Shown: positions 1-64,000 of the stretch, one piece after another
Layout: every line of letters begins with the position of its first letter
Position numbering within the stretch: the first letter of the stretch is position 1
NCBI RefSeq assembly: GCF_014204715.1
Contig: NZ_JACHLY010000002.1
Coordinates: 62,001 to 126,000, forward strand
Direction: 5' to 3'
Source: Streptomonospora salina
GTDB taxonomy: Bacteria; Actinomycetota; Actinomycetes; Streptosporangiales; Streptosporangiaceae
Length of the DNA: 64,000 nucleotides
The notes under the pieces: model-generated
Told to the model about the DNA's origin: nothing
Database searches by the model: none
Seen by the model: the letters and a program-made list of their open reading frames with translations, nothing else
Position numbers and translations under genes: made by a program

Positions 1-604
1 CCCGCAACCCGTCGACGTAGCGCACCCGCATGCCCAGCCGGCTCAGGTGCACCGCCAGGTCCAGGTCCTCCCAGATGCCCGGGGCGGTGCAGGTGTGGGC
101 GCGCACCCGGTGCCAGCACTGCCGGCTCAGCGCCATATTGGAGCCCCACAGCATGGCGTGGCCCGACAGCAGCCGGTTGAGGCGGTGGCAGAAGAACCGG
201 TGGGCGGCAAGCCCCATGCGGCGCAGCGGGACGTCGTAGAACCAGGACGGGCCCGTGACGGCGTCGGGAGCGAGCCCCGTGGCGGGGTCGGCGGCGAAGG
301 AGGCGGCCACCCCGGCGACCCACTCCGGCCCCACCACGGTGTCGGCGTCGATACGCCCCAGCACCTCGCCGCAGGCCTCGTCGAATCCGCGGTTGCGGGC
401 GTGCACCGCGCCTTGGCGGGCCTCGCGCACCACCCGCACCCCGTGCTCGGCGAAGGCGGCGGCGACCTCGGCGGTGCGGTCGGCGGAGTTGTTGTCGACG
501 ACGATGATCTCTGCGGCGGGCGTCCGCTGGCGCGCGAGCGCCTCCAGGCAGCGGCCGAGCACCGCCTCCTCGTCATAGGCAGGGACGATTACCGAGACCT
601 TCAC
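1..604 (-). CDS. Family 2 glycosyltransferase (partial, runs off left edge)
   Basis: About 201 residues of a GT-A fold glycosyltransferase read leftward; the C-terminus lies outside the window. The chosen GTG start at 604 has AAGG upstream and directly opens the nucleotide-binding strand (VSVIVPAYDEE, residues 3-13), followed by VVDNNSADRT (about 35-44) and the metal-binding DAD at 86-88. WEDLDL near residue 181 fits the acceptor/catalytic-base region of the family. No transmembrane segment lies in the visible part. It would transfer a sugar from a nucleotide-sugar donor at the cytoplasmic face; acceptor unknown. Divergent from the adenosine deaminase gene with a 256-bp gap. Confidence 0.85.
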   Translation of the reverse strand, partial: MKVSVIVPAYDEEAVLGRCLEALARQRTPAAEIIVVDNNSADRTAEVAAAFAEHGVRVVREARQGAVHARNRGFDEACGEVLGRIDADTVVGPEWVAGVAASFAADPATGLAPDAVTGPSWFYDVPLRRMGLAAHRFFCHRLNRLLSGHAMLWGSNMALSRQCWHRVRAHTCTAPGIWEDLDLAVHLSRLGMRVRYVDGLR

Positions 605-860
605 GAAAGCCGCCTTGTCGTCGTCGGGGAGGGGGCGCGGTAGGCCCCGGCGGTGAACCGGCGCGGACGCCTTACGCCGGTGTATCGCTCCAGCGCCAAC
701 CGGCGGTGGCGTGCGGGTGAAATCCCTGTCGGCACCGGGTGTGCTCACGCTGCGCAGCAAGCATGACACACACCGCAGCGCAAGCAGTCCGCCGCGGGCT
801 GCGGCCTCCGCCCGCGAAAACCGGTACGCCTCGCGGCGGAACGCCTCTAGGATCCGGTGC

Positions 861-1844
861 ATGCGCGACCTCGCCCTGCTTCCCAAGGCCCACCTGCACG
901 TCCATCTGGAGAGCACGATCCGCCCCGCGACGCTGCGCGAGATCGCCGCGGCCAACGGGGGCGCGGCGCCGGAGGCGGCGCCCGAGCGCTTCGCGGGCTT
1001 TCGCGCCTTCGCCGACCGGGGCGCCCGCGTACGCGACTGCCTGCGCCGCCCCGAAGACTTCGCCCGCATCGCCCGCGAGTTCGTCGCCGACGAAGCGGCG
1101 CAGGGCACCCGCTACGCCGAAGCCACCTTCAGCGCCGCCGCCCACGGTGAGCGGCTGGGCGCGCCGCGGATGCCGCTGGAGGCGGTACTGGCCGGTCTGG
1201 CCCAGGGCCGCTCGGCCCACGGGCTGCACACCCGGCTGATCCTGGACCACTCGCGGCGGCGATCGGTGGAGCGGGCCCGGCGCACCCTCGACCTCGCCCT
1301 GCAGCACCCCGAGCAGGTGGCCGCGGTGGGCATGGCCGGTGAGGAGAGCTATCCCCTGGCGCCCTTCGCCGGCGTGCTGGCCGAGGCCGCCGATGCCGGA
1401 GTGCGCATCGTCCACCACGCCGGGGAGGCCGGCGGCGCCGCATCGGTGTCCGAAGCGCTGGACATGGGCGCCGAACGGATCGGCCACGGCATCGGCGTGC
1501 TCGGCGACGCCGCGGTCGCCGAGCGGGTGCGCGAGCGCGGGATCGCGCTGGAGGTGTGCTGTTCCTCCAACGTGGCTCTGGGGTTCGCCCCGTCGGTGCG
1601 GGCCCACCCGCTGCCGCGGCTGCTCGACGCCGGTCTGGCGCTGACGCTGAACACCGACGTGCCCGACGTGGCACGCACCACGCTGACCGAAGAGTACGCG
1701 CGGGTGCGCGCAGCGTCGGGCTGCAGCGACACGGAGATGGCCGCGTTCGCGCGCACCGCCGCGGCCGCCTCGTTCGCCCCGGCCGAGCTCAAGCGCAGCA
1801 TCGAGGCCGGCATCGACGCGTGGCTGGCCGCACCGGCCGCCTAG
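861..1844 (+). CDS. add: Adenosine deaminase family protein
   Basis: A 327-residue metal-dependent deaminase, close to the usual 330-350. Family role: cytosolic hydrolytic deamination of adenosine or deoxyadenosine to inosine in purine salvage. Visible zinc ligands and catalytic residues: HxH in the HVHLE motif (residues 13-17), HHAGE near 185 with the catalytic Glu, HGIGV near 209, and an Asp in NTDVP near 264. The canonical motif is NTDDP, so the second Asp, which contacts the substrate, is replaced by Val; substrate may therefore differ. The ATG at 861 opens the conserved PKAHLHVHLE block; in-frame codons upstream do not resemble the family. Add assignment is by family; aminofutalosine deaminase is less likely but not excluded. 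Confidence 0.8.
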   Translation: MRDLALLPKAHLHVHLESTIRPATLREIAAANGGAAPEAAPERFAGFRAFADRGARVRDCLRRPEDFARIAREFVADEAAQGTRYAEATFSAAAHGERLGAPRMPLEAVLAGLAQGRSAHGLHTRLILDHSRRRSVERARRTLDLALQHPEQVAAVGMAGEESYPLAPFAGVLAEAADAGVRIVHHAGEAGGAASVSEALDMGAERIGHGIGVLGDAAVAERVRERGIALEVCCSSNVALGFAPSVRAHPLPRLLDAGLALTLNTDVPDVARTTLTEEYARVRAASGCSDTEMAAFARTAAAASFAPAELKRSIEAGIDAWLAAPAA

Positions 1845-2004
1845 CCCGCGGCCGCCGCTGCGCCGCCGGGGCTCACGGGCTCCAGACCATGGTGCGCTGG
1901 TGCAGGCGCCGGCCGTCGTGGCGCAGCCCGGGCACCAGCGGGGCGGGGGAGACCGCATCCGGCCGCCGCCCCCGCCCCGGGGCCCGTCTCCGAACGGGAC
2001 CGGT

Positions 2005-3419
2005 TCACCCGCGCGGCGCCGGTGGGATCGGGTGATTGGCGCGGATGCGGTCTTCGGGGTCGTAAGCGGCCTTGGCCTCCCGCAGCCGCCGGTAATCCGC
2101 CGCAGCGAAGCAGGCGGAGACGTCCGCCGCCGACGCCGGCCCGAACATGAAGTTCAACGAGCGCCCCATCGCCTGTGCGGTCAAGGGCTCCAGCACCCGC
2201 CGGTGCAGGTCGCCGGCCCCGCCGTCCCCGCCGCCCTCGGAATCGACCGGCGACAGCACACTGGCGAGATAGGCGGCGCCCCGGTGGCCCACCGCCCCGG
2301 CCCCCTCGGGCACCCGCGCCAGGGCCCCGCCGAGGTGGCGCAGCCCCGCCACGCACATCACCGGCGCCCCCGGCCCCGCCCGGGCCACCAGCTCCTCGAT
2401 CGCCCCTTCCTCCAGCGAGTCCAGCAGCAGGTTCTGCGACCGGTAGCCCTGCGGGGTGTCGGGCTCGTCGAATACCGCCCCCGACTCGCTGTAGTCCATC
2501 TCGCGCAGCGTGGACTGCGCTGGAGTCCCCGTCAGCGCCTCTAGCTTCCGCACCAGCCGGCGCCCCTGCTCGGCCGGTCCCGCATGGCAGATCTGCACCT
2601 GGGCGATGTGGCGGCCGCGCAGCCGGGCCGGCACCCCCGCGACATCGGGCATGACCAGCAGCGTCACCGCCGAGGTCGTCTCCTCGGGCACGCTGTGCGT
2701 CCACCGCGCCCAGGCCGCCACCGCATCAGGGCACTCGGCGAGGTCGAAGTACAGCCCGCAGCCGAAGACCCGGCGCAGCGGCACCAGCCCGAACTCCAGC
2801 GCCGTGACCACCCCGAAACTCCCCCCGCCGCCGCGCAGCGCCCAGAACAACTCGGGTTCGCTGCCCGGCTCGGCCACACGCAGCCGCCCGTCAGCGGTCA
2901 CCACCTCCGCGCGCCGCACCCGGTCGACGGCGAACCCGCAGCGCCGGGCGAGCAGTCCCACACCGCCGCCCAGGGTGTAGGAGACCGCACCGACGCCGGG
3001 CATGCTTCCCGACAGCGGAGCCAGCCCGTGCAGGGCGGCCGCCGCCACCACTTGGCCCAAGTCGCGCCGGCCTCTGCACGGGCGGTGGCCGCATCCGCGT
3101 CGACGTCGACCCGGTCCATGCCCGCGGTGGAGACCAGCACCCCGCCCTGCAGCACCCCGCCCTGCAGCGCCGCCGCCCGGCCGTGCCCGGTGGCCTGCAC
3201 GGCCACCGGCGCATCGGCCACCGCCGCCCGCACGGCCGCCTGCACGTCGGCGGCTCCGGAAGCCTCCACCACCGCCGAAGGCCGGTGGGGCGCCAGCAGC
3301 TGATAACCGGTGCGGGCCCGGTCGTATCCACCGCCCCCGGGCCGATGCACCGGCCCCGTCGTGTTCCGGGCCAGCCGTTGCAGCCCCGCGTCCCCGATGC
3401 TGTGCGTCGTATCCGTCAT
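2005..3419 (-). pseudogene. FAD-linked oxidoreductase, disrupted by one frameshift
   Basis: Two overlapping reading frames together give one berberine-bridge/6-hydroxynicotine-oxidase-type flavoprotein. The N-terminal part starts at ATG 3419 (MTDTTHSIGD) and contains the PP-loop-like segment with GHG, the usual site of covalent FAD attachment by His. The C-terminal part, in another frame, runs from QVVAAAALHG through GGGGSFGVVT to the BBE-like tail YDPEDRIRANHP. The join needs one extra base near 3050-3062, where AGATWA meets QVVAAA. A 15-bp tandem duplication (3136-3150 and 3151-3165) also adds five residues. Divergent from the WYL regulator, 63 bp away, its likely controller. Either a real pseudogene or a sequencing error in a GC run. 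Confidence 0.75.
3136..3165. repeat. 15-bp perfect tandem duplication inside the FAD oxidoreductase
   Basis: The unit AGCACCCCGCCCTGC occurs twice head to tail (3136-3150, 3151-3165). It duplicates five codons and gives GGVLQGGVL in the N-terminal FAD domain. It keeps the frame, so it is separate from the frameshift about 90 bp away. Confidence 0.85.
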
Positions 3420-3482
3420 GGCGCCCACGTTCACACCCCTTGCGGCCACACCACGTCCTCAAGGCCTGCGATCGTGCAACGC

Positions 3483-4358
3483 ATGGAGCCCACCTCGACG
3501 CGCCGGGACATGCCCGCCCGGCTGCTGCGCCTGCTGTCGCTGCTGCAGACCCGCCGCCAGTGGCCCGGAGCCGAACTGGCGCAGCGGCTGGGCACCAGCC
3601 GCCGCACGCTGCGCCGCGACGTCCAGCGACTGCGGGAACTGGACTACGCCGTGGACGCCACCACCGGAACCGACGGCGGCTACCGGCTCGCCCGGGGCGG
3701 TCGCGCCGTGCCCCCGCTCCTGCTGGACGACGAGGAGACCGTGGCCGCGGCCATCGCTCTGGCCACCGCCGCCGGCAGCACCCCGGGCATCGCCGAGGGC
3801 GCCACCCGCGCCCTGGTCAAACTGCAGGCGCTGCTGCCCGCCCGCCTGCGCCCGCAGCTGGACGCTCTGGGACGCGCCGCAGCCGCCCTGCCCCACCGCG
3901 GCGCGGTGCCCGTCGACCCCGCCCGCCTGGCGCTGCTGGCCGGCTGCCGCCGCGACACCGAGGTACTCGCCTTCGACTACCGCGACCGCCGCGGCTGTTC
4001 CCGGCGGCGCCGCGTGGAGCCCTACCACCTGGTCACCGCCCAGGGGCGCTGGTACCTCATCGCCTACGACCCCGACCGCGCCGACTGGCGCATCTTCCGC
4101 GCCGACCGCATCGCCGATGCGCTGCCCACCCGGCGGGGCTTCACCCCGCGCCCGCTGCCCGCCGAGAACCCCGCCGATCTCCTGGCCCGCTCACTGGCCG
4201 AGGCCGACTACCCCCACACCGCCCACCTGCACGTCGACCTGCCCGCCGACCAGGTGCGCTCCCGCCTGTTCCACCCCGTCCCCGGAACCGTCACCCCCGA
4301 CGGCGAGCACCGGTGCCGGGCGCGCCTGACCGCCCTGGGGCGGCGCCTGGCACGGTGA
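3483..4358 (+). CDS. WYL-domain transcriptional regulator (DeoR-like HTH)
   Basis: A 291-residue regulator. Residues 8-65 form a winged HTH (RLGTSRRTLRRDVQRLRELD, then a GGYRLARGG wing). The WYL domain follows, with the diagnostic RWYLIAYD near residue 190, which senses ligands or nucleotides in this family. It is divergent from the frameshifted FAD oxidoreductase and probably regulates it from the 63-bp shared region. The C-terminus looks short: after GEHRC the usual 35-40 residue stretch before a final LxALGRRLAR is missing, as if deleted in frame. ATG at 3483 was chosen because the HTH starts right after it; upstream in-frame sequence antisense to the oxidoreductase has no family similarity. 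Confidence 0.85.
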   Translation: MEPTSTRRDMPARLLRLLSLLQTRRQWPGAELAQRLGTSRRTLRRDVQRLRELDYAVDATTGTDGGYRLARGGRAVPPLLLDDEETVAAAIALATAAGSTPGIAEGATRALVKLQALLPARLRPQLDALGRAAAALPHRGAVPVDPARLALLAGCRRDTEVLAFDYRDRRGCSRRRRVEPYHLVTAQGRWYLIAYDPDRADWRIFRADRIADALPTRRGFTPRPLPAENPADLLARSLAEADYPHTAHLHVDLPADQVRSRLFHPVPGTVTPDGEHRCRARLTALGRRLAR

Positions 4359-4548
4359 GCGCCCGGCACCCGCCGCCGCTGCGCGCAGGGGACGGCACCA
4401 CCGGCCGGGCCGGGCCGGTACGGTACCGGCGGGCCACCGCACCGCCGACCGGCGGTGATCCGCCCCACCCGCGCTTGACCGCGAGCGCGGTTCAGGTTCC
4501 ACAGTGGCGGTGTCGACGCATCCCCACACCACGACCAGGAGGCTTGCC

Positions 4549-5490
4549 ATGGCTCAGGCAGTGCGCTACTCCCGCTACGGCGGACCCGACGTGCTCACGC
4601 TGGAGAAGGAGGACGCCCCCGAACCCGGCCCCGGGCAGGTGCGGGTGGCGGTGCGCGCCGTCGGCGTCAACCCCGTCGACTGGAAGATCCGCAGCGGCGC
4701 GTTCTCCGCCGACGCCTCGGTTCCCCCGCAGCACCCACAGGGCACCGGCCTGGACCTGGCCGGCACCGTCGAGGCGACCGGACCCGGCGCGACCGGCTGG
4801 AACACCGGCCAGGCCGTCTTCGGCAAGGCCCGCGGCGGAGCCGCCGCCACCCGCGCCCTGTCGCCCGCCGAGGAGCTGGTCGCCAAACCCGACTGGCTCT
4901 CCTACGAACTCGCCGCCGCACTGCCGATCCCGGCCGAAACCGCCTACCGCACCCTGGGCCTGCTCGGTGTGGACTCCGGCGCCGGCAAAACCGTGCTCAT
5001 CCACGCCGTGGCCGGCGGCGTCGGTCTGGTCGCCGCCCAACTGGCGCGGATTCGGGGCGCCCGCGTCATCGGCACCGCCAGCACCCGCCACCACGACTTC
5101 CTGCGCGAGGCGGGCGTGGAGCCCGTCACCTACGGCCCCGGGCTGCAGGACCGTCTGCGCGAGGCCGCCCCCACGGGCGTCGACGCGGTCCTGGACGCCT
5201 CCGGCCGCGGCGTACTGGCGGTCTCGGTCGAACTGGCCGGATCGCCCGAACGGGTGGTCACCATCGCCGACCCCGACGCCGCCGAGCACGGCGTGCCCTT
5301 CTCCGGCGGCGGCGACGGCGCCCCGCTGGAGGAGGTCTTCGCCGAGATCCTGCCGCTGATCGAGCAGGGCCGGCTGCACCTGCCCATCGAGCGCACCTTC
5401 CCGCTGGAGCAGACCGCCCAGGCCCACCGCCTCAGCGAACAGGGCCACCTGCGCGGCAAGATCGTGCTCAGCCTGGCCGAGGACCACTAG
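4549..5490 (+). CDS. NADPH:quinone oxidoreductase-like, zinc-independent MDR family
   Basis: A 313-residue medium-chain dehydrogenase/reductase. The N-terminal GroES-like domain has VGVNPVDWKIRSG near residue 40, and the Rossmann domain has HAVAGGVGLVAAQLAR near 150-165 in place of the classic AxxGGVG NADP-binding loop. No catalytic or structural zinc cysteines are visible, typical of quinone reductases (QOR/zeta-crystallin). It would reduce quinones or enones with NADPH in the cytoplasm. The ATG at 4549 follows a strong AGGAGG at 4537-4542. Monocistronic; upstream is the WYL gene on the same strand 190 bp away, downstream a convergent gene. Confidence 0.85.
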   Translation: MAQAVRYSRYGGPDVLTLEKEDAPEPGPGQVRVAVRAVGVNPVDWKIRSGAFSADASVPPQHPQGTGLDLAGTVEATGPGATGWNTGQAVFGKARGGAAATRALSPAEELVAKPDWLSYELAAALPIPAETAYRTLGLLGVDSGAGKTVLIHAVAGGVGLVAAQLARIRGARVIGTASTRHHDFLREAGVEPVTYGPGLQDRLREAAPTGVDAVLDASGRGVLAVSVELAGSPERVVTIADPDAAEHGVPFSGGGDGAPLEEVFAEILPLIEQGRLHLPIERTFPLEQTAQAHRLSEQGHLRGKIVLSLAEDH

Positions 5491-5553
5491 CGACAGGACC
5501 GCGCCCCAGCACCGGTCCGGCGCAGACCCCCGGCTCCAGCCGCGGGCAGGACG

Positions 5554-6033
5554 TCACCCTGTCGCATTACCCGGCGCATCAGGTGCACCGCGGCGAGAAG
5601 CTCGCCGCGGTGCGTTGTCGTGGGCATCGCCCAGCAGGGCGACGACGGCGGGTGCTGTACGGTCGCCCGGGTTGACCACGGCGATCCAGCCCAGTGCTGC
5701 ATAGACCGGGTGCGGGAGGATCACGTCAGCTTCGCTGAAGTCGTGTGCGGCGGTGTCGCCGAAGTCCTCGCCTGTGAGTTCGGTGAGCTTGGCTTTGCCG
5801 ACGTGGATGTTGACCCGCCAGCGGCCTGCCGGGTCGAGGCCGCACAGCGTGTCGTCGGGATAATCCTTGGTCACGATCGTGGCGTAGGGCTGGACTCGAT
5901 CCGGGACCTGTCCGTGGGGGGCGAAGTAGAAGAAGTGGTCGCCCCATGCGATCTCGGGGAACCCGCTTCCTTCTGCGGGAGCGAGTTCCACGACGCCGTC
6001 GAAGGCACGGATCGTCTGGAGAAGCTGTTCCAT
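5554..6033 (-). CDS. DUF6194 family protein
   Basis: About 159 residues (longer starts at 6039 and 6051 are in frame). Sequence features such as FPEIAWGDHFFYFAPHG, QPYATIVTKDYPDD and RVNIHVGK match the actinobacterial DUF6194 family, whose biochemical role is unknown. No signal peptide or membrane segment is seen; the C-terminus is low-complexity and rich in Arg/Ala. Divergent from the tandem-MerR regulator across about 60 bp that hold a perfect inverted repeat (6034-6055), so the regulator probably controls this gene. Start 6033 puts that dyad just upstream of the coding region; no good Shine-Dalgarno decides it. Confidence 0.7.
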   Translation of the reverse strand: MEQLLQTIRAFDGVVELAPAEGSGFPEIAWGDHFFYFAPHGQVPDRVQPYATIVTKDYPDDTLCGLDPAGRWRVNIHVGKAKLTELTGEDFGDTAAHDFSEADVILPHPVYAALGWIAVVNPGDRTAPAVVALLGDAHDNAPRRASRRGAPDAPGNATG

Positions 6034-6055
6034 ACGCATGCTTGAATCCATGCGT
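6034..6055. promoter_or_regulatory. Inverted repeat, candidate MerR operator
   Basis: ACGCATG (6034-6040) and CATGCGT (6049-6055) are perfect complements separated by 8 bp. They lie between the DUF6194 gene and the divergent tandem-MerR gene. The position suggests an operator for that regulator; binding is inferred. Confidence 0.45.
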
Positions 6056-6092
6056 GAAGTATGAAGTTGAAGTGCCTATGGAGGGTTGGACC

Positions 6093-6827
6093 GTGGCCTC
6101 CACCGACACGTCGCCGCAGACGCGGCTCACAACCGCCGCGGTCGCGGCGGCGTCGGGCTACTCCGCCCAGCAGATCCGCGACCTCGAAGCGCTGGGCGTC
6201 ATCGCGCCGGCACCCCGAGCGGCCAACGGCTACCGCCGGTTCTCCCACGGGCATCTGCGCGACCTGCGCGCCTACCGCGACCTCGCCGCCGCGATCGGAC
6301 CGGTCCGGGCGCGGCGCGCGCTGCGCGAGATCCGCACGCTCCCGCGTGATCAGGCGGCCGCCCTGCTCGGTTCCTTCCACGTCGCCCTCGCCCGGGAGCG
6401 CGACGACGCCCTGGCCGCACACCGAGCGCTCCAGGCGATCCGCGCCGAGGCATCGGCCGAGACGGCACCGGCCACCGGCGACGCGATGACGATCACCGAG
6501 CTCGCCGGCGCCCTCGGCGTCCCCGCCTCGACGCTCCGGTTCTGGGAGAAGTCCGGGCTCGTCGTCCCGGAACGCGTCACGACGCGGGCGGGCGCCGCGC
6601 GGCGCTACCCCCTCCCGGCGATCCGGGAGGCCCGCATCACCGCCGCGCTCAGAGCGGCCGGCTACCGCATCCCCGACATCCGGCACACGATGACCGGCAT
6701 CCGCCGGCTTCACGACGTCGCCGACCCGCTCGCAGCACTGGAATCCCGCGTCGATGCCATCGCCCGGCGGACACTCGCCCTCCTGCGCGCCGGAACCGAC
6801 ATCACCGACATCATCGCGCCGGCCTGA
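6093..6827 (+). CDS. MerR-family regulator with two MerR-type HTH domains
   Basis: A 244-residue protein. Residues 10-70 form one MerR-like winged HTH (TAAVAAASGYSAQQIRDLEALG, NGYRRF). A second HTH starts near 130 (MTITELAGALGVPASTLRFWEKSGL with RRYPL). MerR proteins normally carry one DNA-binding domain and work as dimers; two copies in one chain suggest an intramolecular pair. No conserved metal-binding cysteines are seen, so the effector is unknown. The GTG at 6093 was chosen because GGAGGG lies 7 bp upstream; the in-frame ATG at 6078 has no such site. Likely controls the divergent DUF6194 gene. Confidence 0.8.
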   Translation: MASTDTSPQTRLTTAAVAAASGYSAQQIRDLEALGVIAPAPRAANGYRRFSHGHLRDLRAYRDLAAAIGPVRARRALREIRTLPRDQAAALLGSFHVALARERDDALAAHRALQAIRAEASAETAPATGDAMTITELAGALGVPASTLRFWEKSGLVVPERVTTRAGAARRYPLPAIREARITAALRAAGYRIPDIRHTMTGIRRLHDVADPLAALESRVDAIARRTLALLRAGTDITDIIAPA

Positions 6828-6890
6828 CCGGGCGAGCCGGGCGGCGGCCACCGCCGCGGGTCGCCGCACCGGGGGCCGGACCCACCGCCG

Positions 6891-7826
6891 CTACGCCTCC
6901 GGGAGCGGTGCGCCAGGGCCGTTGAGGGCGGTGAGCAGGTGGCGGCCCATGCTCGGGCCGCCGGTGTGGCCGGCGTCCTCGACCACCTGCAACTGCGAAT
7001 CGGGCCAGGCGCGGTGCAGCAGCCAGGCGGTCTCCAGCGGCGAGCTCAGATCCAGGCGCCCGTGGATCAGCGTGCCGGGGATGCCCGCCAACCGGTGGGC
7101 CCCGTCCAACAAGGCGCCCTCCTCCAGCCAGGCGGCGTTGGCGAAGCAGCGGGTGCAGATACGCACCAGCGCCAGCCGGTCGCGTTCGGGCCGGCCGGTG
7201 TAGGCGGTGGGGTCGCCGGAGGTCTCATGACCGATCACGGCGTCCTCCCACCGCGTCCACGCCCGGGCGGCCGCCGCGCGCACGGCCGCCTCGGGGTGCT
7301 CCATGCGGGCGGCGCAGGCGGCCACCACGTCGGTGTCGGCGGCGGCTTCGGGCACGTGGTCGCGGAAGCGCTGCCACTGCCCGGGCAGAAACCGGCCCAC
7401 ACCGCGAAACAGCCAGTCGATCTCGCGGCGGCGCGTGGTGGTGACCCCGCACAGCACCAGGCGCGCGACCCGCTGCGGATGCCGCTGGGCGTAGGCCAGC
7501 GCCAGGGTGGCGCCCCAGGAGGCGCCATAGACCAGCCACCGGTCGATGCCCAGGTGCGCGCGCAGCCGTTCGATGTCGGCGAGGAGGCCGTGGGTGGTGT
7601 TGGCGGAGAGGTCGGTTGCGGCGTCGGCGGCGTGGGGGCGGCTGCGCCCGCAGTTGCGCTGGTCCAGCAGGACGACGCGGTAGCGGCCGGGGTCGAACAG
7701 CCGGCGCTGGCCGGGTGTGCACCCGGACCCGGGCCCGCCGTGCAGGACCGGCGCGGGCTCGCCGTTCGGGTCGCCGCCGGCGACCCCGAGCATGCCGCGA
7801 GCATGGGGGCCGACGGGGGGATACAC
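6891..7826 (-). CDS. Proline iminopeptidase-like alpha/beta hydrolase
   Basis: About 311 residues. The oxyanion loop HGGPGSGC, the DQRNCGRS block, NTT.HLLADIERLR-like stretch and nucleophile elbow GASWGA (Ser catalytic) match prolyl aminopeptidases (peptidase family S33), which remove N-terminal proline in the cytosol. Asp of HGRLDLSSP and His of DAGHTGG complete the triad. The N-terminus differs from the family: after ARGML about a dozen residues (the usual DVGDGxxxYWE strand) are missing and the sequence jumps to VAGGDPNGEPA. Start GTG at 7826 begins VYPPVGP, matching the family N-terminus. It follows the PspC gene on the same strand by 71 bp. Confidence 0.75.
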   Translation of the reverse strand: MYPPVGPHARGMLGVAGGDPNGEPAPVLHGGPGSGCTPGQRRLFDPGRYRVVLLDQRNCGRSRPHAADAATDLSANTTHGLLADIERLRAHLGIDRWLVYGASWGATLALAYAQRHPQRVARLVLCGVTTTRRREIDWLFRGVGRFLPGQWQRFRDHVPEAAADTDVVAACAARMEHPEAAVRAAAARAWTRWEDAVIGHETSGDPTAYTGRPERDRLALVRICTRCFANAAWLEEGALLDGAHRLAGIPGTLIHGRLDLSSPLETAWLLHRAWPDSQLQVVEDAGHTGGPSMGRHLLTALNGPGAPLPEA

Positions 7827-7897
7827 CCCGCCAGGCCGGCCGCCCCCGGCCGCCGGCGCCACGGCGCGCTGCCCCGCCGCGGCGCCGGCCGGCGAAC

Positions 7898-8086
7898 TCA
7901 GGCCTCCTTGGGCATCACGATCCACAGCGCGATGTAGATGACGAACTGCGGCCCCGGCAGCACACACGAGACCACGAACAGCAGGCGCACGATGAACGGC
8001 GACAGGCCGAAGCGGCGCGCCAGACCGCTGCACACCCCGGCGATGAGGCTGTCGTGGCGAGTGCGCACCAGACCGTTGGAAGCCAT
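7898..8086 (-). CDS. PspC-domain small membrane protein
   Basis: A 62-residue protein made almost entirely of a PspC domain: a basic N-terminus, SLIAGVCSGLARRFGL, then one hydrophobic segment spanning about residues 32-57. PspC proteins sit in the cytoplasmic membrane and link envelope stress to regulation; small single-domain forms are common in actinomycetes. Start ATG 8086 has GGAG upstream. It is divergent from the catalase gene and precedes the iminopeptidase-like gene on the same strand. Confidence 0.8.
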   Translation of the reverse strand: MASNGLVRTRHDSLIAGVCSGLARRFGLSPFIVRLLFVVSCVLPGPQFVIYIALWIVMPKEA

Positions 8087-8346
8087 ACCTGCACTGCTCC
8101 TTCCCCGAAAGATTCGGTCCCGCACCGGATCCCCCCGGCCGGACCTCCCGCATCCGCCGCTAACCCCGATCGCCGGCCCCCAACCGTCCCCGGCCCGGCC
8201 GCCTGCCGCGACCCGCGGGCTCGACTCCGCAGCGTGTTTGCCCGGGCGACGTGCGGTCAGCGGAGGACCGCACCGTCAGAACCCGGGCGCCCCGCAGCCG
8301 CGCCCGGGCCCACGCGAGGCGACCACAGCAGCGAAGGGGCACCGCC

Positions 8347-10458
8347 ATGTCCGAGTTCTCCCGCGGTCAGGAGCCGGCCGGAGACGAGAAGGACCGCCGG
8401 CTCGATCAGGTCCGCGACGATTCCGACCGGGCGCTGACCACCAACACCGGGGTCCGCGTCGACGACACCGACAACTCCCTCAGCGCCGGAGAGCGCGGCC
8501 CCACGCTGATGGAGGACTTCCACTTCCGCGAGAAGGTCACCCACTTCGACCACGAACGCATCCCCGAACGGGTCGTGCACGCCCGCGGCGCCGGCGCCTA
8601 CGGCTACTTCCAGGTCTACGAGTCGCTGGCGCACTACACCCGCGCCGACTTTCTGACCGACCCCCAGCTGCGCACCCCGGTGTTCGTGCGCTTCTCCACC
8701 GTGGCCGGATCCCGCGGATCCTCCGACACCGTGCGCGACGTGCGCGGATTCGCCACCAAGTTCTACACCCGCGAAGGCAACTACGACCTGGTCGGCAACA
8801 ACATGCCGGTGTTCTTCATCCAGGACGGCATCAAATTCCCCGACTTCGTCCACGCCGTCAAACCCGAACCCCACAACGAGATCCCGCAGGCCCAGTCGGC
8901 CCACGACACCCTGTGGGACTTCGTGGGGCTGCAGCCCGAGACGCTGCACATGATGATGTGGCTGATGAGCGACCGCGCCGTCCCGCGCAGCTACCGCATG
9001 ATGCAGGGCTTCGGCGTGCACACCTTCCGCCTGGTCGACGAGCGCGGCGACGGCACGTTCGTCAAATTCCACTGGACGCCGCTGCTGGGCACCCATTCCC
9101 TGGTCTGGGACGAGACCCAGAAAATCGGCGGCAAAGACCCCGACTTCAATCGGCGCGACCTGTGGGAGGCCATCGAGCAGGGCCAGTACCCCGAGTACGA
9201 GCTGGGTGTGCAGCTGATTCCCGAATCGCGGGAGTTCGACTTCGACGTCGATCTACTCGATCCGACCAAGCTCATCCCCGAGGAGGACGTCCCGGTCACC
9301 CCGGTGGGCAAGATGGTGCTCGACCGCAACCCGGACAACTTCTTCGCCGAAACCGAGCAGATCGCCTTCCACACCGCCAACGTCGTCCCCGGAATCGACT
9401 TCACCAACGACCCGCTGCTGCAGGCCCGCAACTTCTCCTACCTCGACACCCAGCTGATCCGGCTGGGCGGGCCCAACTTCCAGCAACTGCCCGTCAACCG
9501 GCCCGTGGCCGAGGTCAGCAACAACCAGCGCGACGGATTCAACCAGCACACCCTCCACCGGGGGCGCACCAGCTACTTCCCCAACTCGCTGGGCAGCGGC
9601 TGCCCCTACCTGGGCGAGGCGCCCTACAGCCACTACCAGGAACGGGTCGACGGCGCCACGATCCGCAAGCGCAGCGAGAGCTTCGCCGACCACTACAGCC
9701 AGGCGACCCTGTTCCTCAACAGCCTCTCCGGCTGGGAGCGCGCGCACCTGACCTCGGCCTTCCAGTTCGAGCTGGGCAAGTGCGCGACCATGGCGGTGCG
9801 CGAGCGCGTCGTGGAGCACCTCGACGCCGTCGACCACACCCTGGCCCGCGCCGTCGCCCAGGGGATCGGCGTCGCACCGCCCGCCACCGAACAGGCGCCC
9901 AACCACGGCCGCTCCTCGCCCGCGCTCAGCCAGGCCAACTCGCGCACCGACACCGTCTACTCGCGCCGCATCGCGGTACTGGCCGACGAGGGCGTCGACG
10001 CCGCCGCGGTGACCGGCTTCCGCGAGGCCATGGCCGCCCAGGGCGCAGCGGTGGAGGTGCTGGCTCCCGACGAGGGCCGGCTCGGCGCCGCCGACGGCCA
10101 GAGCCTGGTCGTGGACCGGGCCCTGCACACCATGTCCTCGGTGCTCTACGACGCGGTCGTCGTGGCCGGGGGCGCCTCCTCGGCCGCGTCACTGGCCCGC
10201 AACGGATTGGCGCTCAACTACGTCGCCGAGGCCTTCAAACACGCCAAGCCGGTGGCGGCCCTGCACGAGGGGGTGGGCGTGCTGGAGGCGGCGCCGCTTC
10301 CGCCGCTGCGCCTGGCCGGCGACGGCGAAACCGGGGTCTCCGACCAGGGTGTGCTCACCCATCGCGGCAGCGACCCGGGCGGTTTCCACACCGCCTTCAC
10401 GCGGGTGCTCGCCGGCCACCGGGTCTGGGACCGCGACACCGCCCGCGTACCGGCCTGA
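8347..10458 (+). CDS. katE: Large-subunit monofunctional catalase (HPII/KatE type)
   Basis: A 703-residue clade-2 catalase, cytoplasmic, decomposing hydrogen peroxide. The catalytic His lies in [12 protein letters not shown] (near residue 80), the active-site Asn in GNNMPVFF, and the proximal heme Tyr in SYLDTQ with R four residues upstream region. Residues beyond about 530 form the extra C-terminal class-I glutamine amidotransferase/DJ-1-like domain ([23 protein letters not shown]) that marks large-subunit catalases. ATG 8347 follows AAGGGG. Monocistronic, ending at a strong hairpin terminator shared with a convergent gene. No OxyR or CatR site was recognised in the 260 bp upstream. Confidence 0.93.
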
Positions 10459-10470
10459 GACCCCACCCAC

Positions 10471-10515
10471 CGCGTCCGCGGCCGGACCCCACCGTGGGGT
10501 CCGGCCGCGGACGCG
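10471..10515. terminator. Bidirectional hairpin between katE and VOC gene
   Basis: 10471-10492 and 10494-10515 are perfect 22-nt complements around a single base, so the real hairpin has about 20 bp and a tight loop. It sits between the convergent katE and VOC genes and would terminate both. Confidence 0.85.
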
Positions 10516-10536
10516 CGCACAGGCCCCGCCGCCGGA

Positions 10537-10998
10537 TCAGGCGTCGCCGGGGCCGAAGCGCTCGGCCATGGCCTGGGGATCCAAGGCCGCCTCGTTGAGC
10601 TCGTTGAGGCTGTACCAGGTGCCGAAGGGGTCGCGAAAGACCGCCTCGACCCCGTAGGCGACGTCGCGCGGCTCCTGGAGGAACTCCACTCCGCGCGCGG
10701 CGTAGGCGGCGTGGGTGGCGCGGCAGTCGTCGGTGTGCCACGCCCCACCGCTGAGCGCCCCCCGCGCCACCAGTGCGCGGAGGGTGGCGGCGGTGTCGGC
10801 GTCGTGCATCGGCGGCCCGGGCACCTGCAGGCTCAGCTGGAAGCCGGGATCGGCCGGCGGCCCCACCGTCAGCCACCGCATCCCGTCGTCCATCGCCAGG
10901 TCGAAGCGCTCCTCGAACCCGAGCTTGCCGAGGAAGAACCTCTTGGCCTCGTCGTAGTCGAGCACGAACACGCCCGCCACACCCAGCCTGGTGATCAT
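10537..10998 (-). CDS. VOC superfamily (glyoxalase/bleomycin-resistance-like) protein
   Basis: A 153-residue protein with the paired beta-alpha-beta-beta-beta units of the vicinal-oxygen-chelate fold: VFVLDYDEAKRFFLGKLGF in the first half, FRDPFGTWYSLNEL in the second. Metal-ligand positions are not obvious beyond a His and Glu, so a dioxygenase, isomerase or ligand-binding role cannot be assigned. ATG 10998 follows AAAGGAG at good spacing. Convergent with katE. Confidence 0.8.
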   Translation of the reverse strand: MITRLGVAGVFVLDYDEAKRFFLGKLGFEERFDLAMDDGMRWLTVGPPADPGFQLSLQVPGPPMHDADTAATLRALVARGALSGGAWHTDDCRATHAAYAARGVEFLQEPRDVAYGVEAVFRDPFGTWYSLNELNEAALDPQAMAERFGPGDA

Positions 10999-11105
10999 CG
11001 CCGGCTCCTTTCCCCGTATCGCCGGCCGCTTTTCCGGCATCGGCGCTCGGGGGCGAACCTAGCGCCGACACCGGCCCGGGCCGGTGCGGGCGCGCCGCCG
11101 GGGCC

Positions 11106-11642
11106 CTACCGCGCCTCCTCGGGTCCGGGACCGGCGGGTCGGGCGAGTTCGCACCACACGGCGTGGCCGCGCGGGTCGGGCGGGGCGGTGGCGCCGCACT
11201 CGCCGCCGCACAGCGCCGCCACGAACCCCAGGCCGCGGCCGTTCTCGGCGGCGCCGTCGCCCAGCAGCGACCCGTCGATGCGCGGCAGGGTGGGCCGTCC
11301 CGGGCGCGGTCCCAGGTCGGCGACCTCCAGGCGCACCCGGCGGCGGTCCTGCCACAGACGGGCGGTGAAGGTGCCGCCGGGCAGGCCCGAACCGGAGTGG
11401 CGCACCGCGTTGGTGGCGAGTTCGCTGGCACACACCAGCAGGTCCTCGACCAGGTCGGGCGGGTGCGCGAACGGGCCGCGGCGCAGGCACCGGGCGGCCC
11501 AGTCGCGCAGCGCCCCCACGCTGGCGGGCTGGCCGGCGAAGGACAGCCGGTGGTCGGGCTCGCCGGGCCCGGCGAGCGTGTCGCCGCCCGCCGGCGCCGC
11601 AGGCGCCGAATGCTCGGTTTCCGCCGTCATGTGGTGCACCAC
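11106..11642 (-). CDS. ATP-binding regulator, HATPase_c/anti-sigma (RsbW-like)
   Basis: About 178 residues with the GHKL ATP-binding fold: N-box ELATNAVRHSGSG near residue 85-97, DLGPRPGRP as G1-like region, and NGRGLGFVAALC as G2. Such stand-alone domains are abundant in streptomycetes and relatives, where they act as anti-sigma or serine kinases in partner-switching cascades. GTG at 11642 was preferred because GGGGGAG lies 9 bp upstream; ATG 11630 is the alternative. No anti-anti-sigma gene adjoins it. Divergent from soxR by about 395 bp. Confidence 0.8.
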   Translation of the reverse strand: MVHHMTAETEHSAPAAPAGGDTLAGPGEPDHRLSFAGQPASVGALRDWAARCLRRGPFAHPPDLVEDLLVCASELATNAVRHSGSGLPGGTFTARLWQDRRRVRLEVADLGPRPGRPTLPRIDGSLLGDGAAENGRGLGFVAALCGGECGATAPPDPRGHAVWCELARPAGPGPEEAR

Positions 11643-11995
11643 GGTGTCTTGCTCCCCCTGATATCCGCCGCGCGGCAGCGCTCTGCGGCGCACCGGTACG
11701 CGGCTTCTCCCCCCGTTCGCGACCCCGGCGCGCGGGCCGTTTCCCCCTCGGCCCGCGCCGGGCATGGGCCTCGGGCGCCCTCCCCGCGGCGCCGGCCGCA
11801 CGGCACGAGCCGATGCGACCGCCACCGCCGGCGCCCGTCGAGAGGCCGCTCCAGGCCGCTACCGCATACCCTGCGGCGGTAAACAATGTACAACTCGGCC
11901 CCGGGCCCGCGGGGCGTTATGCCAAAACGCGCACCCGTGGCCGCACACGCCGCCCCGCGCCGGCTGCGGGCCGCAGCCGGCGCCGCCTTTGCTAA

Positions 11996-12013
11996 CCTCA
12001 AGCTGCGTTGATG
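11996..12013 (+). promoter_or_regulatory. SoxR box upstream of soxR
   Basis: CCTCAAGCTGCGTTGATG has the 18-bp length and the CCTCAA...TTGAnG arms of the SoxR operator (canonical CCTCAAGTTAACTTGAGG). It ends 23 bp before the soxR start codon, which suggests autoregulation. Confidence 0.65.
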
Positions 12014-12036
12014 TCTCAGGGCGGGGAGGGCACTCG

Positions 12037-12546
12037 ATGACCGGCCAGCCGTCGTGGAAGGCCAAGGAACTCACCGTGGGCCAGCTGTCCCAGCGCAGCG
12101 GCGTGGCGGTCTCGGCCCTGCACTTCTACGAGCGCAAAGGCCTGATCTCCAGCCGCCGCACCGCCGGCAACCAGCGTCGCTACCGCCGCGACACGCTGCG
12201 CCGGGTGTCGTTCATCCGGCTCGCCCAGCGCGTGGGCATCCCGCTGGCCGACATCGGCGAAGCCCTGGAGTGCCTGCCCCGGGCGCGCACCCCCACCCGC
12301 GAGGACTGGGCACGGCTGTCGCAAGCCTGGCGCGACCGGCTGCAGGAGCGCATCGACCAGCTGGAGCGCCTGCGCGACGACCTGACCGACTGCATCGGCT
12401 GCGGGTGCCTGTCGCTGGAGCGCTGCACCCTGTCCAACCCCCACGACCGCCTCGCCGACCAGGGCCCGGGACCGCGCCGGCTGATGACCCCCGCCGCCCG
12501 CGCCGACGACGGCGAGGCCCCCGGCGGCGGGCCCGACTGCTGCTGA
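12037..12546 (+). CDS. soxR: Redox-sensitive regulator SoxR
   Basis: A 169-residue MerR-family protein. The HTH (VGQLSQRSGVAVSALHFYERKGLI) covers about residues 10-35, RYRR the wing, then a dimerisation helix. CIGCGCLSLERC near residue 120-131 supplies the four cysteines that hold the [2Fe-2S] cluster, which in actinomycetes senses redox-active compounds such as endogenous antibiotics. The start ATG 12037 follows GGGGAGGG. A SoxR box lies just upstream. No obvious target gene adjoins it except itself, so targets are probably elsewhere. Convergent with a hypothetical gene 9 bp downstream. Confidence 0.93.
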   Translation: MTGQPSWKAKELTVGQLSQRSGVAVSALHFYERKGLISSRRTAGNQRRYRRDTLRRVSFIRLAQRVGIPLADIGEALECLPRARTPTREDWARLSQAWRDRLQERIDQLERLRDDLTDCIGCGCLSLERCTLSNPHDRLADQGPGPRRLMTPAARADDGEAPGGGPDCC

Positions 12547-12555
12547 GACCGCGCC

Positions 12556-13077
12556 TCAGCCGCGCCCGCGCAACGGTTCCAGCCGCTCGGGCGCGCGGAT
12601 GCGCACCAGCTCCGCCGGCCCCGGTCCCGGCGGCGGAGTGAACACCCGCACCAGCACCCCGCCCGGGGCGAGCGCGGCCCCCACCCAGGCGTGGTCTGCG
12701 GTCACAACGGTCATCGCCAGCGCCCGCCCCTCCACCGCCACGGCCCCCTCCGACCACTCCGCGTCGGCGCCCAGCGAGAACGCCTCGGCGCCGGCCGGGT
12801 CGCGGGAACGACGCTCCATCAGGGCGCGTTCGGCGCAGAAGGCGCGCAGCTCCCGCCCGGCGTCGGCGGCGCCCGAATACCGGCGGCTGGCGATCTCCAG
12901 GTCGGGTCCGGTATCGGGACCCTCGGGGGTGGACCCGAAATCCACCACGGCTTTGAGCAGCCCGTCGCCGCCGGGGTCGAGCGTGGCGGAGCTGATGCGG
13001 CCGCGCCGCGGCTCCGCGGCCGGCGCGTACAGCGCCAGCCCCTCCAGGATCGTCTCGAGCGTGAGGTCGCGGTCCAC
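12556..13077 (-). CDS. Hypothetical protein
   Basis: A 173-residue protein, not recognised. It has no signal peptide or membrane segment and is rich in Ala, Gly, Arg and Glu. The coding potential is supported by high G/C in third positions and by a GTG start at 13077 with GGAAGG upstream. The order of elements (an N-terminal helix, alternating strands and a central ERALMERR helix) gives no family. Convergent with soxR; divergent from the hydrolase at 13258, sharing a 180-bp region with an inverted repeat. Confidence 0.55.
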   Translation of the reverse strand: MDRDLTLETILEGLALYAPAAEPRRGRISSATLDPGGDGLLKAVVDFGSTPEGPDTGPDLEIASRRYSGAADAGRELRAFCAERALMERRSRDPAGAEAFSLGADAEWSEGAVAVEGRALAMTVVTADHAWVGAALAPGGVLVRVFTPPPGPGPAELVRIRAPERLEPLRGRG

Positions 13078-13191
13078 GTGGCGGCCTTCCCGATTCGATG
13101 CGCCGGTCGGGCCCCGAGTGTAGCGCCGGTCCGCACCCGCCGCCGCACCCGCGCGGTCGGCACCGCGCCGATGTGACACAACTCTTCCAAT

Positions 13192-13207
13192 GACCATTGT
13201 CATGGTC
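13192..13207. promoter_or_regulatory. Inverted repeat upstream of hydrolase-SDR operon
   Basis: GACCAT (13192-13197) and ATGGTC (13202-13207) are perfect complements around TGTC. A TAGGCT at 13208-13213 resembles an actinobacterial -10 element, so the dyad could be a TetR-type operator; no regulator gene adjoins it. Confidence 0.4.
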
Positions 13208-13257
13208 TAGGCTCGGTTTCCACCCCGACGCCCGACGGCCCCCAGGAGCGACCGACC

Positions 13258-14178
13258 ATGACCACCTCCGCCGCCCCCACCCCCCGGCAGAGCCTCACGG
13301 TGCACTCCGCCGACGGAACCCGCCTGCACGCCGAGATCCACGGCCCCCCGCAGGCCCCACCGGTCGTCCTCGCCCACGGCTGGACCTGCTCCACCCGCCT
13401 GTGGCACCCCCTCATCGACCGAATCGGCGACCGCCTGCGCCTGATCTGCTACGACCAGCGCGGCCACGGAAAAAGCCAAACCCCCCGCGGCGGCCCCGCC
13501 TACACCACCACCGCCCTCGCCGACGACCTCATCGCCGTCCTCGACACCGCCCTGGCCCCCGACGAACGCGCCGTCGTCGCCGGCCACAGCATGGGCGCCA
13601 TGACCCTCATGGCCGCAGCCGACCGACCCCGCTTCACCACCCGCACCGCCGCCGCCCTCCTCGCCAGCACCGGACCCAGCGACCTGCCCCGCACCTCACG
13701 CGTGATCCCCCTCGCCCACCGCACCCCCCGCCTCGCCGCCCTGGCCCACCGCGCCCTGCTCACCGCACCCCTGCCCCTGGGCCCCCGCAACCGCCTCACC
13801 CGCGCCGCCCTGCACTACGCCACCATGGCCGACGGCGCCGACCCCGCCACCGTCGAGATGTGCACCCGGATGGTCCACGCCGTCGCCCCCGCCCCCCGCG
13901 CCCGCTGGGGCCGCGTCCTCGCCGGCCTCGACCTCGACCGCGGCCTGACCGCCCTCACCGCGCCCGCCGTCCTCCTCGCCGGCACCGACGACCGCCTCAC
14001 CCCCCGCGCCCACGCCCACCGCATGGCCGGCCTCCTTCCCGACTGCCGCGACGTCGTCGAAATCCCCCACGCCGGCCACATGACCCCCCTGGAAACCCCC
14101 CAGGCCCTCGCCCGGGCCCTGACCGACCTCGCCGACACCCACCTCGCCCCCCGCACCCACCACGAGGAGCCCGCATGA
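13258..14178 (+). CDS. Alpha/beta hydrolase
   Basis: A 306-residue alpha/beta-fold hydrolase. It has HGWTCS oxyanion region near residue 40, CYDQRGHGKS, the nucleophile elbow GHSMGA near 108-113, an acid in GTDDRLT near 243 and a catalytic His in HAGHMTPLE near 275. Substrate unknown; no signal peptide, so cytoplasmic. The stop overlaps the start of the next gene (ATGA at 14175-14178), so it is translationally coupled to the SDR, a pairing known from steroid or fatty-acid-like metabolism in actinomycetes. Codons are almost all C-ending, part of the compositional block starting here. Confidence 0.85.
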   Translation: MTTSAAPTPRQSLTVHSADGTRLHAEIHGPPQAPPVVLAHGWTCSTRLWHPLIDRIGDRLRLICYDQRGHGKSQTPRGGPAYTTTALADDLIAVLDTALAPDERAVVAGHSMGAMTLMAAADRPRFTTRTAAALLASTGPSDLPRTSRVIPLAHRTPRLAALAHRALLTAPLPLGPRNRLTRAALHYATMADGADPATVEMCTRMVHAVAPAPRARWGRVLAGLDLDRGLTALTAPAVLLAGTDDRLTPRAHAHRMAGLLPDCRDVVEIPHAGHMTPLETPQALARALTDLADTHLAPRTHHEEPA

Positions 14179-15083
14179 GCACGCGCCGCCACCCCGCCCT
14201 GGACGGAAAGACCGCCGTGGTCACCGGAGCCGCCCGCGGAATCGGCCGCCTGCTGGCCCTGCGCCTGGCCGCGGAGGGCGCCCACCCCGTCCTGGTCGGA
14301 CTCGAAGGCGACGAACTCGCCGCCACCGCCCGCGACTGCGCCACCCACGCCGACGTCTACGAAGCCGACGTCACCGACGCCCCCGCCCTCGCCGACATCG
14401 CCGCACGCATCGAGCGCCACCGCGGCCGCATCGACATCGTCGTGGCCAACGCCGGCATCGCCACCGGCGGACCCTTCGACCACACCCCCGCCCACGCCTT
14501 CGACCGCGTCATCGAAGTCAACCTGCTCGGCAGCATCGCCACCGCCCGCGCATTCCTGCCCGCCCTGCAGCGCACCGGCGGCTACCTGCTACAGGTCGCC
14601 TCCCTCGCCGCCCTGACACCCGCCCCCCTCATGGGCGCCTACTGCGCCTCCAAATCCGGAGTCGAGGCCTTCGCCCACTGCCTGGCCCCCGAACAGGCCC
14701 CCCACGGCGTCGGCGTCGGCGTGGCCTACCTCAGCTGGACCGACACCGACATGGTCCGCGGCGCCGACAGCGACACCGCCCTGGCCACCCTGCGCCGCCG
14801 CCTGCCCTGGCCGATGAACCGCACCTACGCGCCCGAACCGGCCGTCGAACGCCTCCTGGCCGGCATCACCCGGCGCCGCCGCCACATCTACGGCCAACCC
14901 TGGCTGCGCACCGTGCAGAGCCTGCGCGGCGCCCTGCCCGCCCTCATCGGCACCTTCGGCCCCCGCGAAATCACGCGGCTGCGCGACCAGCTGGAAGCCA
15001 CCCGCCACCAGCGCGCCACCGCGGTGGGCGCCGGCGGCGCCGCCGACGCCCGCGCCCGGTCCGACCGCGGCGGCGCCGACTGA
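14175..15083 (+). CDS. Short-chain dehydrogenase/reductase (SDR)
   Basis: A 302-residue classical SDR. The cofactor motif TGAARGIG is at about residues 18-25, NAG at 94-96 (VVANAGIA), and the active-site Ser and YCASK (Tyr/Lys) near 140-160. The C-terminal extension of about 60 residues (WLRTVQSLRG onward) is as in long-chain or steroid-type SDRs of mycobacteria and relatives. It oxidises or reduces a hydroxyl/keto group with NAD(P); substrate unknown. Overlaps the hydrolase by 4 bp, forming a two-gene operon that ends at a small hairpin. Confidence 0.87.
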   Translation: MSTRRHPALDGKTAVVTGAARGIGRLLALRLAAEGAHPVLVGLEGDELAATARDCATHADVYEADVTDAPALADIAARIERHRGRIDIVVANAGIATGGPFDHTPAHAFDRVIEVNLLGSIATARAFLPALQRTGGYLLQVASLAALTPAPLMGAYCASKSGVEAFAHCLAPEQAPHGVGVGVAYLSWTDTDMVRGADSDTALATLRRRLPWPMNRTYAPEPAVERLLAGITRRRRHIYGQPWLRTVQSLRGALPALIGTFGPREITRLRDQLEATRHQRATAVGAGGAADARARSDRGGAD

Positions 15084-15113
15084 GCACCGCACCGGGCCAC
15101 CGCCCGGAGCGGC

Positions 15114-15134
15114 CGCGCCCACCGCGGGCGCGGC
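15114..15134. terminator. Small hairpin between convergent SDR and VOC genes
   Basis: CCGCGCCC (15114-15121) pairs with GGGCGCGG (15127-15134) around a 5-nt loop, between two convergent stop codons. No T-tract follows. Confidence 0.5.
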
Positions 15135-15139
15135 GCCCG

Positions 15140-15532
15140 TCAGTCGCGGCGGCGGATGGGATGGTCCTCGGGAACCTCGACCACACACACGGCCAGACCG
15201 TCGGGATCCGCCAACCACATCTCCACCAGCCCCCAGGGCTCGCGCACCGGCTCGCGCGCGATCACCGCGCCGCGCCCCGCCAGCTCCCGCCGGGCCCGCT
15301 CGACGTCGGGAACCTGCAGCCACAGCTGCACCGGCCCGGGCGCCGGCGGCGTGTCGCTGCGCCCCGACAGCTCCAGGAACCCCCCGCCCAGGAAGAACAC
15401 GGTCCCGTAGGTGCCGCCGCCGGTGGCGAACTCGCGACAGACCGCCAGCCCCAGCACGTCGCGGTAGAACGCGCGGCTGCGCTCGGGGTCGCTGGGGTGG
15501 AGCAGGACGCGGCTGCTGAGGACGTTGACCAT
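15140..15532 (-). CDS. VOC superfamily protein
   Basis: A 130-residue glyoxalase-fold protein: VLLHPSDPERSRAFYRDVLGL, GGGFLEL, then VQLWLQVPDVERARREL and MWLADPDGLAVCVVEVP. His 12, Glu near 55 and Glu near 119 are plausible metal ligands, so a small dioxygenase or lyase-like role is possible. ATG at 15532. Follows the lipoprotein gene on the same strand at 28 bp, possibly co-transcribed. Confidence 0.8.
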   Translation of the reverse strand: MVNVLSSRVLLHPSDPERSRAFYRDVLGLAVCREFATGGGTYGTVFFLGGGFLELSGRSDTPPAPGPVQLWLQVPDVERARRELAGRGAVIAREPVREPWGLVEMWLADPDGLAVCVVEVPEDHPIRRRD

Positions 15533-15560
15533 GGCCGCCCCCTACCCCCACCGCCGCCGC

Positions 15561-15959
15561 TCACTCGACGACGATGTCGGCGCGCACCGTCCGCCCCGCC
15601 ACCGCCTCCACACCCTCCACGCGGCCCTCGGCGGCCCCGCAGCGCGCCCAGAGCGTGTAGGTGGCCGCCGGCAGCGACCAGGCGTAGCGCCCCCGGGCGT
15701 CGGTGACCGCCGCGGTCTCGGGATCGGGCACCGGCCGCGACGGCGCCCGGGCCCGCAGCAGGCAGTGGGCCCCCGGCGCGCCCTGCACCCGCATCACCCG
15801 CCCGCGCACCGCGGCGTCGCCGCCGCCCGCCGCCCCCGCGGCCGACGCCTCCGGCTGCGGCGGCTGCCGCTCACGGCCGCCCCCGGCCGGGGCGACCGGA
15901 CCGCAGCCCGCCAGCACCGCGACCAGCGCCGCCGCACACCCCAGCCCGCCTGCACGCAT
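15561..15959 (-). CDS. Small lipoprotein with carboxypeptidase-regulatory-like fold
   Basis: A 132-residue protein. The start ATG 15959 gives a lipoprotein signal: basic MRAGG, hydrophobic CAAALVAVL and lipobox LAGC with the modified Cys at about residue 19. After a Pro/Gly/Ala linker comes a single beta-sandwich-like domain (VRGRVMRVQG...AVTDARGRYAWSLPAATYTLWARCG) that resembles the carboxypeptidase regulatory or SpaA-like repeats found in secreted proteins. It would be anchored on the outer face of the membrane. Function unknown. Confidence 0.7.
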   Translation of the reverse strand: MRAGGLGCAAALVAVLAGCGPVAPAGGGRERQPPQPEASAAGAAGGGDAAVRGRVMRVQGAPGAHCLLRARAPSRPVPDPETAAVTDARGRYAWSLPAATYTLWARCGAAEGRVEGVEAVAGRTVRADIVVE

Positions 15960-16426
15960 CCCCACCCCCTCGGCGCTCCGGCATCGCCACACACCAACGC
16001 GAAACCAGCACAACCGGCACCGAACCACCGATTGCGTACTCTCCGCCGCGACTGCCCCGAACCACCGCCCCCAACCGGGGCAGACACGATCAGCCGGAAA
16101 CGGGCGGCGCACCGGCACGCAGCCCACGGACGACACCGATCCGGCACCCGGCCCCGCCCCCGCCACGACCCGTCGGATTCACCCGGGGTGCGGGCGGGGC
16201 CCGTGTGCGCCCCCGCCTGCGGCCGACACCCCTCCGCTACGCGGCCCCGGCACGCCCACCGGCCCTCCACCCCCCGGACTCCGCAGACCCCGCCCCGCCC
16301 GCACCCCGACCACGAAAAGGGCCAACCCCATCGGATTGGCCCCCGAACACGCCCCGCCGCCGCACCACCCGCCCCCAACCGGCCCCCCACCGCCCCGCAC
16401 CGGCCCCACTCGCTACAGTGAACGCC
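15960..16426. other. 467-bp intergenic region with a hairpin
   Basis: No convincing gene. GGGCCAA (16319-16325) pairs with TTGGCCC (16336-16342) around 10 nt and is flanked on the left by AAAA, so read leftward it has the form of an intrinsic terminator, though no leftward gene lies upstream. The right end holds a TACAGT-like -10 element for the DUF218 gene. Confidence 0.5.
16414..16419 (+). promoter_or_regulatory. Candidate -10 element for a leaderless DUF218 transcript
   Basis: TACAGT lies 7 bp before the GTG at 16427, the spacing expected when transcription begins at the start codon. No Shine-Dalgarno is visible, which supports leaderless initiation. Confidence 0.45.
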
Positions 16427-17125
16427 GTGAGACAGGTCGACAGCACCACCCACACCCACGCCCAAACCCTGTGGGACTTCCACACCCGCCCGGCCGCCCA
16501 CCCCGCCCCCGGAAACGACCTCGTCCTCGTCCTCGGCAGCCACGACCTGCGCGTCGCCGCCCACGCCGCCCACCTATGGCACCGCGGCACCGCCCCCCTC
16601 GTATGCTTCAGCGGCGACCGCGGCCGCCGCACCGCCGGCGACACCCGAACACCCCGCTGGCCCGCCGGCGAAGCCGCCACCTTCGCCCGCGCCGCCCGAG
16701 AAACCGCGCCCCTGCCCGACGACGCCGTCCTCCTGGAAACCCGCGCCACCAACACCGGCGAGAACCTGCGCCACTCCCGCGCACTCCTGGCCGCCACCGG
16801 GCGCACCGTCCACCGCGCCGTGCTCACCGCCAAGCCCTACATGGCCCAACGCGCCCTCGCCACCGCAGCCCGCCACTGGCCCGGCGTCGAATGGACCTTC
16901 AGCCGCTTCCCCGGCGGCTACCGCGACTACCCCACCCCCGACCACACCGCCGCCGAACTCATCGACTTCCTCGTCGGCGACCTGCAGCGCCTGGCCGTCT
17001 ACGCCCGCCGGCGCTGGAGCGCCCCCGTCGACATCCCCGAACCCGTCTGGAACGCCGCCCACCGCCTGAGCGAACGCGGCTTCACCCGCCACCTGCTCAC
17101 CGACGAGCCCCTGCGCCCGACCTGA
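16427..17125 (+). CDS. YdcF/SanA-like DUF218 protein
   Basis: A 232-residue protein of the YdcF-like family: LVLVLGSHDLRVA near residue 25, VCFSGDRG near 60, LETRATNTGENLRHSR near 105-120, and a KPYMAQRA segment. These form the Rossmann-like pocket typical of DUF218, reported to bind S-adenosylmethionine in E. coli YdcF and linked to envelope functions in SanA. No membrane anchor is seen here, so it is probably cytosolic. GTG 16427 is preferred over GTG 16418 because a -10-like element ends just before it. Convergent with the deformylase, 8 bp between stops. Confidence 0.75.
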   Translation: MRQVDSTTHTHAQTLWDFHTRPAAHPAPGNDLVLVLGSHDLRVAAHAAHLWHRGTAPLVCFSGDRGRRTAGDTRTPRWPAGEAATFARAARETAPLPDDAVLLETRATNTGENLRHSRALLAATGRTVHRAVLTAKPYMAQRALATAARHWPGVEWTFSRFPGGYRDYPTPDHTAAELIDFLVGDLQRLAVYARRRWSAPVDIPEPVWNAAHRLSERGFTRHLLTDEPLRPT

Positions 17126-17133
17126 CCGGCCCC

Positions 17134-17805
17134 TCAGCCGTCCTCTGCGACCAGCCACCGGGCGTTGTCGCGGCGGCGCTGCACCACCTCACCCCGCATA
17201 CGCTCCATGCGCCGCACCACCTTGCGCCGCCTACGCCTGGCCAACCGGTCGATATAGACCCGCCCCAGCGTGTGATCGGTCTCGTGCTGCAGACACCGCG
17301 CGAAATAGCCGCTGCCGGCGACCTCCACCCCGTAGCCGTCCCGATCGCACCCACGCACCGACGCATACTCCGACCGCGCCAGCTCCGCATGCGGACCCGG
17401 CACCGACAGGCACCCCTCGTCCTCCACCACCGACGACCCGCCGCACCCCTCCAACACCGGGTTGCACACATGCCCCACATGCCGCACCCCGTCATCGTCG
17501 AAGCAGTCGTAGACGAACACCGCCGCATCCACCCCGACCTGGTTGGCCGCCAACCCCACACCCTCGGCCGCATACATCGTCACGAACATGTCATCGATCA
17601 ACGACGCCAACCACGCCCCGCCCCACCGGCTCTCCCCCACCCGCCGGCACGGCCGGTGCAGCACCTCGGCACCCACCTCCACGATGTCGCGCACCCGGCC
17701 CCGCCGCGCCTCCGGCGCCAAACGGGGAAACCCCTCCACCGCCACACCCTGCAGGTACACCCGCACCTCGGCACCGTCGAACTGCGTAGCCGATGACTCA
17801 GACAT
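17134..17805 (-). CDS. def: Peptide deformylase
   Basis: A 223-residue metalloenzyme that removes the formyl group from nascent proteins. The three diagnostic motifs are present: GVGLAANQVG (motif 1, near residue 82), EGCLSVPG (motif 2 with the metal-ligand Cys) and QHETDH (motif 3, two His ligands and the catalytic Glu). Motif 3 normally reads QHExDHLxG; here it is QHETDHTLG. The C-terminus adds a very basic tail (RRRRRKVVRR) that could contact the ribosome. Probably an accessory deformylase, since no fmt gene adjoins it. G-ending codons reflect the strand bias of this block. Confidence 0.92.
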   Translation of the reverse strand: MSESSATQFDGAEVRVYLQGVAVEGFPRLAPEARRGRVRDIVEVGAEVLHRPCRRVGESRWGGAWLASLIDDMFVTMYAAEGVGLAANQVGVDAAVFVYDCFDDDGVRHVGHVCNPVLEGCGGSSVVEDEGCLSVPGPHAELARSEYASVRGCDRDGYGVEVAGSGYFARCLQHETDHTLGRVYIDRLARRRRRKVVRRMERMRGEVVQRRRDNARWLVAEDG

Positions 17806-17930
17806 CGCTGGACTCGCTCATTCCTCAGCAGGGGCGGACACACCCCGCACACCCGGGGCAACGCCACGCAAAATAGCACAAACCCCCAGGTCAGGCCGAC
17901 CTCACCGGCACACCGCCCCGACAGTCCAGC

Positions 17931-18374
17931 TCAGCGCCACCACCCCCCGCCCCCACCCAGGCACCGCACCAGATAATCCCGCAGCGACACCGCCACCAAC
18001 CGACGCCGATCCGTCTCGTGATCCCACACCACGATCCCCGGACCGTAATCGGTATGCACCCAAGCGAACTGCGGCCCCATGTCGCTGTCGCCGAAAAAGA
18101 TCAACTCCTCGAACGGCGCATACAGCTCCACATAATCCGGCTCGGCCCGCATCGCCAGGTTGTCCTCCACCACCCGCCGCGCCGGCCACACCACCGCATC
18201 GCCGTACTCGTTGCACACCCCGTCGCAGGCACCGAAGAACGACGCCAACTCGAACGGCACCGGCAACCCCAACTCCTTCTCGATCAGGGCCACGGCCGAC
18301 TCCTCCGCCGGCTCGGCCAACGCCGCCCGCGGGTACAGCTCCACGATCAGTTCACGCCACACACACAGAATCAT
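17931..18374 (-). CDS. SMI1/KNR4 (SUKH) family protein
   Basis: About 147 residues: an N-terminal helical part (WRELIVELYPRA), IEKELGLPVPFELASFFGACDGV, which is the SUKH signature, and ELIFFGDSDMGPQFAWV further on. SUKH proteins often serve as immunity proteins against secreted nuclease toxins, but stand-alone copies are common and no toxin gene adjoins this one. Start is uncertain: ATG 18374 or 18389, neither with a clear Shine-Dalgarno; the frame stays open to 18833. Confidence 0.7.
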   Translation of the reverse strand: MILCVWRELIVELYPRAALAEPAEESAVALIEKELGLPVPFELASFFGACDGVCNEYGDAVVWPARRVVEDNLAMRAEPDYVELYAPFEELIFFGDSDMGPQFAWVHTDYGPGIVVWDHETDRRRLVAVSLRDYLVRCLGGGGGWWR

Positions 18375-18783
18375 CACAGGTTGCGGCATTACACGGGAAA
18401 CCGGAGCCCGCGCGCCCCCCGAATCCACCTCCACATCCGCCCACCGGGAATACCGCCCCCACCCCACCCGTTGCACCCACTGCGGACCGGTGCGGTAGCA
18501 AGTGTCCCCCGGGCTCCACTCAACGCCTTCGCGGAATACCGCGCCCACCCGGCGCTCCGGCACCGGAGGCGGCCACGGAACCGCGTTGCGCCACGCGCCG
18601 AGAGGCGACCGCCGCACCGGCCCGCACCACACCCCACCCCAGCGCCCCGGGCACCGCCCACGGGCGCCGCAGTCATGCCCCGCCCCCACCACCCGCGCAC
18701 AGACACGCCCGCCACGGTGCGTGCCCCACACCCCACAGCACGGCTCAATGGGTCCCACAACCACCGACCCGCCAGGAGACCCC
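18375..18783. other. About 400 bp without a convincing gene
   Basis: The leftward frame of the SMI1-like gene stays open through most of this stretch, but the translation is low-complexity and unlike the family, so it was not included. The right end carries AGGAGA, the ribosome binding site for the gene at 18784. Confidence 0.4.
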
Positions 18784-19749
18784 GTGCCCGCACCCGCCAC
18801 CCGCCTCATCTGCACCCTCACCGCCACCGCCACCGCCCTGGCCCTGACCCCGCCACCGGCCGCCGCCGCACCCGCCTACCCCGGCCACACCACCAGCCGC
18901 TACATCACCGCCGACGGCACCCCCGCCGACACCCTCCGCGCCCACGACGCCGGATGCGCCGACGCCACCGCCGGCCACCACGGCCTGCGCATCCTCTTCC
19001 TCGGCACCCAAGAACACCCCGACCGGCTCCGCCACCCCGGCACCACCGCCGACACCACCACCCCCCGCATCCCCACCACCGCCGCCGCCGACATCGCCGC
19101 CGCCTACACCACCGGCTTCGCCACCTGCAACACCACCGGCGCCACCGCCCACCTCGCCCTCGGCGTCAACAACAAAAACGACGGCGGCACCGACCCCGCC
19201 ACCGCCGGCGCCGACTGGGCCCGCATCACCGACACCGCAGCCCGACGCGCCATCACCCCCGCCGTCACCGTGACCGCAGCCCTCGACGCCGAACCCTCCT
19301 GGTCCTCACCCGCCTGGGCCCGCGCCTGGATCGACGCCTACACCGCCACCACCGACCGCCGCATCTACGCCGCCAACTCCGCCGGCGGCTGCCCCACCCC
19401 CGAACAGGACTCCACCACCTGCAACAACGGCTGGACCGTCGCCGACATCCACTACCTCGCCACCGGCGCCGCCCCCACCGTCCACGCCCTCCCCCAGATC
19501 TACCGCACCGACGGCATCCAAGCCCGCCAATGGGCCGCCATCAGCGACTGGGGCGCCCACCACCGCAACCAGCCCCTACGCGCCGCCGGCGCCCTCTCCC
19601 AACACACCGCCTGCACCCAACGCGGCGGCTGCCACCGCACCGACAACACCCCCCGCCAAGCCTGGACCCAACTGCGCGACGCCCTCGACGCCCGCGACAC
19701 CACCCGCGTCCACGCCCTGCCCTACGCCACCGACATGCGCTGGCCCTGA
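18784..19749 (+). CDS. Secreted protein, possible GH25/DUF1906-like TIM barrel
   Basis: A 321-residue protein starting at GTG 18784, 7 bp after AGGAGA. Residues 1-28 are a Sec signal peptide (hydrophobic TLTATATALALT, Ala-rich cleavage region). The mature part has an early HDAGCAD, a central AALDAEPSWSSPAWARAW, and ALPQIYRTDGIQARQW. This pattern of acidic residues at strand ends recalls lysozyme-like TIM barrels (GH25, DUF1906), but the match is weak. Four to six Cys could form disulfides. Its last 19 codons and 38 bp downstream are duplicated at 27938-28033, so the island beside it inserted at this gene's 3' end without breaking it. Confidence 0.65.
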   Translation: MPAPATRLICTLTATATALALTPPPAAAAPAYPGHTTSRYITADGTPADTLRAHDAGCADATAGHHGLRILFLGTQEHPDRLRHPGTTADTTTPRIPTTAAADIAAAYTTGFATCNTTGATAHLALGVNNKNDGGTDPATAGADWARITDTAARRAITPAVTVTAALDAEPSWSSPAWARAWIDAYTATTDRRIYAANSAGGCPTPEQDSTTCNNGWTVADIHYLATGAAPTVHALPQIYRTDGIQARQWAAISDWGAHHRNQPLRAAGALSQHTACTQRGGCHRTDNTPRQAWTQLRDALDARDTTRVHALPYATDMRWP

Positions 19750-19787
19750 CCCCCGCACCCGCCCGACCCACAGCCCAGCACCACCGA
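19692..19787 (+). repeat. Left 96-bp direct repeat of the island (attL-like)
   Basis: This 96-bp segment recurs at 27938-28033 with two mismatches (19724 and one near 19766). It covers the end of the secreted-protein gene plus 38 bp downstream. Its length, position at a gene 3' end and the integrase remnant beside the other copy fit an attachment site. Confidence 0.85.
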
Positions 19788-19828
19788 TCCGGGGGCGAGG
19801 AGGTTCCCCCGCTTCGCCGGAGACGTGA

Positions 19829-20158
19829 TTAGCCCTGCCCTTCTCGGGTGCTGTAGGCCTCCTCTTCTACACCCCGAAGGACTCGTCGAAGGGGCAATTC
19901 CTGGAAGCGAAGGAGAACCTCCAGCGCATGCTGGCGTCCATACCGCTGAGCGATGATGAACGCGCGGCAGCGGAAGAAGGACAGACCGCGCTCGACAAAC
20001 TACTCACCCGACTCGCAGACGTTCCAACACCAGCAGGACCTACTCCCCGCCAGATCAGCGCTCCCGCTTCGGCAACGCTCCTGCCGGTCATCAACGTCGC
20101 CCCCAAGGGCGGACCGCCAATCACGCCGGAGTGTGGCCATGGCATGGTCAATGGGTAG
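19829..20158 (+). pseudogene. 3' fragment of an unidentified gene at the island's left edge
   Basis: An open frame without its own start reads LLFYTPKDSSKGQFLEAKEN, then a helical charged segment and RLADVPTPAGPTPRQ. The tail looks like the C-terminal end of integrase/recombinase-type proteins of actinomycete elements, but this is from memory and weak. The upstream in-frame stop at 19826 lies near the direct repeat, so the gene was cut at the island boundary. Confidence 0.45.
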
Positions 20159-20169
20159 ACGGGCCCCGG

Positions 20170-20414
20170 AGTGACCGAAGGATCCACAAGGCTACCGAGC
20201 AGGGCATGCGTGCCCTGGGGCCCCGTCGCAGCAAGAGGAATCCGATCGCGCTGGCCGCCAGGACGACCGCCCATGCGGGTGTCCGCCACACCGCCAGGGC
20301 CACGCACGCCACACGGCCATGGCCATCGTCGCAGGCGAGACCACACCCTGGACGAAGACCGGGATGTACAGTGCCGCGGCGCCGATGCCCACCGCCGCTC
20401 CGGCTCCGGCCACC
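20170..20414 (-). pseudogene. Remnant of a small two-TM membrane protein
   Basis: Two hydrophobic stretches in different frames (AVGIGAAALYIPVFVQGVV and WRTPAWAVVLAASAIGFLLL) look like one small membrane protein broken by a frameshift. It follows the thioredoxin remnant directly. No family recognised. Confidence 0.35.
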
Positions 20415-20562
20415 GCGTCCTCGTGCTTGTCCGAGACCTGTTCGAAGACGGGGCCGAACCTGTGTCATGGGCGGCACCATTCGGCCCAGAGCCGATGATC
20501 ACGAAGTCGTTCGCTGAGATGACCTCGTTGAAGTTGTCTGCGGTCAGCTCGACGGTGCTCAG
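20415..20562 (-). pseudogene. Thioredoxin remnant (frameshifted, active site lost)
   Basis: Read leftward: an AGGAG site, then CTG in place of a start codon, then STVELTADNFNEVISANDFV, a typical actinobacterial thioredoxin N-terminus. A 1-bp loss follows; in the shifted frame comes WAEWCRP followed by TGA where the second active-site Cys codon should be, then FGPVFEQVSDKHED. The rest of the thioredoxin fold is missing. Start codon, frame and active site are all damaged, so it is dead. It lies downstream of the MFS gene on the same strand, in an island that also has a thioredoxin-reductase-like gene. Confidence 0.75.
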
Positions 20563-20615
20563 GAGTGCTACTCCTGCAGGTGATTCGGATATCGGGTAGT
20601 GCTCAATGCGTGGTG

Positions 20616-20659
20616 CGGCTGTCGGGCGCACCACGAGTTCGCGGTGCGCCCGACAGCCG
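20616..20659 (-). terminator. Hairpin downstream of island MFS gene
   Basis: 17-bp perfect stem (20616-20632 with 20643-20659) and a 10-nt loop, 51 bp after the MFS stop codon. Confidence 0.7.
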
Positions 20660-20709
20660 TCTGCCGTGCGGGCGGCGTCGTGCTCCGTCCGCACGGAGTT
20701 CCTGTGAGG

Positions 20710-22323
20710 TCAGCAGGCGGCGACGCTCTCCGCCGCTCCGGCCTCCGGGTCTGTCTCCTCGTCGGTTTCTACGGGGGTGGTGTTCTTCGGGCCGCGCACG
20801 GCGACGTAGACGAGTAGGACACCCATCACGGCGGCGCCGATCCACATAGATTGCTGCCAGCCGTCGACGAAGGACTGCTGTGCGGCGTGGATCAGGTCCT
20901 GGGCGTGGCTGCCGGTGGTGGGCGCGACCTCGATGGCGTTGGCGATGCCTTCACGGGCAGTGTCGGCGGCGCCTGTGGGGATGCCGTCGAGCTTGGCGTC
21001 GATGGCGCTGCGGTAGCCGCTGGCCAGGAGCGCGCCGAGCATCGCGACACCCAGGGCAGTGCCGAACTCGCGGGTGACGTCGTTGAGCGCGGAGGCGACG
21101 CCTTGCTTGGAGCGGGGCAGTGAGCTGGTGATGGCCTCGGTGGAGGGTGTCATCGACAGACCCATGCCGATGCCCATGGCGAGCATGCCGGCCAGGATGG
21201 ACAGGTAGCCGCCTTCGACGGACGCGAACAGAGCCATCAGCGCCAAGCCGAGCGTGGCCGCGGCGATGCCCACGGTCATGGTGGAGCGGGCGCCGATCTT
21301 GGCGGCCACTTTCGGTGCCAGACCGGAGGCCATCATCATCATGACGGCCATCGGCATCATCGCCACGGTGGACAGCAGCCCCGACCAGCCGAGCACGGCC
21401 TGGAAGAATGGGAAGAGGACCACGGCGATGCCGGCCTGGACGCCGAAGACGACGAGCAGGGTGATGGAGCCGGAGGCCAGGCCGCGCTCGCGGAACAGGC
21501 GCATGTCAAGCAGCGAGGCGTCGCGGCGGTGGAGTTCCCAGGCCACGAAGGCGATGGCGGCGACGACGCCGACGGCCAGGCTGAGCAGGGTGATGGGGGC
21601 GGTCCATCCGCGCTCGGGTCCTTCCTGCAGGACGAAGATGAGACCGATCACGGCGAGGGTGGAGACCATCGCGCCGATGGTGTCGAAGGAACGGGTGGAG
21701 CGTTCGCGGGAGTTGGGCACCGACTTCAGTGTCATCGCCAGCGCGACGATGACCAGGACCACGGGCAGCACGAACAGCCAGCGCCAGTCGGCGACGTCGA
21801 CCAGCAGGGCGGAGAGGAACATCCCCAGGATGCCGCCGCCGCCGGCGACACCGGACCACACACCGATCGCCTTGCCGCGCTCCTCCTCGGGGAAGGTGGA
21901 GGTGATGACGGCCAGGGTGATCGGCATGATCATCGCGGCACTGATACCGGCGGCCATACGAGCGGCGATCATCACCGCGGCCGACGGAGCGAATCCTGCG
22001 ACGACGCCGGCGGCGCCGAATATGACCAGCCCGGTGATCAGCATGGGCTTGCGGCCGAGCCGGTCACCGATCGCTCCGAGCGGCAGCAGCAGCGCGGCCA
22101 GGGCGAGGGTGTAGATGTTGATGATCCACAGGACGGTGTTCTGCGAGACGCCGAACTCGACTGCCATATGGGTCTGGGCGACGTTCAGCCCGGACACCGA
22201 GGCGATGACGGCCATCAGTGCGATCGAGACGGTGATCAGGATCGCACGCAGCTGACGCGCATCCGGCGCACTCTCGTCGCTGACCGGAGCGGCCGCCGTC
22301 TGAGGAGGCTGGTTGATACTCAT
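20710..22323 (-). CDS. MFS drug efflux transporter, DHA2 (EmrB/QacA) family
   Basis: A 537-residue proton-coupled exporter with 14 predicted membrane segments. Motif A GDRLGRKPMLITG follows TM2 and the TM5 antiporter motif reads GVWSGVAGGGGILGMFLSALL. The polar N-terminal 30 residues and acidic C-tail (ETDEETDPEAG) are cytoplasmic. ATG 22323 has GGAAGGAAACC upstream. Such pumps expel drugs, dyes or toxic metabolites. It lies downstream of the thioredoxin-reductase-like gene on the same strand with a hairpin between them, and may be controlled by the divergent XRE regulator further upstream. Confidence 0.9.
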   Translation of the reverse strand: MSINQPPQTAAAPVSDESAPDARQLRAILITVSIALMAVIASVSGLNVAQTHMAVEFGVSQNTVLWIINIYTLALAALLLPLGAIGDRLGRKPMLITGLVIFGAAGVVAGFAPSAAVMIAARMAAGISAAMIMPITLAVITSTFPEEERGKAIGVWSGVAGGGGILGMFLSALLVDVADWRWLFVLPVVLVIVALAMTLKSVPNSRERSTRSFDTIGAMVSTLAVIGLIFVLQEGPERGWTAPITLLSLAVGVVAAIAFVAWELHRRDASLLDMRLFRERGLASGSITLLVVFGVQAGIAVVLFPFFQAVLGWSGLLSTVAMMPMAVMMMMASGLAPKVAAKIGARSTMTVGIAAATLGLALMALFASVEGGYLSILAGMLAMGIGMGLSMTPSTEAITSSLPRSKQGVASALNDVTREFGTALGVAMLGALLASGYRSAIDAKLDGIPTGAADTAREGIANAIEVAPTTGSHAQDLIHAAQQSFVDGWQQSMWIGAAVMGVLLVYVAVRGPKNTTPVETDEETDPEAGAAESVAAC

Positions 22324-22402
22324 GGTTTCCTTCCCAAAGGGCATGCGGAATCAGCGCCGGGACAGGACCGGTCGCCAGGTTGGTGAGATAGGGGACTTGC
22401 TC

Positions 22403-22436
22403 ACCGCGCGGACCGCTGGATACCAGTCCGCGCGGT
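22403..22436. terminator. Hairpin between reductase-like and MFS genes
   Basis: ACCGCGCGGAC (22403-22413) pairs perfectly with GTCCGCGCGGT (22426-22436) around 12 nt. It lies after the reductase stop and before the MFS start, both leftward, so it is a terminator, attenuator or operator. Confidence 0.55.
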
Positions 22437-22459
22437 TGTTCAGCAGCGGGGCTTACGTG

Positions 22460-23464
22460 TCAGCCGGTGGTCTTCTGTGCGGCGGCGAGCGCGGCGTCGG
22501 TATCCGCCGTGGCCAGCAGGGCGTTGATGTGGGAGCCGGCCAGGGCTCCGGCCGCAGCGGAGGCGCCGACCTGAGCAGTAAGGTCGGTGGCGTTTCCGAC
22601 CACCCACACACCCGGGACCTCGGTGGTGCCGGCCGTGGCGGAGGCGAAGCGGCGACCCATGCCGTCGGGCAGGTTCTCCACCGGCACCTTCAGACCCTCC
22701 AGGCCCTCGGTGCGGGCCTGCATCTGTGTGGCCACGGCCAGAATCCGCCGCCCCACGAGTGTGCCGTCGGTCAGCCGGACGCCGACCAGGGTGCCGTCGT
22801 CGTTGACGACTTCCTTGACGTCGGTCTCGACGATGCGGATGTTGCGGGCGGCGAAGCGGGCGCGGGTCTCGGAGTCCAGATCGGTGCCGCGGGTGAAGTA
22901 GACGAGGTCATCCGTCAGCTGGCGGAAAAGCCAGGCGTGATGGACGGAGGCGGGGCCGGTGGCGAGGATGCCGATGGGCTCGTCGCGCACTTCATAGCCG
23001 TGGCAGTAGGGGCAGTGCACCACGCTGCGTCCCCAGTGCTCGGCCAGGCCGGGCACCTCGGGCAGCACGTCTCGCAGGCCGGTGGCCACCAGCACCCGGC
23101 GCGCCGTCACTGTGCGGCCGTCGGCCAGGGTGACCGTGAACCGCAGATCACCGTCCGCTGAGGGGGCGGCGGGTTCGGCCGTGGCCACTTCCCCGAAGAC
23201 GATCCGGCCGCCGTACTGGCGCACCTGTTCGCGTCCGCGCTTGAGGATCTCGGACGGCGGGGTGCCGTCCAGGACGATGAAGCCGTGCATGGCGGCGGCG
23301 GGGGCGTTGCGCGGGGTACTGCTGTCGACGACGACGACCGAGCGGCGCGAGCGGGCCAGCATCAGCGCGCTGTTCAGGCCCGCTGCGCCGCCGCCGATCA
23401 CCACGACATCCACGGTCCCGTTGGGCAGTGCATCGCTCTCGTGGTGGGAAATCTGCGCAGACAT
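22460..23464 (-). CDS. Thioredoxin-reductase-like FAD/NAD(P) oxidoreductase
   Basis: A 334-residue two-dinucleotide-fold flavoprotein. The FAD motif GGGAAGLNSA is at about residues 25-34, the redox CxxC is CPYCHGYE near 130-137, and the C-terminal FAD-contact motif is GVWVVGNATD near 290. An NADPH motif of the GxGxxA type is replaced by ILATGPASVHHA, so electron donor use may differ from classic TrxB; the closest type is the ferredoxin- or substrate-oxidising branch (TrxR-like holomycin/gliotoxin dithiol oxidases share this build). ATG 23464 follows AAAGGGCGCGAG. Divergent from the XRE-cupin gene across a shared operator. Confidence 0.82.
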   Translation of the reverse strand: MSAQISHHESDALPNGTVDVVVIGGGAAGLNSALMLARSRRSVVVVDSSTPRNAPAAAMHGFIVLDGTPPSEILKRGREQVRQYGGRIVFGEVATAEPAAPSADGDLRFTVTLADGRTVTARRVLVATGLRDVLPEVPGLAEHWGRSVVHCPYCHGYEVRDEPIGILATGPASVHHAWLFRQLTDDLVYFTRGTDLDSETRARFAARNIRIVETDVKEVVNDDGTLVGVRLTDGTLVGRRILAVATQMQARTEGLEGLKVPVENLPDGMGRRFASATAGTTEVPGVWVVGNATDLTAQVGASAAAGALAGSHINALLATADTDAALAAAQKTTG

Positions 23465-23485
23465 CTCGCGCCCTTTCGTCGTACC

Positions 23486-23505
23486 TGGTCCCCTGTGCCG
23501 GACCA
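23486..23505. promoter_or_regulatory. Inverted repeat between divergent reductase and XRE genes
   Basis: TGGTCC (23486-23491) and GGACCA (23500-23505) are perfect complements with an 8-bp spacer, in the 83-bp divergent promoter region. Likely operator of the adjacent XRE-cupin regulator. Confidence 0.5.
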
Positions 23506-23547
23506 CCTGTATTCGACGTTAAGCGCACTTTGCATCCAGAGCATACC

Positions 23548-24144
23548 ATGTTGCCTATGACGCAAGAAGATGGGCAGTTGGACAGCCTCGTACGCAAACG
23601 GATCCGCGCGCTGCGTGTCGCACAGGGCTGGTCGCTGGAGGAGCTGGCCACCCGGGCCCACCTCAGCCAGTCCTCACTGAGCCGTGTCGAGAACGGCCAG
23701 CGCCGCCTCGCCCTGGATCAGCTCGTCACCCTCGCCCGCGCCCTCGACACCACCTTGGACCAGCTCGTGGAGAACGCCGCCGACGACGTCGTCATCAGCC
23801 CGATGATCGACGGCACGCACGGTCTGATGCGCTGGCCCGTCAAGGGCGACCCCGGTATGAGTGTGGTGCGTCAGCGGATGACCGACCCGCCGCCCGACAA
23901 CCCGGCCCGTATGCGCGCCCACCCCGGCCGCGAATGGCTCGTCGTGTTGTCCGGTACCGCCATCCTCATGCTCGGTCACCAGCGCTTTCGTATCGAGACC
24001 AACCAGGCCGCCGAGTTCCCCACCATGATGCCGCACGCCATCGGCGCTGAGGGCGGACCGTGCGAGATCATGGGCATCTTCGACCGCGACGCCCGCCGCG
24101 GCCACCAGAAGGACGCCGGCGCCGACGACTCCGAAGCCGGCTGA
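23548..24144 (+). CDS. XRE-family HTH regulator with C-terminal cupin domain
   Basis: A 198-residue regulator. Residues 14-70 are a Cro/CI-type HTH (RIRALRVAQGWSLEELATRA, LSQSSLSRVENGQRRLALDQL). Residues 105-180 are a small cupin (HPGREWLVVLSGTAILMLG, FPTMMPHAIGAEGGP) that binds the effector in this architecture. Such proteins repress adjacent efflux or detoxification genes. ATG 23548 and 23557 are both possible; no clear ribosome site. Divergent from the reductase gene, and the first of a rightward run within the island. Confidence 0.85.
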   Translation: MLPMTQEDGQLDSLVRKRIRALRVAQGWSLEELATRAHLSQSSLSRVENGQRRLALDQLVTLARALDTTLDQLVENAADDVVISPMIDGTHGLMRWPVKGDPGMSVVRQRMTDPPPDNPARMRAHPGREWLVVLSGTAILMLGHQRFRIETNQAAEFPTMMPHAIGAEGGPCEIMGIFDRDARRGHQKDAGADDSEAG

Positions 24145-24244
24145 GCAGGCGCCCGGGCCCCCGCGGGTCACGGGCCGCAGCCCCGCCAGAGCCCCTCGGC
24201 GCGGCGGGCGATATTGCGTTGCGGGCAGCACGCCAACCCACCTT

Positions 24245-24261
24245 CTTGCGCATTCCGCAAG
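24245..24261. promoter_or_regulatory. CTTGC-N7-GCAAG box upstream of methyltransferase
   Basis: CTTGC and GCAAG are separated by 7 bp, 41 bp before the methyltransferase start. The same box with identical geometry recurs at 25212-25228 before the next gene. Confidence 0.5.
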
Positions 24262-24301
24262 CGATCGTGCTGGAGGAGCATGGCGGACTTACGGTGAAGC
24301 C

Positions 24302-25195
24302 ATGACCCACACACATCAGCACACCCACCACCACGGCGACAGCGGTCACCACCCCGGCCACGACCGCGTCGGCCACCACGAGCACAGCGATGGCGGCCAG
24401 GCGGAGATCCTCGATCTGGACGCCGAGGTGCTCGCCGAGCACATAGCGTCCATCACCGCCTGGCTGCCCCTGCAAAGCGAGCCCCGCCGGATCGTGGACC
24501 TGGGCTGTGGCACCGGCGCGGGAACCTTCGCACTCTTCGAACGCTTCCCCGACGCACACGTCACCGCCGTCGACACCTCGGCCGGGCACCTCCAACTCCT
24601 GCGCGAGAAGGCACGCGCCCGCGGTATCGAGGGGCGCGTACGGACCGTGCAGGCCGACCTCGACGCCGAACACTGGCCCGACCTCGGCACACCGGATCTG
24701 GTGTGGGCCTCGGCCTCGATGCACCACATGGCCGCCCCCGCCCGCGCCCTGCGCAGCGTCCGCGAGCTGCTCGCCCCCGGCGGCCTGTTCGCCGTCGTCG
24801 AGCTCGCGGGATTCCCCCGCTTCCTGCCCGCCCACGCCCCGGAGAGCCAGTCCGGCCTCGAAGAACGCGCCCATGCTGCGACCGACAGCTTTCACGCCGA
24901 GCACGTTCCGCACCGCGGCGCCGACTGGGGCCCGATGCTGACAGCCGCCGGCTTCACCGTCGAGGACGAGCGCACCATCACCGTCGACATCGACGGTGCG
25001 CGCAGCGAAGCGATCGGCCGCTACGCCTACGGCAGCCTGCAGCGCATCCGCGGCGTCGCCGCACCCGCCCTCAGCCCCGAGGACCTCGCCGCACTCGACG
25101 AGCTCCTGGACACCAACAGCCCGCACAGCCTTCTGCGCCGCGAGGATCTCGCCGTACGCACCGAGCGCACCGTCTGGGCCGTCCGCCGCGCCTGA
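24302..25195 (+). CDS. SAM-dependent methyltransferase with His-rich N-terminus
   Basis: A 297-residue class I methyltransferase. SAM motif I is VDLGCGTGAGT near residue 64-74, then AVDTS (motif II) and the IV region DLVWASASMHHM. The first 35 residues contain about 13 His (HTHQHTHHHGDSGHH...), which could bind metal. Substrate unknown. It follows the XRE gene by 157 bp with its own CTTGC-N7-GCAAG promoter box, and is followed by DUF1684 with the same box, so both probably belong to one regulon in the island. Confidence 0.85.
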   Translation: MTHTHQHTHHHGDSGHHPGHDRVGHHEHSDGGQAEILDLDAEVLAEHIASITAWLPLQSEPRRIVDLGCGTGAGTFALFERFPDAHVTAVDTSAGHLQLLREKARARGIEGRVRTVQADLDAEHWPDLGTPDLVWASASMHHMAAPARALRSVRELLAPGGLFAVVELAGFPRFLPAHAPESQSGLEERAHAATDSFHAEHVPHRGADWGPMLTAAGFTVEDERTITVDIDGARSEAIGRYAYGSLQRIRGVAAPALSPEDLAALDELLDTNSPHSLLRREDLAVRTERTVWAVRRA

Positions 25196-25211
25196 CCCCA
25201 GCGCCCAATTG

Positions 25212-25228
25212 CTTGCCGCACACGCAAG
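25212..25228. promoter_or_regulatory. CTTGC-N7-GCAAG box upstream of DUF1684 gene
   Basis: Second copy of the inverted repeat (arms extend to 6 bp, 25211-25229), 61 bp before the start at 25290. Confidence 0.5.
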
Positions 25229-25289
25229 CATCGCCTGCACAGCGCCATCGCCGCGACTCGACAGCGCGGCGGAGAGGAAAGGGAGCATC

Positions 25290-26096
25290 ATGACCGCACC
25301 GCAGATCCCCGCCGACTACGAAGCCTGGCGCCAGAGCCGGTGGGAAGAGGTCGCCGGAGCCAACGGCAAGGCCAAGGTCGCCGCCAACGCCAAGATCACA
25401 GACCCGGGCCCTCACACCCTTCCCGGTATCCCCGGCGAATGGCGCACCACCGAAGCAGGAGACCTGACCGTGACGGCCAACACCGCCGACGGCGTGCAGG
25501 TAGCCGGCAGCCTGGTCGACGGAACCAGCCCCGTTCCCTCCGGCAGTTCCCTGGAGTTCCCCGGAAACCGGGTCGGCTTCGCCAGTGGCGTGGATGGCTC
25601 CTACGGCCTGGTCGTCATGGACCAACACCGACTCGAGCACACCGGACTCACCGGTATCGACACCTTCCCCTACGACCCCGCCTGGGTCTTCGAAAGCCAG
25701 TACCGGGCAGCCCCCGAAGGGCGCCGCATCGAGGTGCCGCGGCTGACCAGCCCACGCAGCACCGAAGCCATCCTGGCCCCCGTCGACCTGGCCGTGACAA
25801 TCAACGACACCGAATACGTCCTGGCCGTCCTCCAGGACTTCCCTGGCCAGCGCCTGGTCATCTTCACCGACGAGACCAACGGCGATTCGACGCCCACGAT
25901 CGGCCGCTGGCTGGTGCTGCCGCTCCTGGAGCCCGGCAGCACCCTGACGCTCGACTTCAACAAGGCCACCCTCTCGCACCACCACCTGAACCCGGACGTC
26001 TTCGTCTGTCCGCTCTCGCCGCCCGGCAACCACCTGCCAATGCGCATCGAGGTCGGCGAAAGCGCCCTGATCCACGCCGCTACCGGTCAGAGCTGA
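25290..26096 (+). CDS. DUF1684 family protein
   Basis: A 268-residue cytosolic protein. FPGNRVGFASGVDGSYGL, the GIDTFPYDPAWVFESQY block and a C-terminal PLLEPGSTLTLDFNKA fit the DUF1684 family, beta-rich proteins of unknown biochemistry; in many members the terminal region holds a conserved DFNKAYNPxC-like motif, here DFNKATLSHHHLNPDVFVCP. ATG 25290 follows GGAGAGGAAAGGGAG. In the island it sits between a methyltransferase and an NTF2-like gene with small spacing to the latter (57 bp), suggesting an operon. Confidence 0.75.
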   Translation: MTAPQIPADYEAWRQSRWEEVAGANGKAKVAANAKITDPGPHTLPGIPGEWRTTEAGDLTVTANTADGVQVAGSLVDGTSPVPSGSSLEFPGNRVGFASGVDGSYGLVVMDQHRLEHTGLTGIDTFPYDPAWVFESQYRAAPEGRRIEVPRLTSPRSTEAILAPVDLAVTINDTEYVLAVLQDFPGQRLVIFTDETNGDSTPTIGRWLVLPLLEPGSTLTLDFNKATLSHHHLNPDVFVCPLSPPGNHLPMRIEVGESALIHAATGQS

Positions 26097-26152
26097 TACG
26101 CCCCACCGCTGCCAGAACCCATCAACGCACAACGCATCGAAGGAAGAATCGC

Positions 26153-26530
26153 ATGAGCCAGGACCTCAAGGACACGGCCGTCACCTACCTCCGCGCACTG
26201 GAAGACCGCGACTGGAAGACCGCCCGAGCCCTGTGCACCGAGACGGCCACCGTGTGGCACAACGACGGCAAGGGCGAGCAGTCCATCGAAGAGAACATCG
26301 CCGGAATGGAAGGGCAGATCGAATCCATCGAATCGATGCGATACGACATCCTGCGTCAGCTCTCCCAGCCGGGCGAAGTCCTCCAGCAGCACGTGGTCCA
26401 CGTCGCCACCACCAACGGCATGCGCGGCGAGGTCCACGCCGCCGTCCACTTCGGCTTCACCGACGCCGGACAGATCAAGCGCATCGAGGAGTATGCCAAC
26501 TTCATCCCCGTCGGCGGCCAGGACAGCTGA
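26153..26530 (+). CDS. NTF2/SnoaL-like small protein
   Basis: A 125-residue protein with the cone-shaped NTF2-like pattern: N-terminal helix AVTYLRALEDRDWKTARALC, ATVWHNDGKGEQSIEENI, then four strands ending RIEEYANF. This fold serves isomerases, cyclases and binding proteins; the cargo is unknown. The ATG at 26153 follows AAGGAAG. Last gene of the island's rightward run, ending at two strong hairpins. Confidence 0.8.
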   Translation: MSQDLKDTAVTYLRALEDRDWKTARALCTETATVWHNDGKGEQSIEENIAGMEGQIESIESMRYDILRQLSQPGEVLQQHVVHVATTNGMRGEVHAAVHFGFTDAGQIKRIEEYANFIPVGGQDS

Positions 26531-26549
26531 CGGCGCCAGTCAGCACACC

Positions 26550-26591
26550 CCCTCTCATCGCCACGGCGCACAGCGCGTGGCGATGAGAGGG
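26550..26591 (+). terminator. Hairpin terminator after NTF2-like gene
   Basis: 16-bp perfect stem (26550-26565 with 26576-26591), 10-nt loop, 20 bp after the stop codon. Confidence 0.85.
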
Positions 26592-26640
26592 CGCTGCCTT
26601 CAAGCGAGCGTGAGCTTTACGGCGCCATGACCTCGAAGAG

Positions 26641-26700
26641 GCGCAGCCATTGCCAGGGGCCGCCGACCACCGGATCGGCGGCCCCTGGCAATGGCTGCGC
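26641..26700. repeat. 60-bp near-palindrome, 26-bp perfect arms
   Basis: 26641-26666 and 26675-26700 are exact complements around an 8-nt loop. It follows another terminator by 50 bp and precedes the IS481 remnant. It may be a second terminator or a junction left by an insertion sequence. Confidence 0.8.
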
Positions 26701-26800
26701 TCCCAGTTCTCCGCCACAACCGAAAACCCAGGAGTGAAACCAACAGCAGCGATCCGAGTCCAGACAGCCCGTCAGATCCCGCACCACAGCAGAGGTCCTC

Positions 26801-27401
26801 GTCTCCCACCCACCTGCCCGGCTGACCGTCCACGGCAGGCGACTCCTGATCGACAGAGTCCGGGCCGGCCGCCCCGTCGCCCACGAGATGGGCATCTCCC
26901 GCACCACCGCCCACAAGTGGGTCCGTCGCTGGCGAGCCGAGGACGACGCGGGACTGTACGACCGCACGAGCCGACCACGGACCACCCCGCACCGTACCCC
27001 CGCCGCAATCGAGGAACAGGTCTGCGCGCTACGGCGAGAGCGAAAACTCGGCCCCGCCCATGGGAGTACCCACCTCGACGGTTCACCGCATCCTGACTCG
27101 CCACGGCCTGAATCGACTGAGCTGGATGGACCGCCCCACCGGCCAGATCATCCGCCGCCACGAACGCCAACGCCCCGGCGAGCTCGTCCACGTCGACATC
27201 AAGAAGCTCGGCAATTTCCCCGACGGCGGCGGCCACCGGATCATGCCCCGCCAGCAAGCCATCGGAAATCGGCAGGCCACAACCGTCGCCCGCAAGGGCG
27301 GCAGTCCCGTGGTCGGCTACAGCTTCATCCACACCGCCATTGACGACCACTCTCGGCTCGCCTACAGCGAAGCCCTCACGGACGAACGCAAGGAGACCGC
27401 C
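26801..27401 (+). pseudogene. IS481-family transposase remnant
   Basis: The sequence ARLTVHGRRLLIDRVRAGRP, then MGISRTTAHKWVRRWRAE and RPRTTPHRTPAAIEEQVCALR is the N-terminal HTH of IS481 transposases. About 3 codons are missing before MGIS. A further deletion and frameshift near 27057 joins LGPA to MGVPTSTVHRILTRHG in another frame. The DDE core follows: ELVHVDIKKLGNFPD holds the first Asp and IDDHSRLAYSEAL the second. The sequence stops at KET near 27400, before the catalytic Glu, where an integrase fragment is fused. Confidence 0.85.
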
Positions 27402-27937
27402 TACGCCTACGGGCTCCGCCGGCGCGAAGCCCGGATGCTCGACCTGACCGACTTCGGGCGCAACCCGCACGCCCGCCAGTTCGGAGACTTCGGCGTCTGC
27501 TACGTCCGCTGGGGAAAGGTGATGAAGGGAGCGCCCCCCGAACGCCGCAGCGCGCTGACCGTCGGTCCCCGGGACGGGGTGGGCGGGTTGGACTGGACCG
27601 TCGAGGTCCTCCAGCAGTGGACCGAAGAGGTCCGCCCGGCCTTCGGCCGCGCCGACTCACCGGGTCCTGGCCCTCCGAACGCGCGCCCCGCATCGGGTTC
27701 TCCCAGATCAACACCCGCTTCGCCGCCTACCGCGACGCACTCGGGCTCGACGAGGGCCTGGACTTCCACTCCCTGCGCCGCTCCTATCTCACCCACCTCA
27801 TCGAGGACGGCTGGGACCCGCTCTTCCACCCTGCGCCAGCTCGCGCTCCAAGCCCCGGCTCCAGTGGTCGCCCGAGCGCTCGGATTCCACGACAAGACCA
27901 CCGCCCGCATCGCCGCGAGCGAGGGCGGGTCCTGGAA
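27402..27937 (+). pseudogene. Tyrosine recombinase (integrase) remnants
   Basis: The sequence YAYGLRRREARMLDLTDFG contains the first catalytic Arg and CYVRWGKVMKG the Lys. A frameshift near 27660 leads to WPSERAPRIGFSQINTRF and FHSLRRSYLTHLIEDGWDP with the HxxR pair. The segment with the second His and the Tyr nucleophile is missing. From about 27826 a piece of a second integrase type follows (QLALQAPAPVVARALGFHDK). The debris ends exactly at the right direct repeat, the place expected for an integrase next to its attachment site. Confidence 0.8.
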
Positions 27938-28033
27938 CCGCGACACCACCCGCGTCCACGCCCTGCCCTGCGCCACCGACATGCGCTGGCCCTGACCCCC
28001 GCACCCGCCCGCCCCACAGCCCAGCACCACCGA
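27938..28033 (+). repeat. Right 96-bp direct repeat of the island (attR-like)
   Basis: Copy of 19692-19787 with two mismatches. It carries only the last 19 codons (one Tyr to Cys change) and the 3' flank of the secreted-protein gene, fused to integrase debris. Confidence 0.85.
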
Positions 28034-28097
28034 CCCGCCCCCCACCCGACGCCACAATGGAAAGGACCGCACCCGACCACCCCGCCGAGGACCCGCC

Positions 28098-29372
28098 ATG
28101 GCCCGCCCCCACTACCGGCACCACACCCGCCCCACCCAACTGGTGTGGTGCCTGCTGCTGCTCGCCCACGCCGCAGCCGGGGTCCTCCTCCTGGCCCTGA
28201 GCCTCATCGCCGCAGCCCTCTCGGCCGTCTGGATCGGCCTGCCCCTCCTCGCCACCCTCACCCGCCTCCTGCACGGCCACGCCCACACCCACCGCCGCAT
28301 ACTCGCCCACCTCCACACCGACGGCCCCGTCCCCCCACCCCCCTACCGCCCCCTGCCCGACACCCGCCTGACCACCCAGATCACCACCCTGCTCACCGAC
28401 CCCGCCACCCGCCGCGACTACATCTGGCTCAGCGCCAACAGCACCGCCGGCCTCATCCTCACCGCCCTACCCGCCGTCCTCCTCGCCCACGGCCTCCTCG
28501 CCCTCGCCCACACCTACACCTGGCGCTACGCCCCCTCCGTCTACGCCCTCCAACCCGTCACCGACCAAGCCGACGCCTGGCCCTCACTCATCACCGGCGC
28601 CCTCCTCCTCACCCTCGCCTACATCGCCACCCCCGCCGCACTGCACACCTACACCCGACTCAACCGCCGCCTCCTCGCCCCCACCGAACACGACCGCCTC
28701 ACCGCCCGCGTCGCCCACCTGGCCACCTCCCGCGCCCACACCATCGACGCCCAAGCCTCCGAAGTCCGCCGCATCGAACGCGACCTCCACGACGGCGCCC
28801 AAGCCCGCCTCGTCGCCCTCGGCATGAGCCTGGGCCTGGCCGAAGAAACCCTCACCAGCGACCCCGACACCGCCCACCGCCTACTGGCCGAAGCCCGCGA
28901 AACCACCCGCCACGCCCTCACCGAACTCCGCGACCTCGTCCGCGGCATCCACCCGCCCGTCCTCGTCGAACGCGGCCTCGACGGCGCCCTGCGCGCCCTC
29001 GCCCTGACCCACCGCATCCCCGTCGACGTCGACATCGACCTCCCCGGCCGACCCCCCGGCCCCGTCGAATCCGCCGCCTACTTCGCCGTCGCCGAACTCC
29101 TCACCAACACCGCCAAACACGCCGACGCCACCCGCGCCTGGGTCCGCATCAACCACGGCCGCGACCGCATGGTCCTGGCCGTCGGCGACGACGGCACCGG
29201 CGGCCTCGACCCCGACGCCGGAACCGGCCTCACCGGTATCCGCCGCCGCCTTGCCGCCTTCGACGGCCACATGCACACCACCAGCCCACCCGGCGGACCC
29301 ACCGTCGCCACCATGGAACTGCCCTGCGCCCTGGACCCCGACCCCGAACCCGACACCGCCCAACAGAGCTGA
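28098..29372 (+). CDS. Sensor histidine kinase, NarL/LuxR-type two-component system (HisKA_3)
   Basis: A 424-residue membrane kinase. Two hydrophobic segments at about 17-55 and two more near 113-135 and 155-185 suggest four membrane spans around a short loop. The dimerisation/phospho-acceptor motif is RRIERDLHDGAQARLVALG (about residues 224-242) with the acceptor His. The ATPase part has AELLTNTAKHADAT (N-box), VGDDGTGG (G1) and GTGLTGIRRRL (G2). ATG 28098 has GAGGA upstream. Followed by its response regulator after 61 bp. Signal unknown. Confidence 0.9.
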   Translation: MARPHYRHHTRPTQLVWCLLLLAHAAAGVLLLALSLIAAALSAVWIGLPLLATLTRLLHGHAHTHRRILAHLHTDGPVPPPPYRPLPDTRLTTQITTLLTDPATRRDYIWLSANSTAGLILTALPAVLLAHGLLALAHTYTWRYAPSVYALQPVTDQADAWPSLITGALLLTLAYIATPAALHTYTRLNRRLLAPTEHDRLTARVAHLATSRAHTIDAQASEVRRIERDLHDGAQARLVALGMSLGLAEETLTSDPDTAHRLLAEARETTRHALTELRDLVRGIHPPVLVERGLDGALRALALTHRIPVDVDIDLPGRPPGPVESAAYFAVAELLTNTAKHADATRAWVRINHGRDRMVLAVGDDGTGGLDPDAGTGLTGIRRRLAAFDGHMHTTSPPGGPTVATMELPCALDPDPEPDTAQQS

Positions 29373-29433
29373 CACCCCGCCGCCCCAGTAGCATCACGCC
29401 CACACACCCGACCCCACCCCGAAGGACCCCGCC

Positions 29434-30078
29434 GTGCGCGTCGTCATCGCCGAAGACCTCGCCCTGCTCCGCGACGGACTCATCCGGCTGCTGCAGGCCC
29501 ACGACTGCGACGTCGTCGCCGCCGTCGACAACGGACCCGACCTGCACAAAGCCCTCACCCACCACCGCCCCGACATCACCGTCGTCGACGTGCGCCTCCC
29601 CCCAACCTTCACCGACGAAGGCCTCCAAGCCGCCATCAGCGCCCGCCAAAGCCTTCCCGGCCTGCCCATCCTCGTGCTCTCCCAGCACGTCGAACAGCTC
29701 TACGCCCGCGAACTACTCTCCGACGACCGCGGCGCCGTGGGCTACCTCCTCAAAGACCGCGTCTTCGACATCGGCCAATTCATCGACGCCATCGACCGCG
29801 TCGCCGCCGGCGGCACCGCCATGGACCCCGCCGTCATCTCCCAACTCCTGGCCAAACACACCGACGACAGCCCCCTGGCCCAACTCACCACACGCGAACG
29901 CGAAGTCCTCGCCGAAATGGCCGAAGGCCGCTCCAACTCCGCCATCGCCGCCCGCCTCTACATCACCGAAAAAGCGGTCAGCAAGCACATCAACAGCATC
30001 TTCACCAAACTCGACCTGCCGCCCTCCACCGACGACAGCCGCCGCGTCCGCGCCGTCCTGGCCTACCTCAACCAATAA
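29434..30078 (+). CDS. Response regulator with LuxR-type HTH
   Basis: A 214-residue NarL-type regulator. The receiver domain has the acidic pair ED at 7-8, phospho-acceptor Asp in VVDVRLP near residue 53, a Ser/Thr region LSQ and Lys in LLKDRVF near 108. The linker leads to the LuxR HTH (LTTREREVLAEMAEGRSNSA, KAVSKHINSIFTKL). GTG 29434 follows GAAGGA. It pairs with the kinase upstream. Targets unknown; the convergent AMP-binding gene is a neighbour only by position. Confidence 0.92.
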   Translation: MRVVIAEDLALLRDGLIRLLQAHDCDVVAAVDNGPDLHKALTHHRPDITVVDVRLPPTFTDEGLQAAISARQSLPGLPILVLSQHVEQLYARELLSDDRGAVGYLLKDRVFDIGQFIDAIDRVAAGGTAMDPAVISQLLAKHTDDSPLAQLTTREREVLAEMAEGRSNSAIAARLYITEKAVSKHINSIFTKLDLPPSTDDSRRVRAVLAYLNQ

Positions 30079-30219
30079 CCGGACCCCACGCAGCGAACCG
30101 CCCCGGCCGACACCGGCAGCCACGGCACACGACCGCGCCGCAGAAACCACGCCCCCCGCAGCCCCGCCCCGCCGACCGGACCCGAACCGCCCGCACCCGG
30201 CCACCGCAAGCGACCCCGC

Positions 30220-32094
30220 TCACTCCCGCGGCGCCTCCCGGCTGCGGTACAACCCCTCGATCTCCTCACCGAACGCCCGCACCACCGCATCGCGCCGCAA
30301 CGTCCCATCGGCCAGCACCAACCCGCCCGACACCGTGAACTCCTCGGCCAACACATGGAAGGCCCGCACCGCCCACTCGTTGGGCACCGCCTGATTGGCC
30401 GCCACCACCGCCGACCGCACCTCCGCACCCAGATCCGGATCCGCCGCCAGCTCCGCCCGCGTCATCGTCAACGGACGATTGTTCACCAACCGCCAATACT
30501 CCGCCTGATCAGCCGCCAACGTCACCAACGCACTCGAATACGACCGCCCCTGCCAAATCAGTACCGCCTGCGACACCAGCGGATGCGCACACGCCCGCTG
30601 CTCCCACACCGCCGAATAATCCGGCTCCACCGCAGGAACCGCCAGCTGCTCCCGCACCACCGCACGCTCCCGGTCCGGCTCCCGCGACGACTGCGGCCGC
30701 ACCCGCGCCCCCACACGCACGAACCCCGCATCATCCAGACCGCCGGCGACCCCCGACGCCAACCACCCCTCCCACACCGCAGAACGCCCCGCCGCCTCGT
30801 CACCCCAATACCCCGAGAACAGCATCGGCCCCCGCACACACAACTCCTCATCCGAAGGCTGCACCGACACCCCCGCAAGCGCACGACCCGCCGTCCCCGC
30901 ACGCCGCTGATCCGGCGCCGCCACCGACGCCACACCACACGACTCCGGCACACCCCACGCCTGCACCAACGGCACCCCCGCACCGTTGAAGAAACCGTCC
31001 GTCTCCTTCGACAACCCCCCGCCGGCACACACCACCAGCCGCACATTCCCGCCCAGCGCCTCACGCACCCGGCCGTACACCCAGTCGTACATCGCCCGCG
31101 ACACCCGCCGCCATGCACCCTTGCGCTGCGCCCGATCGAACTCCACCGCCATATCCGCGGCCACCTTGAACGAGTCGACCTGATCCCACCCGTTACGCGG
31201 AGCCGACGCCCGCACCGCCGCGAACACCCGCTCCACCAACCACGGACGGCACACCAGCACCCGCGGCGCGAACTCCCGCACCTCGCGCCGCAAACCCGAC
31301 GAACCACGCGAAACAAACCCCACCGGCGCACGCACCAACGCACACGCCACCAGACCCGCCAACGCCCCCGGCTCCCACAAACCCAACTCCATCAGCACCC
31401 GACCCGGCCCCTCATCACCGCGCCGACGCCCCTCCTGCTCCGGAGTCAGCCGCTCCACCAGCGCCTCAGCCGCCGCCAACACCGCCGCATGCGTCAACAC
31501 CACACCGCGCGTGCGCACCACCGTGCTCACCGGATACACCACCGCCGCCACATCATCCTGCGGCGACTGCTCCTCACGACGGAACCGCACCGCCGTGGAA
31601 TCCATATACGCCCCCGGACGGACGATCCCCTCCAGACCGTCCTCATCCAGACGCCACACCCGCACAAGATCCGTCAACCGACGCCCCAGCGCCCCCACCA
31701 CCGACGCATGCCGCCCGTCCTCCAGCACAACCGCCGCCGGATCACTGTCACGCAGCACATACGTCAACCGCTCCGCCGACACCGCCGGCGACACACACAC
31801 CACCACGGCCCGCACCACCCAGGCCGCCAACACCACCAGGGCGCACTCCACCCCCGGACGCGCAACCACCACCACACGGTCACCCGCGCCCACACCGACA
31901 CCGATCAAACCCTTGGCGACCCCGGCCACCTGCGACGAAAACTCCCGCGACGTCAACGCACGCCACCCGCCGGCCGCACCGTCGCGCCCCAGCAGCACCT
32001 CGTCCCGCGCCGCCCCATCACCCCAGTGATAGGCGACATCGCCCAGACCACGAAGCCGCGACTGCCCCACTGCACCGACCGACGACCCCGCCAT
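30220..32094 (-). CDS. AMP-binding (FadD-like) protein with degenerate catalytic motifs
   Basis: A 624-residue member of the adenylate-forming (ANL) superfamily, full length for long-chain acyl-CoA ligases. Overall layout is kept (LGDVAYHWGD N-terminus, GVVLTHAAVL, GYWGDEAAGRS, LDDAGFVRVGARVR, EEIEGLYRS end). The key motifs are not: the P-loop, normally YTSGTTGxPKG, reads YPVSTVVRTRG; the usual YGxTE reads WGVPES; the TGD of the adenylation site reads SGV; and the C-terminal catalytic Lys of TPTLKxxR is Arg in GTLRRDAV. It is therefore probably unable to activate acids and may be a pseudoenzyme. ATG 32094 follows GGAGAGG. Confidence 0.8.
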   Translation of the reverse strand: MAGSSVGAVGQSRLRGLGDVAYHWGDGAARDEVLLGRDGAAGGWRALTSREFSSQVAGVAKGLIGVGVGAGDRVVVVARPGVECALVVLAAWVVRAVVVCVSPAVSAERLTYVLRDSDPAAVVLEDGRHASVVGALGRRLTDLVRVWRLDEDGLEGIVRPGAYMDSTAVRFRREEQSPQDDVAAVVYPVSTVVRTRGVVLTHAAVLAAAEALVERLTPEQEGRRRGDEGPGRVLMELGLWEPGALAGLVACALVRAPVGFVSRGSSGLRREVREFAPRVLVCRPWLVERVFAAVRASAPRNGWDQVDSFKVAADMAVEFDRAQRKGAWRRVSRAMYDWVYGRVREALGGNVRLVVCAGGGLSKETDGFFNGAGVPLVQAWGVPESCGVASVAAPDQRRAGTAGRALAGVSVQPSDEELCVRGPMLFSGYWGDEAAGRSAVWEGWLASGVAGGLDDAGFVRVGARVRPQSSREPDRERAVVREQLAVPAVEPDYSAVWEQRACAHPLVSQAVLIWQGRSYSSALVTLAADQAEYWRLVNNRPLTMTRAELAADPDLGAEVRSAVVAANQAVPNEWAVRAFHVLAEEFTVSGGLVLADGTLRRDAVVRAFGEEIEGLYRSREAPRE

Positions 32095-32305
32095 CAAAAA
32101 CCTCTCCTCACAGCCGGTAGGGGACCCGGCGACACCACCCCCGTGCGCACCTCACGCGAGTGGCCCTACTGTGCACACAACCCTCACCTCCCGGCAACCC
32201 GGGAAACCCCCCACACACCACCACGACCGGTTACCCTTCGCCACACACACGAAGCGGCCCCGGCCGATCACCGACCGAGGCCACCAACCACCGACTCATC
32301 CCACC

Positions 32306-33598
32306 TCAGGGCCCCACACGCACCGGCGATCGCGCCCGCCACCACGCCGAAAACGCGAACACCGCCACCGACGCCGTACCCACCGAGCCCATCACCACCG
32401 CCATACTCGTCAGACTCGCCTCACCCGAAGCCGTCCACCCGGCCAACGACGACAACCCGCCGCCCAGCGCGAACTGCAACGACCCCATCAACGCCGAAGC
32501 CGTCCCCGCCACCGCCGGCGCCTGCGACGAAATCGCCAACGTCGTCGCGTTCGGCATCACAAACCCCAGACTCAGCATCATCCAGAAGAACACGCACGTC
32601 AGCACCACCAGCGCACCCGGGCCCGACACCCCGCCCAGCGCCAACGCCCCCAACACGCCCACAGCCGCCAACGCCGACACCAACCCCGCAGCCAACCGCC
32701 GCGACGTCTCCACCCGGCCGATCAAATACGCGTTCACCTGCGTCCCCGCCATCAACCCCACCGTGTTGACCGCGAACATCAGCGCAAACGCCTGCTCCGA
32801 GGCACCGAACTGGCTCTGCGACACGAACGAGAACGACGACACGTACGTGAACAGCATCGCGAACGCCAAACCCAGCGTCAGCGTCGGCCCCACGAACCGC
32901 ACATCACACACCAGCCCCCCGACCGTGCGCGCCAACGACACCACCTGAAACGGCCGCCGCACCGACTCCGGCAGCGTCTCCGGCAGCCACAGGAACACCA
33001 CCGTCAAACTCACCAGGGCCAACAACCCCAGCGCGACGAAACTCGTCTGCCACGGACCCACCCGCAGCAACTGCGCACCCAGCACCGGCGCCAGCATCGG
33101 AGCCAGCCCCGTCACCAGCATCAACCGCGAAAAGAACCGCGCCGCCTCATCGCCCTCGAACACGTCACGAACCACAGCCCGCGCGATCACCGCACCCGAG
33201 GCCCCCGCGACCCCCTGCACGAACCGCAGCCCGGCCAGCGCCGAGGCCGACGGCACCAGCGCACACGCGAACGACGCCACCGCGAACACCGCGAAACCCA
33301 CCAGAAGCGGCCGCCGCCGCCCCACCGCGTCACTGAGCGGACCGATCACCAGCTGCCCCACCGACAGCCCCAGCATCATCGCCGTCAGCGTCAACTGGAT
33401 CTGCGCCTGCTGCGCATGCAGGTCGTCGGCGATGGAGGGGAACGACGGCAGATACAGATCCGTCGCCAACGGCCCGATCGCCGTCAGCGTCCCCAGCACC
33501 AGGACCAGCAGCGCGAACGACCGCCGCGGCAGGGGCCCCGACCCCGGACGCAGCCACCCCGCCGACGCGGGCCCCACGGATAACCGGCTCTGCGACAC
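32306..33598 (-). CDS. MFS transporter, Bcr/CflA drug-resistance family
   Basis: A 430-residue, 12-TM proton antiporter. ATDLYLPSFPSIADDL after TM1 is the Bcr/CflA signature, GPLSDAVGRRRPLLVGFAVF is motif A, and RFVQGVAGASGAVIARAVVRD is motif B/C region. These pumps export bicyclomycin, chloramphenicol and related compounds or cysteine. GTG 33598 was chosen because GGAGGG lies 7 bp upstream; the GTG at 33613 precedes that site. Same strand as the AMP-binding gene, 211 bp apart. Confidence 0.9.
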   Translation of the reverse strand: MSQSRLSVGPASAGWLRPGSGPLPRRSFALLVLVLGTLTAIGPLATDLYLPSFPSIADDLHAQQAQIQLTLTAMMLGLSVGQLVIGPLSDAVGRRRPLLVGFAVFAVASFACALVPSASALAGLRFVQGVAGASGAVIARAVVRDVFEGDEAARFFSRLMLVTGLAPMLAPVLGAQLLRVGPWQTSFVALGLLALVSLTVVFLWLPETLPESVRRPFQVVSLARTVGGLVCDVRFVGPTLTLGLAFAMLFTYVSSFSFVSQSQFGASEQAFALMFAVNTVGLMAGTQVNAYLIGRVETSRRLAAGLVSALAAVGVLGALALGGVSGPGALVVLTCVFFWMMLSLGFVMPNATTLAISSQAPAVAGTASALMGSLQFALGGGLSSLAGWTASGEASLTSMAVVMGSVGTASVAVFAFSAWWRARSPVRVGP

Positions 33599-33760
33599 GA
33601 AACGACCCTCCACATATCATCCGACGATCCGACAACTACCGGTGCAGCGCCTCGGGCACACCCCACCACCGACGTCCAACGCCGAATGCGCCCCCACTCA
33701 TCCCCGCCACCCCCTCCCCGAACCGAACCGAGCGGGTGAACCCACTCACGGATTCCCTTA

Positions 33761-33771
33761 GTTACGCTAAC
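33761..33771. promoter_or_regulatory. Iron-box-like core (IdeR/DmdR), weak
   Basis: GTTACGCTAAC differs by one base from the core GTTAGGCTAAC of actinobacterial iron boxes, but the outer bases fit poorly. It lies about 160 bp upstream of the Bcr/CflA transporter. Confidence 0.25.
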
Positions 33772-33862
33772 GAACAGCGCGCAGGCCCGCATCCGGATTC
33801 CCCACGAACCACCACCCACCTGCGACAACACCGAACCCCGGGACCGCCGGCACCCCACCTGC

Positions 33863-34270
33863 TCACAGCACCAGCCGCTGCACCAACCGCTCCAACTCAC
33901 CCGCCGGATCCGCCGTCAGCCCCGTATGGATCGCCCCCGGCTGCACGATCGTGCTCCGCGGCGCCGTCAACCACCGGAACCGCCGCCCCGCATCCTCCGC
34001 ACGCGCCGGGCCGGCACCCGCACCGCCCCGACACACCAGCTCCACCGCCTCCAGCGCCCGGCCCACGCCCGACACGTCCACATCCGGATCCAGCACCCGC
34101 AGCCGCGCCTCGTCCACCACACACCGCGCACCCAGGAACCCCCGCGCACGGCAGTACACGAGCACCCCCGCGTTGACCTGCTCCCCGCGCTCCAACTGCG
34201 GCACGACCCGCACCAGCGCATACTCGAACACCTCGCGCGCCACCGCCGCGCCCGACTCCTCCCGGCTCAT
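33863..34270 (-). CDS. DUF3037 family protein
   Basis: A 135-residue cytosolic protein. VFEYALVRVVPQLERGEQVNAG opens the DUF3037 domain, followed by VLVYCRARGFLGAR. Its ATG overlaps the stop of the HipA-like gene (1 bp), so the two are translationally coupled; this pair recurs together in bacteria and DUF3037 is assumed to work with the kinase. No known catalytic motif. Confidence 0.82.
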   Translation of the reverse strand: MSREESGAAVAREVFEYALVRVVPQLERGEQVNAGVLVYCRARGFLGARCVVDEARLRVLDPDVDVSGVGRALEAVELVCRGGAGAGPARAEDAGRRFRWLTAPRSTIVQPGAIHTGLTADPAGELERLVQRLVL

Positions 34271-35022
34271 CACCGCACCTCCGGAAGCCACACGCGACGG
34301 CCCACCCGCGCCAGCAGATGCGCCGCATAGGCCTCACGCACCTCGCCCACCGAAGCGAACCCCGGCTCATCCGCCAACCAATCGTCGGGAACCGAATCCA
34401 CGACTCCGCGCACCGTCCCCTCGGTGACCAGTGGCGCCAACGCCGCATCCGCCGCGGCGACATCCGGTCCCACCGGTACCATCACGTGGTCGGAGGCGGC
34501 ATAGGCCCGCGACTCCGCCTTCCGCGCACTCCCCCAGTCGTGGTGGAAGATCAACGACGCGCCGTGGTCGATCAGGTACGGGTTCCGGTGCCACACCAGC
34601 ATGTTCGGATTCCGCCACGTCCGATCCACATTCCCGATCAACGCGTCGAACCACAGCACCCGCCCCGCGAAAACCGGATCGACGTCGAACACCAGCGGGT
34701 CCAGACCCAACGCGCCCGGCAGGAAATCCATCCCCAGATTCAACCCGTCGCTGGCTTTGAGCAGCTCCTGCACCTCGGTATCGGGCTCGCTGCGCCCGAT
34801 CACCGAGTCCACCCGCACCAACCTCAGCGCCGGCACCGGCAACCCCAGCGCACGGCCCAACTCACCCGCGATCACTTCGGCCACCAGCGACTTGCGCCCT
34901 TGCCCCGCCCCGACGAACTTGACCACATACATCCCGCAGTCGTCGGCCTCGACCAGCCCCGGCAGTGAACCGCCCTCGCGCAGCGGAAGCACATACCGCG
35001 TCGCCGAAATCTCCTCAAGCAC
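34270..35022 (-). CDS. HipA-like kinase-fold protein
   Basis: A 250-residue protein with the N-lobe YVVKFVGAGQG (Lys for ATP), LVAEVIAGELGRALGLPVP, and catalytic-type FDALIGNVDRTWRNPNML with the Asp and Asn of kinases, then LIDHGASLIFHH as the DFG-like metal site. This is the HipA_C-like kinase fold without the N-terminal Couple_hipA domain. Substrate unknown; the partner DUF3037 gene overlaps its stop. GTG 35022 begins VLEEISATRYV, the family N-terminus; GTG 35046 is an alternative. Divergent from a nucleotidyltransferase gene by 42 bp. Confidence 0.8.
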   Translation of the reverse strand: MLEEISATRYVLPLREGGSLPGLVEADDCGMYVVKFVGAGQGRKSLVAEVIAGELGRALGLPVPALRLVRVDSVIGRSEPDTEVQELLKASDGLNLGMDFLPGALGLDPLVFDVDPVFAGRVLWFDALIGNVDRTWRNPNMLVWHRNPYLIDHGASLIFHHDWGSARKAESRAYAASDHVMVPVGPDVAAADAALAPLVTEGTVRGVVDSVPDDWLADEPGFASVGEVREAYAAHLLARVGRRVWLPEVR

Positions 35023-35064
35023 CCCGCCAGCATACGAACGCCCCACCGCGATAGCGTTTCACCC

Positions 35065-35835
35065 ATGCGGCTCAACGACTCCGAATTCAGTGAGCACGTC
35101 TCCCAGACCCTGGCCGGGCTCAACGGCGTGACCGCCGTGTCCCTGGGCGGATCCCGCGCCACCGGCACCAACACCTCCGACAGCGACTGGGACTTCGCCG
35201 TCTACTACCGCCACCGCTTCGACCCCGACGATCTGCGCGCCCTCGACTGGCCGGGCGAGATCTCCGAGATCGGCGGCTGGGGCGGCGGCGTCTTCAACGG
35301 CGGAGCCTGGCTGGAAATCGACGGCCGCCACGTCGACATCCACTATCGCGACCTCGACGACGTCGAATTCCGTATCGCCGAGGCCCGAAAGGGCCGCTTC
35401 GACGTCGAACTCCTGCCCTTCCACCGCGCCGGCATCCCCACCTACCTCGTCGTGGCCGAGCTCGCCCTCAACGAGGTCCTCCAAGGCGAGCTCCCGCGTC
35501 CCGAATTCCCCGAGGAGCTGCGCCGCCACGCCCCCGAGCGCTGGTGGACGCAAGCCAAGTTCGAGCTCGCCTATGGCCGCGCCGCCTACGCCGAACGCGG
35601 CAACCTCACCGGCACCGCCGGCACGATCGCGACCGCGGCGACTCAGGCCGCCCACGCGGTCATGGCCGCCCGCGCCACCTGGGTCACCAACGAGAAGCGT
35701 CTGCTCGAGAACGCCGGCCTGCGCCACGTCGACGAGGTGCTCACCGGCCTCGACACCGAGCCGGCCACGCTGATGGCCGCGGTCGACGCGGCCAACCAGA
35801 CCCTGGACAAGGCCGTCACCGAAGCAGGCGGCTGA
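35065..35835 (+). CDS. Nucleotidyltransferase-domain protein
   Basis: A 256-residue protein. SLGGSRATGTNTSDSDWDF near residue 27-45 is the Pol-beta-type nucleotidyltransferase signature GSxAxGxxxxxSDxD; a third acidic residue lies in HVDIHYRD. The C-terminal helical half (AQAAHAVMAARATWVTNEKR) resembles the aminoglycoside/DUF4111-like adenylyltransferases. It may adenylylate a small molecule or protein. The ATG 35065 has no clear ribosome site but TAGCGT 8 bp before it, so it may be leaderless. Confidence 0.8.
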   Translation: MRLNDSEFSEHVSQTLAGLNGVTAVSLGGSRATGTNTSDSDWDFAVYYRHRFDPDDLRALDWPGEISEIGGWGGGVFNGGAWLEIDGRHVDIHYRDLDDVEFRIAEARKGRFDVELLPFHRAGIPTYLVVAELALNEVLQGELPRPEFPEELRRHAPERWWTQAKFELAYGRAAYAERGNLTGTAGTIATAATQAAHAVMAARATWVTNEKRLLENAGLRHVDEVLTGLDTEPATLMAAVDAANQTLDKAVTEAGG

Positions 35836-35969
35836 ACGCCGGCCCTCGGCCCCGTAGGTCTCTGTGCTCGTGGGAGCGGCTGCCCCGGGCGATCGGCTAC
35901 AGGATTGGTGCGGCGTAGCCGCTCCCCTTGTGTTCGGGGTGTTGGTGTGGATAGCCCACAAGAGCGACC

Positions 35970-35985
35970 TTTACAACGTAGATTT
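35970..35985. repeat. TTTACAWYGTAGATYT motif, copy 1
   Basis: TTTACAACGTAGATTT; similar 16-mers occur at 41740 and 53755, all in intergenic DNA. The core TAC-N3-GTA dyad recalls BlaI/MecI-type operators. Confidence 0.5.
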
Positions 35986-36025
35986 CTAATGCGGCGACGG
36001 TGATCCCGATCGCCCGCCGACCGTT

Positions 36026-36064
36026 CGGGGCTGGTGCGGCGGTCGTGCCGCCGCACCAGCCCCG
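36026..36064. terminator. Hairpin terminator after RidA gene
   Basis: 17-bp perfect stem (36026-36042 with 36048-36064) and a 5-nt loop, just past the RidA stop codon. Confidence 0.85.
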
Positions 36065-36069
36065 AAACG

Positions 36070-36462
36070 TCACGCACGCACAGCGAGCGCGTCCACCTCG
36101 AATCGCATGCCCGGCAGGGCGAGGCTCGCCACACCGATGAGGGTCTGGGGCGGCGGGGTCTCCCAGCGCCGGGCGATATGCCGGCCGATCGCCATGAGCG
36201 TGCTCTCGTCGTGGTCCACGACGTAGGTGCCCAGGCGAATGACGTGGCTGTAGTCGAGGCCGACGGCGTGCAGCGCCGTTTCGAGCCTCGCGAACGCCAC
36301 GTCGACCTGGGTGTCGAAATCGGCGTCGAGAACGCGTCCGGAGCCGTCGGCGGCGTACTGTCCGGCGACGGCCACCACATCACCGCGGCCCGTGGCGATG
36401 TGGCTGTAGCCGAACGGCGCGGGGTCGTGCAGGGTGCTCGGATTGCGGACGGTGGTGTACAT
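36070..36462 (-). CDS. RidA family (YjgF/enamine deaminase) protein
   Basis: A 130-residue protein of the RidA family, which hydrolyses reactive enamine/imine intermediates formed by PLP enzymes. GQYAADGSGRVLDADFDTQV and LGTYVVDHDE fit the fold. The arginine that contacts substrate in RidA lies near residue 105 in canonical proteins; here the C-terminal PGMRFEVDALAV has an Arg and Glu but differs from the usual xLVEIEAVA. Member of a broader RidA subfamily. It is 47 bp downstream of the MFS gene, same strand, likely one operon under the Rrf2 regulator. Confidence 0.82.
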   Translation of the reverse strand: MYTTVRNPSTLHDPAPFGYSHIATGRGDVVAVAGQYAADGSGRVLDADFDTQVDVAFARLETALHAVGLDYSHVIRLGTYVVDHDESTLMAIGRHIARRWETPPPQTLIGVASLALPGMRFEVDALAVRA

Positions 36463-36509
36463 GGGTTCCCTCGTGTCTTCCGCGATCGTCGTTTGCGGTG
36501 TTCAGGTGT

Positions 36510-37733
36510 TCAGGTGCTCGGGGATCTGCGGCGCGCGCCCAGAGCCACAGCGGCGCCGAGCAGGGTCAGGGCCGCACCGGCCCAGGGAGCGCCGGGTACG
36601 GTCAGCGTGTCCACCACGAGTCCGCCCACCAGTGCGCCGGAGGCGATCGCCGCGTTGAACGCGCAGACGAACAGGGCCGTGGCCGCCTCGGCCGCGCGCG
36701 GAGCGGCGGCGATCATCCACGACTGCAGGCCGACCGAGACTCCGCCGTAGGCCAGCCCCCACAGCAGCAGCGCCGCTCCCCCGCCCAGCGGTGTCGTGCC
36801 CGCCAGAGCGAACACGGGAAGAGCGGCGGTGAGCGCGATCGCGATCGCGAGGACGGTACTGCGCGCGTTACGGCCGGCGCCGGCGCCGGCCAGAAAGTTC
36901 CCGGCGATCCCCACGGCGCCGTAGCCGAGCAGCAGCCCGCCCATGATCCCGGCCGGCATCCCCGACACGTCGCCGAGCAGCGGACGGACGTAGGTGAACG
37001 CGGTGAAATGCCCGGTCACCAGTAGGACGGTCAGTGCGATCCCGACGCGTACGCCCGCGTTGGACCGCACCAGGGCCGGCAGCTGCCCGAGACGGATCGG
37101 CTCACTCGCGGGCAACCGGGGGACCAGGAGGAACAGCAGCACGACCGCCGCCGCGCCCAGACCCCCGAGCCCCGCGAAGGCCGCTCGCCAACCGGCCAGA
37201 TCGCCCAGGACCGTCGCCAGCGGCACGCCGAGCACCGATGCCGCGGCGACGCCGCCGAAGACGACCGAGGTCGCTGCGGCGACGTGCCGTTGCGGGACGA
37301 GCCGCAGGGCCAGGCTCCCGGCGATCGCCCAGAAGCCGCCGATGCTCACGCCCACCAGCAGGCGGGCCGCCAGCAGCACCGCGAAATCCGGGGCGAGCGC
37401 GCTGATGAGGTTGGCGGCCACCAGCACCCCGAGCAGCAGGGCCAGCACGGCGCGGCGGTCCACGCGGCCCAGGACCACGATCGTCGTCGGCGCCGCGACC
37501 GCCGCGACCAGCCCGGGGCCGGTCACCATGAGCCCCGCCGCCCCGTCGGATACCGCGAGGGTCGCTCCGATCGGCCTGAGCAGGCCGACGGGGGTCAACT
37601 CCGTGGTCATGACGGCGAAGATGCCCAGCGCGACCGCGCATACGGCCATCCAGCCGCGGACGAGGGAGCCCGGCGACGGATCCGCCGCGGCCGGTGCAGG
37701 ACCCGCGGCTTCCGTCGTGCCGGTGGAGGCCAT
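36510..37733 (-). CDS. MFS transporter, DHA1 (AraJ/CmlA-like) family
   Basis: A 407-residue transporter with 12 predicted membrane segments. VMTTELTPVGLLRPIGATL after TM1 and AAPTTIVVLGRVDRRAVL (motif A variant) are typical of the AraJ/YdhP group of sugar or drug exporters. The polar N-terminal 25 residues are cytoplasmic. ATG 37733 is preferred over 37736 because AAAGGGG is then 5 bp away. A palindrome (37750-37762) lies in its promoter. First gene of a pair with RidA, behind the Rrf2 gene. Confidence 0.88.
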   Translation of the reverse strand: MASTGTTEAAGPAPAAADPSPGSLVRGWMAVCAVALGIFAVMTTELTPVGLLRPIGATLAVSDGAAGLMVTGPGLVAAVAAPTTIVVLGRVDRRAVLALLLGVLVAANLISALAPDFAVLLAARLLVGVSIGGFWAIAGSLALRLVPQRHVAAATSVVFGGVAAASVLGVPLATVLGDLAGWRAAFAGLGGLGAAAVVLLFLLVPRLPASEPIRLGQLPALVRSNAGVRVGIALTVLLVTGHFTAFTYVRPLLGDVSGMPAGIMGGLLLGYGAVGIAGNFLAGAGAGRNARSTVLAIAIALTAALPVFALAGTTPLGGGAALLLWGLAYGGVSVGLQSWMIAAAPRAAEAATALFVCAFNAAIASGALVGGLVVDTLTVPGAPWAGAALTLLGAAVALGARRRSPST

Positions 37734-37749
37734 CATTTCCCCTTTCTAC

Positions 37750-37762
37750 GATATTTAATATC
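37750..37762. promoter_or_regulatory. Palindrome in MFS promoter, candidate Rrf2 operator
   Basis: GATATTTAATATC is a perfect palindrome around one T, 17 bp upstream of the MFS start. With its flank on the minus strand it resembles CTGGATCTTATACGTCTAG at 38292-38310 upstream of the Rrf2 gene. Confidence 0.5.
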
Positions 37763-37807
37763 CAGTTTTAGTCCGCACGAAGCCGCTCCGCGGCAGGCAG
37801 CACCCGT

Positions 37808-38281
37808 TCAGGGAGCCGCTCCCAACCACTGCCGCGCGCGCACCGGAACCTCGGGGGCGGCCCGGCTCACCCGCTCCTGCAACTCCGCGATCGTCTGGTC
37901 GGCCAGTTCGGTGCGCCAGGCGATCTCAGCCCGGCGCATCGCCTGGTCGACCAGGCACGGAGTACTCGGCGCGGCGCCGGCGGCCCCGGGGCCGCGCTGC
38001 CGGATCTCGGTGCACTGGAACGCCTCCTCGCGCCCTTCGATCGCGACGACGACGTCCAGCAGCGTGATCCGCCCGGGATCGCGCGCGAGCCGGAAGCCGC
38101 CACCGGGACCGCGCGTGGAGTACACCACGCCGGCGCGGGCCAAGGCTTGCAACTGCTTGTTCAGGTAGGCGGCGGGAAGGTCGTAGAACGCCGCCAGGGC
38201 CGCGGCGGGCACCGCCCGCTCGGGCCCCACCCAGGCCAGGTTGAGGCAACTGTGCAGCGCCCACTCGACGCCTTCCGCCAT
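37808..38281 (-). CDS. Rrf2 family transcriptional regulator
   Basis: A 157-residue regulator with an Rrf2-type winged HTH: VEWALHSCLNLAWV, AAFYDLPAAYLNKQLQALARA (recognition helix), GVVYSTRGPGGGFRLAR (wing). Cys residues at about 11, 92 and 110 could form a sensing site, though not in the IscR spacing. ATG 38281 or 38287. It lies upstream of MFS and RidA on the same strand and is likely autoregulated through 38292-38310. Confidence 0.85.
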   Translation of the reverse strand: MAEGVEWALHSCLNLAWVGPERAVPAAALAAFYDLPAAYLNKQLQALARAGVVYSTRGPGGGFRLARDPGRITLLDVVVAIEGREEAFQCTEIRQRGPGAAGAAPSTPCLVDQAMRRAEIAWRTELADQTIAELQERVSRAAPEVPVRARQWLGAAP

Positions 38282-38291
38282 CCGCATAATT

Positions 38292-38310
38292 CTGGATCTT
38301 ATACGTCTAG
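38292..38310. promoter_or_regulatory. Candidate Rrf2 operator upstream of its own gene
   Basis: CTGGATCTTATACGTCTAG shares CTGGAT-TTA-A-TC-TAG with the minus-strand sequence around the MFS-promoter palindrome at 37746-37766. Confidence 0.4.
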
Positions 38311-38498
38311 ATTAGCTTCGGCAACCCGGACCCCGCCACCGGGACCGTGCGCACTCGGGCGGAGCGATGCGGTGCGGATACGGCCGTCGGCGGCGATAGG
38401 CGGGCACCGCCTGCGGGTAGTGAGCGCAGGGGCGGCCGGCGTAGCGCCGCCGCCGGCGGAGCCGCCTCCGGCCGACGTAGACGACACCGGGAGTCGAG

Positions 38499-39425
38499 AT
38501 GACCCAGACCAGCAGTGCGCCGCCGCCCCCGGCCTGGCCGGCGCTGGACGTCGAGGAATGGACCCCGACCCGCGACACCCTGCACATGTGGTGCCAGATC
38601 GTCGGCAAGGTGCGCCTGGCCTTCGCGCCGATGGTCAACCACTGGTGGCAGATTCCGCTGTATGTATCGCCCCGCGGCCTGACCACCTCGCCCGTCCCCT
38701 ACGACGGCGGCCTCTTCGACGCCGAGTTCGACTTCTGCGACCACCGGCTGCGCCTGCGCACCGGCACCGGCCGCACCGGCGGGGTGGCGCTGGAGGCCAA
38801 ACCGGTCGCCGCCTTCTACGCCGAGACGACCGACGCTCTACGCGATCTGGGGATCGAGGCCGACATCACACCCGTGCCCGTCGAGGTCGAGCGGGCCGTG
38901 CCCTTCGCCGAGGACACCGAACACACCTCCTACGATCCCGACCACGCCTACCGGTTCTGGCAGCAGCTCGTGGCCGCCCACGGCGTGTTCAGCCGCTTCC
39001 GCTCCCGCTTCATCGGCAAGACCAGCCCGGTGCACTTCTTCTGGGGAGCGATGGACCTGGCGCTGACCCGCTTCTCCGGCCGAACCGCGCCCACCCACCC
39101 CGGCGGTGCGCCCAACTGCGGCGACTGGGTCATGGTCGAGGCCCACTCCCACGAACTGTCCAGCTGCGGCTTCTGGCCCGGGGGCTCCCGGGAAGGAAGC
39201 TTCTACGGCTACGCCTACCCGGAGCCGTCCGGCTTCGCCGAGCACCCCGTCGGTCCGCAGGGGGCCTACTACGACCGGGGGCTGGGCGAGTTCCTGCTTC
39301 CCTACGACAGCGTGCGCCGCGCGCCCGATCCCGCGGCCGCGCTGATGGAGTTCCTGCAGAGCACGTATGAGGCCGCCGCTGTGAACGGGGATTGGGAGCG
39401 TGCTGCGTTGGAGAAGGGCTGGTGA
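38499..39425 (+). CDS. DUF5996 family protein
   Basis: A 308-residue protein of the DUF5996 family. Typical stretches are TRDTLHMWCQIVGKVRLA near residue 24, HWWQIPLYVSPRGL, and HDYRFWQQ-like AYRFWQQLVAAH; also VHFFWGAMDLALTRFSGR near 185 and a Pro/Gly/Tyr-rich half (FYGYAYPEPSGF, AYYDRGLGEFLLPYD). Function is unknown; no signal peptide or membrane segment. ATG 38499 follows GGGAG. Monocistronic. Confidence 0.85.
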   Translation: MTQTSSAPPPPAWPALDVEEWTPTRDTLHMWCQIVGKVRLAFAPMVNHWWQIPLYVSPRGLTTSPVPYDGGLFDAEFDFCDHRLRLRTGTGRTGGVALEAKPVAAFYAETTDALRDLGIEADITPVPVEVERAVPFAEDTEHTSYDPDHAYRFWQQLVAAHGVFSRFRSRFIGKTSPVHFFWGAMDLALTRFSGRTAPTHPGGAPNCGDWVMVEAHSHELSSCGFWPGGSREGSFYGYAYPEPSGFAEHPVGPQGAYYDRGLGEFLLPYDSVRRAPDPAAALMEFLQSTYEAAAVNGDWERAALEKGW

Positions 39426-39612
39426 ACGCGGCGCTCGCCGCCGCCGGAACCGGTCCTACACAGGTGGTCGCCGACGTCTCCGCGGGCCGATGGGCCGGTT
39501 GTCCAGGTAGGCGCTACGCACGGAGTCGGTTTTGTCGGCCGGTACCGCAGAGCGGCGTCGGCATTTGCCGCCGAATGGAGGCGTCGCGGATGTCGAGCAT
39601 TGCGCGCCAGTG

Positions 39613-40266
39613 TCAACGTTGCGGCTTCGGGCCGGGCTGGCGGGTCGGAGTGTATCTGGCGAGCATGGTCTGGACGGCCTGTTCGACGGCGTCGTGGATG
39701 TCGGAGGCTGCGGGGTTCCAGTCGGTCAGCAGCATGCGGGGCCACAGGACGTAGTTGGCGATCATGCCGAGGAACTGGTTCGCGGCGCTTGCGGCGTCCG
39801 GGACATCAGCGTTGCCCGCCTCGTGCTCGGACTGCAAGTACTGCTGAACTGAGGTGAAGTAGGGAAGTTTGCCGAGCTGGAACTGCATCCGTCCCAGTTC
39901 GGGGAAACGAGGAAGTTCGGCGATGACGATCCGGAACAGGGCCGCCATGCCGGGCTGGCCGACCAGGTCGGCATAGCGGTGACCGACGGTTGTCAGTCCC
40001 GAGCGCAGATCTCCGGTCTGTGGCCGCGCGACGGCGTCGCCGGCGTCACGCTGCCAGGACTCGGTGACGATGGCCTCGAAGAGTGCCGCCTTGGTGGGGA
40101 ACCGCTTGAACAGGGTGGACTTGGAGACCCCGGCCGCTTCGGCGATCTGGGCCAGTGAGGTGCCGTCGTAGCCACGATCCAGGAACAGCTCGGTGGCTGC
40201 GGTGGTGATCGCCTCGCGTTTCTGCTGAGCGAGTCTGCGGTGGTGCGCGGAGAGTTCTGCTGCCAT
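39613..40266 (-). CDS. TetR family transcriptional regulator
   Basis: A 217-residue repressor. N-terminal HTH: REAITTAATELFLDRGYDGT, SLAQIAEAAGVSKSTLFKRF. The C-terminal ligand domain has a long helical core (AALFRIVIAELPRFPELG) close to the TetR_C_11/AefR-like group. ATG 40266. Divergent from an SDR gene; two near-identical palindromes (40291-40310, 40342-40359) lie between them and are almost certainly its operators, repressing both itself and the SDR. Confidence 0.9.
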   Translation of the reverse strand: MAAELSAHHRRLAQQKREAITTAATELFLDRGYDGTSLAQIAEAAGVSKSTLFKRFPTKAALFEAIVTESWQRDAGDAVARPQTGDLRSGLTTVGHRYADLVGQPGMAALFRIVIAELPRFPELGRMQFQLGKLPYFTSVQQYLQSEHEAGNADVPDAASAANQFLGMIANYVLWPRMLLTDWNPAASDIHDAVEQAVQTMLARYTPTRQPGPKPQR

Positions 40267-40290
40267 GCGGACAGTATGCCGCAAGCACGA

Positions 40291-40310
40291 GGCGAGTCAC
40301 TTGACTCGCC
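40291..40310. promoter_or_regulatory. TetR operator 1
   Basis: GGCGAGTCACTTGACTCGCC: 9-bp perfect arms with a 2-bp centre, 24 bp from the TetR start codon. Confidence 0.85.
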
Positions 40311-40341
40311 TCCAAAGTCCTGCTTAGGGTGCGAGAGTACG

Positions 40342-40359
40342 GCGAGTCAAGTGACTCGC
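40342..40359. promoter_or_regulatory. TetR operator 2
   Basis: GCGAGTCAAGTGACTCGC: the same 8-bp arms around AG. Its centre is exactly 50 bp from that of operator 1, on the SDR side. Confidence 0.85.
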
Positions 40360-40415
40360 ATCCTATCTGTGGCGCCCGGGTGAGTTCCGGTAGCCGAGCG
40401 GGGGAGGAACAGTTC

Positions 40416-41174
40416 ATGACGATCGACACGATCGCTTTGGTGACCGGTGCGAATCGCGGACTCGGACGTGGCGCGGCCATCGCTCTGGCCACACACGGGG
40501 TGCGGGTCTTGGTCACCCACCGCGGTGATGCGGCCGGGGCTGAGAAGACGGCGGAACAGGTGCAGGCGGTGGGTGGGACTGCCGCTGTTCTCCGGCTCGA
40601 CATCAGCGACGTCTCCTCTTTCGCGTCCTTCGCCTCCGAGCTGAACGAGCAGCTGGAGCGCTGGGGTGCTTCGCGGATCGACATCTTGGTCAACAACGCG
40701 GGCGTGGGGGTCTTCGGACCGCTGGAGGACGTCACGATCGACGACTTCGACACGGTGATAGACACCAACGTCCGGGGCACGTTCTTCCTCATCCAGTCAC
40801 TTGTGCCGCTGCTGGCCCAGGGCGGCCGCGTCATCAACGTCTCGACGTCACTGACCCGCCACACCAGCCCCGCCACCTCGGTCTACTCCGCCTCGAAGGC
40901 CGCCGTCGAAGCCCTGAGCCGCACCCTCGCCGCAGAACTCGGCCCGCGCGGAATCCGGGTCAACTCCATCGCCCCGGGACCGACCGCCACCGATTTCAAC
41001 GGTGGGGCGATGCGAGACGACACCGAGATGCGCCGGGTTCTGGCCGGGCAGACCGCGCTCGGCCGCGTCGGCGAACCCGAGGAGATCGGCGACGCCATCG
41101 CCACGCTGGCCTCCGAGGGCCTGCGCTGGGTCACCGCCCAGCGAATCGAGGTCTCCGGCGGCGCCCTCATCTGA
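40416..41174 (+). CDS. SDR family oxidoreductase
   Basis: A 252-residue classical SDR, FabG-like. TGANRGLGRG at residues 9-18 binds NADP, NNAG at about 91-94, the catalytic Ser in VSTSLTRH, and YSASK near 157-161. Gly-rich end GGALI. It would reduce or oxidise a carbonyl; substrate unknown, and TetR-controlled genes of this kind often respond to xenobiotics. ATG 40416 follows GGGGAGG. Its end overlaps by 8 bp the stop of the antisense Tn3 transposase remnant. Confidence 0.9.
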   Translation: MTIDTIALVTGANRGLGRGAAIALATHGVRVLVTHRGDAAGAEKTAEQVQAVGGTAAVLRLDISDVSSFASFASELNEQLERWGASRIDILVNNAGVGVFGPLEDVTIDDFDTVIDTNVRGTFFLIQSLVPLLAQGGRVINVSTSLTRHTSPATSVYSASKAAVEALSRTLAAELGPRGIRVNSIAPGPTATDFNGGAMRDDTEMRRVLAGQTALGRVGEPEEIGDAIATLASEGLRWVTAQRIEVSGGALI

Positions 41175-41595
41175 GCGACCGAGCGACGGCCTGTAGAGAC
41201 GCAGGCAGCGGCCCGAACCGCTCCCAGCCGAGCAGGTTCAGGTTGCGGTGCTCGGCGGGCAGAGCCGGGCGACGTCCTCCTCGCGGACGCGGAGTTCGTG
41301 CCCCTCAGCCTGGAACTGGGCGACGGCGGCGCCGATAGAGCGCGTCGTCGAGCGCACGGCATGGAGGACCAGACCGAGCGCGCAGAGCTGGTCCTCCATG
41401 CCGTCGCGGTAGGCCCGGGGGCGGTGTCGCCGACCGGTCGACCACGCGGAGGCAGGTGTTCGGTGTCGGCGATGCGCCCGTATTTTCAGCGAACGCCTCC
41501 CCCAGCAGGGTGGAGCGTCCCTCGCGGCCGAACGTCCGCAGGGGATCGTAGGCACGGACCCGGTCGGTGACCAGGGAGCCGGCGACCTTCAGCAT
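41167..41595 (-). pseudogene. Tn3-family transposase C-terminal remnant
   Basis: Two frames hold pieces of the C-terminal DDE domain of a Tn3-family TnpA: LKVAGSLVTDRVRAYDPLRT with GRSTLLGEAFAE, then in another frame YRDGMEDQLCALGLVLHAV, QFQAEGHELRVREEDVARL and, after a further shift, NLNLLGWERFGPLPASLQ to a stop at 41167. Several frameshifts and deletions separate them. No terminal repeats or resolvase were recognised. It shows past transposition just downstream of the SDR gene. Confidence 0.75.
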
Positions 41596-41739
41596 GTCCG
41601 GGTCAGTGCATGTCCCCGCCCCGGGATGGTCCCGCGCGAGAACCGCTGGTCGTCGGACTCCCGGTCTCGCGGGCGGAGGTTGTAGCCGGGGGTTTCGAAC
41701 GGGCGGAACATCGTTTCGGGGTGGAGAATCACCAGCACA

Positions 41740-41755
41740 TTTACAATGTAGATCT
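41740..41755. repeat. TTTACAWYGTAGATYT motif, copy 2
   Basis: TTTACAATGTAGATCT, with a perfect TACA-A-TGTA core, 40 bp from the end of the ABC permease gene and near the Tn3 remnant. Confidence 0.5.
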
Positions 41756-41794
41756 AAACTGGTTCATGCATGCCGCAGCATCCCTGATTCGGCC

Positions 41795-42532
41795 CTACTC
41801 CCAGCGGAAGAAGCGCGCTGCGGCGAGGCCGAACACCGCGGCGTAACCGGCCAGCACCGCCGACGGGGTGATGCCGGGCCAGCCGTTCTCGGCCGCGTTG
41901 CCGAACGCCTCGACGGCGGCGCCCAGCGGGGTGAAGTCGGCGATCGCGGGAACCGGCGCGGGCAGCAACTCCGTGGGGACGTAGAGCCCGGCGAAGAACA
42001 TCAGCGGGAAGAACAGCGTGCTGCCCATAGCGTTGACGGCCTTGCTGGTCGGCACCACGGCGGCCAGGAACGACCCGATCGCCAGGATCGCCGTGACGGA
42101 AAGCAGGAACGCGAGCAGGAAGCCGCCGACGTGGTCCGGCAGCTCGACGTCCCAGAGCATCGCGCTCATGCCGAGCACCAGCACGGTGGTGACCACGGCG
42201 GTGGCCGTCTGCACCGACAATTGGGCGGTCAGTACCCGGGCCGGGCCGACCGGAGTGGTCGAGAGCCGCCGCAGCACGCCCTTCTCCCGGTACCCGACCA
42301 GGTAGCCCGGCGTGACGAAGAGCCCGAGGAACGCATAGGACGTGACCAGCGCGACCGGCGTGTAGTAGTCGATGACGCGCCCGCCGAGTTCGGCGCTGAA
42401 CTCGTGTGCCGACGGAATGATTCCGATGATCGCCACGAGGGCGACAGGGAAGATCAGCGTCCAGAAGTACGCGGCGGGGTCTCGCAGGAAGAGCGTGAGT
42501 TCTACGGCGGTGATCCGGTACAACGCCCGCAC
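41795..42532 (-). CDS. ABC-2 type transporter permease
   Basis: A 245-residue membrane protein with six predicted spans, the ABC-2 (DrrB-like) architecture: TLIFPVALVAIIGI near residue 26, LRRLSTTPVGPARVLTAQL as the conserved cytoplasmic coupling region, then FFPLMFFAGLYVP. GTG 42532 follows AAGGAGACGACA. It is 10 bp downstream of its ATP-binding partner. Probably a multidrug or lipid exporter controlled by the TetR upstream. Confidence 0.9.
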   Translation of the reverse strand: MRALYRITAVELTLFLRDPAAYFWTLIFPVALVAIIGIIPSAHEFSAELGGRVIDYYTPVALVTSYAFLGLFVTPGYLVGYREKGVLRRLSTTPVGPARVLTAQLSVQTATAVVTTVLVLGMSAMLWDVELPDHVGGFLLAFLLSVTAILAIGSFLAAVVPTSKAVNAMGSTLFFPLMFFAGLYVPTELLPAPVPAIADFTPLGAAVEAFGNAAENGWPGITPSAVLAGYAAVFGLAAARFFRWE

Positions 42533-42542
42533 TGTCGTCTCC

Positions 42543-43460
42543 TTAATCGGCGGATTGGTCGAACCGGCGACCGGTCAGTGCGATGAAGGCGTCGTCGAGG
42601 CCGGCCTGTTCGGCGCGCAGGTCCGCGGCGACGATCCGGTGGTGGACCAGGGCCGAGGTGACCGCGTGCACCAGGTTTCCGGTGCCGGTGACCACCACCT
42701 GCCGACCGCGTCGCTCGACGGAGGCCACTTCCGGCAGCGCGGTCAGCACCGCGTCGTCCAATTCCGTGCTCGGTTGGAAGCGCACCGTCTGCTCGGCGTC
42801 CACGTCGGCCACCAGGCCGGCCGGCGTGTCCAGAGCGACGAGCTTCCCGTCGTCGATGACGGCCAGCCGGTCGCACAGGCGCTCGGCTTCCTCCATGAAA
42901 TGCGTGACCAGGATGACGGTGACGCCGCTGTCGCGGACCTGCTCGACCAGCTCCCAGGTGTCGCGCCGGGCGGCCGGATCCAGGCCGGTGGTCAGTTCGT
43001 CCAGGACGGCGACTTTCGGGGCGCCGACCAGTGCGAGGGCGATGGACAGCCGCTGCTTCTGACCGCCGGAGAGCGTGTCGAACGCGCTGTCGGCCTTGTC
43101 CGCCAGTCCCAGTTCGGTCATCAGTGCGCGCCAGTCGGCCGGGTTCTCGTAGAAGGACGCGTAGAGCTTCAGTGCCTCGGAGACGCGCAGCTTGTCGGGC
43201 ATCTCGCTCTTCTGCAGCTGCATACCGAGAATGTGGTGCAGCTCGGCGGCTTCGCGGTGCGGATCGAGGCCGTGTACCGAGACGCTTCCGCTGTCCGGTG
43301 TGCGCAGTCCCGCGATGCACTCGACCGTGGTGGTCTTGCCGGCGCCGTTGGGCCCGAGAATGCCGAAGATCTCGCCTTCCTCGACGCTGAACGACATGTC
43401 CTCGACTGCGACTTTCCGGCCGTACCGCTTGGACAGGTTCGACACGGCGATCACCGGCAT
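42543..43460 (-). CDS. ABC transporter ATP-binding protein (DrrA-like)
   Basis: A 305-residue ATPase. Walker A GPNGAGKTT near residue 35, Q-loop MQLQKSEMP, signature LSGGQKQR near 127, Walker B VAVLDELTTGLDP, H-loop VTHFM. The C-terminal 80 residues are the regulatory DrrA-type extension. It energises the permease at 41795. Leftward operon order: TetR, ATPase, permease. Confidence 0.93.
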   Translation of the reverse strand: MPVIAVSNLSKRYGRKVAVEDMSFSVEEGEIFGILGPNGAGKTTTVECIAGLRTPDSGSVSVHGLDPHREAAELHHILGMQLQKSEMPDKLRVSEALKLYASFYENPADWRALMTELGLADKADSAFDTLSGGQKQRLSIALALVGAPKVAVLDELTTGLDPAARRDTWELVEQVRDSGVTVILVTHFMEEAERLCDRLAVIDDGKLVALDTPAGLVADVDAEQTVRFQPSTELDDAVLTALPEVASVERRGRQVVVTGTGNLVHAVTSALVHHRIVAADLRAEQAGLDDAFIALTGRRFDQSAD

Positions 43461-43521
43461 GGCGCCCCCCTCGTGGGCGGCGGCGCGTGGGGCGTGGCGC
43501 CTGCGGCCACGGCTGCAGTCA

Positions 43522-44148
43522 TCAGGGATCCTTCCGGGTCGCCACGTCGAAGGTGGTGGCGAGTTCGCGGGCGTAGGCGTCGGCGTCGAAGTCGGGGAAG
43601 GTCAGCACCTGGGACGATGTCGAGTCGATGGCCGCGCGCAGCACGCGTGCCATGGGTTCGGGGGCGAACGCGCGGAACTCCCCGCTGCGCTGGCCCGCTT
43701 CGAACAGTTCGCGCAGCGGGGCGATCAGCGGCTCGTCGGTGTGCACGCCGTAGCGCAAGCTTCCGTCGGGCGCGCGGTGATTGACCACGATGTCGCCGAT
43801 CACCGCGATCTCCCGCGGATGGTCGCGGATGAACTCGATGCTCGCGGTGAGGTAGACGCGCAGCGTCGCCGCCGCCGTCGGTTGGTCGTGGAGGCGGTGC
43901 GCCATGTTTTCGGCGCTTTTGGTGTACACGTGCTCGACGACGCGTTCGATCAGCTCGTCTTTGCCGGCGAAGTGGTAGGAGATCACGCCCTTGCTGATCC
44001 CGGCGCGCTTGGCGATGCCGGCCAGCGACGCCTGCCCGTAGCCGACGTCGGCGATCGTGTCGATCGCGCACTCGACGATCTGCGCCCGCCGTGCCTCCTC
44101 CGTGAAGGTACGTGCGCTCTGTCCGGACGAGCTGCCTTCTGACCGCAT
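43522..44148 (-). CDS. TetR family transcriptional regulator
   Basis: A 208-residue TetR regulator. HTH: AQIVECAIDTIADVGYGQAS, LAGIAKRAGISKGVISYHFA. The ligand-binding part has HPREIAVIGDIVVNHR and a C-terminal FDADAYARELATTFD. ATG 44148. It heads the operon with the ABC genes 61 bp downstream, and probably represses them from a dyad over its own promoter (44148-44173). Confidence 0.9.
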   Translation of the reverse strand: MRSEGSSSGQSARTFTEEARRAQIVECAIDTIADVGYGQASLAGIAKRAGISKGVISYHFAGKDELIERVVEHVYTKSAENMAHRLHDQPTAAATLRVYLTASIEFIRDHPREIAVIGDIVVNHRAPDGSLRYGVHTDEPLIAPLRELFEAGQRSGEFRAFAPEPMARVLRAAIDSTSSQVLTFPDFDADAYARELATTFDVATRKDP

Positions 44149-44173
44149 GACCAAAGAATAGCACGATCGGTCA
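44148..44173. promoter_or_regulatory. Inverted repeat at the TetR-ABC promoter
   Basis: TGACC (44148-44152) and GGTCA (44169-44173) are complementary, 16 bp apart, in the divergent region toward the SNF2 gene. A plausible TetR operator, weaker than the pair at 40291. Confidence 0.35.
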
Positions 44174-44313
44174 TATCGCCGACAGGCCGCGACGGCGCGG
44201 GCGACGGAGCCCGTCCCGAGCGTGCGACGGTTCCGATACGCACCGGGCGCGCCGGAACCGTCGCCGCCGGGCGATAGCGTCTGCAGCGGCACGACGCGAG
44301 AGGAGGAGCGGGT

Positions 44314-47300
44314 GTGCTGAGTCTGCACGGCTGGTGGCGTCCTGGAGAGCCCGGTCACGGCGGCGCCGCCGTGCTGTGGGCCGAAGAGGCGCCCCTGCCC
44401 TCCCCCGCCGCCGATCCCGCACCCGCGACCGGGGCCGGATCGGCGGCCCCCCTCCACCCCTTCGCCGCGCCGGCCGAACGGCTGCGTGCGGCCGTGGCCG
44501 CAGCCAGCGGCACCGACGCCGTTTCCGCCTGCGCCGACGCACAGGCCCGCCTGCAGCTGCCGTCGGTCGGCGGCCGCCCCCTGGCGAGTTCCGCTCCCCT
44601 CCCCCGGTCCGGGACCTCCGCGTCCCCGGATCGCACGACCTGGCGAGTGCCGTGCCTGCAGGTGCCCGCCGGACACGCGCCCGCACTGCTGGAGGCGCTG
44701 CACCGCTCCGATGCGGGCGAGGCCGGCCCCGGCGCCGCGCTCGGTCCGGGCCCGGTCCACCTGGCGGCCGTCGACGCTTTCGCCGCACGCCTGGTGGACG
44801 CCGGCCACCTGCTGCCGCGCCTGGTGGGTGCCCAACCGCAGGCGCGGTGGCGCCCGGTCCTCAGCACAGCGGGCGGCGAGCACTTCGCCGCACTGGTCGC
44901 GGCCCTGCCGCCGTCGGCCGCCGCCCACGGCGGGCCGTCCCCGCGCACGGCCGTCTACCGCGCCCTGGCCGACCTGACCGACGCCCGCGCCCGCGCTCGG
45001 CTGTCGGTGCTGCCGCCCCCGAACGGCGGCCACCGGCTCACGGCCGCGCTCACCGGCCCCGAGGCCCGCCTGCACCCCGCAACGGCGGCCGCCGACGGCG
45101 CCGACCGCACCGGATCCCCCGACGCGGACCTCGCCGCCCGACTGCACGCCTGGCACAGCGCCGCTCAGCGCGAAGCCGGCGGCGCCCGGCTGGTCTTCCG
45201 CTTGGTGGAACCCGCCCCCGACCAGGACGTCCCGGCCGGCGGCGAGCAGTGGCGGGTGGAGTTCTGGGTGCAGTCGCGCGCCGATCCCAGCCTCCAGGTT
45301 TCGCTGTCGGCGCTGTGGCTGGGCGACGGCGCCGACCGCCTGCCCGTCGGCGTGGAGTCGGTGATCCTGGAGGACCTCGCCCGGGCGGCACGCCACTACC
45401 CCGCCCTGCGCGACGTCGGAGCCGAACCCGCGCCGGCGGCGCTGACGCTGACGACCGGCCGGGCCCACGCCTTCATCCGCGATGCTGCCCCGCGGCTCAG
45501 CGCCGCCGGCTTCGCCGTGGTGCTGCCCGAGTGGTCGGGCCGCCGGTCGGTGGAGCTGCAGCTGACCACGCGCGAACGCCCCGGCGGGGGCGGCGGCATC
45601 GGCGCCGACGACCTGCTCGACTTCTCGCTGGAGGCCGTCTGCGGGGGCGAACGCGTCGACACGGCCGAACTCGCCGAACTGGCCCGGCTCAAGCAGCCGC
45701 TGGTGCGGCTGCGCGGGCGCTGGATCGAAGTCGACCCCGGGCATGTGCGCACCGCGCTGGCCTACCTGCGCCGCCGCGGCAGCGGCACGATGCGCCGCGA
45801 GGAGGCACTGCGCATGGCCGTCTCGCCGACCGGCGCCACCCCGCTGCCGGTGACCGGGGTCGACGCCGACGGCCACTTGGGGGCGCTGCTCAGCGGCGAC
45901 GCCGAGTCCCGCATGGCGCCGCTGGAGGCGCCCGACGGGTTCACCGGGGCGCTGCGCCCTTACCAGAGCCGCGGCGCCGCGTGGCTGCGCTTTCTGGGCG
46001 AGTTGGGACTGGGCGCGGTGCTGGCCGACGACATGGGACTGGGCAAGACGGTGCAGCTGCTGGCGCTGCTGGCCGACGAGCGCCGCGCCGATGCGGCCGA
46101 GCGCCCCGGACCCACGCTGCTCGTGTGCCCGGTGTCGCTGGTGGGCAACTGGCAGCGCGAGGCCACCGGATTCGCGCCCGGACTGGCCGTGCACGTCCAC
46201 CACGGTCCGGCGCGGCTGCGCGGCAACGCCCTGGCCAAGGCCGCCGGCGGCGCCGACCTGGTCGTCACCACCTACGGGATGGTGCTGCGCGATACCGACG
46301 AGCTCGCCGCGATGCCCTGGCACCGGGTGGTCTGCGACGAGGCCCAGGCCTTGAAGAACTCCGGAACCCGCCAGGCGCGGGCGGTGCGGCGGCTGCCCGC
46401 CCGGGCCCGGATCGCGCTGACGGGAACGCCGGTGGAGAACAACCTGGACGAACTGTGGTCGGTGATGGAGTTCGCCAACCCGGGGCTGCTCGGATCCCAG
46501 CAGGCCTTCCGCGCCGGTATCGGCGCGCGCGTGGAGCGCGCGGCCGCGCAGGAGGGGACCGTCCCCGGCGACGGCGACGACAGCGCGGCGCAGCTGCGGC
46601 GCATCACCGGCCCGTTCATCCTGCGCCGGCTGAAAACCGACCGGGCGATCATCTCCGACCTTCCCGACAAGCAGGAGAGCCGCGCGTGGTGCACGCTGAC
46701 CCCCGAGCAGGCAAGCCTGTACCGGGCGGCCGTGGACGACATGGCCGAGCGCCTGGAGGGCACCGAGGGGATCCAGCGCAAAGGCGTGGTGCTGGCGGCC
46801 ATGGCGCGCCTGAAGCAGATCTGCAACCACCCCGCGCAGTTCCTGGGCGACGGCTCGGCGCTGGCGGGGCGCTCGGGCAAGCTGGAGCGGCTGCAGGAGC
46901 TGCTGGAGCACGTGGTGGCGGCCGGCGACAAGGCGCTGTGCTTCACCCAGTACACGGCGCTGGGCGAGCGCCTGGCCCCCTACCTCGCCCGGCGCCTGGG
47001 CCGGGAGGTGCTGTGGCTGCACGGCGGAACCCCGCGCGCCCGGCGCGAAGAGATGACCCGGCGGTTCCAGGCGAGCCCCGAACCCATGGTGCTGATGCTG
47101 TCGCTGAAGGCCGCCGGCACCGGTCTCAATCTGACGGCCGCCAATCACGTGCTGCACATCGACCGGTGGTGGAACCCGGCGGTGGAGGACCAGGCCACCG
47201 ACCGCGCGTTCCGCATCGGCCAGCGCCGCGACGTGCAGGTCCGCAAGCTCGTTTGCATGGGCACCGTGGAGGAGCGGGTGGACGCGATGATCGAAGGCAA

Positions 47301-47412
47301 GCGGCGGCTGGCCGCACGTGCGGTGGGCGCCGGCGAGGACTGGCTCGGGGAGCTGTCCACGGCCCGGCTGCGCGAAGTCGTGCAGCTGGCGCCCGAGGCG
47401 GTGGCATCGTGA
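44314..47412 (+). CDS. SNF2-family (DEAD-like) helicase
   Basis: A 1032-residue ATP-dependent DNA translocase of the bacterial Snf2 type. The N-terminal 530 residues are the usual poorly conserved region, including an SNF2_assoc part. Helicase motif I is DDMGLGKTVQ near 570, II is DEAQ near 670, III is LTGTPVEN; the C-terminal lobe has motif V/VI HIDRWWNPAVEDQATDRAFR. The sequence FRIGQRRDVQVRKLV is typical of RapA/Snf2 proteins. Its stop overlaps the GTG of the SWIM gene, a common bacterial pair possibly acting in DNA repair or silencing. GTG 44314 follows AGGAGGAGC. Confidence 0.92.
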   Translation: MLSLHGWWRPGEPGHGGAAVLWAEEAPLPSPAADPAPATGAGSAAPLHPFAAPAERLRAAVAAASGTDAVSACADAQARLQLPSVGGRPLASSAPLPRSGTSASPDRTTWRVPCLQVPAGHAPALLEALHRSDAGEAGPGAALGPGPVHLAAVDAFAARLVDAGHLLPRLVGAQPQARWRPVLSTAGGEHFAALVAALPPSAAAHGGPSPRTAVYRALADLTDARARARLSVLPPPNGGHRLTAALTGPEARLHPATAAADGADRTGSPDADLAARLHAWHSAAQREAGGARLVFRLVEPAPDQDVPAGGEQWRVEFWVQSRADPSLQVSLSALWLGDGADRLPVGVESVILEDLARAARHYPALRDVGAEPAPAALTLTTGRAHAFIRDAAPRLSAAGFAVVLPEWSGRRSVELQLTTRERPGGGGGIGADDLLDFSLEAVCGGERVDTAELAELARLKQPLVRLRGRWIEVDPGHVRTALAYLRRRGSGTMRREEALRMAVSPTGATPLPVTGVDADGHLGALLSGDAESRMAPLEAPDGFTGALRPYQSRGAAWLRFLGELGLGAVLADDMGLGKTVQLLALLADERRADAAERPGPTLLVCPVSLVGNWQREATGFAPGLAVHVHHGPARLRGNALAKAAGGADLVVTTYGMVLRDTDELAAMPWHRVVCDEAQALKNSGTRQARAVRRLPARARIALTGTPVENNLDELWSVMEFANPGLLGSQQAFRAGIGARVERAAAQEGTVPGDGDDSAAQLRRITGPFILRRLKTDRAIISDLPDKQESRAWCTLTPEQASLYRAAVDDMAERLEGTEGIQRKGVVLAAMARLKQICNHPAQFLGDGSALAGRSGKLERLQELLEHVVAAGDKALCFTQYTALGERLAPYLARRLGREVLWLHGGTPRARREEMTRRFQASPEPMVLMLSLKAAGTGLNLTAANHVLHIDRWWNPAVEDQATDRAFRIGQRRDVQVRKLVCMGTVEERVDAMIEGKRRLAARAVGAGEDWLGELSTARLREVVQLAPEAVAS

Positions 47413-48224
47413 CCGGGGATCAGGCGGGCCCCGGCGCGTGGGCGGCCCGGCGCCTGCGGGAGGTGCTGGAGCGCGACGGCGACCCCGACCGTGTGCGGCG
47501 CGGCCGCGTCTACGCCGAGCAGGGCGCGGTATCGCGACTGAAGACCCAACCGGGCGAGGTCACGGCCCGGGTCGCGGGCTCACGCTCGGTCTCCTACCGG
47601 GTCGGCCTCATCACCGCGCTGCCGGGTGCCGAGGAGTGGCAGACGCTGGCCCGCGCGCTGGGTTCGCAGCCGGTGTTCCGCGCGGCGCTGCTGGCGGGCG
47701 GCTTCCCTCCGGAACTGGAGCGGGTGTTCGAGGTCGTCGGGCTGCGGCTGCTGCCCGGGGGCCTCGGCGATGTCGTGGTGAGCTGCTCGTGCCCGGACTG
47801 GGGCGACCCGTGCAAACACGCGGCGGCGGCGCTGTTCGTGCTGGCCCGCACGCTGGAGTCGGACCCGCTCCTGCTGGTGGAGTGGCTGGGTCGGCCGCGC
47901 CGCGAACTGCTGGCGGATGTGCGGCGCGCCGCGCGGTCTCCGGCCGAGTCCGCCGATGCGGCGGCGGCGCTGGCCGAACCGGAGGCGCCGGGTGTGGCCG
48001 AGCCCGATCCCTCCGGCGGCGGGCCGGCCGGCTTCTGGCGCGCACCGCACCTTCCGGACCCGCCCCGTCTGGACGGCGCTCCCCCGGCGGTGGCGATCGC
48101 CGGGCCTCCGCCGGCCGCCGACGATCCCGATCCCGCGGACCCCGGCGGCGACGATCCGGCGGAACTGCTGGCGCCGCTGTACCAACGGCTGGTCCGGCCG
48201 GGCGGTCCGGACGCTCGGGAGTGA
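47409..48224 (+). CDS. SWIM zinc-finger protein
   Basis: A 271-residue protein. The SWIM motif CxCxxWxxPCKH is seen as CSCPDWGDPCKH near residue 122-133; it chelates zinc and binds DNA or protein. The last 100 residues are Pro/Ala/Asp-rich and probably disordered. GTG 47409 overlaps the helicase stop (GTGA), so translation is coupled and both work together, as in most bacterial SNF2-SWIM pairs. Confidence 0.88.
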   Translation: MTGDQAGPGAWAARRLREVLERDGDPDRVRRGRVYAEQGAVSRLKTQPGEVTARVAGSRSVSYRVGLITALPGAEEWQTLARALGSQPVFRAALLAGGFPPELERVFEVVGLRLLPGGLGDVVVSCSCPDWGDPCKHAAAALFVLARTLESDPLLLVEWLGRPRRELLADVRRAARSPAESADAAAALAEPEAPGVAEPDPSGGGPAGFWRAPHLPDPPRLDGAPPAVAIAGPPPAADDPDPADPGGDDPAELLAPLYQRLVRPGGPDARE

Positions 48225-48236
48225 GCACCGGGCGCC

Positions 48237-48644
48237 TCAGCCGGGCCGCGCCCCGCCGCCGGAGAGCCGGCGCAGCAGCTCCGCCGCCCGTTCGCCCTCG
48301 CCGGCGGGGACGAACAGGTGGTCGTGGTGGTAGCCGGCGACGACGTTGCACGCCAGGCCCGCCTCGGCCAGCGCTGCCGACACCGCCGCGGTCAGCCCCA
48401 CCGCATCTAGCGCGGAGTGCACCCGCAGCGTGATCCATGCGGCCGCGAAACCGTAATCGAGCCCGGCGGCTTCGGCCTCCTCCCGGGTGCAGACCACGGT
48501 CAGGCCTTCGTCCTCGGCGACCGTGACCGCCGGGACCACGCCGGCGGGCGGCACATCGGCGCGGGCGAAGACGTAGGTGCCGGGACGCAGGAAGGGCTCC
48601 AGGCCGGCGAGCATGCGCTCCACATCGCGTTCGGGGACGGCCAC
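48237..48644 (-). CDS. ACT-domain protein (CASTOR-like)
   Basis: A 135-residue protein. VAEDEGLTVVCTREEAEAAGL then WITLRVHSALDAVGLTAAVS and ACNVVAGYHHDHLFVP form two ACT-like units; HHDHLFVP is a hallmark of this family, which binds amino acids in related proteins. GTG 48644 has GGAG 5 bp upstream. Downstream of the GNAT gene, 50 bp apart on the same strand. Function unknown. Confidence 0.8.
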   Translation of the reverse strand: MAVPERDVERMLAGLEPFLRPGTYVFARADVPPAGVVPAVTVAEDEGLTVVCTREEAEAAGLDYGFAAAWITLRVHSALDAVGLTAAVSAALAEAGLACNVVAGYHHDHLFVPAGEGERAAELLRRLSGGGARPG

Positions 48645-48694
48645 GCGGACTCCGGTGGATCGGGCGGGCGCCGGGGCCCGCGGTGCGGTGCGCC

Positions 48695-49243
48695 TCAGCG
48701 CGTCCGGACGGGGGCGTCGGACGGGCGGATCCGGAAGACCTGCAGGCGCGTGTTGTAGTACTTCTCGGTTTCGCCGACCCATTCCATGCCCAAGCGCCGC
48801 GCGGTCGCGACAGCGCGGGTGTTGCGGGGGCGGGCGACGGCGAACAGCTCCTCGACGCCCTCCTGGAAGGCCCGGCCGGCGATGGCGGCGCCGGCTTCGG
48901 TGGCGTAGCCGTTGCCCCAGGCGTCGGGGCGCAACTGCCAGTTCAGTTCGAAGTCCTCCTCGAACGGAGGCAGCAGGCGCAGCGACAACCCGCCGATCAG
49001 GTCGCCGCTGTCCCGGTGCACGACGGCCCAGCGCCCGGCGGGCGGGATGAAGTTGGGCTGGGCCTCCACCCAGGCGTGCAGCACCGACCGCATCGCCGCG
49101 GTGTCGCGGACGGTGCGCATATCCGGCGTCAGCCAGCGCGCGACCTCCTCGGCACCGTAGATCCGCAGGGCGGCCTCGGCGTCGTCGACGGTCCAGTCCC
49201 GGATGGTCAACCGCTCGGTGTGCAGCTCAAGGCTCGGGGTCAT
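48695..49243 (-). CDS. GNAT family N-acetyltransferase
   Basis: A 182-residue acetyltransferase of the RimJ/RimL type. LHTERLTIRDWTVDDAEA opens the fold; ELNWQLRPDAWGNGYATEAGAA contains the acetyl-CoA pyrophosphate loop (RPDAWGNGYA as Q/RxxGxG/A variant); NTRAVATARRLGMEWVGE is motif B. It would acetylate an amino group, possibly a ribosomal protein or small molecule. ATG 49243. Confidence 0.88.
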   Translation of the reverse strand: MTPSLELHTERLTIRDWTVDDAEAALRIYGAEEVARWLTPDMRTVRDTAAMRSVLHAWVEAQPNFIPPAGRWAVVHRDSGDLIGGLSLRLLPPFEEDFELNWQLRPDAWGNGYATEAGAAIAGRAFQEGVEELFAVARPRNTRAVATARRLGMEWVGETEKYYNTRLQVFRIRPSDAPVRTR

Positions 49244-49334
49244 ACCGGGGATGCTAACCACAACCGGCCCGTCCTACTCTCTGCCGCGCCACGGCGCTCG
49301 ACACGTACGGCAGGCGGACCCGGACACAGGAAAA

Positions 49335-49367
49335 GCGGGGCCGCACCGGTCTCCGGTGCGGCCCCGC
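49335..49367 (-). terminator. Intrinsic terminator of the cold-shock gene
   Basis: 15-bp perfect stem (49335-49349 with 49353-49367) and 3-nt loop, followed leftward by TTTT, 24 bp beyond the csp stop. Confidence 0.92.
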
Positions 49368-49391
49368 CCGCGTGCTCGACGGCCAGGGGTC

Positions 49392-49595
49392 TTAGACGCC
49401 CTGGACGTTCTCGGCCTGCGGGCCCTTGGGGCTCTGCGTGACGTCGAACTCGACGCGCTGGTTCTCCTCAAGGTTGCGGAAGCCGGAGCCCGCGATGTTG
49501 CTGTAGTGGACGAACACGTCCGGGCCGCCGGCGTCCTGCTGGATGAAGCCGAAGCCCTTTTCGCTGTTGAACCACTTGACGGTTCCCTGAGCCAT
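49392..49595 (-). CDS. cspA: Cold-shock protein, CspA family
   Basis: A 67-residue single CSD domain, exact family size. [15 protein letters not shown] holds RNP1 and [12 protein letters not shown]2; both bind single-stranded RNA and melt structure in the cold. ATG 49595 follows GGAGAG. The 260 bp upstream have no gene and may form a long 5' leader, as usual for csp genes. Ends at a textbook terminator. Confidence 0.96.
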
Positions 49596-49858
49596 GACGG
49601 ATCTCTCCATTCCCGAGATCGATTCAGACCCGCACTCTGCGGCGTCTGCGGGTGCTGCGAACCTTTCTCTGGAATGAAAAACGCCCGCCGGTCAAAAACT
49701 CCGCTGGGCGATCAAACGTGGATCATGCGAAATCAAGACTGCTGCAACCCTGCATCCACACTAACACCCGCCACGGCCGCATGGGGAGTGTCCCGCGTCA
49801 CAGGCGCGGCGGCGCGGGCCCGCGGCTGACCCGCTGCACGCCGCCGGACCGGTCCGCA

Positions 49859-50899
49859 TCAGCCCCGGGCCGGCGCCCGTGCGGGGCCCGGGTGGTCGCC
49901 CAGCCCGAACAGCGGGAACATCCGCGCGGTGTCGAGGTAGTTGGTGATGGCCGCGATGCTGTCGCCGGAGGTCTCCACGACCTGCAGCGCCCAGGGTTCG
50001 AAGGAGCCGCCGGGCCCGCTGGGGCGGTACTGCCCGAAGGCCGCCGCGCCGCAGGCGGCGGCGGGCACGAGCAGGGAGCCGCGGCACCCGTGGCCGGGTC
50101 CGGTCATCCAGGCGGCGATCGCCTCGGTCCCCTGCAGCCACAGCGCGTACGGAGGCATGGACATCGCGGCGTCCTCGCGCAGCAGCGACGCCAGCTCCGC
50201 CATGTCGTAGCTCTCGAAGGCCGCGACATAGCGGTCCAGCAGGTCGCGCTGGACGCTGTCACCGGGCAGCAGCGGGTCGGTGGCCGACGTGTCGCCGACC
50301 GCGGCCATGGTGGCGCGGGCGCGCTGCAGAGCGCTGTTGACCGAGGCGACGGTGGTGTCGAGCAGGTCGGCGACCTCTTTGGCGTGCCAGCCCAGCACCT
50401 CGCGCAGGATCAGCACAGCCCGCTGCCGGGGAGCCAAGTGCTGCAGGGCGGCCACGAACGCCAACCGCACGGTGTCGCGCAGCGCGGCCTGCTCGGCGGG
50501 GTCCTCCAGCGCGGGCAGGGCCCGGCTGTCGGGGAAGGGCTCCACCCAGGCGGTGTCGGCGTAGGCGGGCCCGAGCACGGCGTCGGTGCCCTGGGACGGG
50601 CCCATGTCCACCGGCCGGGCGCGCCGCGAGCGGCCCTTGAGGATGTCCAGGCAGGTGTTGGTGGCGATGCGGTAGAGCCACGACCGCAGCGAGGAACGCC
50701 CCTCGAACCGGTCGATGCTGCGCCAGGCGCGCACCATGGCCTCCTGGACGGCGTCGTCGGCTTCGAAGGCCGACCCCAGCATCCGGTAGCAGTAGCCCGT
50801 GAGCTCGGTGCGGTAGGCCTCGATCCGGTACTCGGTATCGGCATCCGCGGCGGCGCCGGCGGCGGGCGGCTGCTGGGGTGCGGCGGCGAGATCGCTCAT
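49859..50899 (-). CDS. ECF sigma factor with C-terminal SnoaL-like domain (SigG/SigJ type)
   Basis: A 346-residue ECF sigma. Region 2 is [20 protein letters not shown] with RAWRSIDRF, region 4 is [20 protein letters not shown] with [12 protein letters not shown]. Residues 225-340 form an NTF2/SnoaL-like domain ([20 protein letters not shown]), which in this ECF group takes the place of a separate anti-sigma. ATG 50899 follows GAGGTGACACT. Target promoters unknown; no anti-sigma gene nearby. Confidence 0.9.
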
Positions 50900-51037
50900 A
50901 GTGTCACCTCTGTGGGCCCGAAGGCGCCGGCCACCGCGGGCAGCGTGCGGGCCCTGCGCGGTGTCTGCGCCGGTGATATCGACAATCCTCACGCTAGCGC
51001 CGCCCGGTGACAAGGCACCGGAGCCGCCGCAGGCCGC

Positions 51038-52474
51038 TCACACCACGGCCGCCCCCAGCGCGGTCGGCCCCGGCCGGCCCGCGGCACCCGAACGGTCGTA
51101 GGCGCGCCAGGCCGCGGCGAGGCGGCGCACCGCCTCGGTCAGCACCGGAGGGTCGAGCAGGAACGGGATACGCAGGTACGCGGCGCTTGCGCCGGTCGTG
51201 TCGAGCACGCCGCCGGGCAGCACCGCCACGCCGTGGCGCGCGGCGGTCTGGGCGAAGGAGCCGCCGTCGCCGCGGGGCAGGCGCACCCACAGCGTCTGGC
51301 CGCCGGGGACCGCGGGGCAGTGCCAGGACGGCAGCCGGGCGGCGAGTTCGGCGCGCAGGTGGTCGTGGCGCTCCCGCAGCCCGGCGCAGCGGCGCCGCAG
51401 CAGCGTGTCGAACCCCCTCAGCAGATCGGCCGCGGCGAGCTGGGCGGGGACGTCGGTGCCCAGGTCGTGGATGGCCTTGAGCCGGGAGAGGCGGCGGACG
51501 AGCGATGCGGGCCCGCGCAGCCAGCCGACACGCAGGCCGCCCCATACGGCTTTGCTCAGCGAGTCGACGGTGATCGGGGCCTGCAGCCCGGGGCCGGAGC
51601 CGGAACCGTCGAAGCCCAGCCCGCCCAGCACCGCGTCGTCGACGAGCCGGACTCCGGATTCGGCGGCGGCCGCGGCCAGGCGGCGCGCCTGCGGCGCCGG
51701 CAGCACCGCTCCGGTCGGGTTGTGGTACTCGGAGATCACATAGGCCATCGCGGGCCGGTGGCGGTCCATGACCGCGGCGGCGGCCCGGACGTCGATGCCG
51801 TCGGGTCCGGTCGCGACGGGGCGCAGGACCGCTCCCGCCTGGCGCAGCACATCCAGCGCGCCGGGATAGGTGGGCGCCTCGACGAGGACGGAGTCGCCCG
51901 GAGCGACCAGGAGCTGCGTGAGCAGCGACAGCGCCTGCTGGGCGCCGGTGGTGACCAGGATCTGCTCGGGGGCGGTGGGGCGCCCGCGGGCGCTGTAGCG
52001 GTCGGCCAGGGCCGCGCGCAGCACCGGATGGCCTGCCGGATGGTAGCCCAGGTCGCGGGCCGTCAGGCCGATGCGGCCGTAGGCCTCGGCGACCTCGGGC
52101 GGAGGGTCGTCCGGGGCCGCGCAGCTGAGCAGGAGGAGGCCGTCGGGCGGGTCGAGCAGGTGCAGGAACATCGGGGTGGTGGAGGCGTCCGCGCCCGGCT
52201 GCCGGCTCGCGGCGGTGGCGGCCACGCGGGTGCCGCTTCCCTGGCGCCGCACGATACGGCCCTCCTCGCGCAGCAGGTCGTAGGCGGCCACCACGGTTCC
52301 GCGGCCCACCGAGAGCGCCGCGGCCAGCGCCCGGTCGGGCGGCAACCGGGTCCCGGACGGCAGCAGCCCGTCGTCGATCACCTGGCGGAAGCGGGCGGCC
52401 AGCAGCAGGTAGAGGGGCCCGCGTCCGGCCGACCAAGCGCCCAGCGTCCCCGGAAGGTCCTCGATTGGTTCCAT
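51038..52474 (-). CDS. MocR/GntR-type regulator with aminotransferase domain
   Basis: A 478-residue protein. Residues 15-80 are a GntR winged HTH (RFRQVIDDGLLPSGTRLPPD, VGRGTVVAAYDLLREEG). The rest is a fold-type I aminotransferase domain with YPGAL, SEYHNPTG and the PLP-binding Lys in VDSLSKAVWGGLRVGW. Such regulators sense PLP or an amino compound and activate or repress a neighbour. Divergent from the trans-sulfuration enzyme by 64 bp, its likely target. ATG 52474. Confidence 0.92.
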   Translation of the reverse strand: MEPIEDLPGTLGAWSAGRGPLYLLLAARFRQVIDDGLLPSGTRLPPDRALAAALSVGRGTVVAAYDLLREEGRIVRRQGSGTRVAATAASRQPGADASTTPMFLHLLDPPDGLLLLSCAAPDDPPPEVAEAYGRIGLTARDLGYHPAGHPVLRAALADRYSARGRPTAPEQILVTTGAQQALSLLTQLLVAPGDSVLVEAPTYPGALDVLRQAGAVLRPVATGPDGIDVRAAAAVMDRHRPAMAYVISEYHNPTGAVLPAPQARRLAAAAAESGVRLVDDAVLGGLGFDGSGSGPGLQAPITVDSLSKAVWGGLRVGWLRGPASLVRRLSRLKAIHDLGTDVPAQLAAADLLRGFDTLLRRRCAGLRERHDHLRAELAARLPSWHCPAVPGGQTLWVRLPRGDGGSFAQTAARHGVAVLPGGVLDTTGASAAYLRIPFLLDPPVLTEAVRRLAAAWRAYDRSGAAGRPGPTALGAAVV

Positions 52475-52486
52475 AGGCGGACCAAT
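52464..52486. promoter_or_regulatory. ATTGGT-N11-ACCAAT dyad in the MocR/trans-sulfuration promoter
   Basis: ATTGGT (52464-52469) and ACCAAT (52481-52486) are perfect complements. Related CGATTGG and CAATCGG words follow at about 52493 and 52511, suggesting several regulator sites in the divergent region. Confidence 0.5.
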
Positions 52487-52538
52487 ATGGCGCGATTGGC
52501 TCTGTCGGCGCAATCGGCCGCCGAACAGACTGGCGGCC

Positions 52539-53720
52539 ATGAGCGCACACTTCGCCACACGCACCGTGCACACCGCTGGCGCCGATCCCGGAGGGAGCCG
52601 CCCGACGACGGCCCCGCTCTACCAGGGCCACCAGTTCCGCTTCGACAGTGCCGAGCGGTTGGCGGCCGCCTTCGGCGACCAGCGGGGCGACTTCTTCTAC
52701 GGTCGGTACGGCAATCCCACCGTGCGCACGCTCGAAGAGGCCGTCGCCGGCCTGGAGGGCGGCGCCGCGGCCACGGCGTTCTCCTCGGGGATGGGCGCGA
52801 TCAGCGCCGTCCTGCTGGAGAAGCTGGGTTCGGGCGACCACGTCGTCGCGCAGAGCTGCCTGTACGGCGGCACCCACGCGCTGCTGGAGGAACTGGCGGC
52901 CAAGTGGGGCGTAGCGGTGACCCGGTTGGAGACCGACACCGCCGCGGAGGCGCGCGCGGCGATGCGCCCCGAAACCCGGGTGCTGCTGCTGGAGACGATC
53001 GCCAACCCGACCACCCGCGTGTGCGACCTCCCCGCGCTGAGCGCCGAGGCGGCGGCGCGCGGCGCGGCCACCGTCGTGGACAACACCTTCGCGACTCCCC
53101 TGCTGTGCCGACCGATCGAGCACGGTGCCGACGTCGTCGTGCACTCGACCAGCAAGTACCTCAGCGGACACGGGGACGCGGTCGGCGGGATCGCCGTATC
53201 GGCCCGGGCCGATCAGCACGAGGGCCTGTGGAGCCGCGCCGTGAACCTGGGCGCCTGCGCCGACCCGTTCGCGGCCTGGCTGACGCTGCGCGGGCTGCAG
53301 ACACTGGCGCTGCGGATGGAGCGCCACTGCGCCAATGCGCTGGATCTGGCCACACGGTTGGCGGCGCACCCCGGGGTCGAGCGGGTGCATTATCCCGGCC
53401 TGGACGACCACCCCGACCGCGGGACCGCCGGGCGGCTGCTGGACGGCGCCGGCGGGATCGTCGCGGTGGAGCCGGCCGGCGGACGGGAGTCCGGCCGCCG
53501 GTTCGCCGAAGCGCTGCGGCTGGTGGCCCTGGGCCCCTCGCTCGGCGACGTGCGCAGTCTTGCGCTGCACCCGGCGAGCACATCCCACGCCGCGCTCGGC
53601 GCCGCGGAGCTGGCGGCAGCCGGGATCGGCGGTGCCACTGTGCGGATCTCGGTGGGTGTGGAGGACGCGGCGGACCTGTGGGCCGACGTCGAGCAGGCGC
53701 TGGTGCAGGCGGGTGCGTGA
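52539..53720 (+). CDS. Cys/Met metabolism PLP enzyme (cystathionine gamma-lyase/synthase-like)
   Basis: A 393-residue trans-sulfuration enzyme. YGRYGNPTVRTLEEAVAGLE near 50-70 is the family signature; DNTFATPLLCRP contains the PLP-contacting Asp; SKYLSGHGD near 205 holds the Schiff-base Lys; SLGDVRSL and HPASTSH near 340 complete the pocket. It may act on cystathionine, homocysteine or methionine; the subtype is not decided. ATG 52539. Divergent from the MocR regulator, which probably controls it. Confidence 0.9.
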   Translation: MSAHFATRTVHTAGADPGGSRPTTAPLYQGHQFRFDSAERLAAAFGDQRGDFFYGRYGNPTVRTLEEAVAGLEGGAAATAFSSGMGAISAVLLEKLGSGDHVVAQSCLYGGTHALLEELAAKWGVAVTRLETDTAAEARAAMRPETRVLLLETIANPTTRVCDLPALSAEAAARGAATVVDNTFATPLLCRPIEHGADVVVHSTSKYLSGHGDAVGGIAVSARADQHEGLWSRAVNLGACADPFAAWLTLRGLQTLALRMERHCANALDLATRLAAHPGVERVHYPGLDDHPDRGTAGRLLDGAGGIVAVEPAGGRESGRRFAEALRLVALGPSLGDVRSLALHPASTSHAALGAAELAAAGIGGATVRISVGVEDAADLWADVEQALVQAGA

Positions 53721-53754
53721 GGGGGCACGGAATGTGCAGTACGATACGTGCACC

Positions 53755-53770
53755 TTTACATCGTAGATCT
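53755..53770. repeat. TTTACAWYGTAGATYT motif, copy 3
   Basis: TTTACATCGTAGATCT, 35 bp after the trans-sulfuration gene and about 240 bp before the DUF1697 gene. The rest of this 287-bp gap holds nothing recognised. Confidence 0.5.
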
Positions 53771-54007
53771 CTTAAATTCGTGTTCCGGTCCGGGGCGCCC
53801 GGACCCCGGTCTCCGCCCGTGGTCGGCCGCCGCACCGACCTGCCGCGGGCCGGCCTCCCGGCACCGTGCCGCACACGTGCCCTGCGGCGGGCGCACTGAA
53901 CGGATCCCGCGCGCCGCCGGCCCGGCCGCGTCTCCCCCGCCCGCCAAGCTGCCGCTGCGCGGCCCCGCCCACCGGCGGCGCGCAGCGGCCCCGGAGAGGA
54001 AGGCCCC

Positions 54008-54547
54008 ATGACCGGCTACATCGCTCTGCTGCGGGGGATCGACGTGGGCGGGCGCAACACGGTCCGGATGGCCGACCTGCGCTCGCTGCTGAACGGCCTG
54101 GGCTACACCGACGCGGCGGCGCTGCTGCAGAGCGGCAACGCCGCGTTCACGGCCCGCGGGGCCGGCCCCGCGGAGATCGGCAGCGCGATCGAGGACGCGC
54201 TCCGCCGGGAGCTGGGAGTGTCGGCCGCGGTGGTGGTGCGCACCGCCGCCGACCTGCAACGGGTCGTGGACGCCCTCCCGTTCGCGGTGCGCGACCCGGC
54301 CAAGTGCGCGGTGGCCTTCCTCAGCGCCCCCGTCGACCGCGATCGCCTCGCGGCCCTGGACCCCTCCCGCTACGCCCCCGAGGAGCTGGTCCCGGGCGAA
54401 CGGGAGCTTTACCTGTACCTTCCCCACGGGTTGGGCCGCGCCCGGCTCACCCCGCTGCTGGAGCGGCACGCGCCCGCCCCGGCGACCGTGCGCAACTGGA
54501 ACACGGTCACCCGCCTGCTGGAGGCGGCCGGCGGCCGCTCGGCGTGA
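54008..54547 (+). CDS. DUF1697 family protein
   Basis: A 179-residue protein. YIALLRGIDVGGRNTVRMAD and LLQSGNAAF match the DUF1697 start; ELYLYLPHGLGRARLTPLLE and RNWNTVTRLLE are the conserved end. Family function unknown, cytosolic. ATG 54008 follows GAGAGGAAGG. Convergent with LtrA gene. Confidence 0.9.
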   Translation: MTGYIALLRGIDVGGRNTVRMADLRSLLNGLGYTDAAALLQSGNAAFTARGAGPAEIGSAIEDALRRELGVSAAVVVRTAADLQRVVDALPFAVRDPAKCAVAFLSAPVDRDRLAALDPSRYAPEELVPGERELYLYLPHGLGRARLTPLLERHAPAPATVRNWNTVTRLLEAAGGRSA

Positions 54548-54604
54548 ACCGGGGCGAGGGGGCGGTTCCCGCGCCGCCGGGAGCCTGCGGGGCGCACCGG
54601 AACT

Positions 54605-55792
54605 TCAGTGCGGCGCGGGCGTGCCGCCGCCCGCCGCGCGGGAACGCGCCGTGAGCACGGCCAGGGAGGCCATGACGAGCAGTACCGGCAGGGTGACCGC
54701 GGTGACGGGCAGGTGCTCGTGGAAGGCGACCCCCGCGGCGCCGACGACCACCAGCAGGGCCGCGGCCACGAAGCGGGAACGGGCCATCCGGCCGAAGCGC
54801 GAACGCAGGAACAGCAGGTTTCCGGCGAGGTAGATCAGGGGTCCGCCGACCGCCACGAGCACCAGGCCCGGTGTGAGGTGGTCGTGGGTGAGCCGCAGTT
54901 CCATGGAGACGGCGAGCACGATGGCGCCGAGGACCATCAGGGCGTGCGCGTAGGCGAAGGCGAAGCGCAGCGCTCCCGTGCCGCCGTGGCGCCCGGTGAC
55001 TTCGTGGCCGGCCAGCGCGAAGTAGTTCCACCACAGCACGGTCAGCCCGGCGAAGCCCAGCACCAGGCCGATGAGGTTGCCCGCTTCCAGCACCCCCTGG
55101 TCGGCCAGGGCCCCGCCCATCATCAGGATCGACTCGCCCAAGGCGATGATGAACACCAGCCGGTTGCGCTCGGCGAGGTGGTCGGGGTCGGTGTCCCAGC
55201 GCTCCATCGGCGCACTGACCACACCGGGGATGCGGAAGTCCACGAGCGGCCCCGCGTAGTCGATGACGACCGCCAGCAGCCATACCCACAGGCGCAGCTC
55301 GGGCGGCAGCAGGGCACCGGCGATCCAGGCGACGCCGGCCAGGGCGGAGAAGGACAGCAGGGCGGTGTAGTTCGACGCCAGCCGCTGCCCCTTGAACCCC
55401 GCGATCATGAAGACCGGACGCAGGATCCCCATGAAGACGAAGCAGCCGGCGAACAGCAGCCCGGAGCCGCCGAACGCGTCGGGGATGGACACGGCCATGC
55501 CCAGCGCGGCCAGCATGAGGACGGCGTTGAGCAGCTGGACGCGGGTGTTGGAGGGGTTGAGCCAGTTCATCGCCCAGGCGGTGTAGTTCCAGCCCCACCA
55601 CACGGCGGCGAATACGACGGCGGTCTCGGCGAATCCCTGCCAGCTCAGGTGGTCCACGAGCACGTGGGAGAGCTGGATGATGGCGAAGACGTAGACGAGG
55701 TCGAAGAACAGCTCGACGGGGCCGACCTCGGAGCGGCGGTCGGCGTGGCGGGCGATCCCGCGCCAAGGGGCGTCGGTTGAGTCAGAGGTCAT
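54605..55792 (-). CDS. Low temperature requirement protein A (LtrA) family
   Basis: A 395-residue membrane protein with about 10-12 hydrophobic segments. VELFFDLVYVFAIIQLSH near residue 24-41 and ERNRLVFIIALGESIL near 200 are the LtrA family signatures. Role in cold tolerance was inferred in Listeria; otherwise unknown. ATG 55792; no strong ribosome site seen. Monocistronic, convergent with DUF1697. Confidence 0.92.
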   Translation of the reverse strand: MTSDSTDAPWRGIARHADRRSEVGPVELFFDLVYVFAIIQLSHVLVDHLSWQGFAETAVVFAAVWWGWNYTAWAMNWLNPSNTRVQLLNAVLMLAALGMAVSIPDAFGGSGLLFAGCFVFMGILRPVFMIAGFKGQRLASNYTALLSFSALAGVAWIAGALLPPELRLWVWLLAVVIDYAGPLVDFRIPGVVSAPMERWDTDPDHLAERNRLVFIIALGESILMMGGALADQGVLEAGNLIGLVLGFAGLTVLWWNYFALAGHEVTGRHGGTGALRFAFAYAHALMVLGAIVLAVSMELRLTHDHLTPGLVLVAVGGPLIYLAGNLLFLRSRFGRMARSRFVAAALLVVVGAAGVAFHEHLPVTAVTLPVLLVMASLAVLTARSRAAGGGTPAPH

Positions 55793-55961
55793 GGCACCAG
55801 GCTGGTCGGCGGCGGCTGCGGGCTGCGGGGGCCGCGCGGGCCCCGCAGCCCGCAGCGATGGTAGCGCGCGGCCCCGCGCCCGTGCCGCGCGCCACTCCCG
55901 GCCGCACCGGCTGCGCTCGGACGACGACGGGCGCGACGCTTCTCGGCGGCCGCGGCCGGTG

Positions 55962-56426
55962 TCAGGGCGCCGGCGGAGCGCCGCCCGCATCCGCGCCGCG
56001 GGGACCGGCCCGCCAGCCGCGGCACAGCAGGTAGGCGGCCAGGGTCACGGCGGCCAGGACGCTGTCGGCGGTGGCGGCGGCGCCCGCCCCGGCGACCCCG
56101 TCCGGACCGAGCGCTCCGGCGGCGAACGCGGCAGCGGTCACCGCCAGCAGGGCTTTGTTGGCGATCACGATCTCCCAGACCCACCGGTAGCGCAGCGGGC
56201 GCCACGCCAGCAGGGCGAACAGTGCGGCGAAGACGCCGAAGCCGTAAAAGCGCCAGGTCTCGGCCATCACCCGGTCGGGCCCCGCGTCCAGCACGGTCGG
56301 CAGTCCCGCCGCCGCTGCCGCCAGGGCGCTCGCGCTCGCCAGCGCCATCAGCACGCGCGCCGCGGCCACCCCCCGATTCGAGGGCGCGGACGCGGCCGGA
56401 GGACGTGAATGCTTTTCATTTTCCAT
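55962..56426 (-). CDS. Small integral membrane protein
   Basis: A 154-residue protein with four hydrophobic segments (about 23-42, 62-78, 85-105, 115-135) and a polar start (MENEKHSRPP). No family recognised; it resembles DoxX-like or other 4-TM proteins in size only. ATG 56426. It faces away from the SARP gene and shares a 320-bp AT-richer divergent region with it, so it may mark the left edge of the biosynthetic cluster. Confidence 0.65.
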   Translation of the reverse strand: MENEKHSRPPAASAPSNRGVAAARVLMALASASALAAAAAGLPTVLDAGPDRVMAETWRFYGFGVFAALFALLAWRPLRYRWVWEIVIANKALLAVTAAAFAAGALGPDGVAGAGAAATADSVLAAVTLAAYLLCRGWRAGPRGADAGGAPPAP

Positions 56427-56746
56427 TCGCTCTCCCTGAAACTCTCGGCTGAGTTCATGTCAGCACCGGACCACACTGGACGAAGCCTCGAACGCCCGTT
56501 TTTCCAGAACCTTGTTCGGGTTTGTCTTGGGGCCGTCCGAATAATATCCTCAAGTTGAGCAATACCTCCTCACGCTTCGTGTCAGTGCAACTCTGTTCCG
56601 CACACAAAGCTACCGGACAAGGGTTTCGCCATTCCGCAATATAGATTTAACTTCCGCTTCACGAGATCATTCCGGGTCGTCCGCAGTGGAAACTTCGCGC
56701 GGGCGCTACTGAGCACAGGAAGCCACAATCCCGACGGGAGCGCTTA
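56427..56746. promoter_or_regulatory. 320-bp divergent region left of the biosynthetic cluster
   Basis: AT-richer than its surroundings, no gene seen. CTCAAGTTGAG (56549-56559) is a palindrome around one G and a possible operator for the SARP promoter. GGGAG before 56747 is the SARP ribosome site. Confidence 0.5.
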
Positions 56747-57493
56747 GTGCGGTTCAAGATACTGGGGAACGTTCAGGTCGAGGCGGACGGACGAACATAC
56801 ACTCCCTCGGCCGCCAAGATCAAGACGCTGCTGGCGACGCTTCTCTCCCGGCCGGGAAGAGCGGTGAGCACCGACCAACTCGTCACCGAACTGTGGGGGG
56901 AAGACCCACCCAAAAGCGCACACGCCTCTCTCTACGTCTACGTATCCCAACTGCGGAAGGAATTGTCGCGGCTGTCGGGGTCGGACATTCCCCTGGAGAC
57001 CCGGCACCCCGGCTACCTGCTGAAGACCGACCACCAGAGCATTGATTTCCACGAGTTCCTGCGGATGCACCGGTCCGGCACCGCCGACTTCGAGGGCGGA
57101 AACTACAGCGAGGCCCTTCGAACGTTCGACGCCGCACTGGCCGCCTGGCGCGAAGAGGCCTTCTCAGACGCACCGCGCGGCCCCATCCTCTGCGGAATGG
57201 AGAACCGGATCCGCGAGACGCGCCTGTCGCTGATCGAACTCCGCAACGAGGCGGAGATACGACTGGGACGCTACAGCAAGATCATCGGCGAGCTCCGCGC
57301 CCTGTCCGAAGAGCACCCTTTCCACGAGACGTTCCAGTACCAGCTCATGGTCGCGCTGTACAAGGCCGAGCGCCAAGTCGAGGCACTGGACGTATACCAT
57401 CGCACACAATCGTTGCTGCGGGATGAATTGGGGCTGGACCCCGGGCAGCTTCTGCAGAGCATGCAGAAGACGATCCTTTCCGGGGAGCGGTAG
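56747..57493 (+). CDS. SARP-family transcriptional activator
   Basis: A 248-residue pathway-specific activator. Residues 1-95 are the OmpR-like winged HTH (RPGRAVSTDQLVTELWGEDP, ASLYVYVSQLRKEL, HPGYLL); residues 100-245 are the BTAD domain (FEGGNYSEALRTFDAALAAW, ELRALSEEHPFHETFQYQLM, DELGLDPGQ). Small SARPs of this type switch on antibiotic clusters by recruiting RNA polymerase to heptamer repeats. GTG 56747 follows GGGAG. First gene of the cluster, likely activating the downstream genes. Confidence 0.94.
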   Translation: MRFKILGNVQVEADGRTYTPSAAKIKTLLATLLSRPGRAVSTDQLVTELWGEDPPKSAHASLYVYVSQLRKELSRLSGSDIPLETRHPGYLLKTDHQSIDFHEFLRMHRSGTADFEGGNYSEALRTFDAALAAWREEAFSDAPRGPILCGMENRIRETRLSLIELRNEAEIRLGRYSKIIGELRALSEEHPFHETFQYQLMVALYKAERQVEALDVYHRTQSLLRDELGLDPGQLLQSMQKTILSGER

Positions 57494-57655
57494 CGGGTCC
57501 CGGAACACGGAAACGGCGCCGGCCGCGGTCGGTATACGCGGCGGCCGGGCCGCAAGGTCGCCCCAAGGCGGGCACCAGGATCGGGCCAAGGAGGTCGCAA
57601 GGCGCCCTTCCTAGCATCGGGTACCAGATATTCGCTGCGAAGGGGCCCGATCCGT

Positions 57656-58888
57656 ATGACGATGACGGTGTCGACTCAGGTGTGCGTGGTGGGAGGAGGT
57701 CCGGGTGGGCTTTCGCTCGCCCTGCTGCTCGCGCGCAGCGGAATAAGCGTGGTCGCCGTCGAGCAGAGCGGGCACTTCAACCGTTCGTTCCGCGGCGAGA
57801 CGATCTCACCGGATTGCGGATACCTGCTGCGTGAGATGGGGGTGCTCGAAGCGGCGCGGGAACGCGGATACCTGCAGGTGCGCCGCATGGAGATCGACGA
57901 CGGCGGGCGCCGAGTCCTCAATGTCGACTTCGGCGACTTCGACTATCCCCAGCGCTATCCGCTGGAGATCCCCCAGCACAATCTGCTGGAGACGATGCTC
58001 GGCGAGGCACACCAATACGCGTCCTTCACGTTCTTGCCGCGTACGCGGGTGAACGACCTGCGGTACAGCGGCGACCGTGTCAGCGGCGTCCGCGCCACCG
58101 GTCCCGATTCCGAGGTGGAGGTGGACGCGACGCTGACCGTGGCCGCCGACGGGCGCTACAGCAGGCTGCGCACCATGGCCGGCCTCGACTGCACGACGAC
58201 TCCCCAACAACGCGACGTGGTCTGGCTGAAGACCCCCGTCCCCGACGAGTGGGAGCACAGTACCTACCGGATCCGGTTGCGCGACGACCGCAACGGCGTG
58301 TTCCTGCCGACGTATCCGGACAAGGTCCGGGTCGGCTTCAACATTCCCAAGGGCGGGTTGAAGAAGATCCGCCGCGGCGGGATCGGCGAGCTGCACGAAC
58401 GGCTCGACGAGCTCGCACCCGAGCTGAACCCGATCGTGCGCTCCGAAATCACCTCGTGGTCGGCAACCAGCGTGCTGGACATCTTCACCACCGTCGTGCC
58501 CAGGTGGCAGCGCCCCGGGTTCGCTGTCGTCGGCGACGCGGCGCACACCTTCTCACCGATCCTCGGCCAGGGGGTCAACCACGCGATCGTCGACGCGGTC
58601 GACCTCGCCCCCCGGCTCGCCTCCGCCCTCCGCGAATCCGACGCCCCGCAGGCGGCGGACCGCGCCGCGGAGGCCTTCCAGCGGAGCCGCGAATCCGAGG
58701 TGCGCACCACCCGCTCACTCCAACTGCGCCAAGAGAAGGCGTTCACGCTGGGCAATCCCGCCGCGGTGCTGCTGCGGCAGCGCGTGTACCGCACGGCCGA
58801 ACGCGTAACCGCCCTGCGCAACGCCGTCTTCCGCCGGATCTACTTCCGCATCCAGCGCCAGAACACGCACCGATCCGTCCACGCCTGA
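57656..58888 (+). CDS. FAD-dependent monooxygenase/oxidoreductase (PHBH fold)
   Basis: A 410-residue class A flavoprotein. GxGxxG motif GGGPGGLSLALLLARSG at about residues 13-29; SFRGETISPD near 44; DG fingerprint VAADGRYSR near 163; GD motif VGDAAHTFSPILGQGVNHA near 290. No halogenase WxWxI motif. It could hydroxylate or epoxidise the polyketide, or act as a flavoprotein cyclase as PyrE3 does in pyrroindomycin; the last is speculative. ATG 57656. P450 follows after 13 bp, probably co-transcribed. Confidence 0.88.
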   Translation: MTMTVSTQVCVVGGGPGGLSLALLLARSGISVVAVEQSGHFNRSFRGETISPDCGYLLREMGVLEAARERGYLQVRRMEIDDGGRRVLNVDFGDFDYPQRYPLEIPQHNLLETMLGEAHQYASFTFLPRTRVNDLRYSGDRVSGVRATGPDSEVEVDATLTVAADGRYSRLRTMAGLDCTTTPQQRDVVWLKTPVPDEWEHSTYRIRLRDDRNGVFLPTYPDKVRVGFNIPKGGLKKIRRGGIGELHERLDELAPELNPIVRSEITSWSATSVLDIFTTVVPRWQRPGFAVVGDAAHTFSPILGQGVNHAIVDAVDLAPRLASALRESDAPQAADRAAEAFQRSRESEVRTTRSLQLRQEKAFTLGNPAAVLLRQRVYRTAERVTALRNAVFRRIYFRIQRQNTHRSVHA

Positions 58889-58901
58889 TCCGGAGGGCTC
58901 C

Positions 58902-60098
58902 ATGGAACACGAGCACAAGCGCCATCCCTACCCGTTCACGCGGTACTCGGTCACCGAGATCCCGCCGCTCTACCGGCACCTGCGCGAGAACGAGCCGGTG
59001 GCCCGCGTGGACTTCCCCAGCGGGGACGAGGGCTGGGTGGTCAGCCGGTTCGACGACGCCTACGCCCTGCTAGCCGACCAGCGGTTCAGCCGCGCCGCCA
59101 CCGCCGACCCCGACGCGCCGCGGCTGACCTCGGCCCGGCCGGTCAGCGGCGGACTGTTCACCATGGATCCCCCCGAGCACACCCGCCTGCGCCGACTGGT
59201 GGCCAAGGAATTCACCGCCCGGCGCATCAACGGGCTGCGCCCCCGTATCCAACGCATCACCGACGAGCTGCTGGACGGGATGGAGCGGGGAGGTCGACCC
59301 GCCGATCTGATCCGTGCGCTGGCGTTCCCCCTGCCGGTTCGGGTCATCTGCGAACTCCTGGGCGTTCCCTTCTCCGACCACGACAAGTTCCAGGCGTGGT
59401 CGGAAGGGATCGTCTCGCTCACGTCCCATACCGAGGACGAGGCGCTGCACGACATGGCCAGCCTGGCCGGCTACTTCCAGGAGCTGATCGCGGCAAAGCG
59501 CACCGACGGAACCGGCGATGACCTGCTCAGCGCGCTGGTACGCGCCGAGGAGGAGGAGCGGCTCTCCGAACACGAGCTGATGATGATGGGGATGACTCTG
59601 CTGGTCGCCGGGCACGAGACGACGGCCACCGTCATCGGCAGCGGCGCTTTGAGCCTGCTGCGGCACCCCGAGGCCCTGCGGACGCTGCAGGAATCCCCCG
59701 AGCGCATCGACGACATCGTCGAGGAGATCCTGCGGGTCAATCCGATCGGCGACGGCGGGCCGCTGCGGGTGACTCTGGAGGAGGTCGAGATCGCCGGAAC
59801 CGTGATCCCCGAGAATGCGGCCGTGGTGGCTTCGGTCCCCGGGGCCAACCACGACCACCGCCACTTCGACTCGCCCCACACCTTCGACATCGACCGCGCC
59901 GACAAGCAGCACATGGCCTTCGGCCACGGCGTGCACTACTGCATCGGCGCCGCGCTGGCACGAGCCGAGTTGCAGATCTCGCTGAGTACCTTGTTCCGCC
60001 GCTTTCCCAACCTGGCTCTGGACGCCGAAGCGGAGGACCTGGAGATGACCAGCGGGATGATGGTGCACAGCCTGCGGGAACTTCCGGTCACCTGGTGA
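58902..60098 (+). CDS. Cytochrome P450
   Basis: A 398-residue soluble bacterial P450. I-helix oxygen motif LLVAGHETTA near 235, ExxR in EEILR near 276, heme-binding FGHGVHYCIGAALAR near 345 with the Cys thiolate. No ferredoxin gene adjoins it, so electrons come from elsewhere. A tailoring hydroxylase or epoxidase of the pathway, acting after or alongside the FAD enzyme 13 bp upstream. ATG 58902 follows GGAGGG. Confidence 0.95.
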   Translation: MEHEHKRHPYPFTRYSVTEIPPLYRHLRENEPVARVDFPSGDEGWVVSRFDDAYALLADQRFSRAATADPDAPRLTSARPVSGGLFTMDPPEHTRLRRLVAKEFTARRINGLRPRIQRITDELLDGMERGGRPADLIRALAFPLPVRVICELLGVPFSDHDKFQAWSEGIVSLTSHTEDEALHDMASLAGYFQELIAAKRTDGTGDDLLSALVRAEEEERLSEHELMMMGMTLLVAGHETTATVIGSGALSLLRHPEALRTLQESPERIDDIVEEILRVNPIGDGGPLRVTLEEVEIAGTVIPENAAVVASVPGANHDHRHFDSPHTFDIDRADKQHMAFGHGVHYCIGAALARAELQISLSTLFRRFPNLALDAEAEDLEMTSGMMVHSLRELPVTW

Positions 60099-60142
60099 CC
60101 GCGTTCCGCGGCGCCCCCACTCCGGGGCGCCGCGGAACGCGG
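60099..60142. terminator. Bidirectional terminator between P450 and thioesterase
   Basis: 19-bp perfect stem (60099-60117 with 60124-60142) and 6-nt loop between two convergent stop codons, starting 1 bp after the P450 stop. Confidence 0.92.
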
Positions 60143-60144
60143 TT

Positions 60145-60936
60145 TCAGGAGCGCGAACGCGCCCGGGCGACCACCGCCGACAGCGCGGCGAGCAGCTCCC
60201 GGGGCGCACCGGTCGGGAAGAAGTGGCCGCCGTCGAGCATGCGCAGGGAGAAGGGGCCGGCGGTACAGCGCCTCCACTCCGACAGGGCCTCGCCGGTCAC
60301 GAGTACGTCGTCGCGCCCGCCGAATACGTGCACGGGGATGTCCAGGGCCGCGGCGTCGTCGGGACGGTGGGTCGCGCACACGCGCAGGTCGGCGCGTAGC
60401 ACCTCCAGCAAAGCGCTCAGCAGCGACCGGTGGGCGAGCAGCTCGGCGGGGATGCCGCCCGCGCCGGCGAGCAGGTCGGTCAGCGCCGCGTCGTCGGCGC
60501 CCGCCCAGGTGCCGATGCCGCCCGGCGCGGTCGGCGCCGGGTAGCAGGCCGCCGCCAGTCCCAGAGCCGGACGGGCACCGCGGTGCAGGCGGCGCAGCGC
60601 GAGCCGGTAGGCCACCAGAGCCCCCATGCTGTGCCCGAAAAGCAGGTGCGGCTCGGAAAGCGCCGTGTCCAGCTCGCGGTCGATGTCGGTGACCAGGGCG
60701 TCGATGTCGGTGAAGGGCCGCTCGCTGCGCCTGCTCTCCCGTCCCGGCAACTGGACGGGCCAGACGCCGACGTCGGGGCCGAAGGCGCCGCGCCATGAGC
60801 GAAACCCCGAAGCGCCGCCGCCGGCGTGGTGGAAGCAGATCACCCGGAGCCCGTCGCCGCGGGCGTCGCGCCCGAGATAGGCGCCAGTGCGCGGGGCCGC
60901 GGCGGCCGGCGCGGTGTCGGCGGGGGCCGGTCTCAT
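60145..60936 (-). CDS. Type II thioesterase
   Basis: A 263-residue alpha/beta hydrolase of the GrsT/TEII class. FHHAGGGASGFRSW near residue 36-49 is the diagnostic oxyanion region, GHSMGALVAYRLA near 103-115 the nucleophile elbow, and Asp/His occur in FGGRDDVLV and DGGHFFPTG. It clears wrong acyl groups from stalled PKS carrier proteins. ATG overlaps the hydrolase stop (ATGA), so it ends a leftward coupled operon. Same job as AbyT in abyssomicin. Confidence 0.93.
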   Translation of the reverse strand: MRPAPADTAPAAAAPRTGAYLGRDARGDGLRVICFHHAGGGASGFRSWRGAFGPDVGVWPVQLPGRESRRSERPFTDIDALVTDIDRELDTALSEPHLLFGHSMGALVAYRLALRRLHRGARPALGLAAACYPAPTAPGGIGTWAGADDAALTDLLAGAGGIPAELLAHRSLLSALLEVLRADLRVCATHRPDDAAALDIPVHVFGGRDDVLVTGEALSEWRRCTAGPFSLRMLDGGHFFPTGAPRELLAALSAVVARARSRS

Positions 60937-62066
60937 CGTCCCGTCCCCCCGTTCCAGCGCGTGTGCGGAGTGCCGCGGCGTACGGGCAGGCCCGACAGGG
61001 TGTGCAGGATCGCGGCCCGCCCCCGCGCTCCGCGCAGGGCCAGCAGTGATCCGAACATCCACGTGCGGGTGCGGGCTACGGAGTTCGGGGAGCCGTGGAC
61101 GTCGTCGCTGCTGACGACGCGCCGACGGGGTGCGTACCGGTGGACGAGATCGACGTCGGAGCGCGGGATGATCTCGTCGCGCAGGCTTTCCAGATAGTGC
61201 ACGGGCAGGTCGGTGCGCGCGAGCTGGTCGGGGTCCAGCGCCATGGGCGCCAGGCGGGCGGGGAGGTCTCCGCCGCCGCAGAGGTGGCCGAGGGTCCGGG
61301 TGGTGATCTCGGGCAGGGTGCGCCAGTGGTCGGGGTCGGCGAACGGGGCCCGCACGGGCGCGCCGACGGTGACCAGACCGCGCACGCGGTCGTCGAAACG
61401 GGCGCAGCGCAGCGCGAGGTGGCCGCCGAAGCTCATGCCGACGACATGGGCGCCGCGCACGCTCATGCGCTCTGCGGCGGCGTCGAGGACGGCGGTGAGC
61501 ACGGATTCGCTGCCGGGACCGTAGTCCAGAGGGTTCTCTCCGACACCGGGCATCTCCACCGCGGCCACCGCGTAGCCCAAGCGTCGCGCCGCCGGGATGA
61601 ACTGGCCCCACTGCTCCTTGATACTGACGATCCCGCCGAGGACGACGACGAGGGGGCGCCGGCCGGACAGGCCGCCGGTCCAGCAAGCGAAGCTGCGGCC
61701 GGCGTGGGTGATCTCCAGGCGTTCGATGCCCTGGCGCGTGCGCCAGTCGTCGAAGGAGGAGACGCACTCGGCAAGGGCGTGGGCGCGCTGGGGCCCGTCG
61801 ACGTAGGGGAATCGGGCCATGCCGAATCGGCGGCAGGCGCCCAGCGGGTCGCCGCGCCGTCGCAGCGCGCGTGCGCGATCGCTCCAGGACGCCACCCAGT
61901 CGGATTCGGTGGTGGCCCGGGCCCAGACGCGGCGACACTCCCGACGGGAGATGCCCTGGGCTCGGGCGTGCAGCAGGGCGAAGTCCCGCAGTTGGGCCAC
62001 GCGCGGGTCGGGTGCGGGCGCCTCAGCCGGGTCGGCACCCGCAGAGTCGGTTTCATACCAGGTCAC
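60933..62066 (-). CDS. Alpha/beta hydrolase, Agg5/AbyA5-like (predicted acetate-eliminating)
   Basis: A 377-residue FrsA/DUF1100-like hydrolase. VVVLGGIVSIKEQWGQF near 139-155 is the oxyanion loop, HVVGMSFGGHLAL near 205 the nucleophile elbow, RDEIIPRSDVDLVHRY near 299 the acid, and HGSPNS region near 330 the His. In agglomerin, Agg5 removes acetate from the acetylated tetronate to give the exocyclic double bond; the position between TEII and the E2-type acyltransferase fits that. GTG 62066 overlaps the acyltransferase stop by 14 bp. Confidence 0.82.
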   Translation of the reverse strand: MTWYETDSAGADPAEAPAPDPRVAQLRDFALLHARAQGISRRECRRVWARATTESDWVASWSDRARALRRRGDPLGACRRFGMARFPYVDGPQRAHALAECVSSFDDWRTRQGIERLEITHAGRSFACWTGGLSGRRPLVVVLGGIVSIKEQWGQFIPAARRLGYAVAAVEMPGVGENPLDYGPGSESVLTAVLDAAAERMSVRGAHVVGMSFGGHLALRCARFDDRVRGLVTVGAPVRAPFADPDHWRTLPEITTRTLGHLCGGGDLPARLAPMALDPDQLARTDLPVHYLESLRDEIIPRSDVDLVHRYAPRRRVVSSDDVHGSPNSVARTRTWMFGSLLALRGARGRAAILHTLSGLPVRRGTPHTRWNGGTGR

Positions 62067-62823
62067 GACAGTCCTCCAGAGTGTGTGTGATATCGGCGAG
62101 GACGTCGGCGGCTACCGCTCCGTCGATCACGCGGTGGTCGAAGGTGAGGCTCAGGCGCATGGTCGGCACGATCGCCACGGCGCCGTCCTCGGCGCGCGGC
62201 AGGTCGCGGACGCGTCCCACACCCAGGGTCACCGCGGTGCCGCCGTAGGAGTGGAACCCGTCGACCGGGCGGTGGCCCAGGCTGGAGACGGCGAGTGTGC
62301 CCATGAAGCGGGGCCGGGCTCGTAGCCGGGACAGCGCCAGGCGGAAACCGAGCGCGCCGAGGGCGAAGGGCGCGCGCATGAGCGCGCGCGCTGCCCCGGC
62401 TTCGGGCAGGTCGGCGGCGTCGGTGTCGCGCAACCGGTCCACGGTCCGCTGAAGTTCGGGCAGCCGTTGGCTACCGACGTCGCGGACGGGGGCGGTGATC
62501 ACCACGCGGGTGCCGTCCAGGCGTTTGTCCAGGGCGAGCTTGACGTCGACGGTGGGGTAGCGGGCGACGCGGGGGCGCAGCCGCCCGACGACGGCGGCGT
62601 TGGCCTCGGGGTGGCGCGCCAGGGCGCGTGCTCCGGCGAGCATGACGTAGCTGACCACGGAGGTCCGGACCGGAGCTCTGTCGCGGTGGTCCAGCACGGC
62701 GCGCATGTCGACCTCGGTGTCGATGTGGACGGGGCAGGCCTGGCGGGCGAACGACAGGAAGTGCAGGGTATGGCGCCGCTGCGGGTCGAGGGGCCCCACG
62801 CGGGCCCGGGCGGGAAGCGCCAT
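62053..62823 (-). CDS. Stand-alone 2-oxoacid dehydrogenase-type acyltransferase, Agg4/AbyA4-like
   Basis: A 256-residue protein with only the catalytic domain of dihydrolipoyl acyltransferases: no lipoyl or peripheral-subunit binding domain. The active-site motif is FDHRVIDGA near residue 227-235 with His and Asp intact. In tetronate pathways this enzyme acetylates the hydroxymethyl group of the new tetronate ring, preparing elimination. ATG 62823 lies 1 bp after the ACP stop; its own stop overlaps the hydrolase start. Confidence 0.87.
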   Translation of the reverse strand: MALPARARVGPLDPQRRHTLHFLSFARQACPVHIDTEVDMRAVLDHRDRAPVRTSVVSYVMLAGARALARHPEANAAVVGRLRPRVARYPTVDVKLALDKRLDGTRVVITAPVRDVGSQRLPELQRTVDRLRDTDAADLPEAGAARALMRAPFALGALGFRLALSRLRARPRFMGTLAVSSLGHRPVDGFHSYGGTAVTLGVGRVRDLPRAEDGAVAIVPTMRLSLTFDHRVIDGAVAADVLADITHTLEDCRDLV

Positions 62824-62824
62824 C

Positions 62825-63064
62825 TCAGGCGGCGCGGCCGTCGCCGGCCGCCAGGTCGAAGAAGTCGGCGAGGGTGCGGGCCTGCAGGGCAGCGGAGACG
62901 TCGAGCGCCCGGCCGGTCTCGCGCTCCACCGCGGCGATGAGCCGTACCAGGTGGACCGAGTCCCAGCCGTCGAGGCGGTCGAACTCGACGTCGAGGTGCT
63001 CTGGCGCCAGGGCGAGCGCCAGTTCGGTGTCGATGAGCCGGAGCAGATCGTCGCGGGAGTTCAC
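62825..63064 (-). CDS. Acyl carrier protein (glyceryl-ACP type, Agg3/AbyA3-like)
   Basis: A 79-residue ACP. GWDSVHLVRLIAAVE near residues 38-52 carries the phosphopantetheine Ser (DSVH instead of the usual DSL). GTG 63064 overlaps the FkbH stop, so both are coupled. In tetronate pathways it receives a glyceryl unit from the FkbH protein and offers it to a KAS III-like ligase. Confidence 0.9.
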   Translation of the reverse strand: MNSRDDLLRLIDTELALALAPEHLDVEFDRLDGWDSVHLVRLIAAVERETGRALDVSAALQARTLADFFDLAAGDGRAA

Positions 63065-64000
63065 GGTGCTGTGCCTTTCGCGAGGGACATGGTCAGCCGG
63101 ATGTGGTCGGGGTGGTCCGGCAGGGGATCCGGGGCGCCGCCGTCGGTTCCGCGCAGGCGGTGCAGGAAGGTCCGGGTGGCGGGAGCGCCGTCGGCGCTGT
63201 CCGGGGCGGCGAGGTCCTCCCGGGCGGTGAAGCCGTGGTCGGTGTAGAAAGACGCGAAGCGCCCGTTGCGGCCGCTGGGTCGGTAGCGTCCGGCGACCTC
63301 GGCGCATCCGTGTTCGCGGGCGTGAACGAGCAGATGCCGCAGGCATGCCGTTTCGATGCCGCGGTCGAACACCCGGCAGCTCAGCAGCATGTTGTCGACG
63401 GTGAGGCGTTCGCCCTCGACGCGGGCGAAGACGGCGCCGACCACACCGTGCTCGCCGAAGCGGTCGCGGGAGCGCACGGCCGCGACCAGTTGGGCGGGAT
63501 CGGCGATGCGGTCGCGGACTTCGGCGTCGCCGAGCCGCTCGGTGGTGAGGTTGAACTGGTTGGTGCGCTGGGTGAGCTGGGCCAGGCGCGGCACCGCTTC
63601 GTCGGCGGGGCGCACCAACTCGACCTGGACGCCGAGGTGGCGCAGGTAGTCGTCGGTGGATCCGGTCGACCGGCGCAGCTCCGCGCGGCGGGATTCGCTG
63701 CGGTAGCGTTCCCGGCGCGCTCGGTCGTCGTCGGTCGTCTCCAGAGTGCGGAACCAGGCTCCTTCCAGGAGCCGCCGCGGGTGCGTCGCCGGGTCGCCGC
63801 CGACGTCCACCACCTCGACGTCGGGTAGCAGGTCGCGCATCGCGCCGATCTCGGTGGCGGTGTCGTCGACGAACACGAAGGCGTCGCGGCCCAGGCCCAG
63901 CACGCGGGCGATCTCGGTGACGTTTTCGGGCTTGGGGCGGCGGTTGGCTGCTACGGCCACGAAGTCTTCGCGCCGCAGCACCATCTCGGGGTGCTCGGCC
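63061..64000 (-). CDS. FkbH-like glyceryltransferase/phosphatase (partial, runs off right edge)
   Basis: At least 312 C-terminal residues of a HAD-like FkbH protein. EHPEMVLRREDF, KPENVTEIARVLGLGRDAFVFVDD (split here by the rule: the second Asp pair VFVDD is the HAD motif) and ELAQLTQRTNQFNLTT-like LAQLTQRTNQFNLTT are typical. The C-terminal part is a GNAT-like domain (SCRVFDRGIETACLRHLL, YRPSGRNGRFASFY). FkbH loads 1,3-bisphosphoglycerate onto an ACP with loss of phosphate to form glyceryl-ACP. The N-terminal catalytic HAD part with DxDxT lies outside the window. Confidence 0.9.
   Translation of the reverse strand, partial: AEHPEMVLRREDFVAVAANRRPKPENVTEIARVLGLGRDAFVFVDDTATEIGAMRDLLPDVEVVDVGGDPATHPRRLLEGAWFRTLETTDDDRARRERYRSESRRAELRRSTGSTDDYLRHLGVQVELVRPADEAVPRLAQLTQRTNQFNLTTERLGDAEVRDRIADPAQLVAAVRSRDRFGEHGVVGAVFARVEGERLTVDNMLLSCRVFDRGIETACLRHLLVHAREHGCAEVAGRYRPSGRNGRFASFYTDHGFTAREDLAAPDSADGAPATRTFLHRLRGTDGGAPDPLPDHPDHIRLTMSLAKGTAP

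Follow-up and report, generated by a model that had tools for sequence, protein, structure and literature searches.

A compact tetronate biosynthetic cluster in Streptomonospora salina with a likely fatty-acid-primed route to a 3-acyl-5-methylenetetronate

The window, the whole stretch of DNA analysed here (64,000 nt, positions 62001-126000 of the 510-kb contig C2), ends on the right in five leftward genes of tetronate type, which raises the question of what kind of tetronate the cluster makes and from where its acyl chain is supplied. The first-pass annotation described these genes as coupled, and this holds: the genes are intact, the frames are open, FkbH and ACP overlap by 4 bp (63061-63064), a 1-bp gap separates the ACP from the E2-type acyltransferase, and overlaps of 14 and 4 bp join the acyltransferase to the hydrolase and the hydrolase to the type II thioesterase (Table 1). 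The motifs VFVDD (FkbH), DSVH (ACP), FDHRVIDG (E2-type acyltransferase), GMSFGG (hydrolase) and GHSMG (thioesterase) were all found in the translations. FkbH crosses the window edge and has 659 aa, starting 1,040 bases past the edge at C2:127040. Streptomonospora alba has the same gene order as the window cluster and many of 80 relatives (the best 80 of 290 found) keep it with rearrangements, so that the five-gene arrangement is not due to chance.

Table 1. Features of the cluster and its surroundings; positions are those of the window unless prefixed with C2.
Feature	Position	Strand	Evidence or remark
Small predicted protein, 154 aa	55962..56426	-	hydrophobic by eye; inside accessory block
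SARP-type regulator (BTAD)	56747..57493	+	BTAD/SARP 4.6e-40
FAD-dependent monooxygenase (PF01494)	57656..58888	+	FAD_binding_3 7.7e-42; putative tailoring
Cytochrome P450	58902..60098	+	P450 2.9e-35; putative tailoring
Type II thioesterase	60145..60936	-	Thioesterase E 2.9e-36
AbyA5/Agg5-like alpha/beta hydrolase	60933..62066	-	Abhydrolase_1 4.3e-10; AbyA5 (4ywf) 8.5e-70
Stand-alone E2-type acyltransferase	62053..62823	-	2-oxoacid_dh 2.1e-21
Discrete ACP for glyceryl unit	62825..63064	-	PP-binding 2.2e-5
FkbH-like glyceryl transferase/phosphatase, C-terminal part	63061..64000	-	FkbH domain TIGR01686 E 3.1e-85
KASIII, tetronate clade	C2 127037-128071	-	adjoins FkbH, beyond edge
KS-AT-ACP PKS, single module, 1000 aa	C2 128224-131226	-	beyond edge
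ACP	C2 131223-131504	-	beyond edge
Short ACAD2	C2 131544-132632	-	beyond edge
ACAD1	C2 132629-134362	-	beyond edge
FAAL	C2 134364-136127	-	beyond edge
VTT/DedA	C2 136434-137096	+	beyond edge
Sulfotransferase	C2 137114-138214	+	beyond edge

Judged from its sequence, the cluster is a tetronate biosynthetic cluster. The KAS III-like ligase proposed as something to look for next to FkbH was found just past 64 kb, and this FabH-like ligase of the tetronate clade is accompanied by an FkbH that groups with other KASIII-adjacent FkbH proteins, by a discrete ACP beside FkbH, and by a pair of genes for an exocyclic methylene, the E2-type acyltransferase and the AbyA5/Agg5-type eliminase, for which the best PDB match other than AbyA5 reached only 1.7e-9. 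Regarding the product, the earlier alternative of a tetronate or a spirotetronate stands in its first part only, given a single KS-AT-ACP module, apparent fatty-acid loading genes and no PF18678 protein. The modular PKS anticipated beyond 64 kb is replaced by this module, which has no ketoreductase in the domain scan; no other KS was found on the contig. Next to the module lie genes matching the FAAL-ACAD-ACAD-ACP loading cassette in order and families.

It is likely that the cluster makes a small 3-acyl-5-methylenetetronate via a FAAL/ACAD/KS-AT-ACP/FkbH/KASIII route, with a side chain that would be fatty-acid-derived and is probably 2-enoyl. As expected from its family, FAAL would activate a free fatty acid and load it on the discrete ACP; ACAD1 and ACAD2 may jointly, as one heteromeric flavoenzyme, introduce one 2,3-double bond, with the helical domains of ACAD2 clamping, in S. 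alba as in the window strain, the FAD of ACAD1; and the KS-AT-ACP module, whose motifs point to single use and to malonyl, would extend the chain by one malonyl unit to a 3-oxo-acyl thioester. Glyceryl-ACP would come from FkbH and the second ACP, and the KASIII-like ligase would join the two chains to a 5-hydroxymethyl tetronate, glyceryl-ACP formation and this ligation being known chemistry for RkE/RkD homologues. In the roles of AbyA4/Agg4 and AbyA5/Agg5, respectively, the E2-type acyltransferase may acetylate and the hydrolase may eliminate acetate to leave the exocyclic methylene; acetylation followed by acetate elimination is known for Agg4/Agg5. The P450 and the FAD enzyme, previously tied to the tetronate genes and indeed lying in the same accessory block, may tailor the product, as perhaps may a PAPS-type sulfotransferase. 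This reading predicts both a product class and a side chain.

Among known systems, the RK-682 cluster (rk, Streptomyces) is likened by description, sharing RkE/RkD-type glyceryl-ACP and ligase steps and a simple acyl tetronate, but RK-682 retains the 5-hydroxymethyl, unlike the product proposed here. Compared likewise by description, the agglomerin cluster (agg, Pantoea) shares FkbH, ACP, KASIII-like ligase, Agg4-type acetyltransferase, Agg5-type eliminase and, presumably, a simple 3-acyl-5-methylenetetronate; unlike in agglomerin, FAAL, two ACADs, an extra ACP and KS-AT-ACP would make the 3-oxo-acyl chain here, and the present cluster further has a SARP, a P450, an FAD enzyme and a sulfotransferase. 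A passage of PMC11350110 gives the agglomerin cluster as 8,009 bp with 7 ORFs, and tetronates that hijack fatty acid intermediates are counted in a passage of the review PMC4979870.

Reciprocal losses are seen in the ACAD pair of the window strain and of S. alba. ACAD1 has kept its flavin domain and catalytic acid, and two putative FAD-clamp elements are gone from it; ACAD2 retains both elements, which we take to be a clamp for the partner's FAD, and has lost the flavin-binding beta-domain, being reduced to helical domains. With an ACAD2 of 362 aa lacking this domain, the cassette of the window strain does not hold two full-length ACADs and is thus a variant rather than an ordinary FAAL-ACAD-ACAD-ACP member. 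In the 50 PDB matches listed for ACAD2, only the C-terminal bundle was well covered. An assembly or gene-start artefact was rejected, the identical deletion being present in S. alba, a separate genome. ACAD pairs were tabulated for 37 loci and the window (38 pairs), and GHAG occupies the position of ACAD1's acid in all full-length ACAD2s (36/36); an acid of IVD/LCAD type at the other known position was not seen in 12 ACAD sequences, in what is presumably the corresponding alignment column. A cyanobacterial pair, the presumed rotihibin cassette and loci L055, L061, L073 and L081 were read separately, outside these counts; in L055, L061 and L073 the first ACAD was not seen at the contig end.

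In sequence, the pair has the signature of a heteromeric alpha2beta2 ACAD, with the acid and the flavin domain confined to one subunit and the putative FAD-clamp elements retained by the other, and the reciprocal losses suggest that both ACADs together make up a single enzyme with a single active site. That they form one heteromeric flavoenzyme making one 2,3-double bond is, on balance, slightly favoured. The alpha2beta2 steroid ACADs ChsE1-ChsE2 and ChsE4-ChsE5 likewise have flavin and acid in one subunit and a partner subunit that touches the ADP part of the FAD, as may hold here; unlike them, the present pair belongs to another pathway and substrate carrier and has one subunit without the entire beta-domain. 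It is unlikely that the Streptomonospora ACAD2 is instead a decaying remnant beside an ACAD1 that works alone, or that neither works and the chain stays saturated. ACAD2 has the highest dN/dS among the larger genes and 64% identity to S. alba, and the clamp-element loss could also mean decay of ACAD1, but the ACAD2 frame is open in both species with the same deletion, ACAD1 has a dN/dS of 0.28, the losses are complementary between the two proteins, and the identity of ACAD2 is patchy, with 80-90% around RxLY, 83% around GAR and 70-83% over residues 61-120 against 30-63% in the remaining blocks.

Less probable still are two ACADs acting in sequence, one double bond each, to give a 2,4-dienoyl chain, as a passage of PMC8552735 has it in taking the rotihibin pair as a first double bond and a possibly dispensable second dehydrogenation, with ramoplanin for comparison. 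Against this stand the uniform GHAG of full-length ACAD2s, the missing flavin domain of the window-strain ACAD2, and the single double bond of rotihibin. The rotihibin cassette and, by description, that of ramoplanin share the gene order FAAL-ACAD-ACAD-ACP with the present cluster, and the presumed rotihibin cassette also shares the asymmetric acid motif; there the cassette supplies an NRPS, here one PKS module and with it a tetronate ligase, and here ACAD2 is truncated. There is about an even chance that the heteromer reading extends to the cassette pairs of lipopeptides and tetronates in general, each being one dehydrogenase that acts on carrier proteins through a single active site rather than two successive dehydrogenases; Streptomonospora would be an extreme form, with a beta subunit surviving only as FAD clamp without its beta-domain and an alpha subunit without its own clamp, and the cassette would prime a one-module PKS towards a widespread family of 2-enoyl-5-methylenetetronates. 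The reciprocal losses offer a natural experiment on a point left open by published cluster annotation, namely whether neighbouring ACADs stand for two double bonds or for a single enzyme.

A spirotetronate or other large polyketide tetronate, with another PKS of the genome supplying its chain in trans, is highly improbable. Four KS matches mark a type I PKS region near 5.00-5.02 Mb of C1, and spirotetronate clusters likewise have a P450 and an FAD enzyme and, that of abyssomicin among them, share the AbyA1-A5 gene set and order, the type II TE and the SARP; however, that region is on a different contig, the operon carries its own loading and extension set, and, unlike in spirotetronate clusters, modular PKS and PF18678 cyclase are absent. 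Of the AbyU/PyrI4-like spiro-cyclases proposed as something to look for, none of AbyU type was found: PF18678, which we take to be the AbyU/VstJ-type [4+2] cyclase family, had no match at E<=1 across the genome, whereas matches at E<=0.01 came from 7 of 10 control genomes, fitting that assignment, and four genomes with tetronate loci lacking FAAL or a single-module PKS gave 1.6e-15 to 4.2e-45. The FAD enzyme was rejected as a PyrE3-type flavin cyclase (8uiu 1.7e-40, the best PDB match, vs PyrE3 8.1e-12). In trees, both FkbH and the KASIII of the window strain fall with their counterparts from FAAL-type clusters; one of these trees is midpoint-rooted and has list-assigned labels, of which 'mod' also covers contig-truncated loci.

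FkbH falls in a group of 56 (support 0.90), outside which lies the KASIII-adjacent FkbH of L145, and apart from methoxymalonyl-ACP pathways, being distant from three of 12 fetched FkbH loci taken as methoxymalonyl-type solely for their 3-hydroxyacyl-CoA dehydrogenase (3HCDH_N) neighbours; this tree uses the full protein in place of the fetched window copy, and its first set excludes sequences with fewer than about 480 aligned residues. Although FkbH, ACP and ACAD-like proteins co-occur, this distance, the AbyA5-like and KASIII neighbours, and a scan of the block genes recognising neither 3-hydroxyacyl-CoA dehydrogenase nor O-methyltransferase leave a methoxymalonyl-ACP role a negligible probability.

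Among the ligase's closest relatives (best 80 of 290), fatty-acid-primed one-module tetronate clusters are common: a single-module PKS lies beside KASIII in 49, 45 of these 49 have FAAL and 34 have two ACADs, counts that are probably too low since contig ends and the simple gene caller lose genes; overall, FAAL was found in 48 of 80 loci and two called ACADs in 37. Among the papers listed by searches of the open-licence literature on tetronates and ACADs (40 of 112 matches in one tetronate search, 10 of 12 in one ACAD search), none was recognised as dealing with a FAAL/ACAD/single-module tetronate cluster, and no described product was listed for a 2-enoyl-5-methylenetetronate family, which the original RK-682 and agglomerin papers, outside that literature, may describe; no word starting with 'tetron' occurs in the FAAL review PMC11837247.

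Compared with the syntenic site of the single cluster-free congener read, the cluster forms a separate 20.7-kb block flanked by ltrA and sco1. A compact pathway, testable on this one block, takes the place of the spirotetronate guess. VTT and the sulfotransferase were rejected as core flank, VTT having no match in four other congeners (E<=1e-30) and both being absent at that syntenic site. The 154-aa protein has no Pfam match, and S. alba alone of the 80 loci has a homologue of it (tblastn E<=1e-3); the SARP regulator is 85% identical to its S. alba counterpart.

Contig C2 (510,128 bases, in a 5.6-Mb genome; window C2:62001-126000) carries the five leftward genes described in the first-pass annotation, encoding FkbH, an ACP, an E2-type acyltransferase, an AbyA5-like alpha/beta hydrolase and a type II thioesterase, and examination of sequence, gene calls and translations confirmed open frames, tight coupling and every quoted motif. 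The KASIII-like ligase expected beside FkbH was found adjoining it beyond the right edge, together with further genes of the same direction (table). No reductive domain was recognised by domain scan in the PKS, which contains the motifs TACSSS, EGHGTGT, GHSIGEYA, HAFH and DSI, presumably those of an active, malonyl-choosing module according to motif rules. Where a modular PKS had been anticipated there is this single KS-AT-ACP module, carrying the sole KS found on C2. A type I PKS region with four KS matches is located on contig C1, near 5.0 Mb (C1:4999312-5015128), with no linkage to the tetronate block.

Features of the gene block in the window and beyond its right edge
Feature	Location	Direction	Length	Remark
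SARP regulator	window 56747-57493	rightward		with the next two genes, beside leftward operon
FAD-dependent monooxygenase	window 57656-58888	rightward
P450	window 58902-60098	rightward
FkbH	start C2:127040	leftward	659 aa
KASIII-like protein	C2:127037-128071	as FkbH	344 aa	upstream of FkbH
PKS	C2:128224-131226	as FkbH	1000 aa	KS, AT, ACP
ACP	C2:131223-131504	as FkbH
ACAD-like protein (ACAD2)	C2:131544-132632	as FkbH	362 aa
Acyl-CoA dehydrogenase (ACAD1)	C2:132629-134362	as FkbH	577 aa
Fatty acyl-AMP ligase (FAAL)	C2:134364-136127	as FkbH	587 aa

The assignment of the block to a tetronate rather than a methoxymalonate pathway is supported. Among PDB proteins the hydrolase matched AbyA5 at 8.5e-70 and the next protein other than AbyA5 at 1.7e-9, while the best match of the KASIII was 5by7 (2.4e-93), with which it shares LPPQLSG at the site where ordinary KASIII (4ryb) has PHQAN; PQ is invariant in the alignment of 27/27 clade members. 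In all 27, Pro-Pro-Gln (Thr-Pro-Gln in one) replaces the PHQ containing the catalytic His of ordinary KASIII, and the Cys and Asn are retained. KASIII matches at E<=1e-20 were detected in 60 of 394 genomes of the class and form two classes (46-55% and 30-36% identity). In a tree of 79 FkbH sequences, rooted on three having a 3HCDH_N match within ~3 kb, the window FkbH falls within a group of 56 (support 0.90) that otherwise includes 48 KASIII-adjacent proteins and seven without KASIII in the fetched stretch; the three root proteins are outside this group, as is the KASIII-adjacent FkbH of locus L145. The grouping with methoxymalonyl-ACP pathways, named earlier as contrary to the proposal, was not observed.

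Of the product classes proposed, tetronate was upheld by the AbyA5-like hydrolase, the tetronate-clade KASIII and the FkbH grouping, whereas spirotetronate is not supported, as the search for an AbyU-like spiro-cyclase gave no PF18678 match at E<=1 anywhere in the window-strain genome. Seven of ten control genomes behind fetched loci matched PF18678 at E<=0.01: four whose tetronate loci show neither FAAL nor a one-module PKS did so at 1.6e-15 to 4.2e-45 (Streptomyces abyssomicinicus at 1.5e-33), whereas the matches of the other three, which have FAAL-type loci, were weak (7.3e-8, 2.3e-5, 0.004); S. alba and two other controls had none at this threshold. According to section 14 of one review, vstJ homologues are found in the spirotetronate clusters enumerated there, and some tetronates draw their chain from fatty acid biosynthesis (PMC4979870).

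Direct observation covers the genes present, their order and families, the limits of the block and the loss of motifs. The tetronate chemistry is known from homologues, which are described as forming glyceryl-ACP, with ligation to a 5-hydroxymethyl tetronate, followed by acetylation and elimination to an exocyclic methylene (PMC4979870, PMC5819245, PMC7489565). Upstream of these steps, a fatty acid would be loaded, desaturated once at the 2,3-position and extended by one malonyl unit, and the P450, the FAD enzyme and the sulfotransferase may act in tailoring. Such a pathway is predicted to yield a 3-(alk-2-enoyl)-5-methylenetetronate, which would bear two electrophilic alkenes. No description of a FAAL-ACAD-PKS-primed tetronate cluster was found in the literature searched.

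Of all features of the cluster, the split pair of ACADs was the least anticipated. Streptomyces scabiei has a FAAL-ACAD-ACAD-ACP cassette (C1:359-365 kb; L188:2052-7687), taken by gene order as the rotihibin (rth) cassette, in which one ACAD is 47% identical to ACAD2 of the tetronate cluster of that species. The first ACAD of this putative cassette has FDGS, the second GHIA and both RxLYG, the same one-acid asymmetry as in tetronate cassettes. A pair of ACAD genes for a single double bond in rotihibin is consistent with one heteromeric enzyme. In another relative (L081:4871-6637), a lone ACAD2-type protein follows FAAL with no ACAD1, and both clamp elements, the motifs taken to hold the FAD of the partner, are degenerate.

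The FAAL-ACAD-PKS-primed, one-module tetronate layout is widespread. A KASIII-alignment pattern scan of a genome collection (one genome per species, 84,980 species) gave 290 relatives, and in 49 of the best 80 retained a one-module PKS lies immediately upstream of KASIII. S. scabiei, Kitasatospora indigofera, Actinokineospora and Prauserella endophytica are examples, and P. endophytica additionally has an FAD enzyme and a P450. FAAL was present in 45 of these 49 loci, two ACADs in 34, and FAAL without ACAD in 10. A cyanobacterial MAG (L099, Xenococcaceae, 273-19790; 39% GC) has the order FAAL-ACAD-ACAD-ACP-PKS-KASIII-FkbH-ACP-E2-FAD enzyme-x-hydrolase-TEII, nearly that seen in the window strain, a resemblance suggestive of spread between phyla. 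A midpoint-rooted tree of KASIII (81 tips) places 23 of the 25 modular-labelled loci together with support 0.45, rising to 0.999 when FAAL-without-ACAD loci are added. The window sits in a 12-member group alongside ten loci labelled FAAL/ACAD-type and one labelled modular (support 0.91). In L065, the S. scabiei relative (16249-20103), an AfsA-type gene (PF03756, 19078-20103) is next to a SARP-type regulator of large size, a hint of butyrolactone control; L050 and L060 have genes of comparable size.

Regarding the limits of the block, DNA similarity to G397, a congener without KASIII in which ltrA and sco1 are adjacent, stops at ~C2:117771 and restarts at ~C2:138432, and the intervening ~20.7 kb is therefore accessory. 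The block extends from the gene for a small hydrophobic product at window 55962 to the sulfotransferase (start C2:137114), whose GTGRCGST we take to be the PAPS loop. KASIII is present in two of six genus genomes, the window genome included; in the nearest named relative, S. alba YIM 90003, it is 87% identical and the block sits between the same neighbours. A VTT/DedA-type membrane protein and the sulfotransferase (C2:136434-138214) lie inside the block, and among the best 80 of 290 loci (flanks <=10 kb each) S. alba alone matched either of them. Left of the block, S. alba also shares a gene pair (window:44314-48224) in which a SWIM zinc-finger gene comes after one for an SNF2-type helicase.
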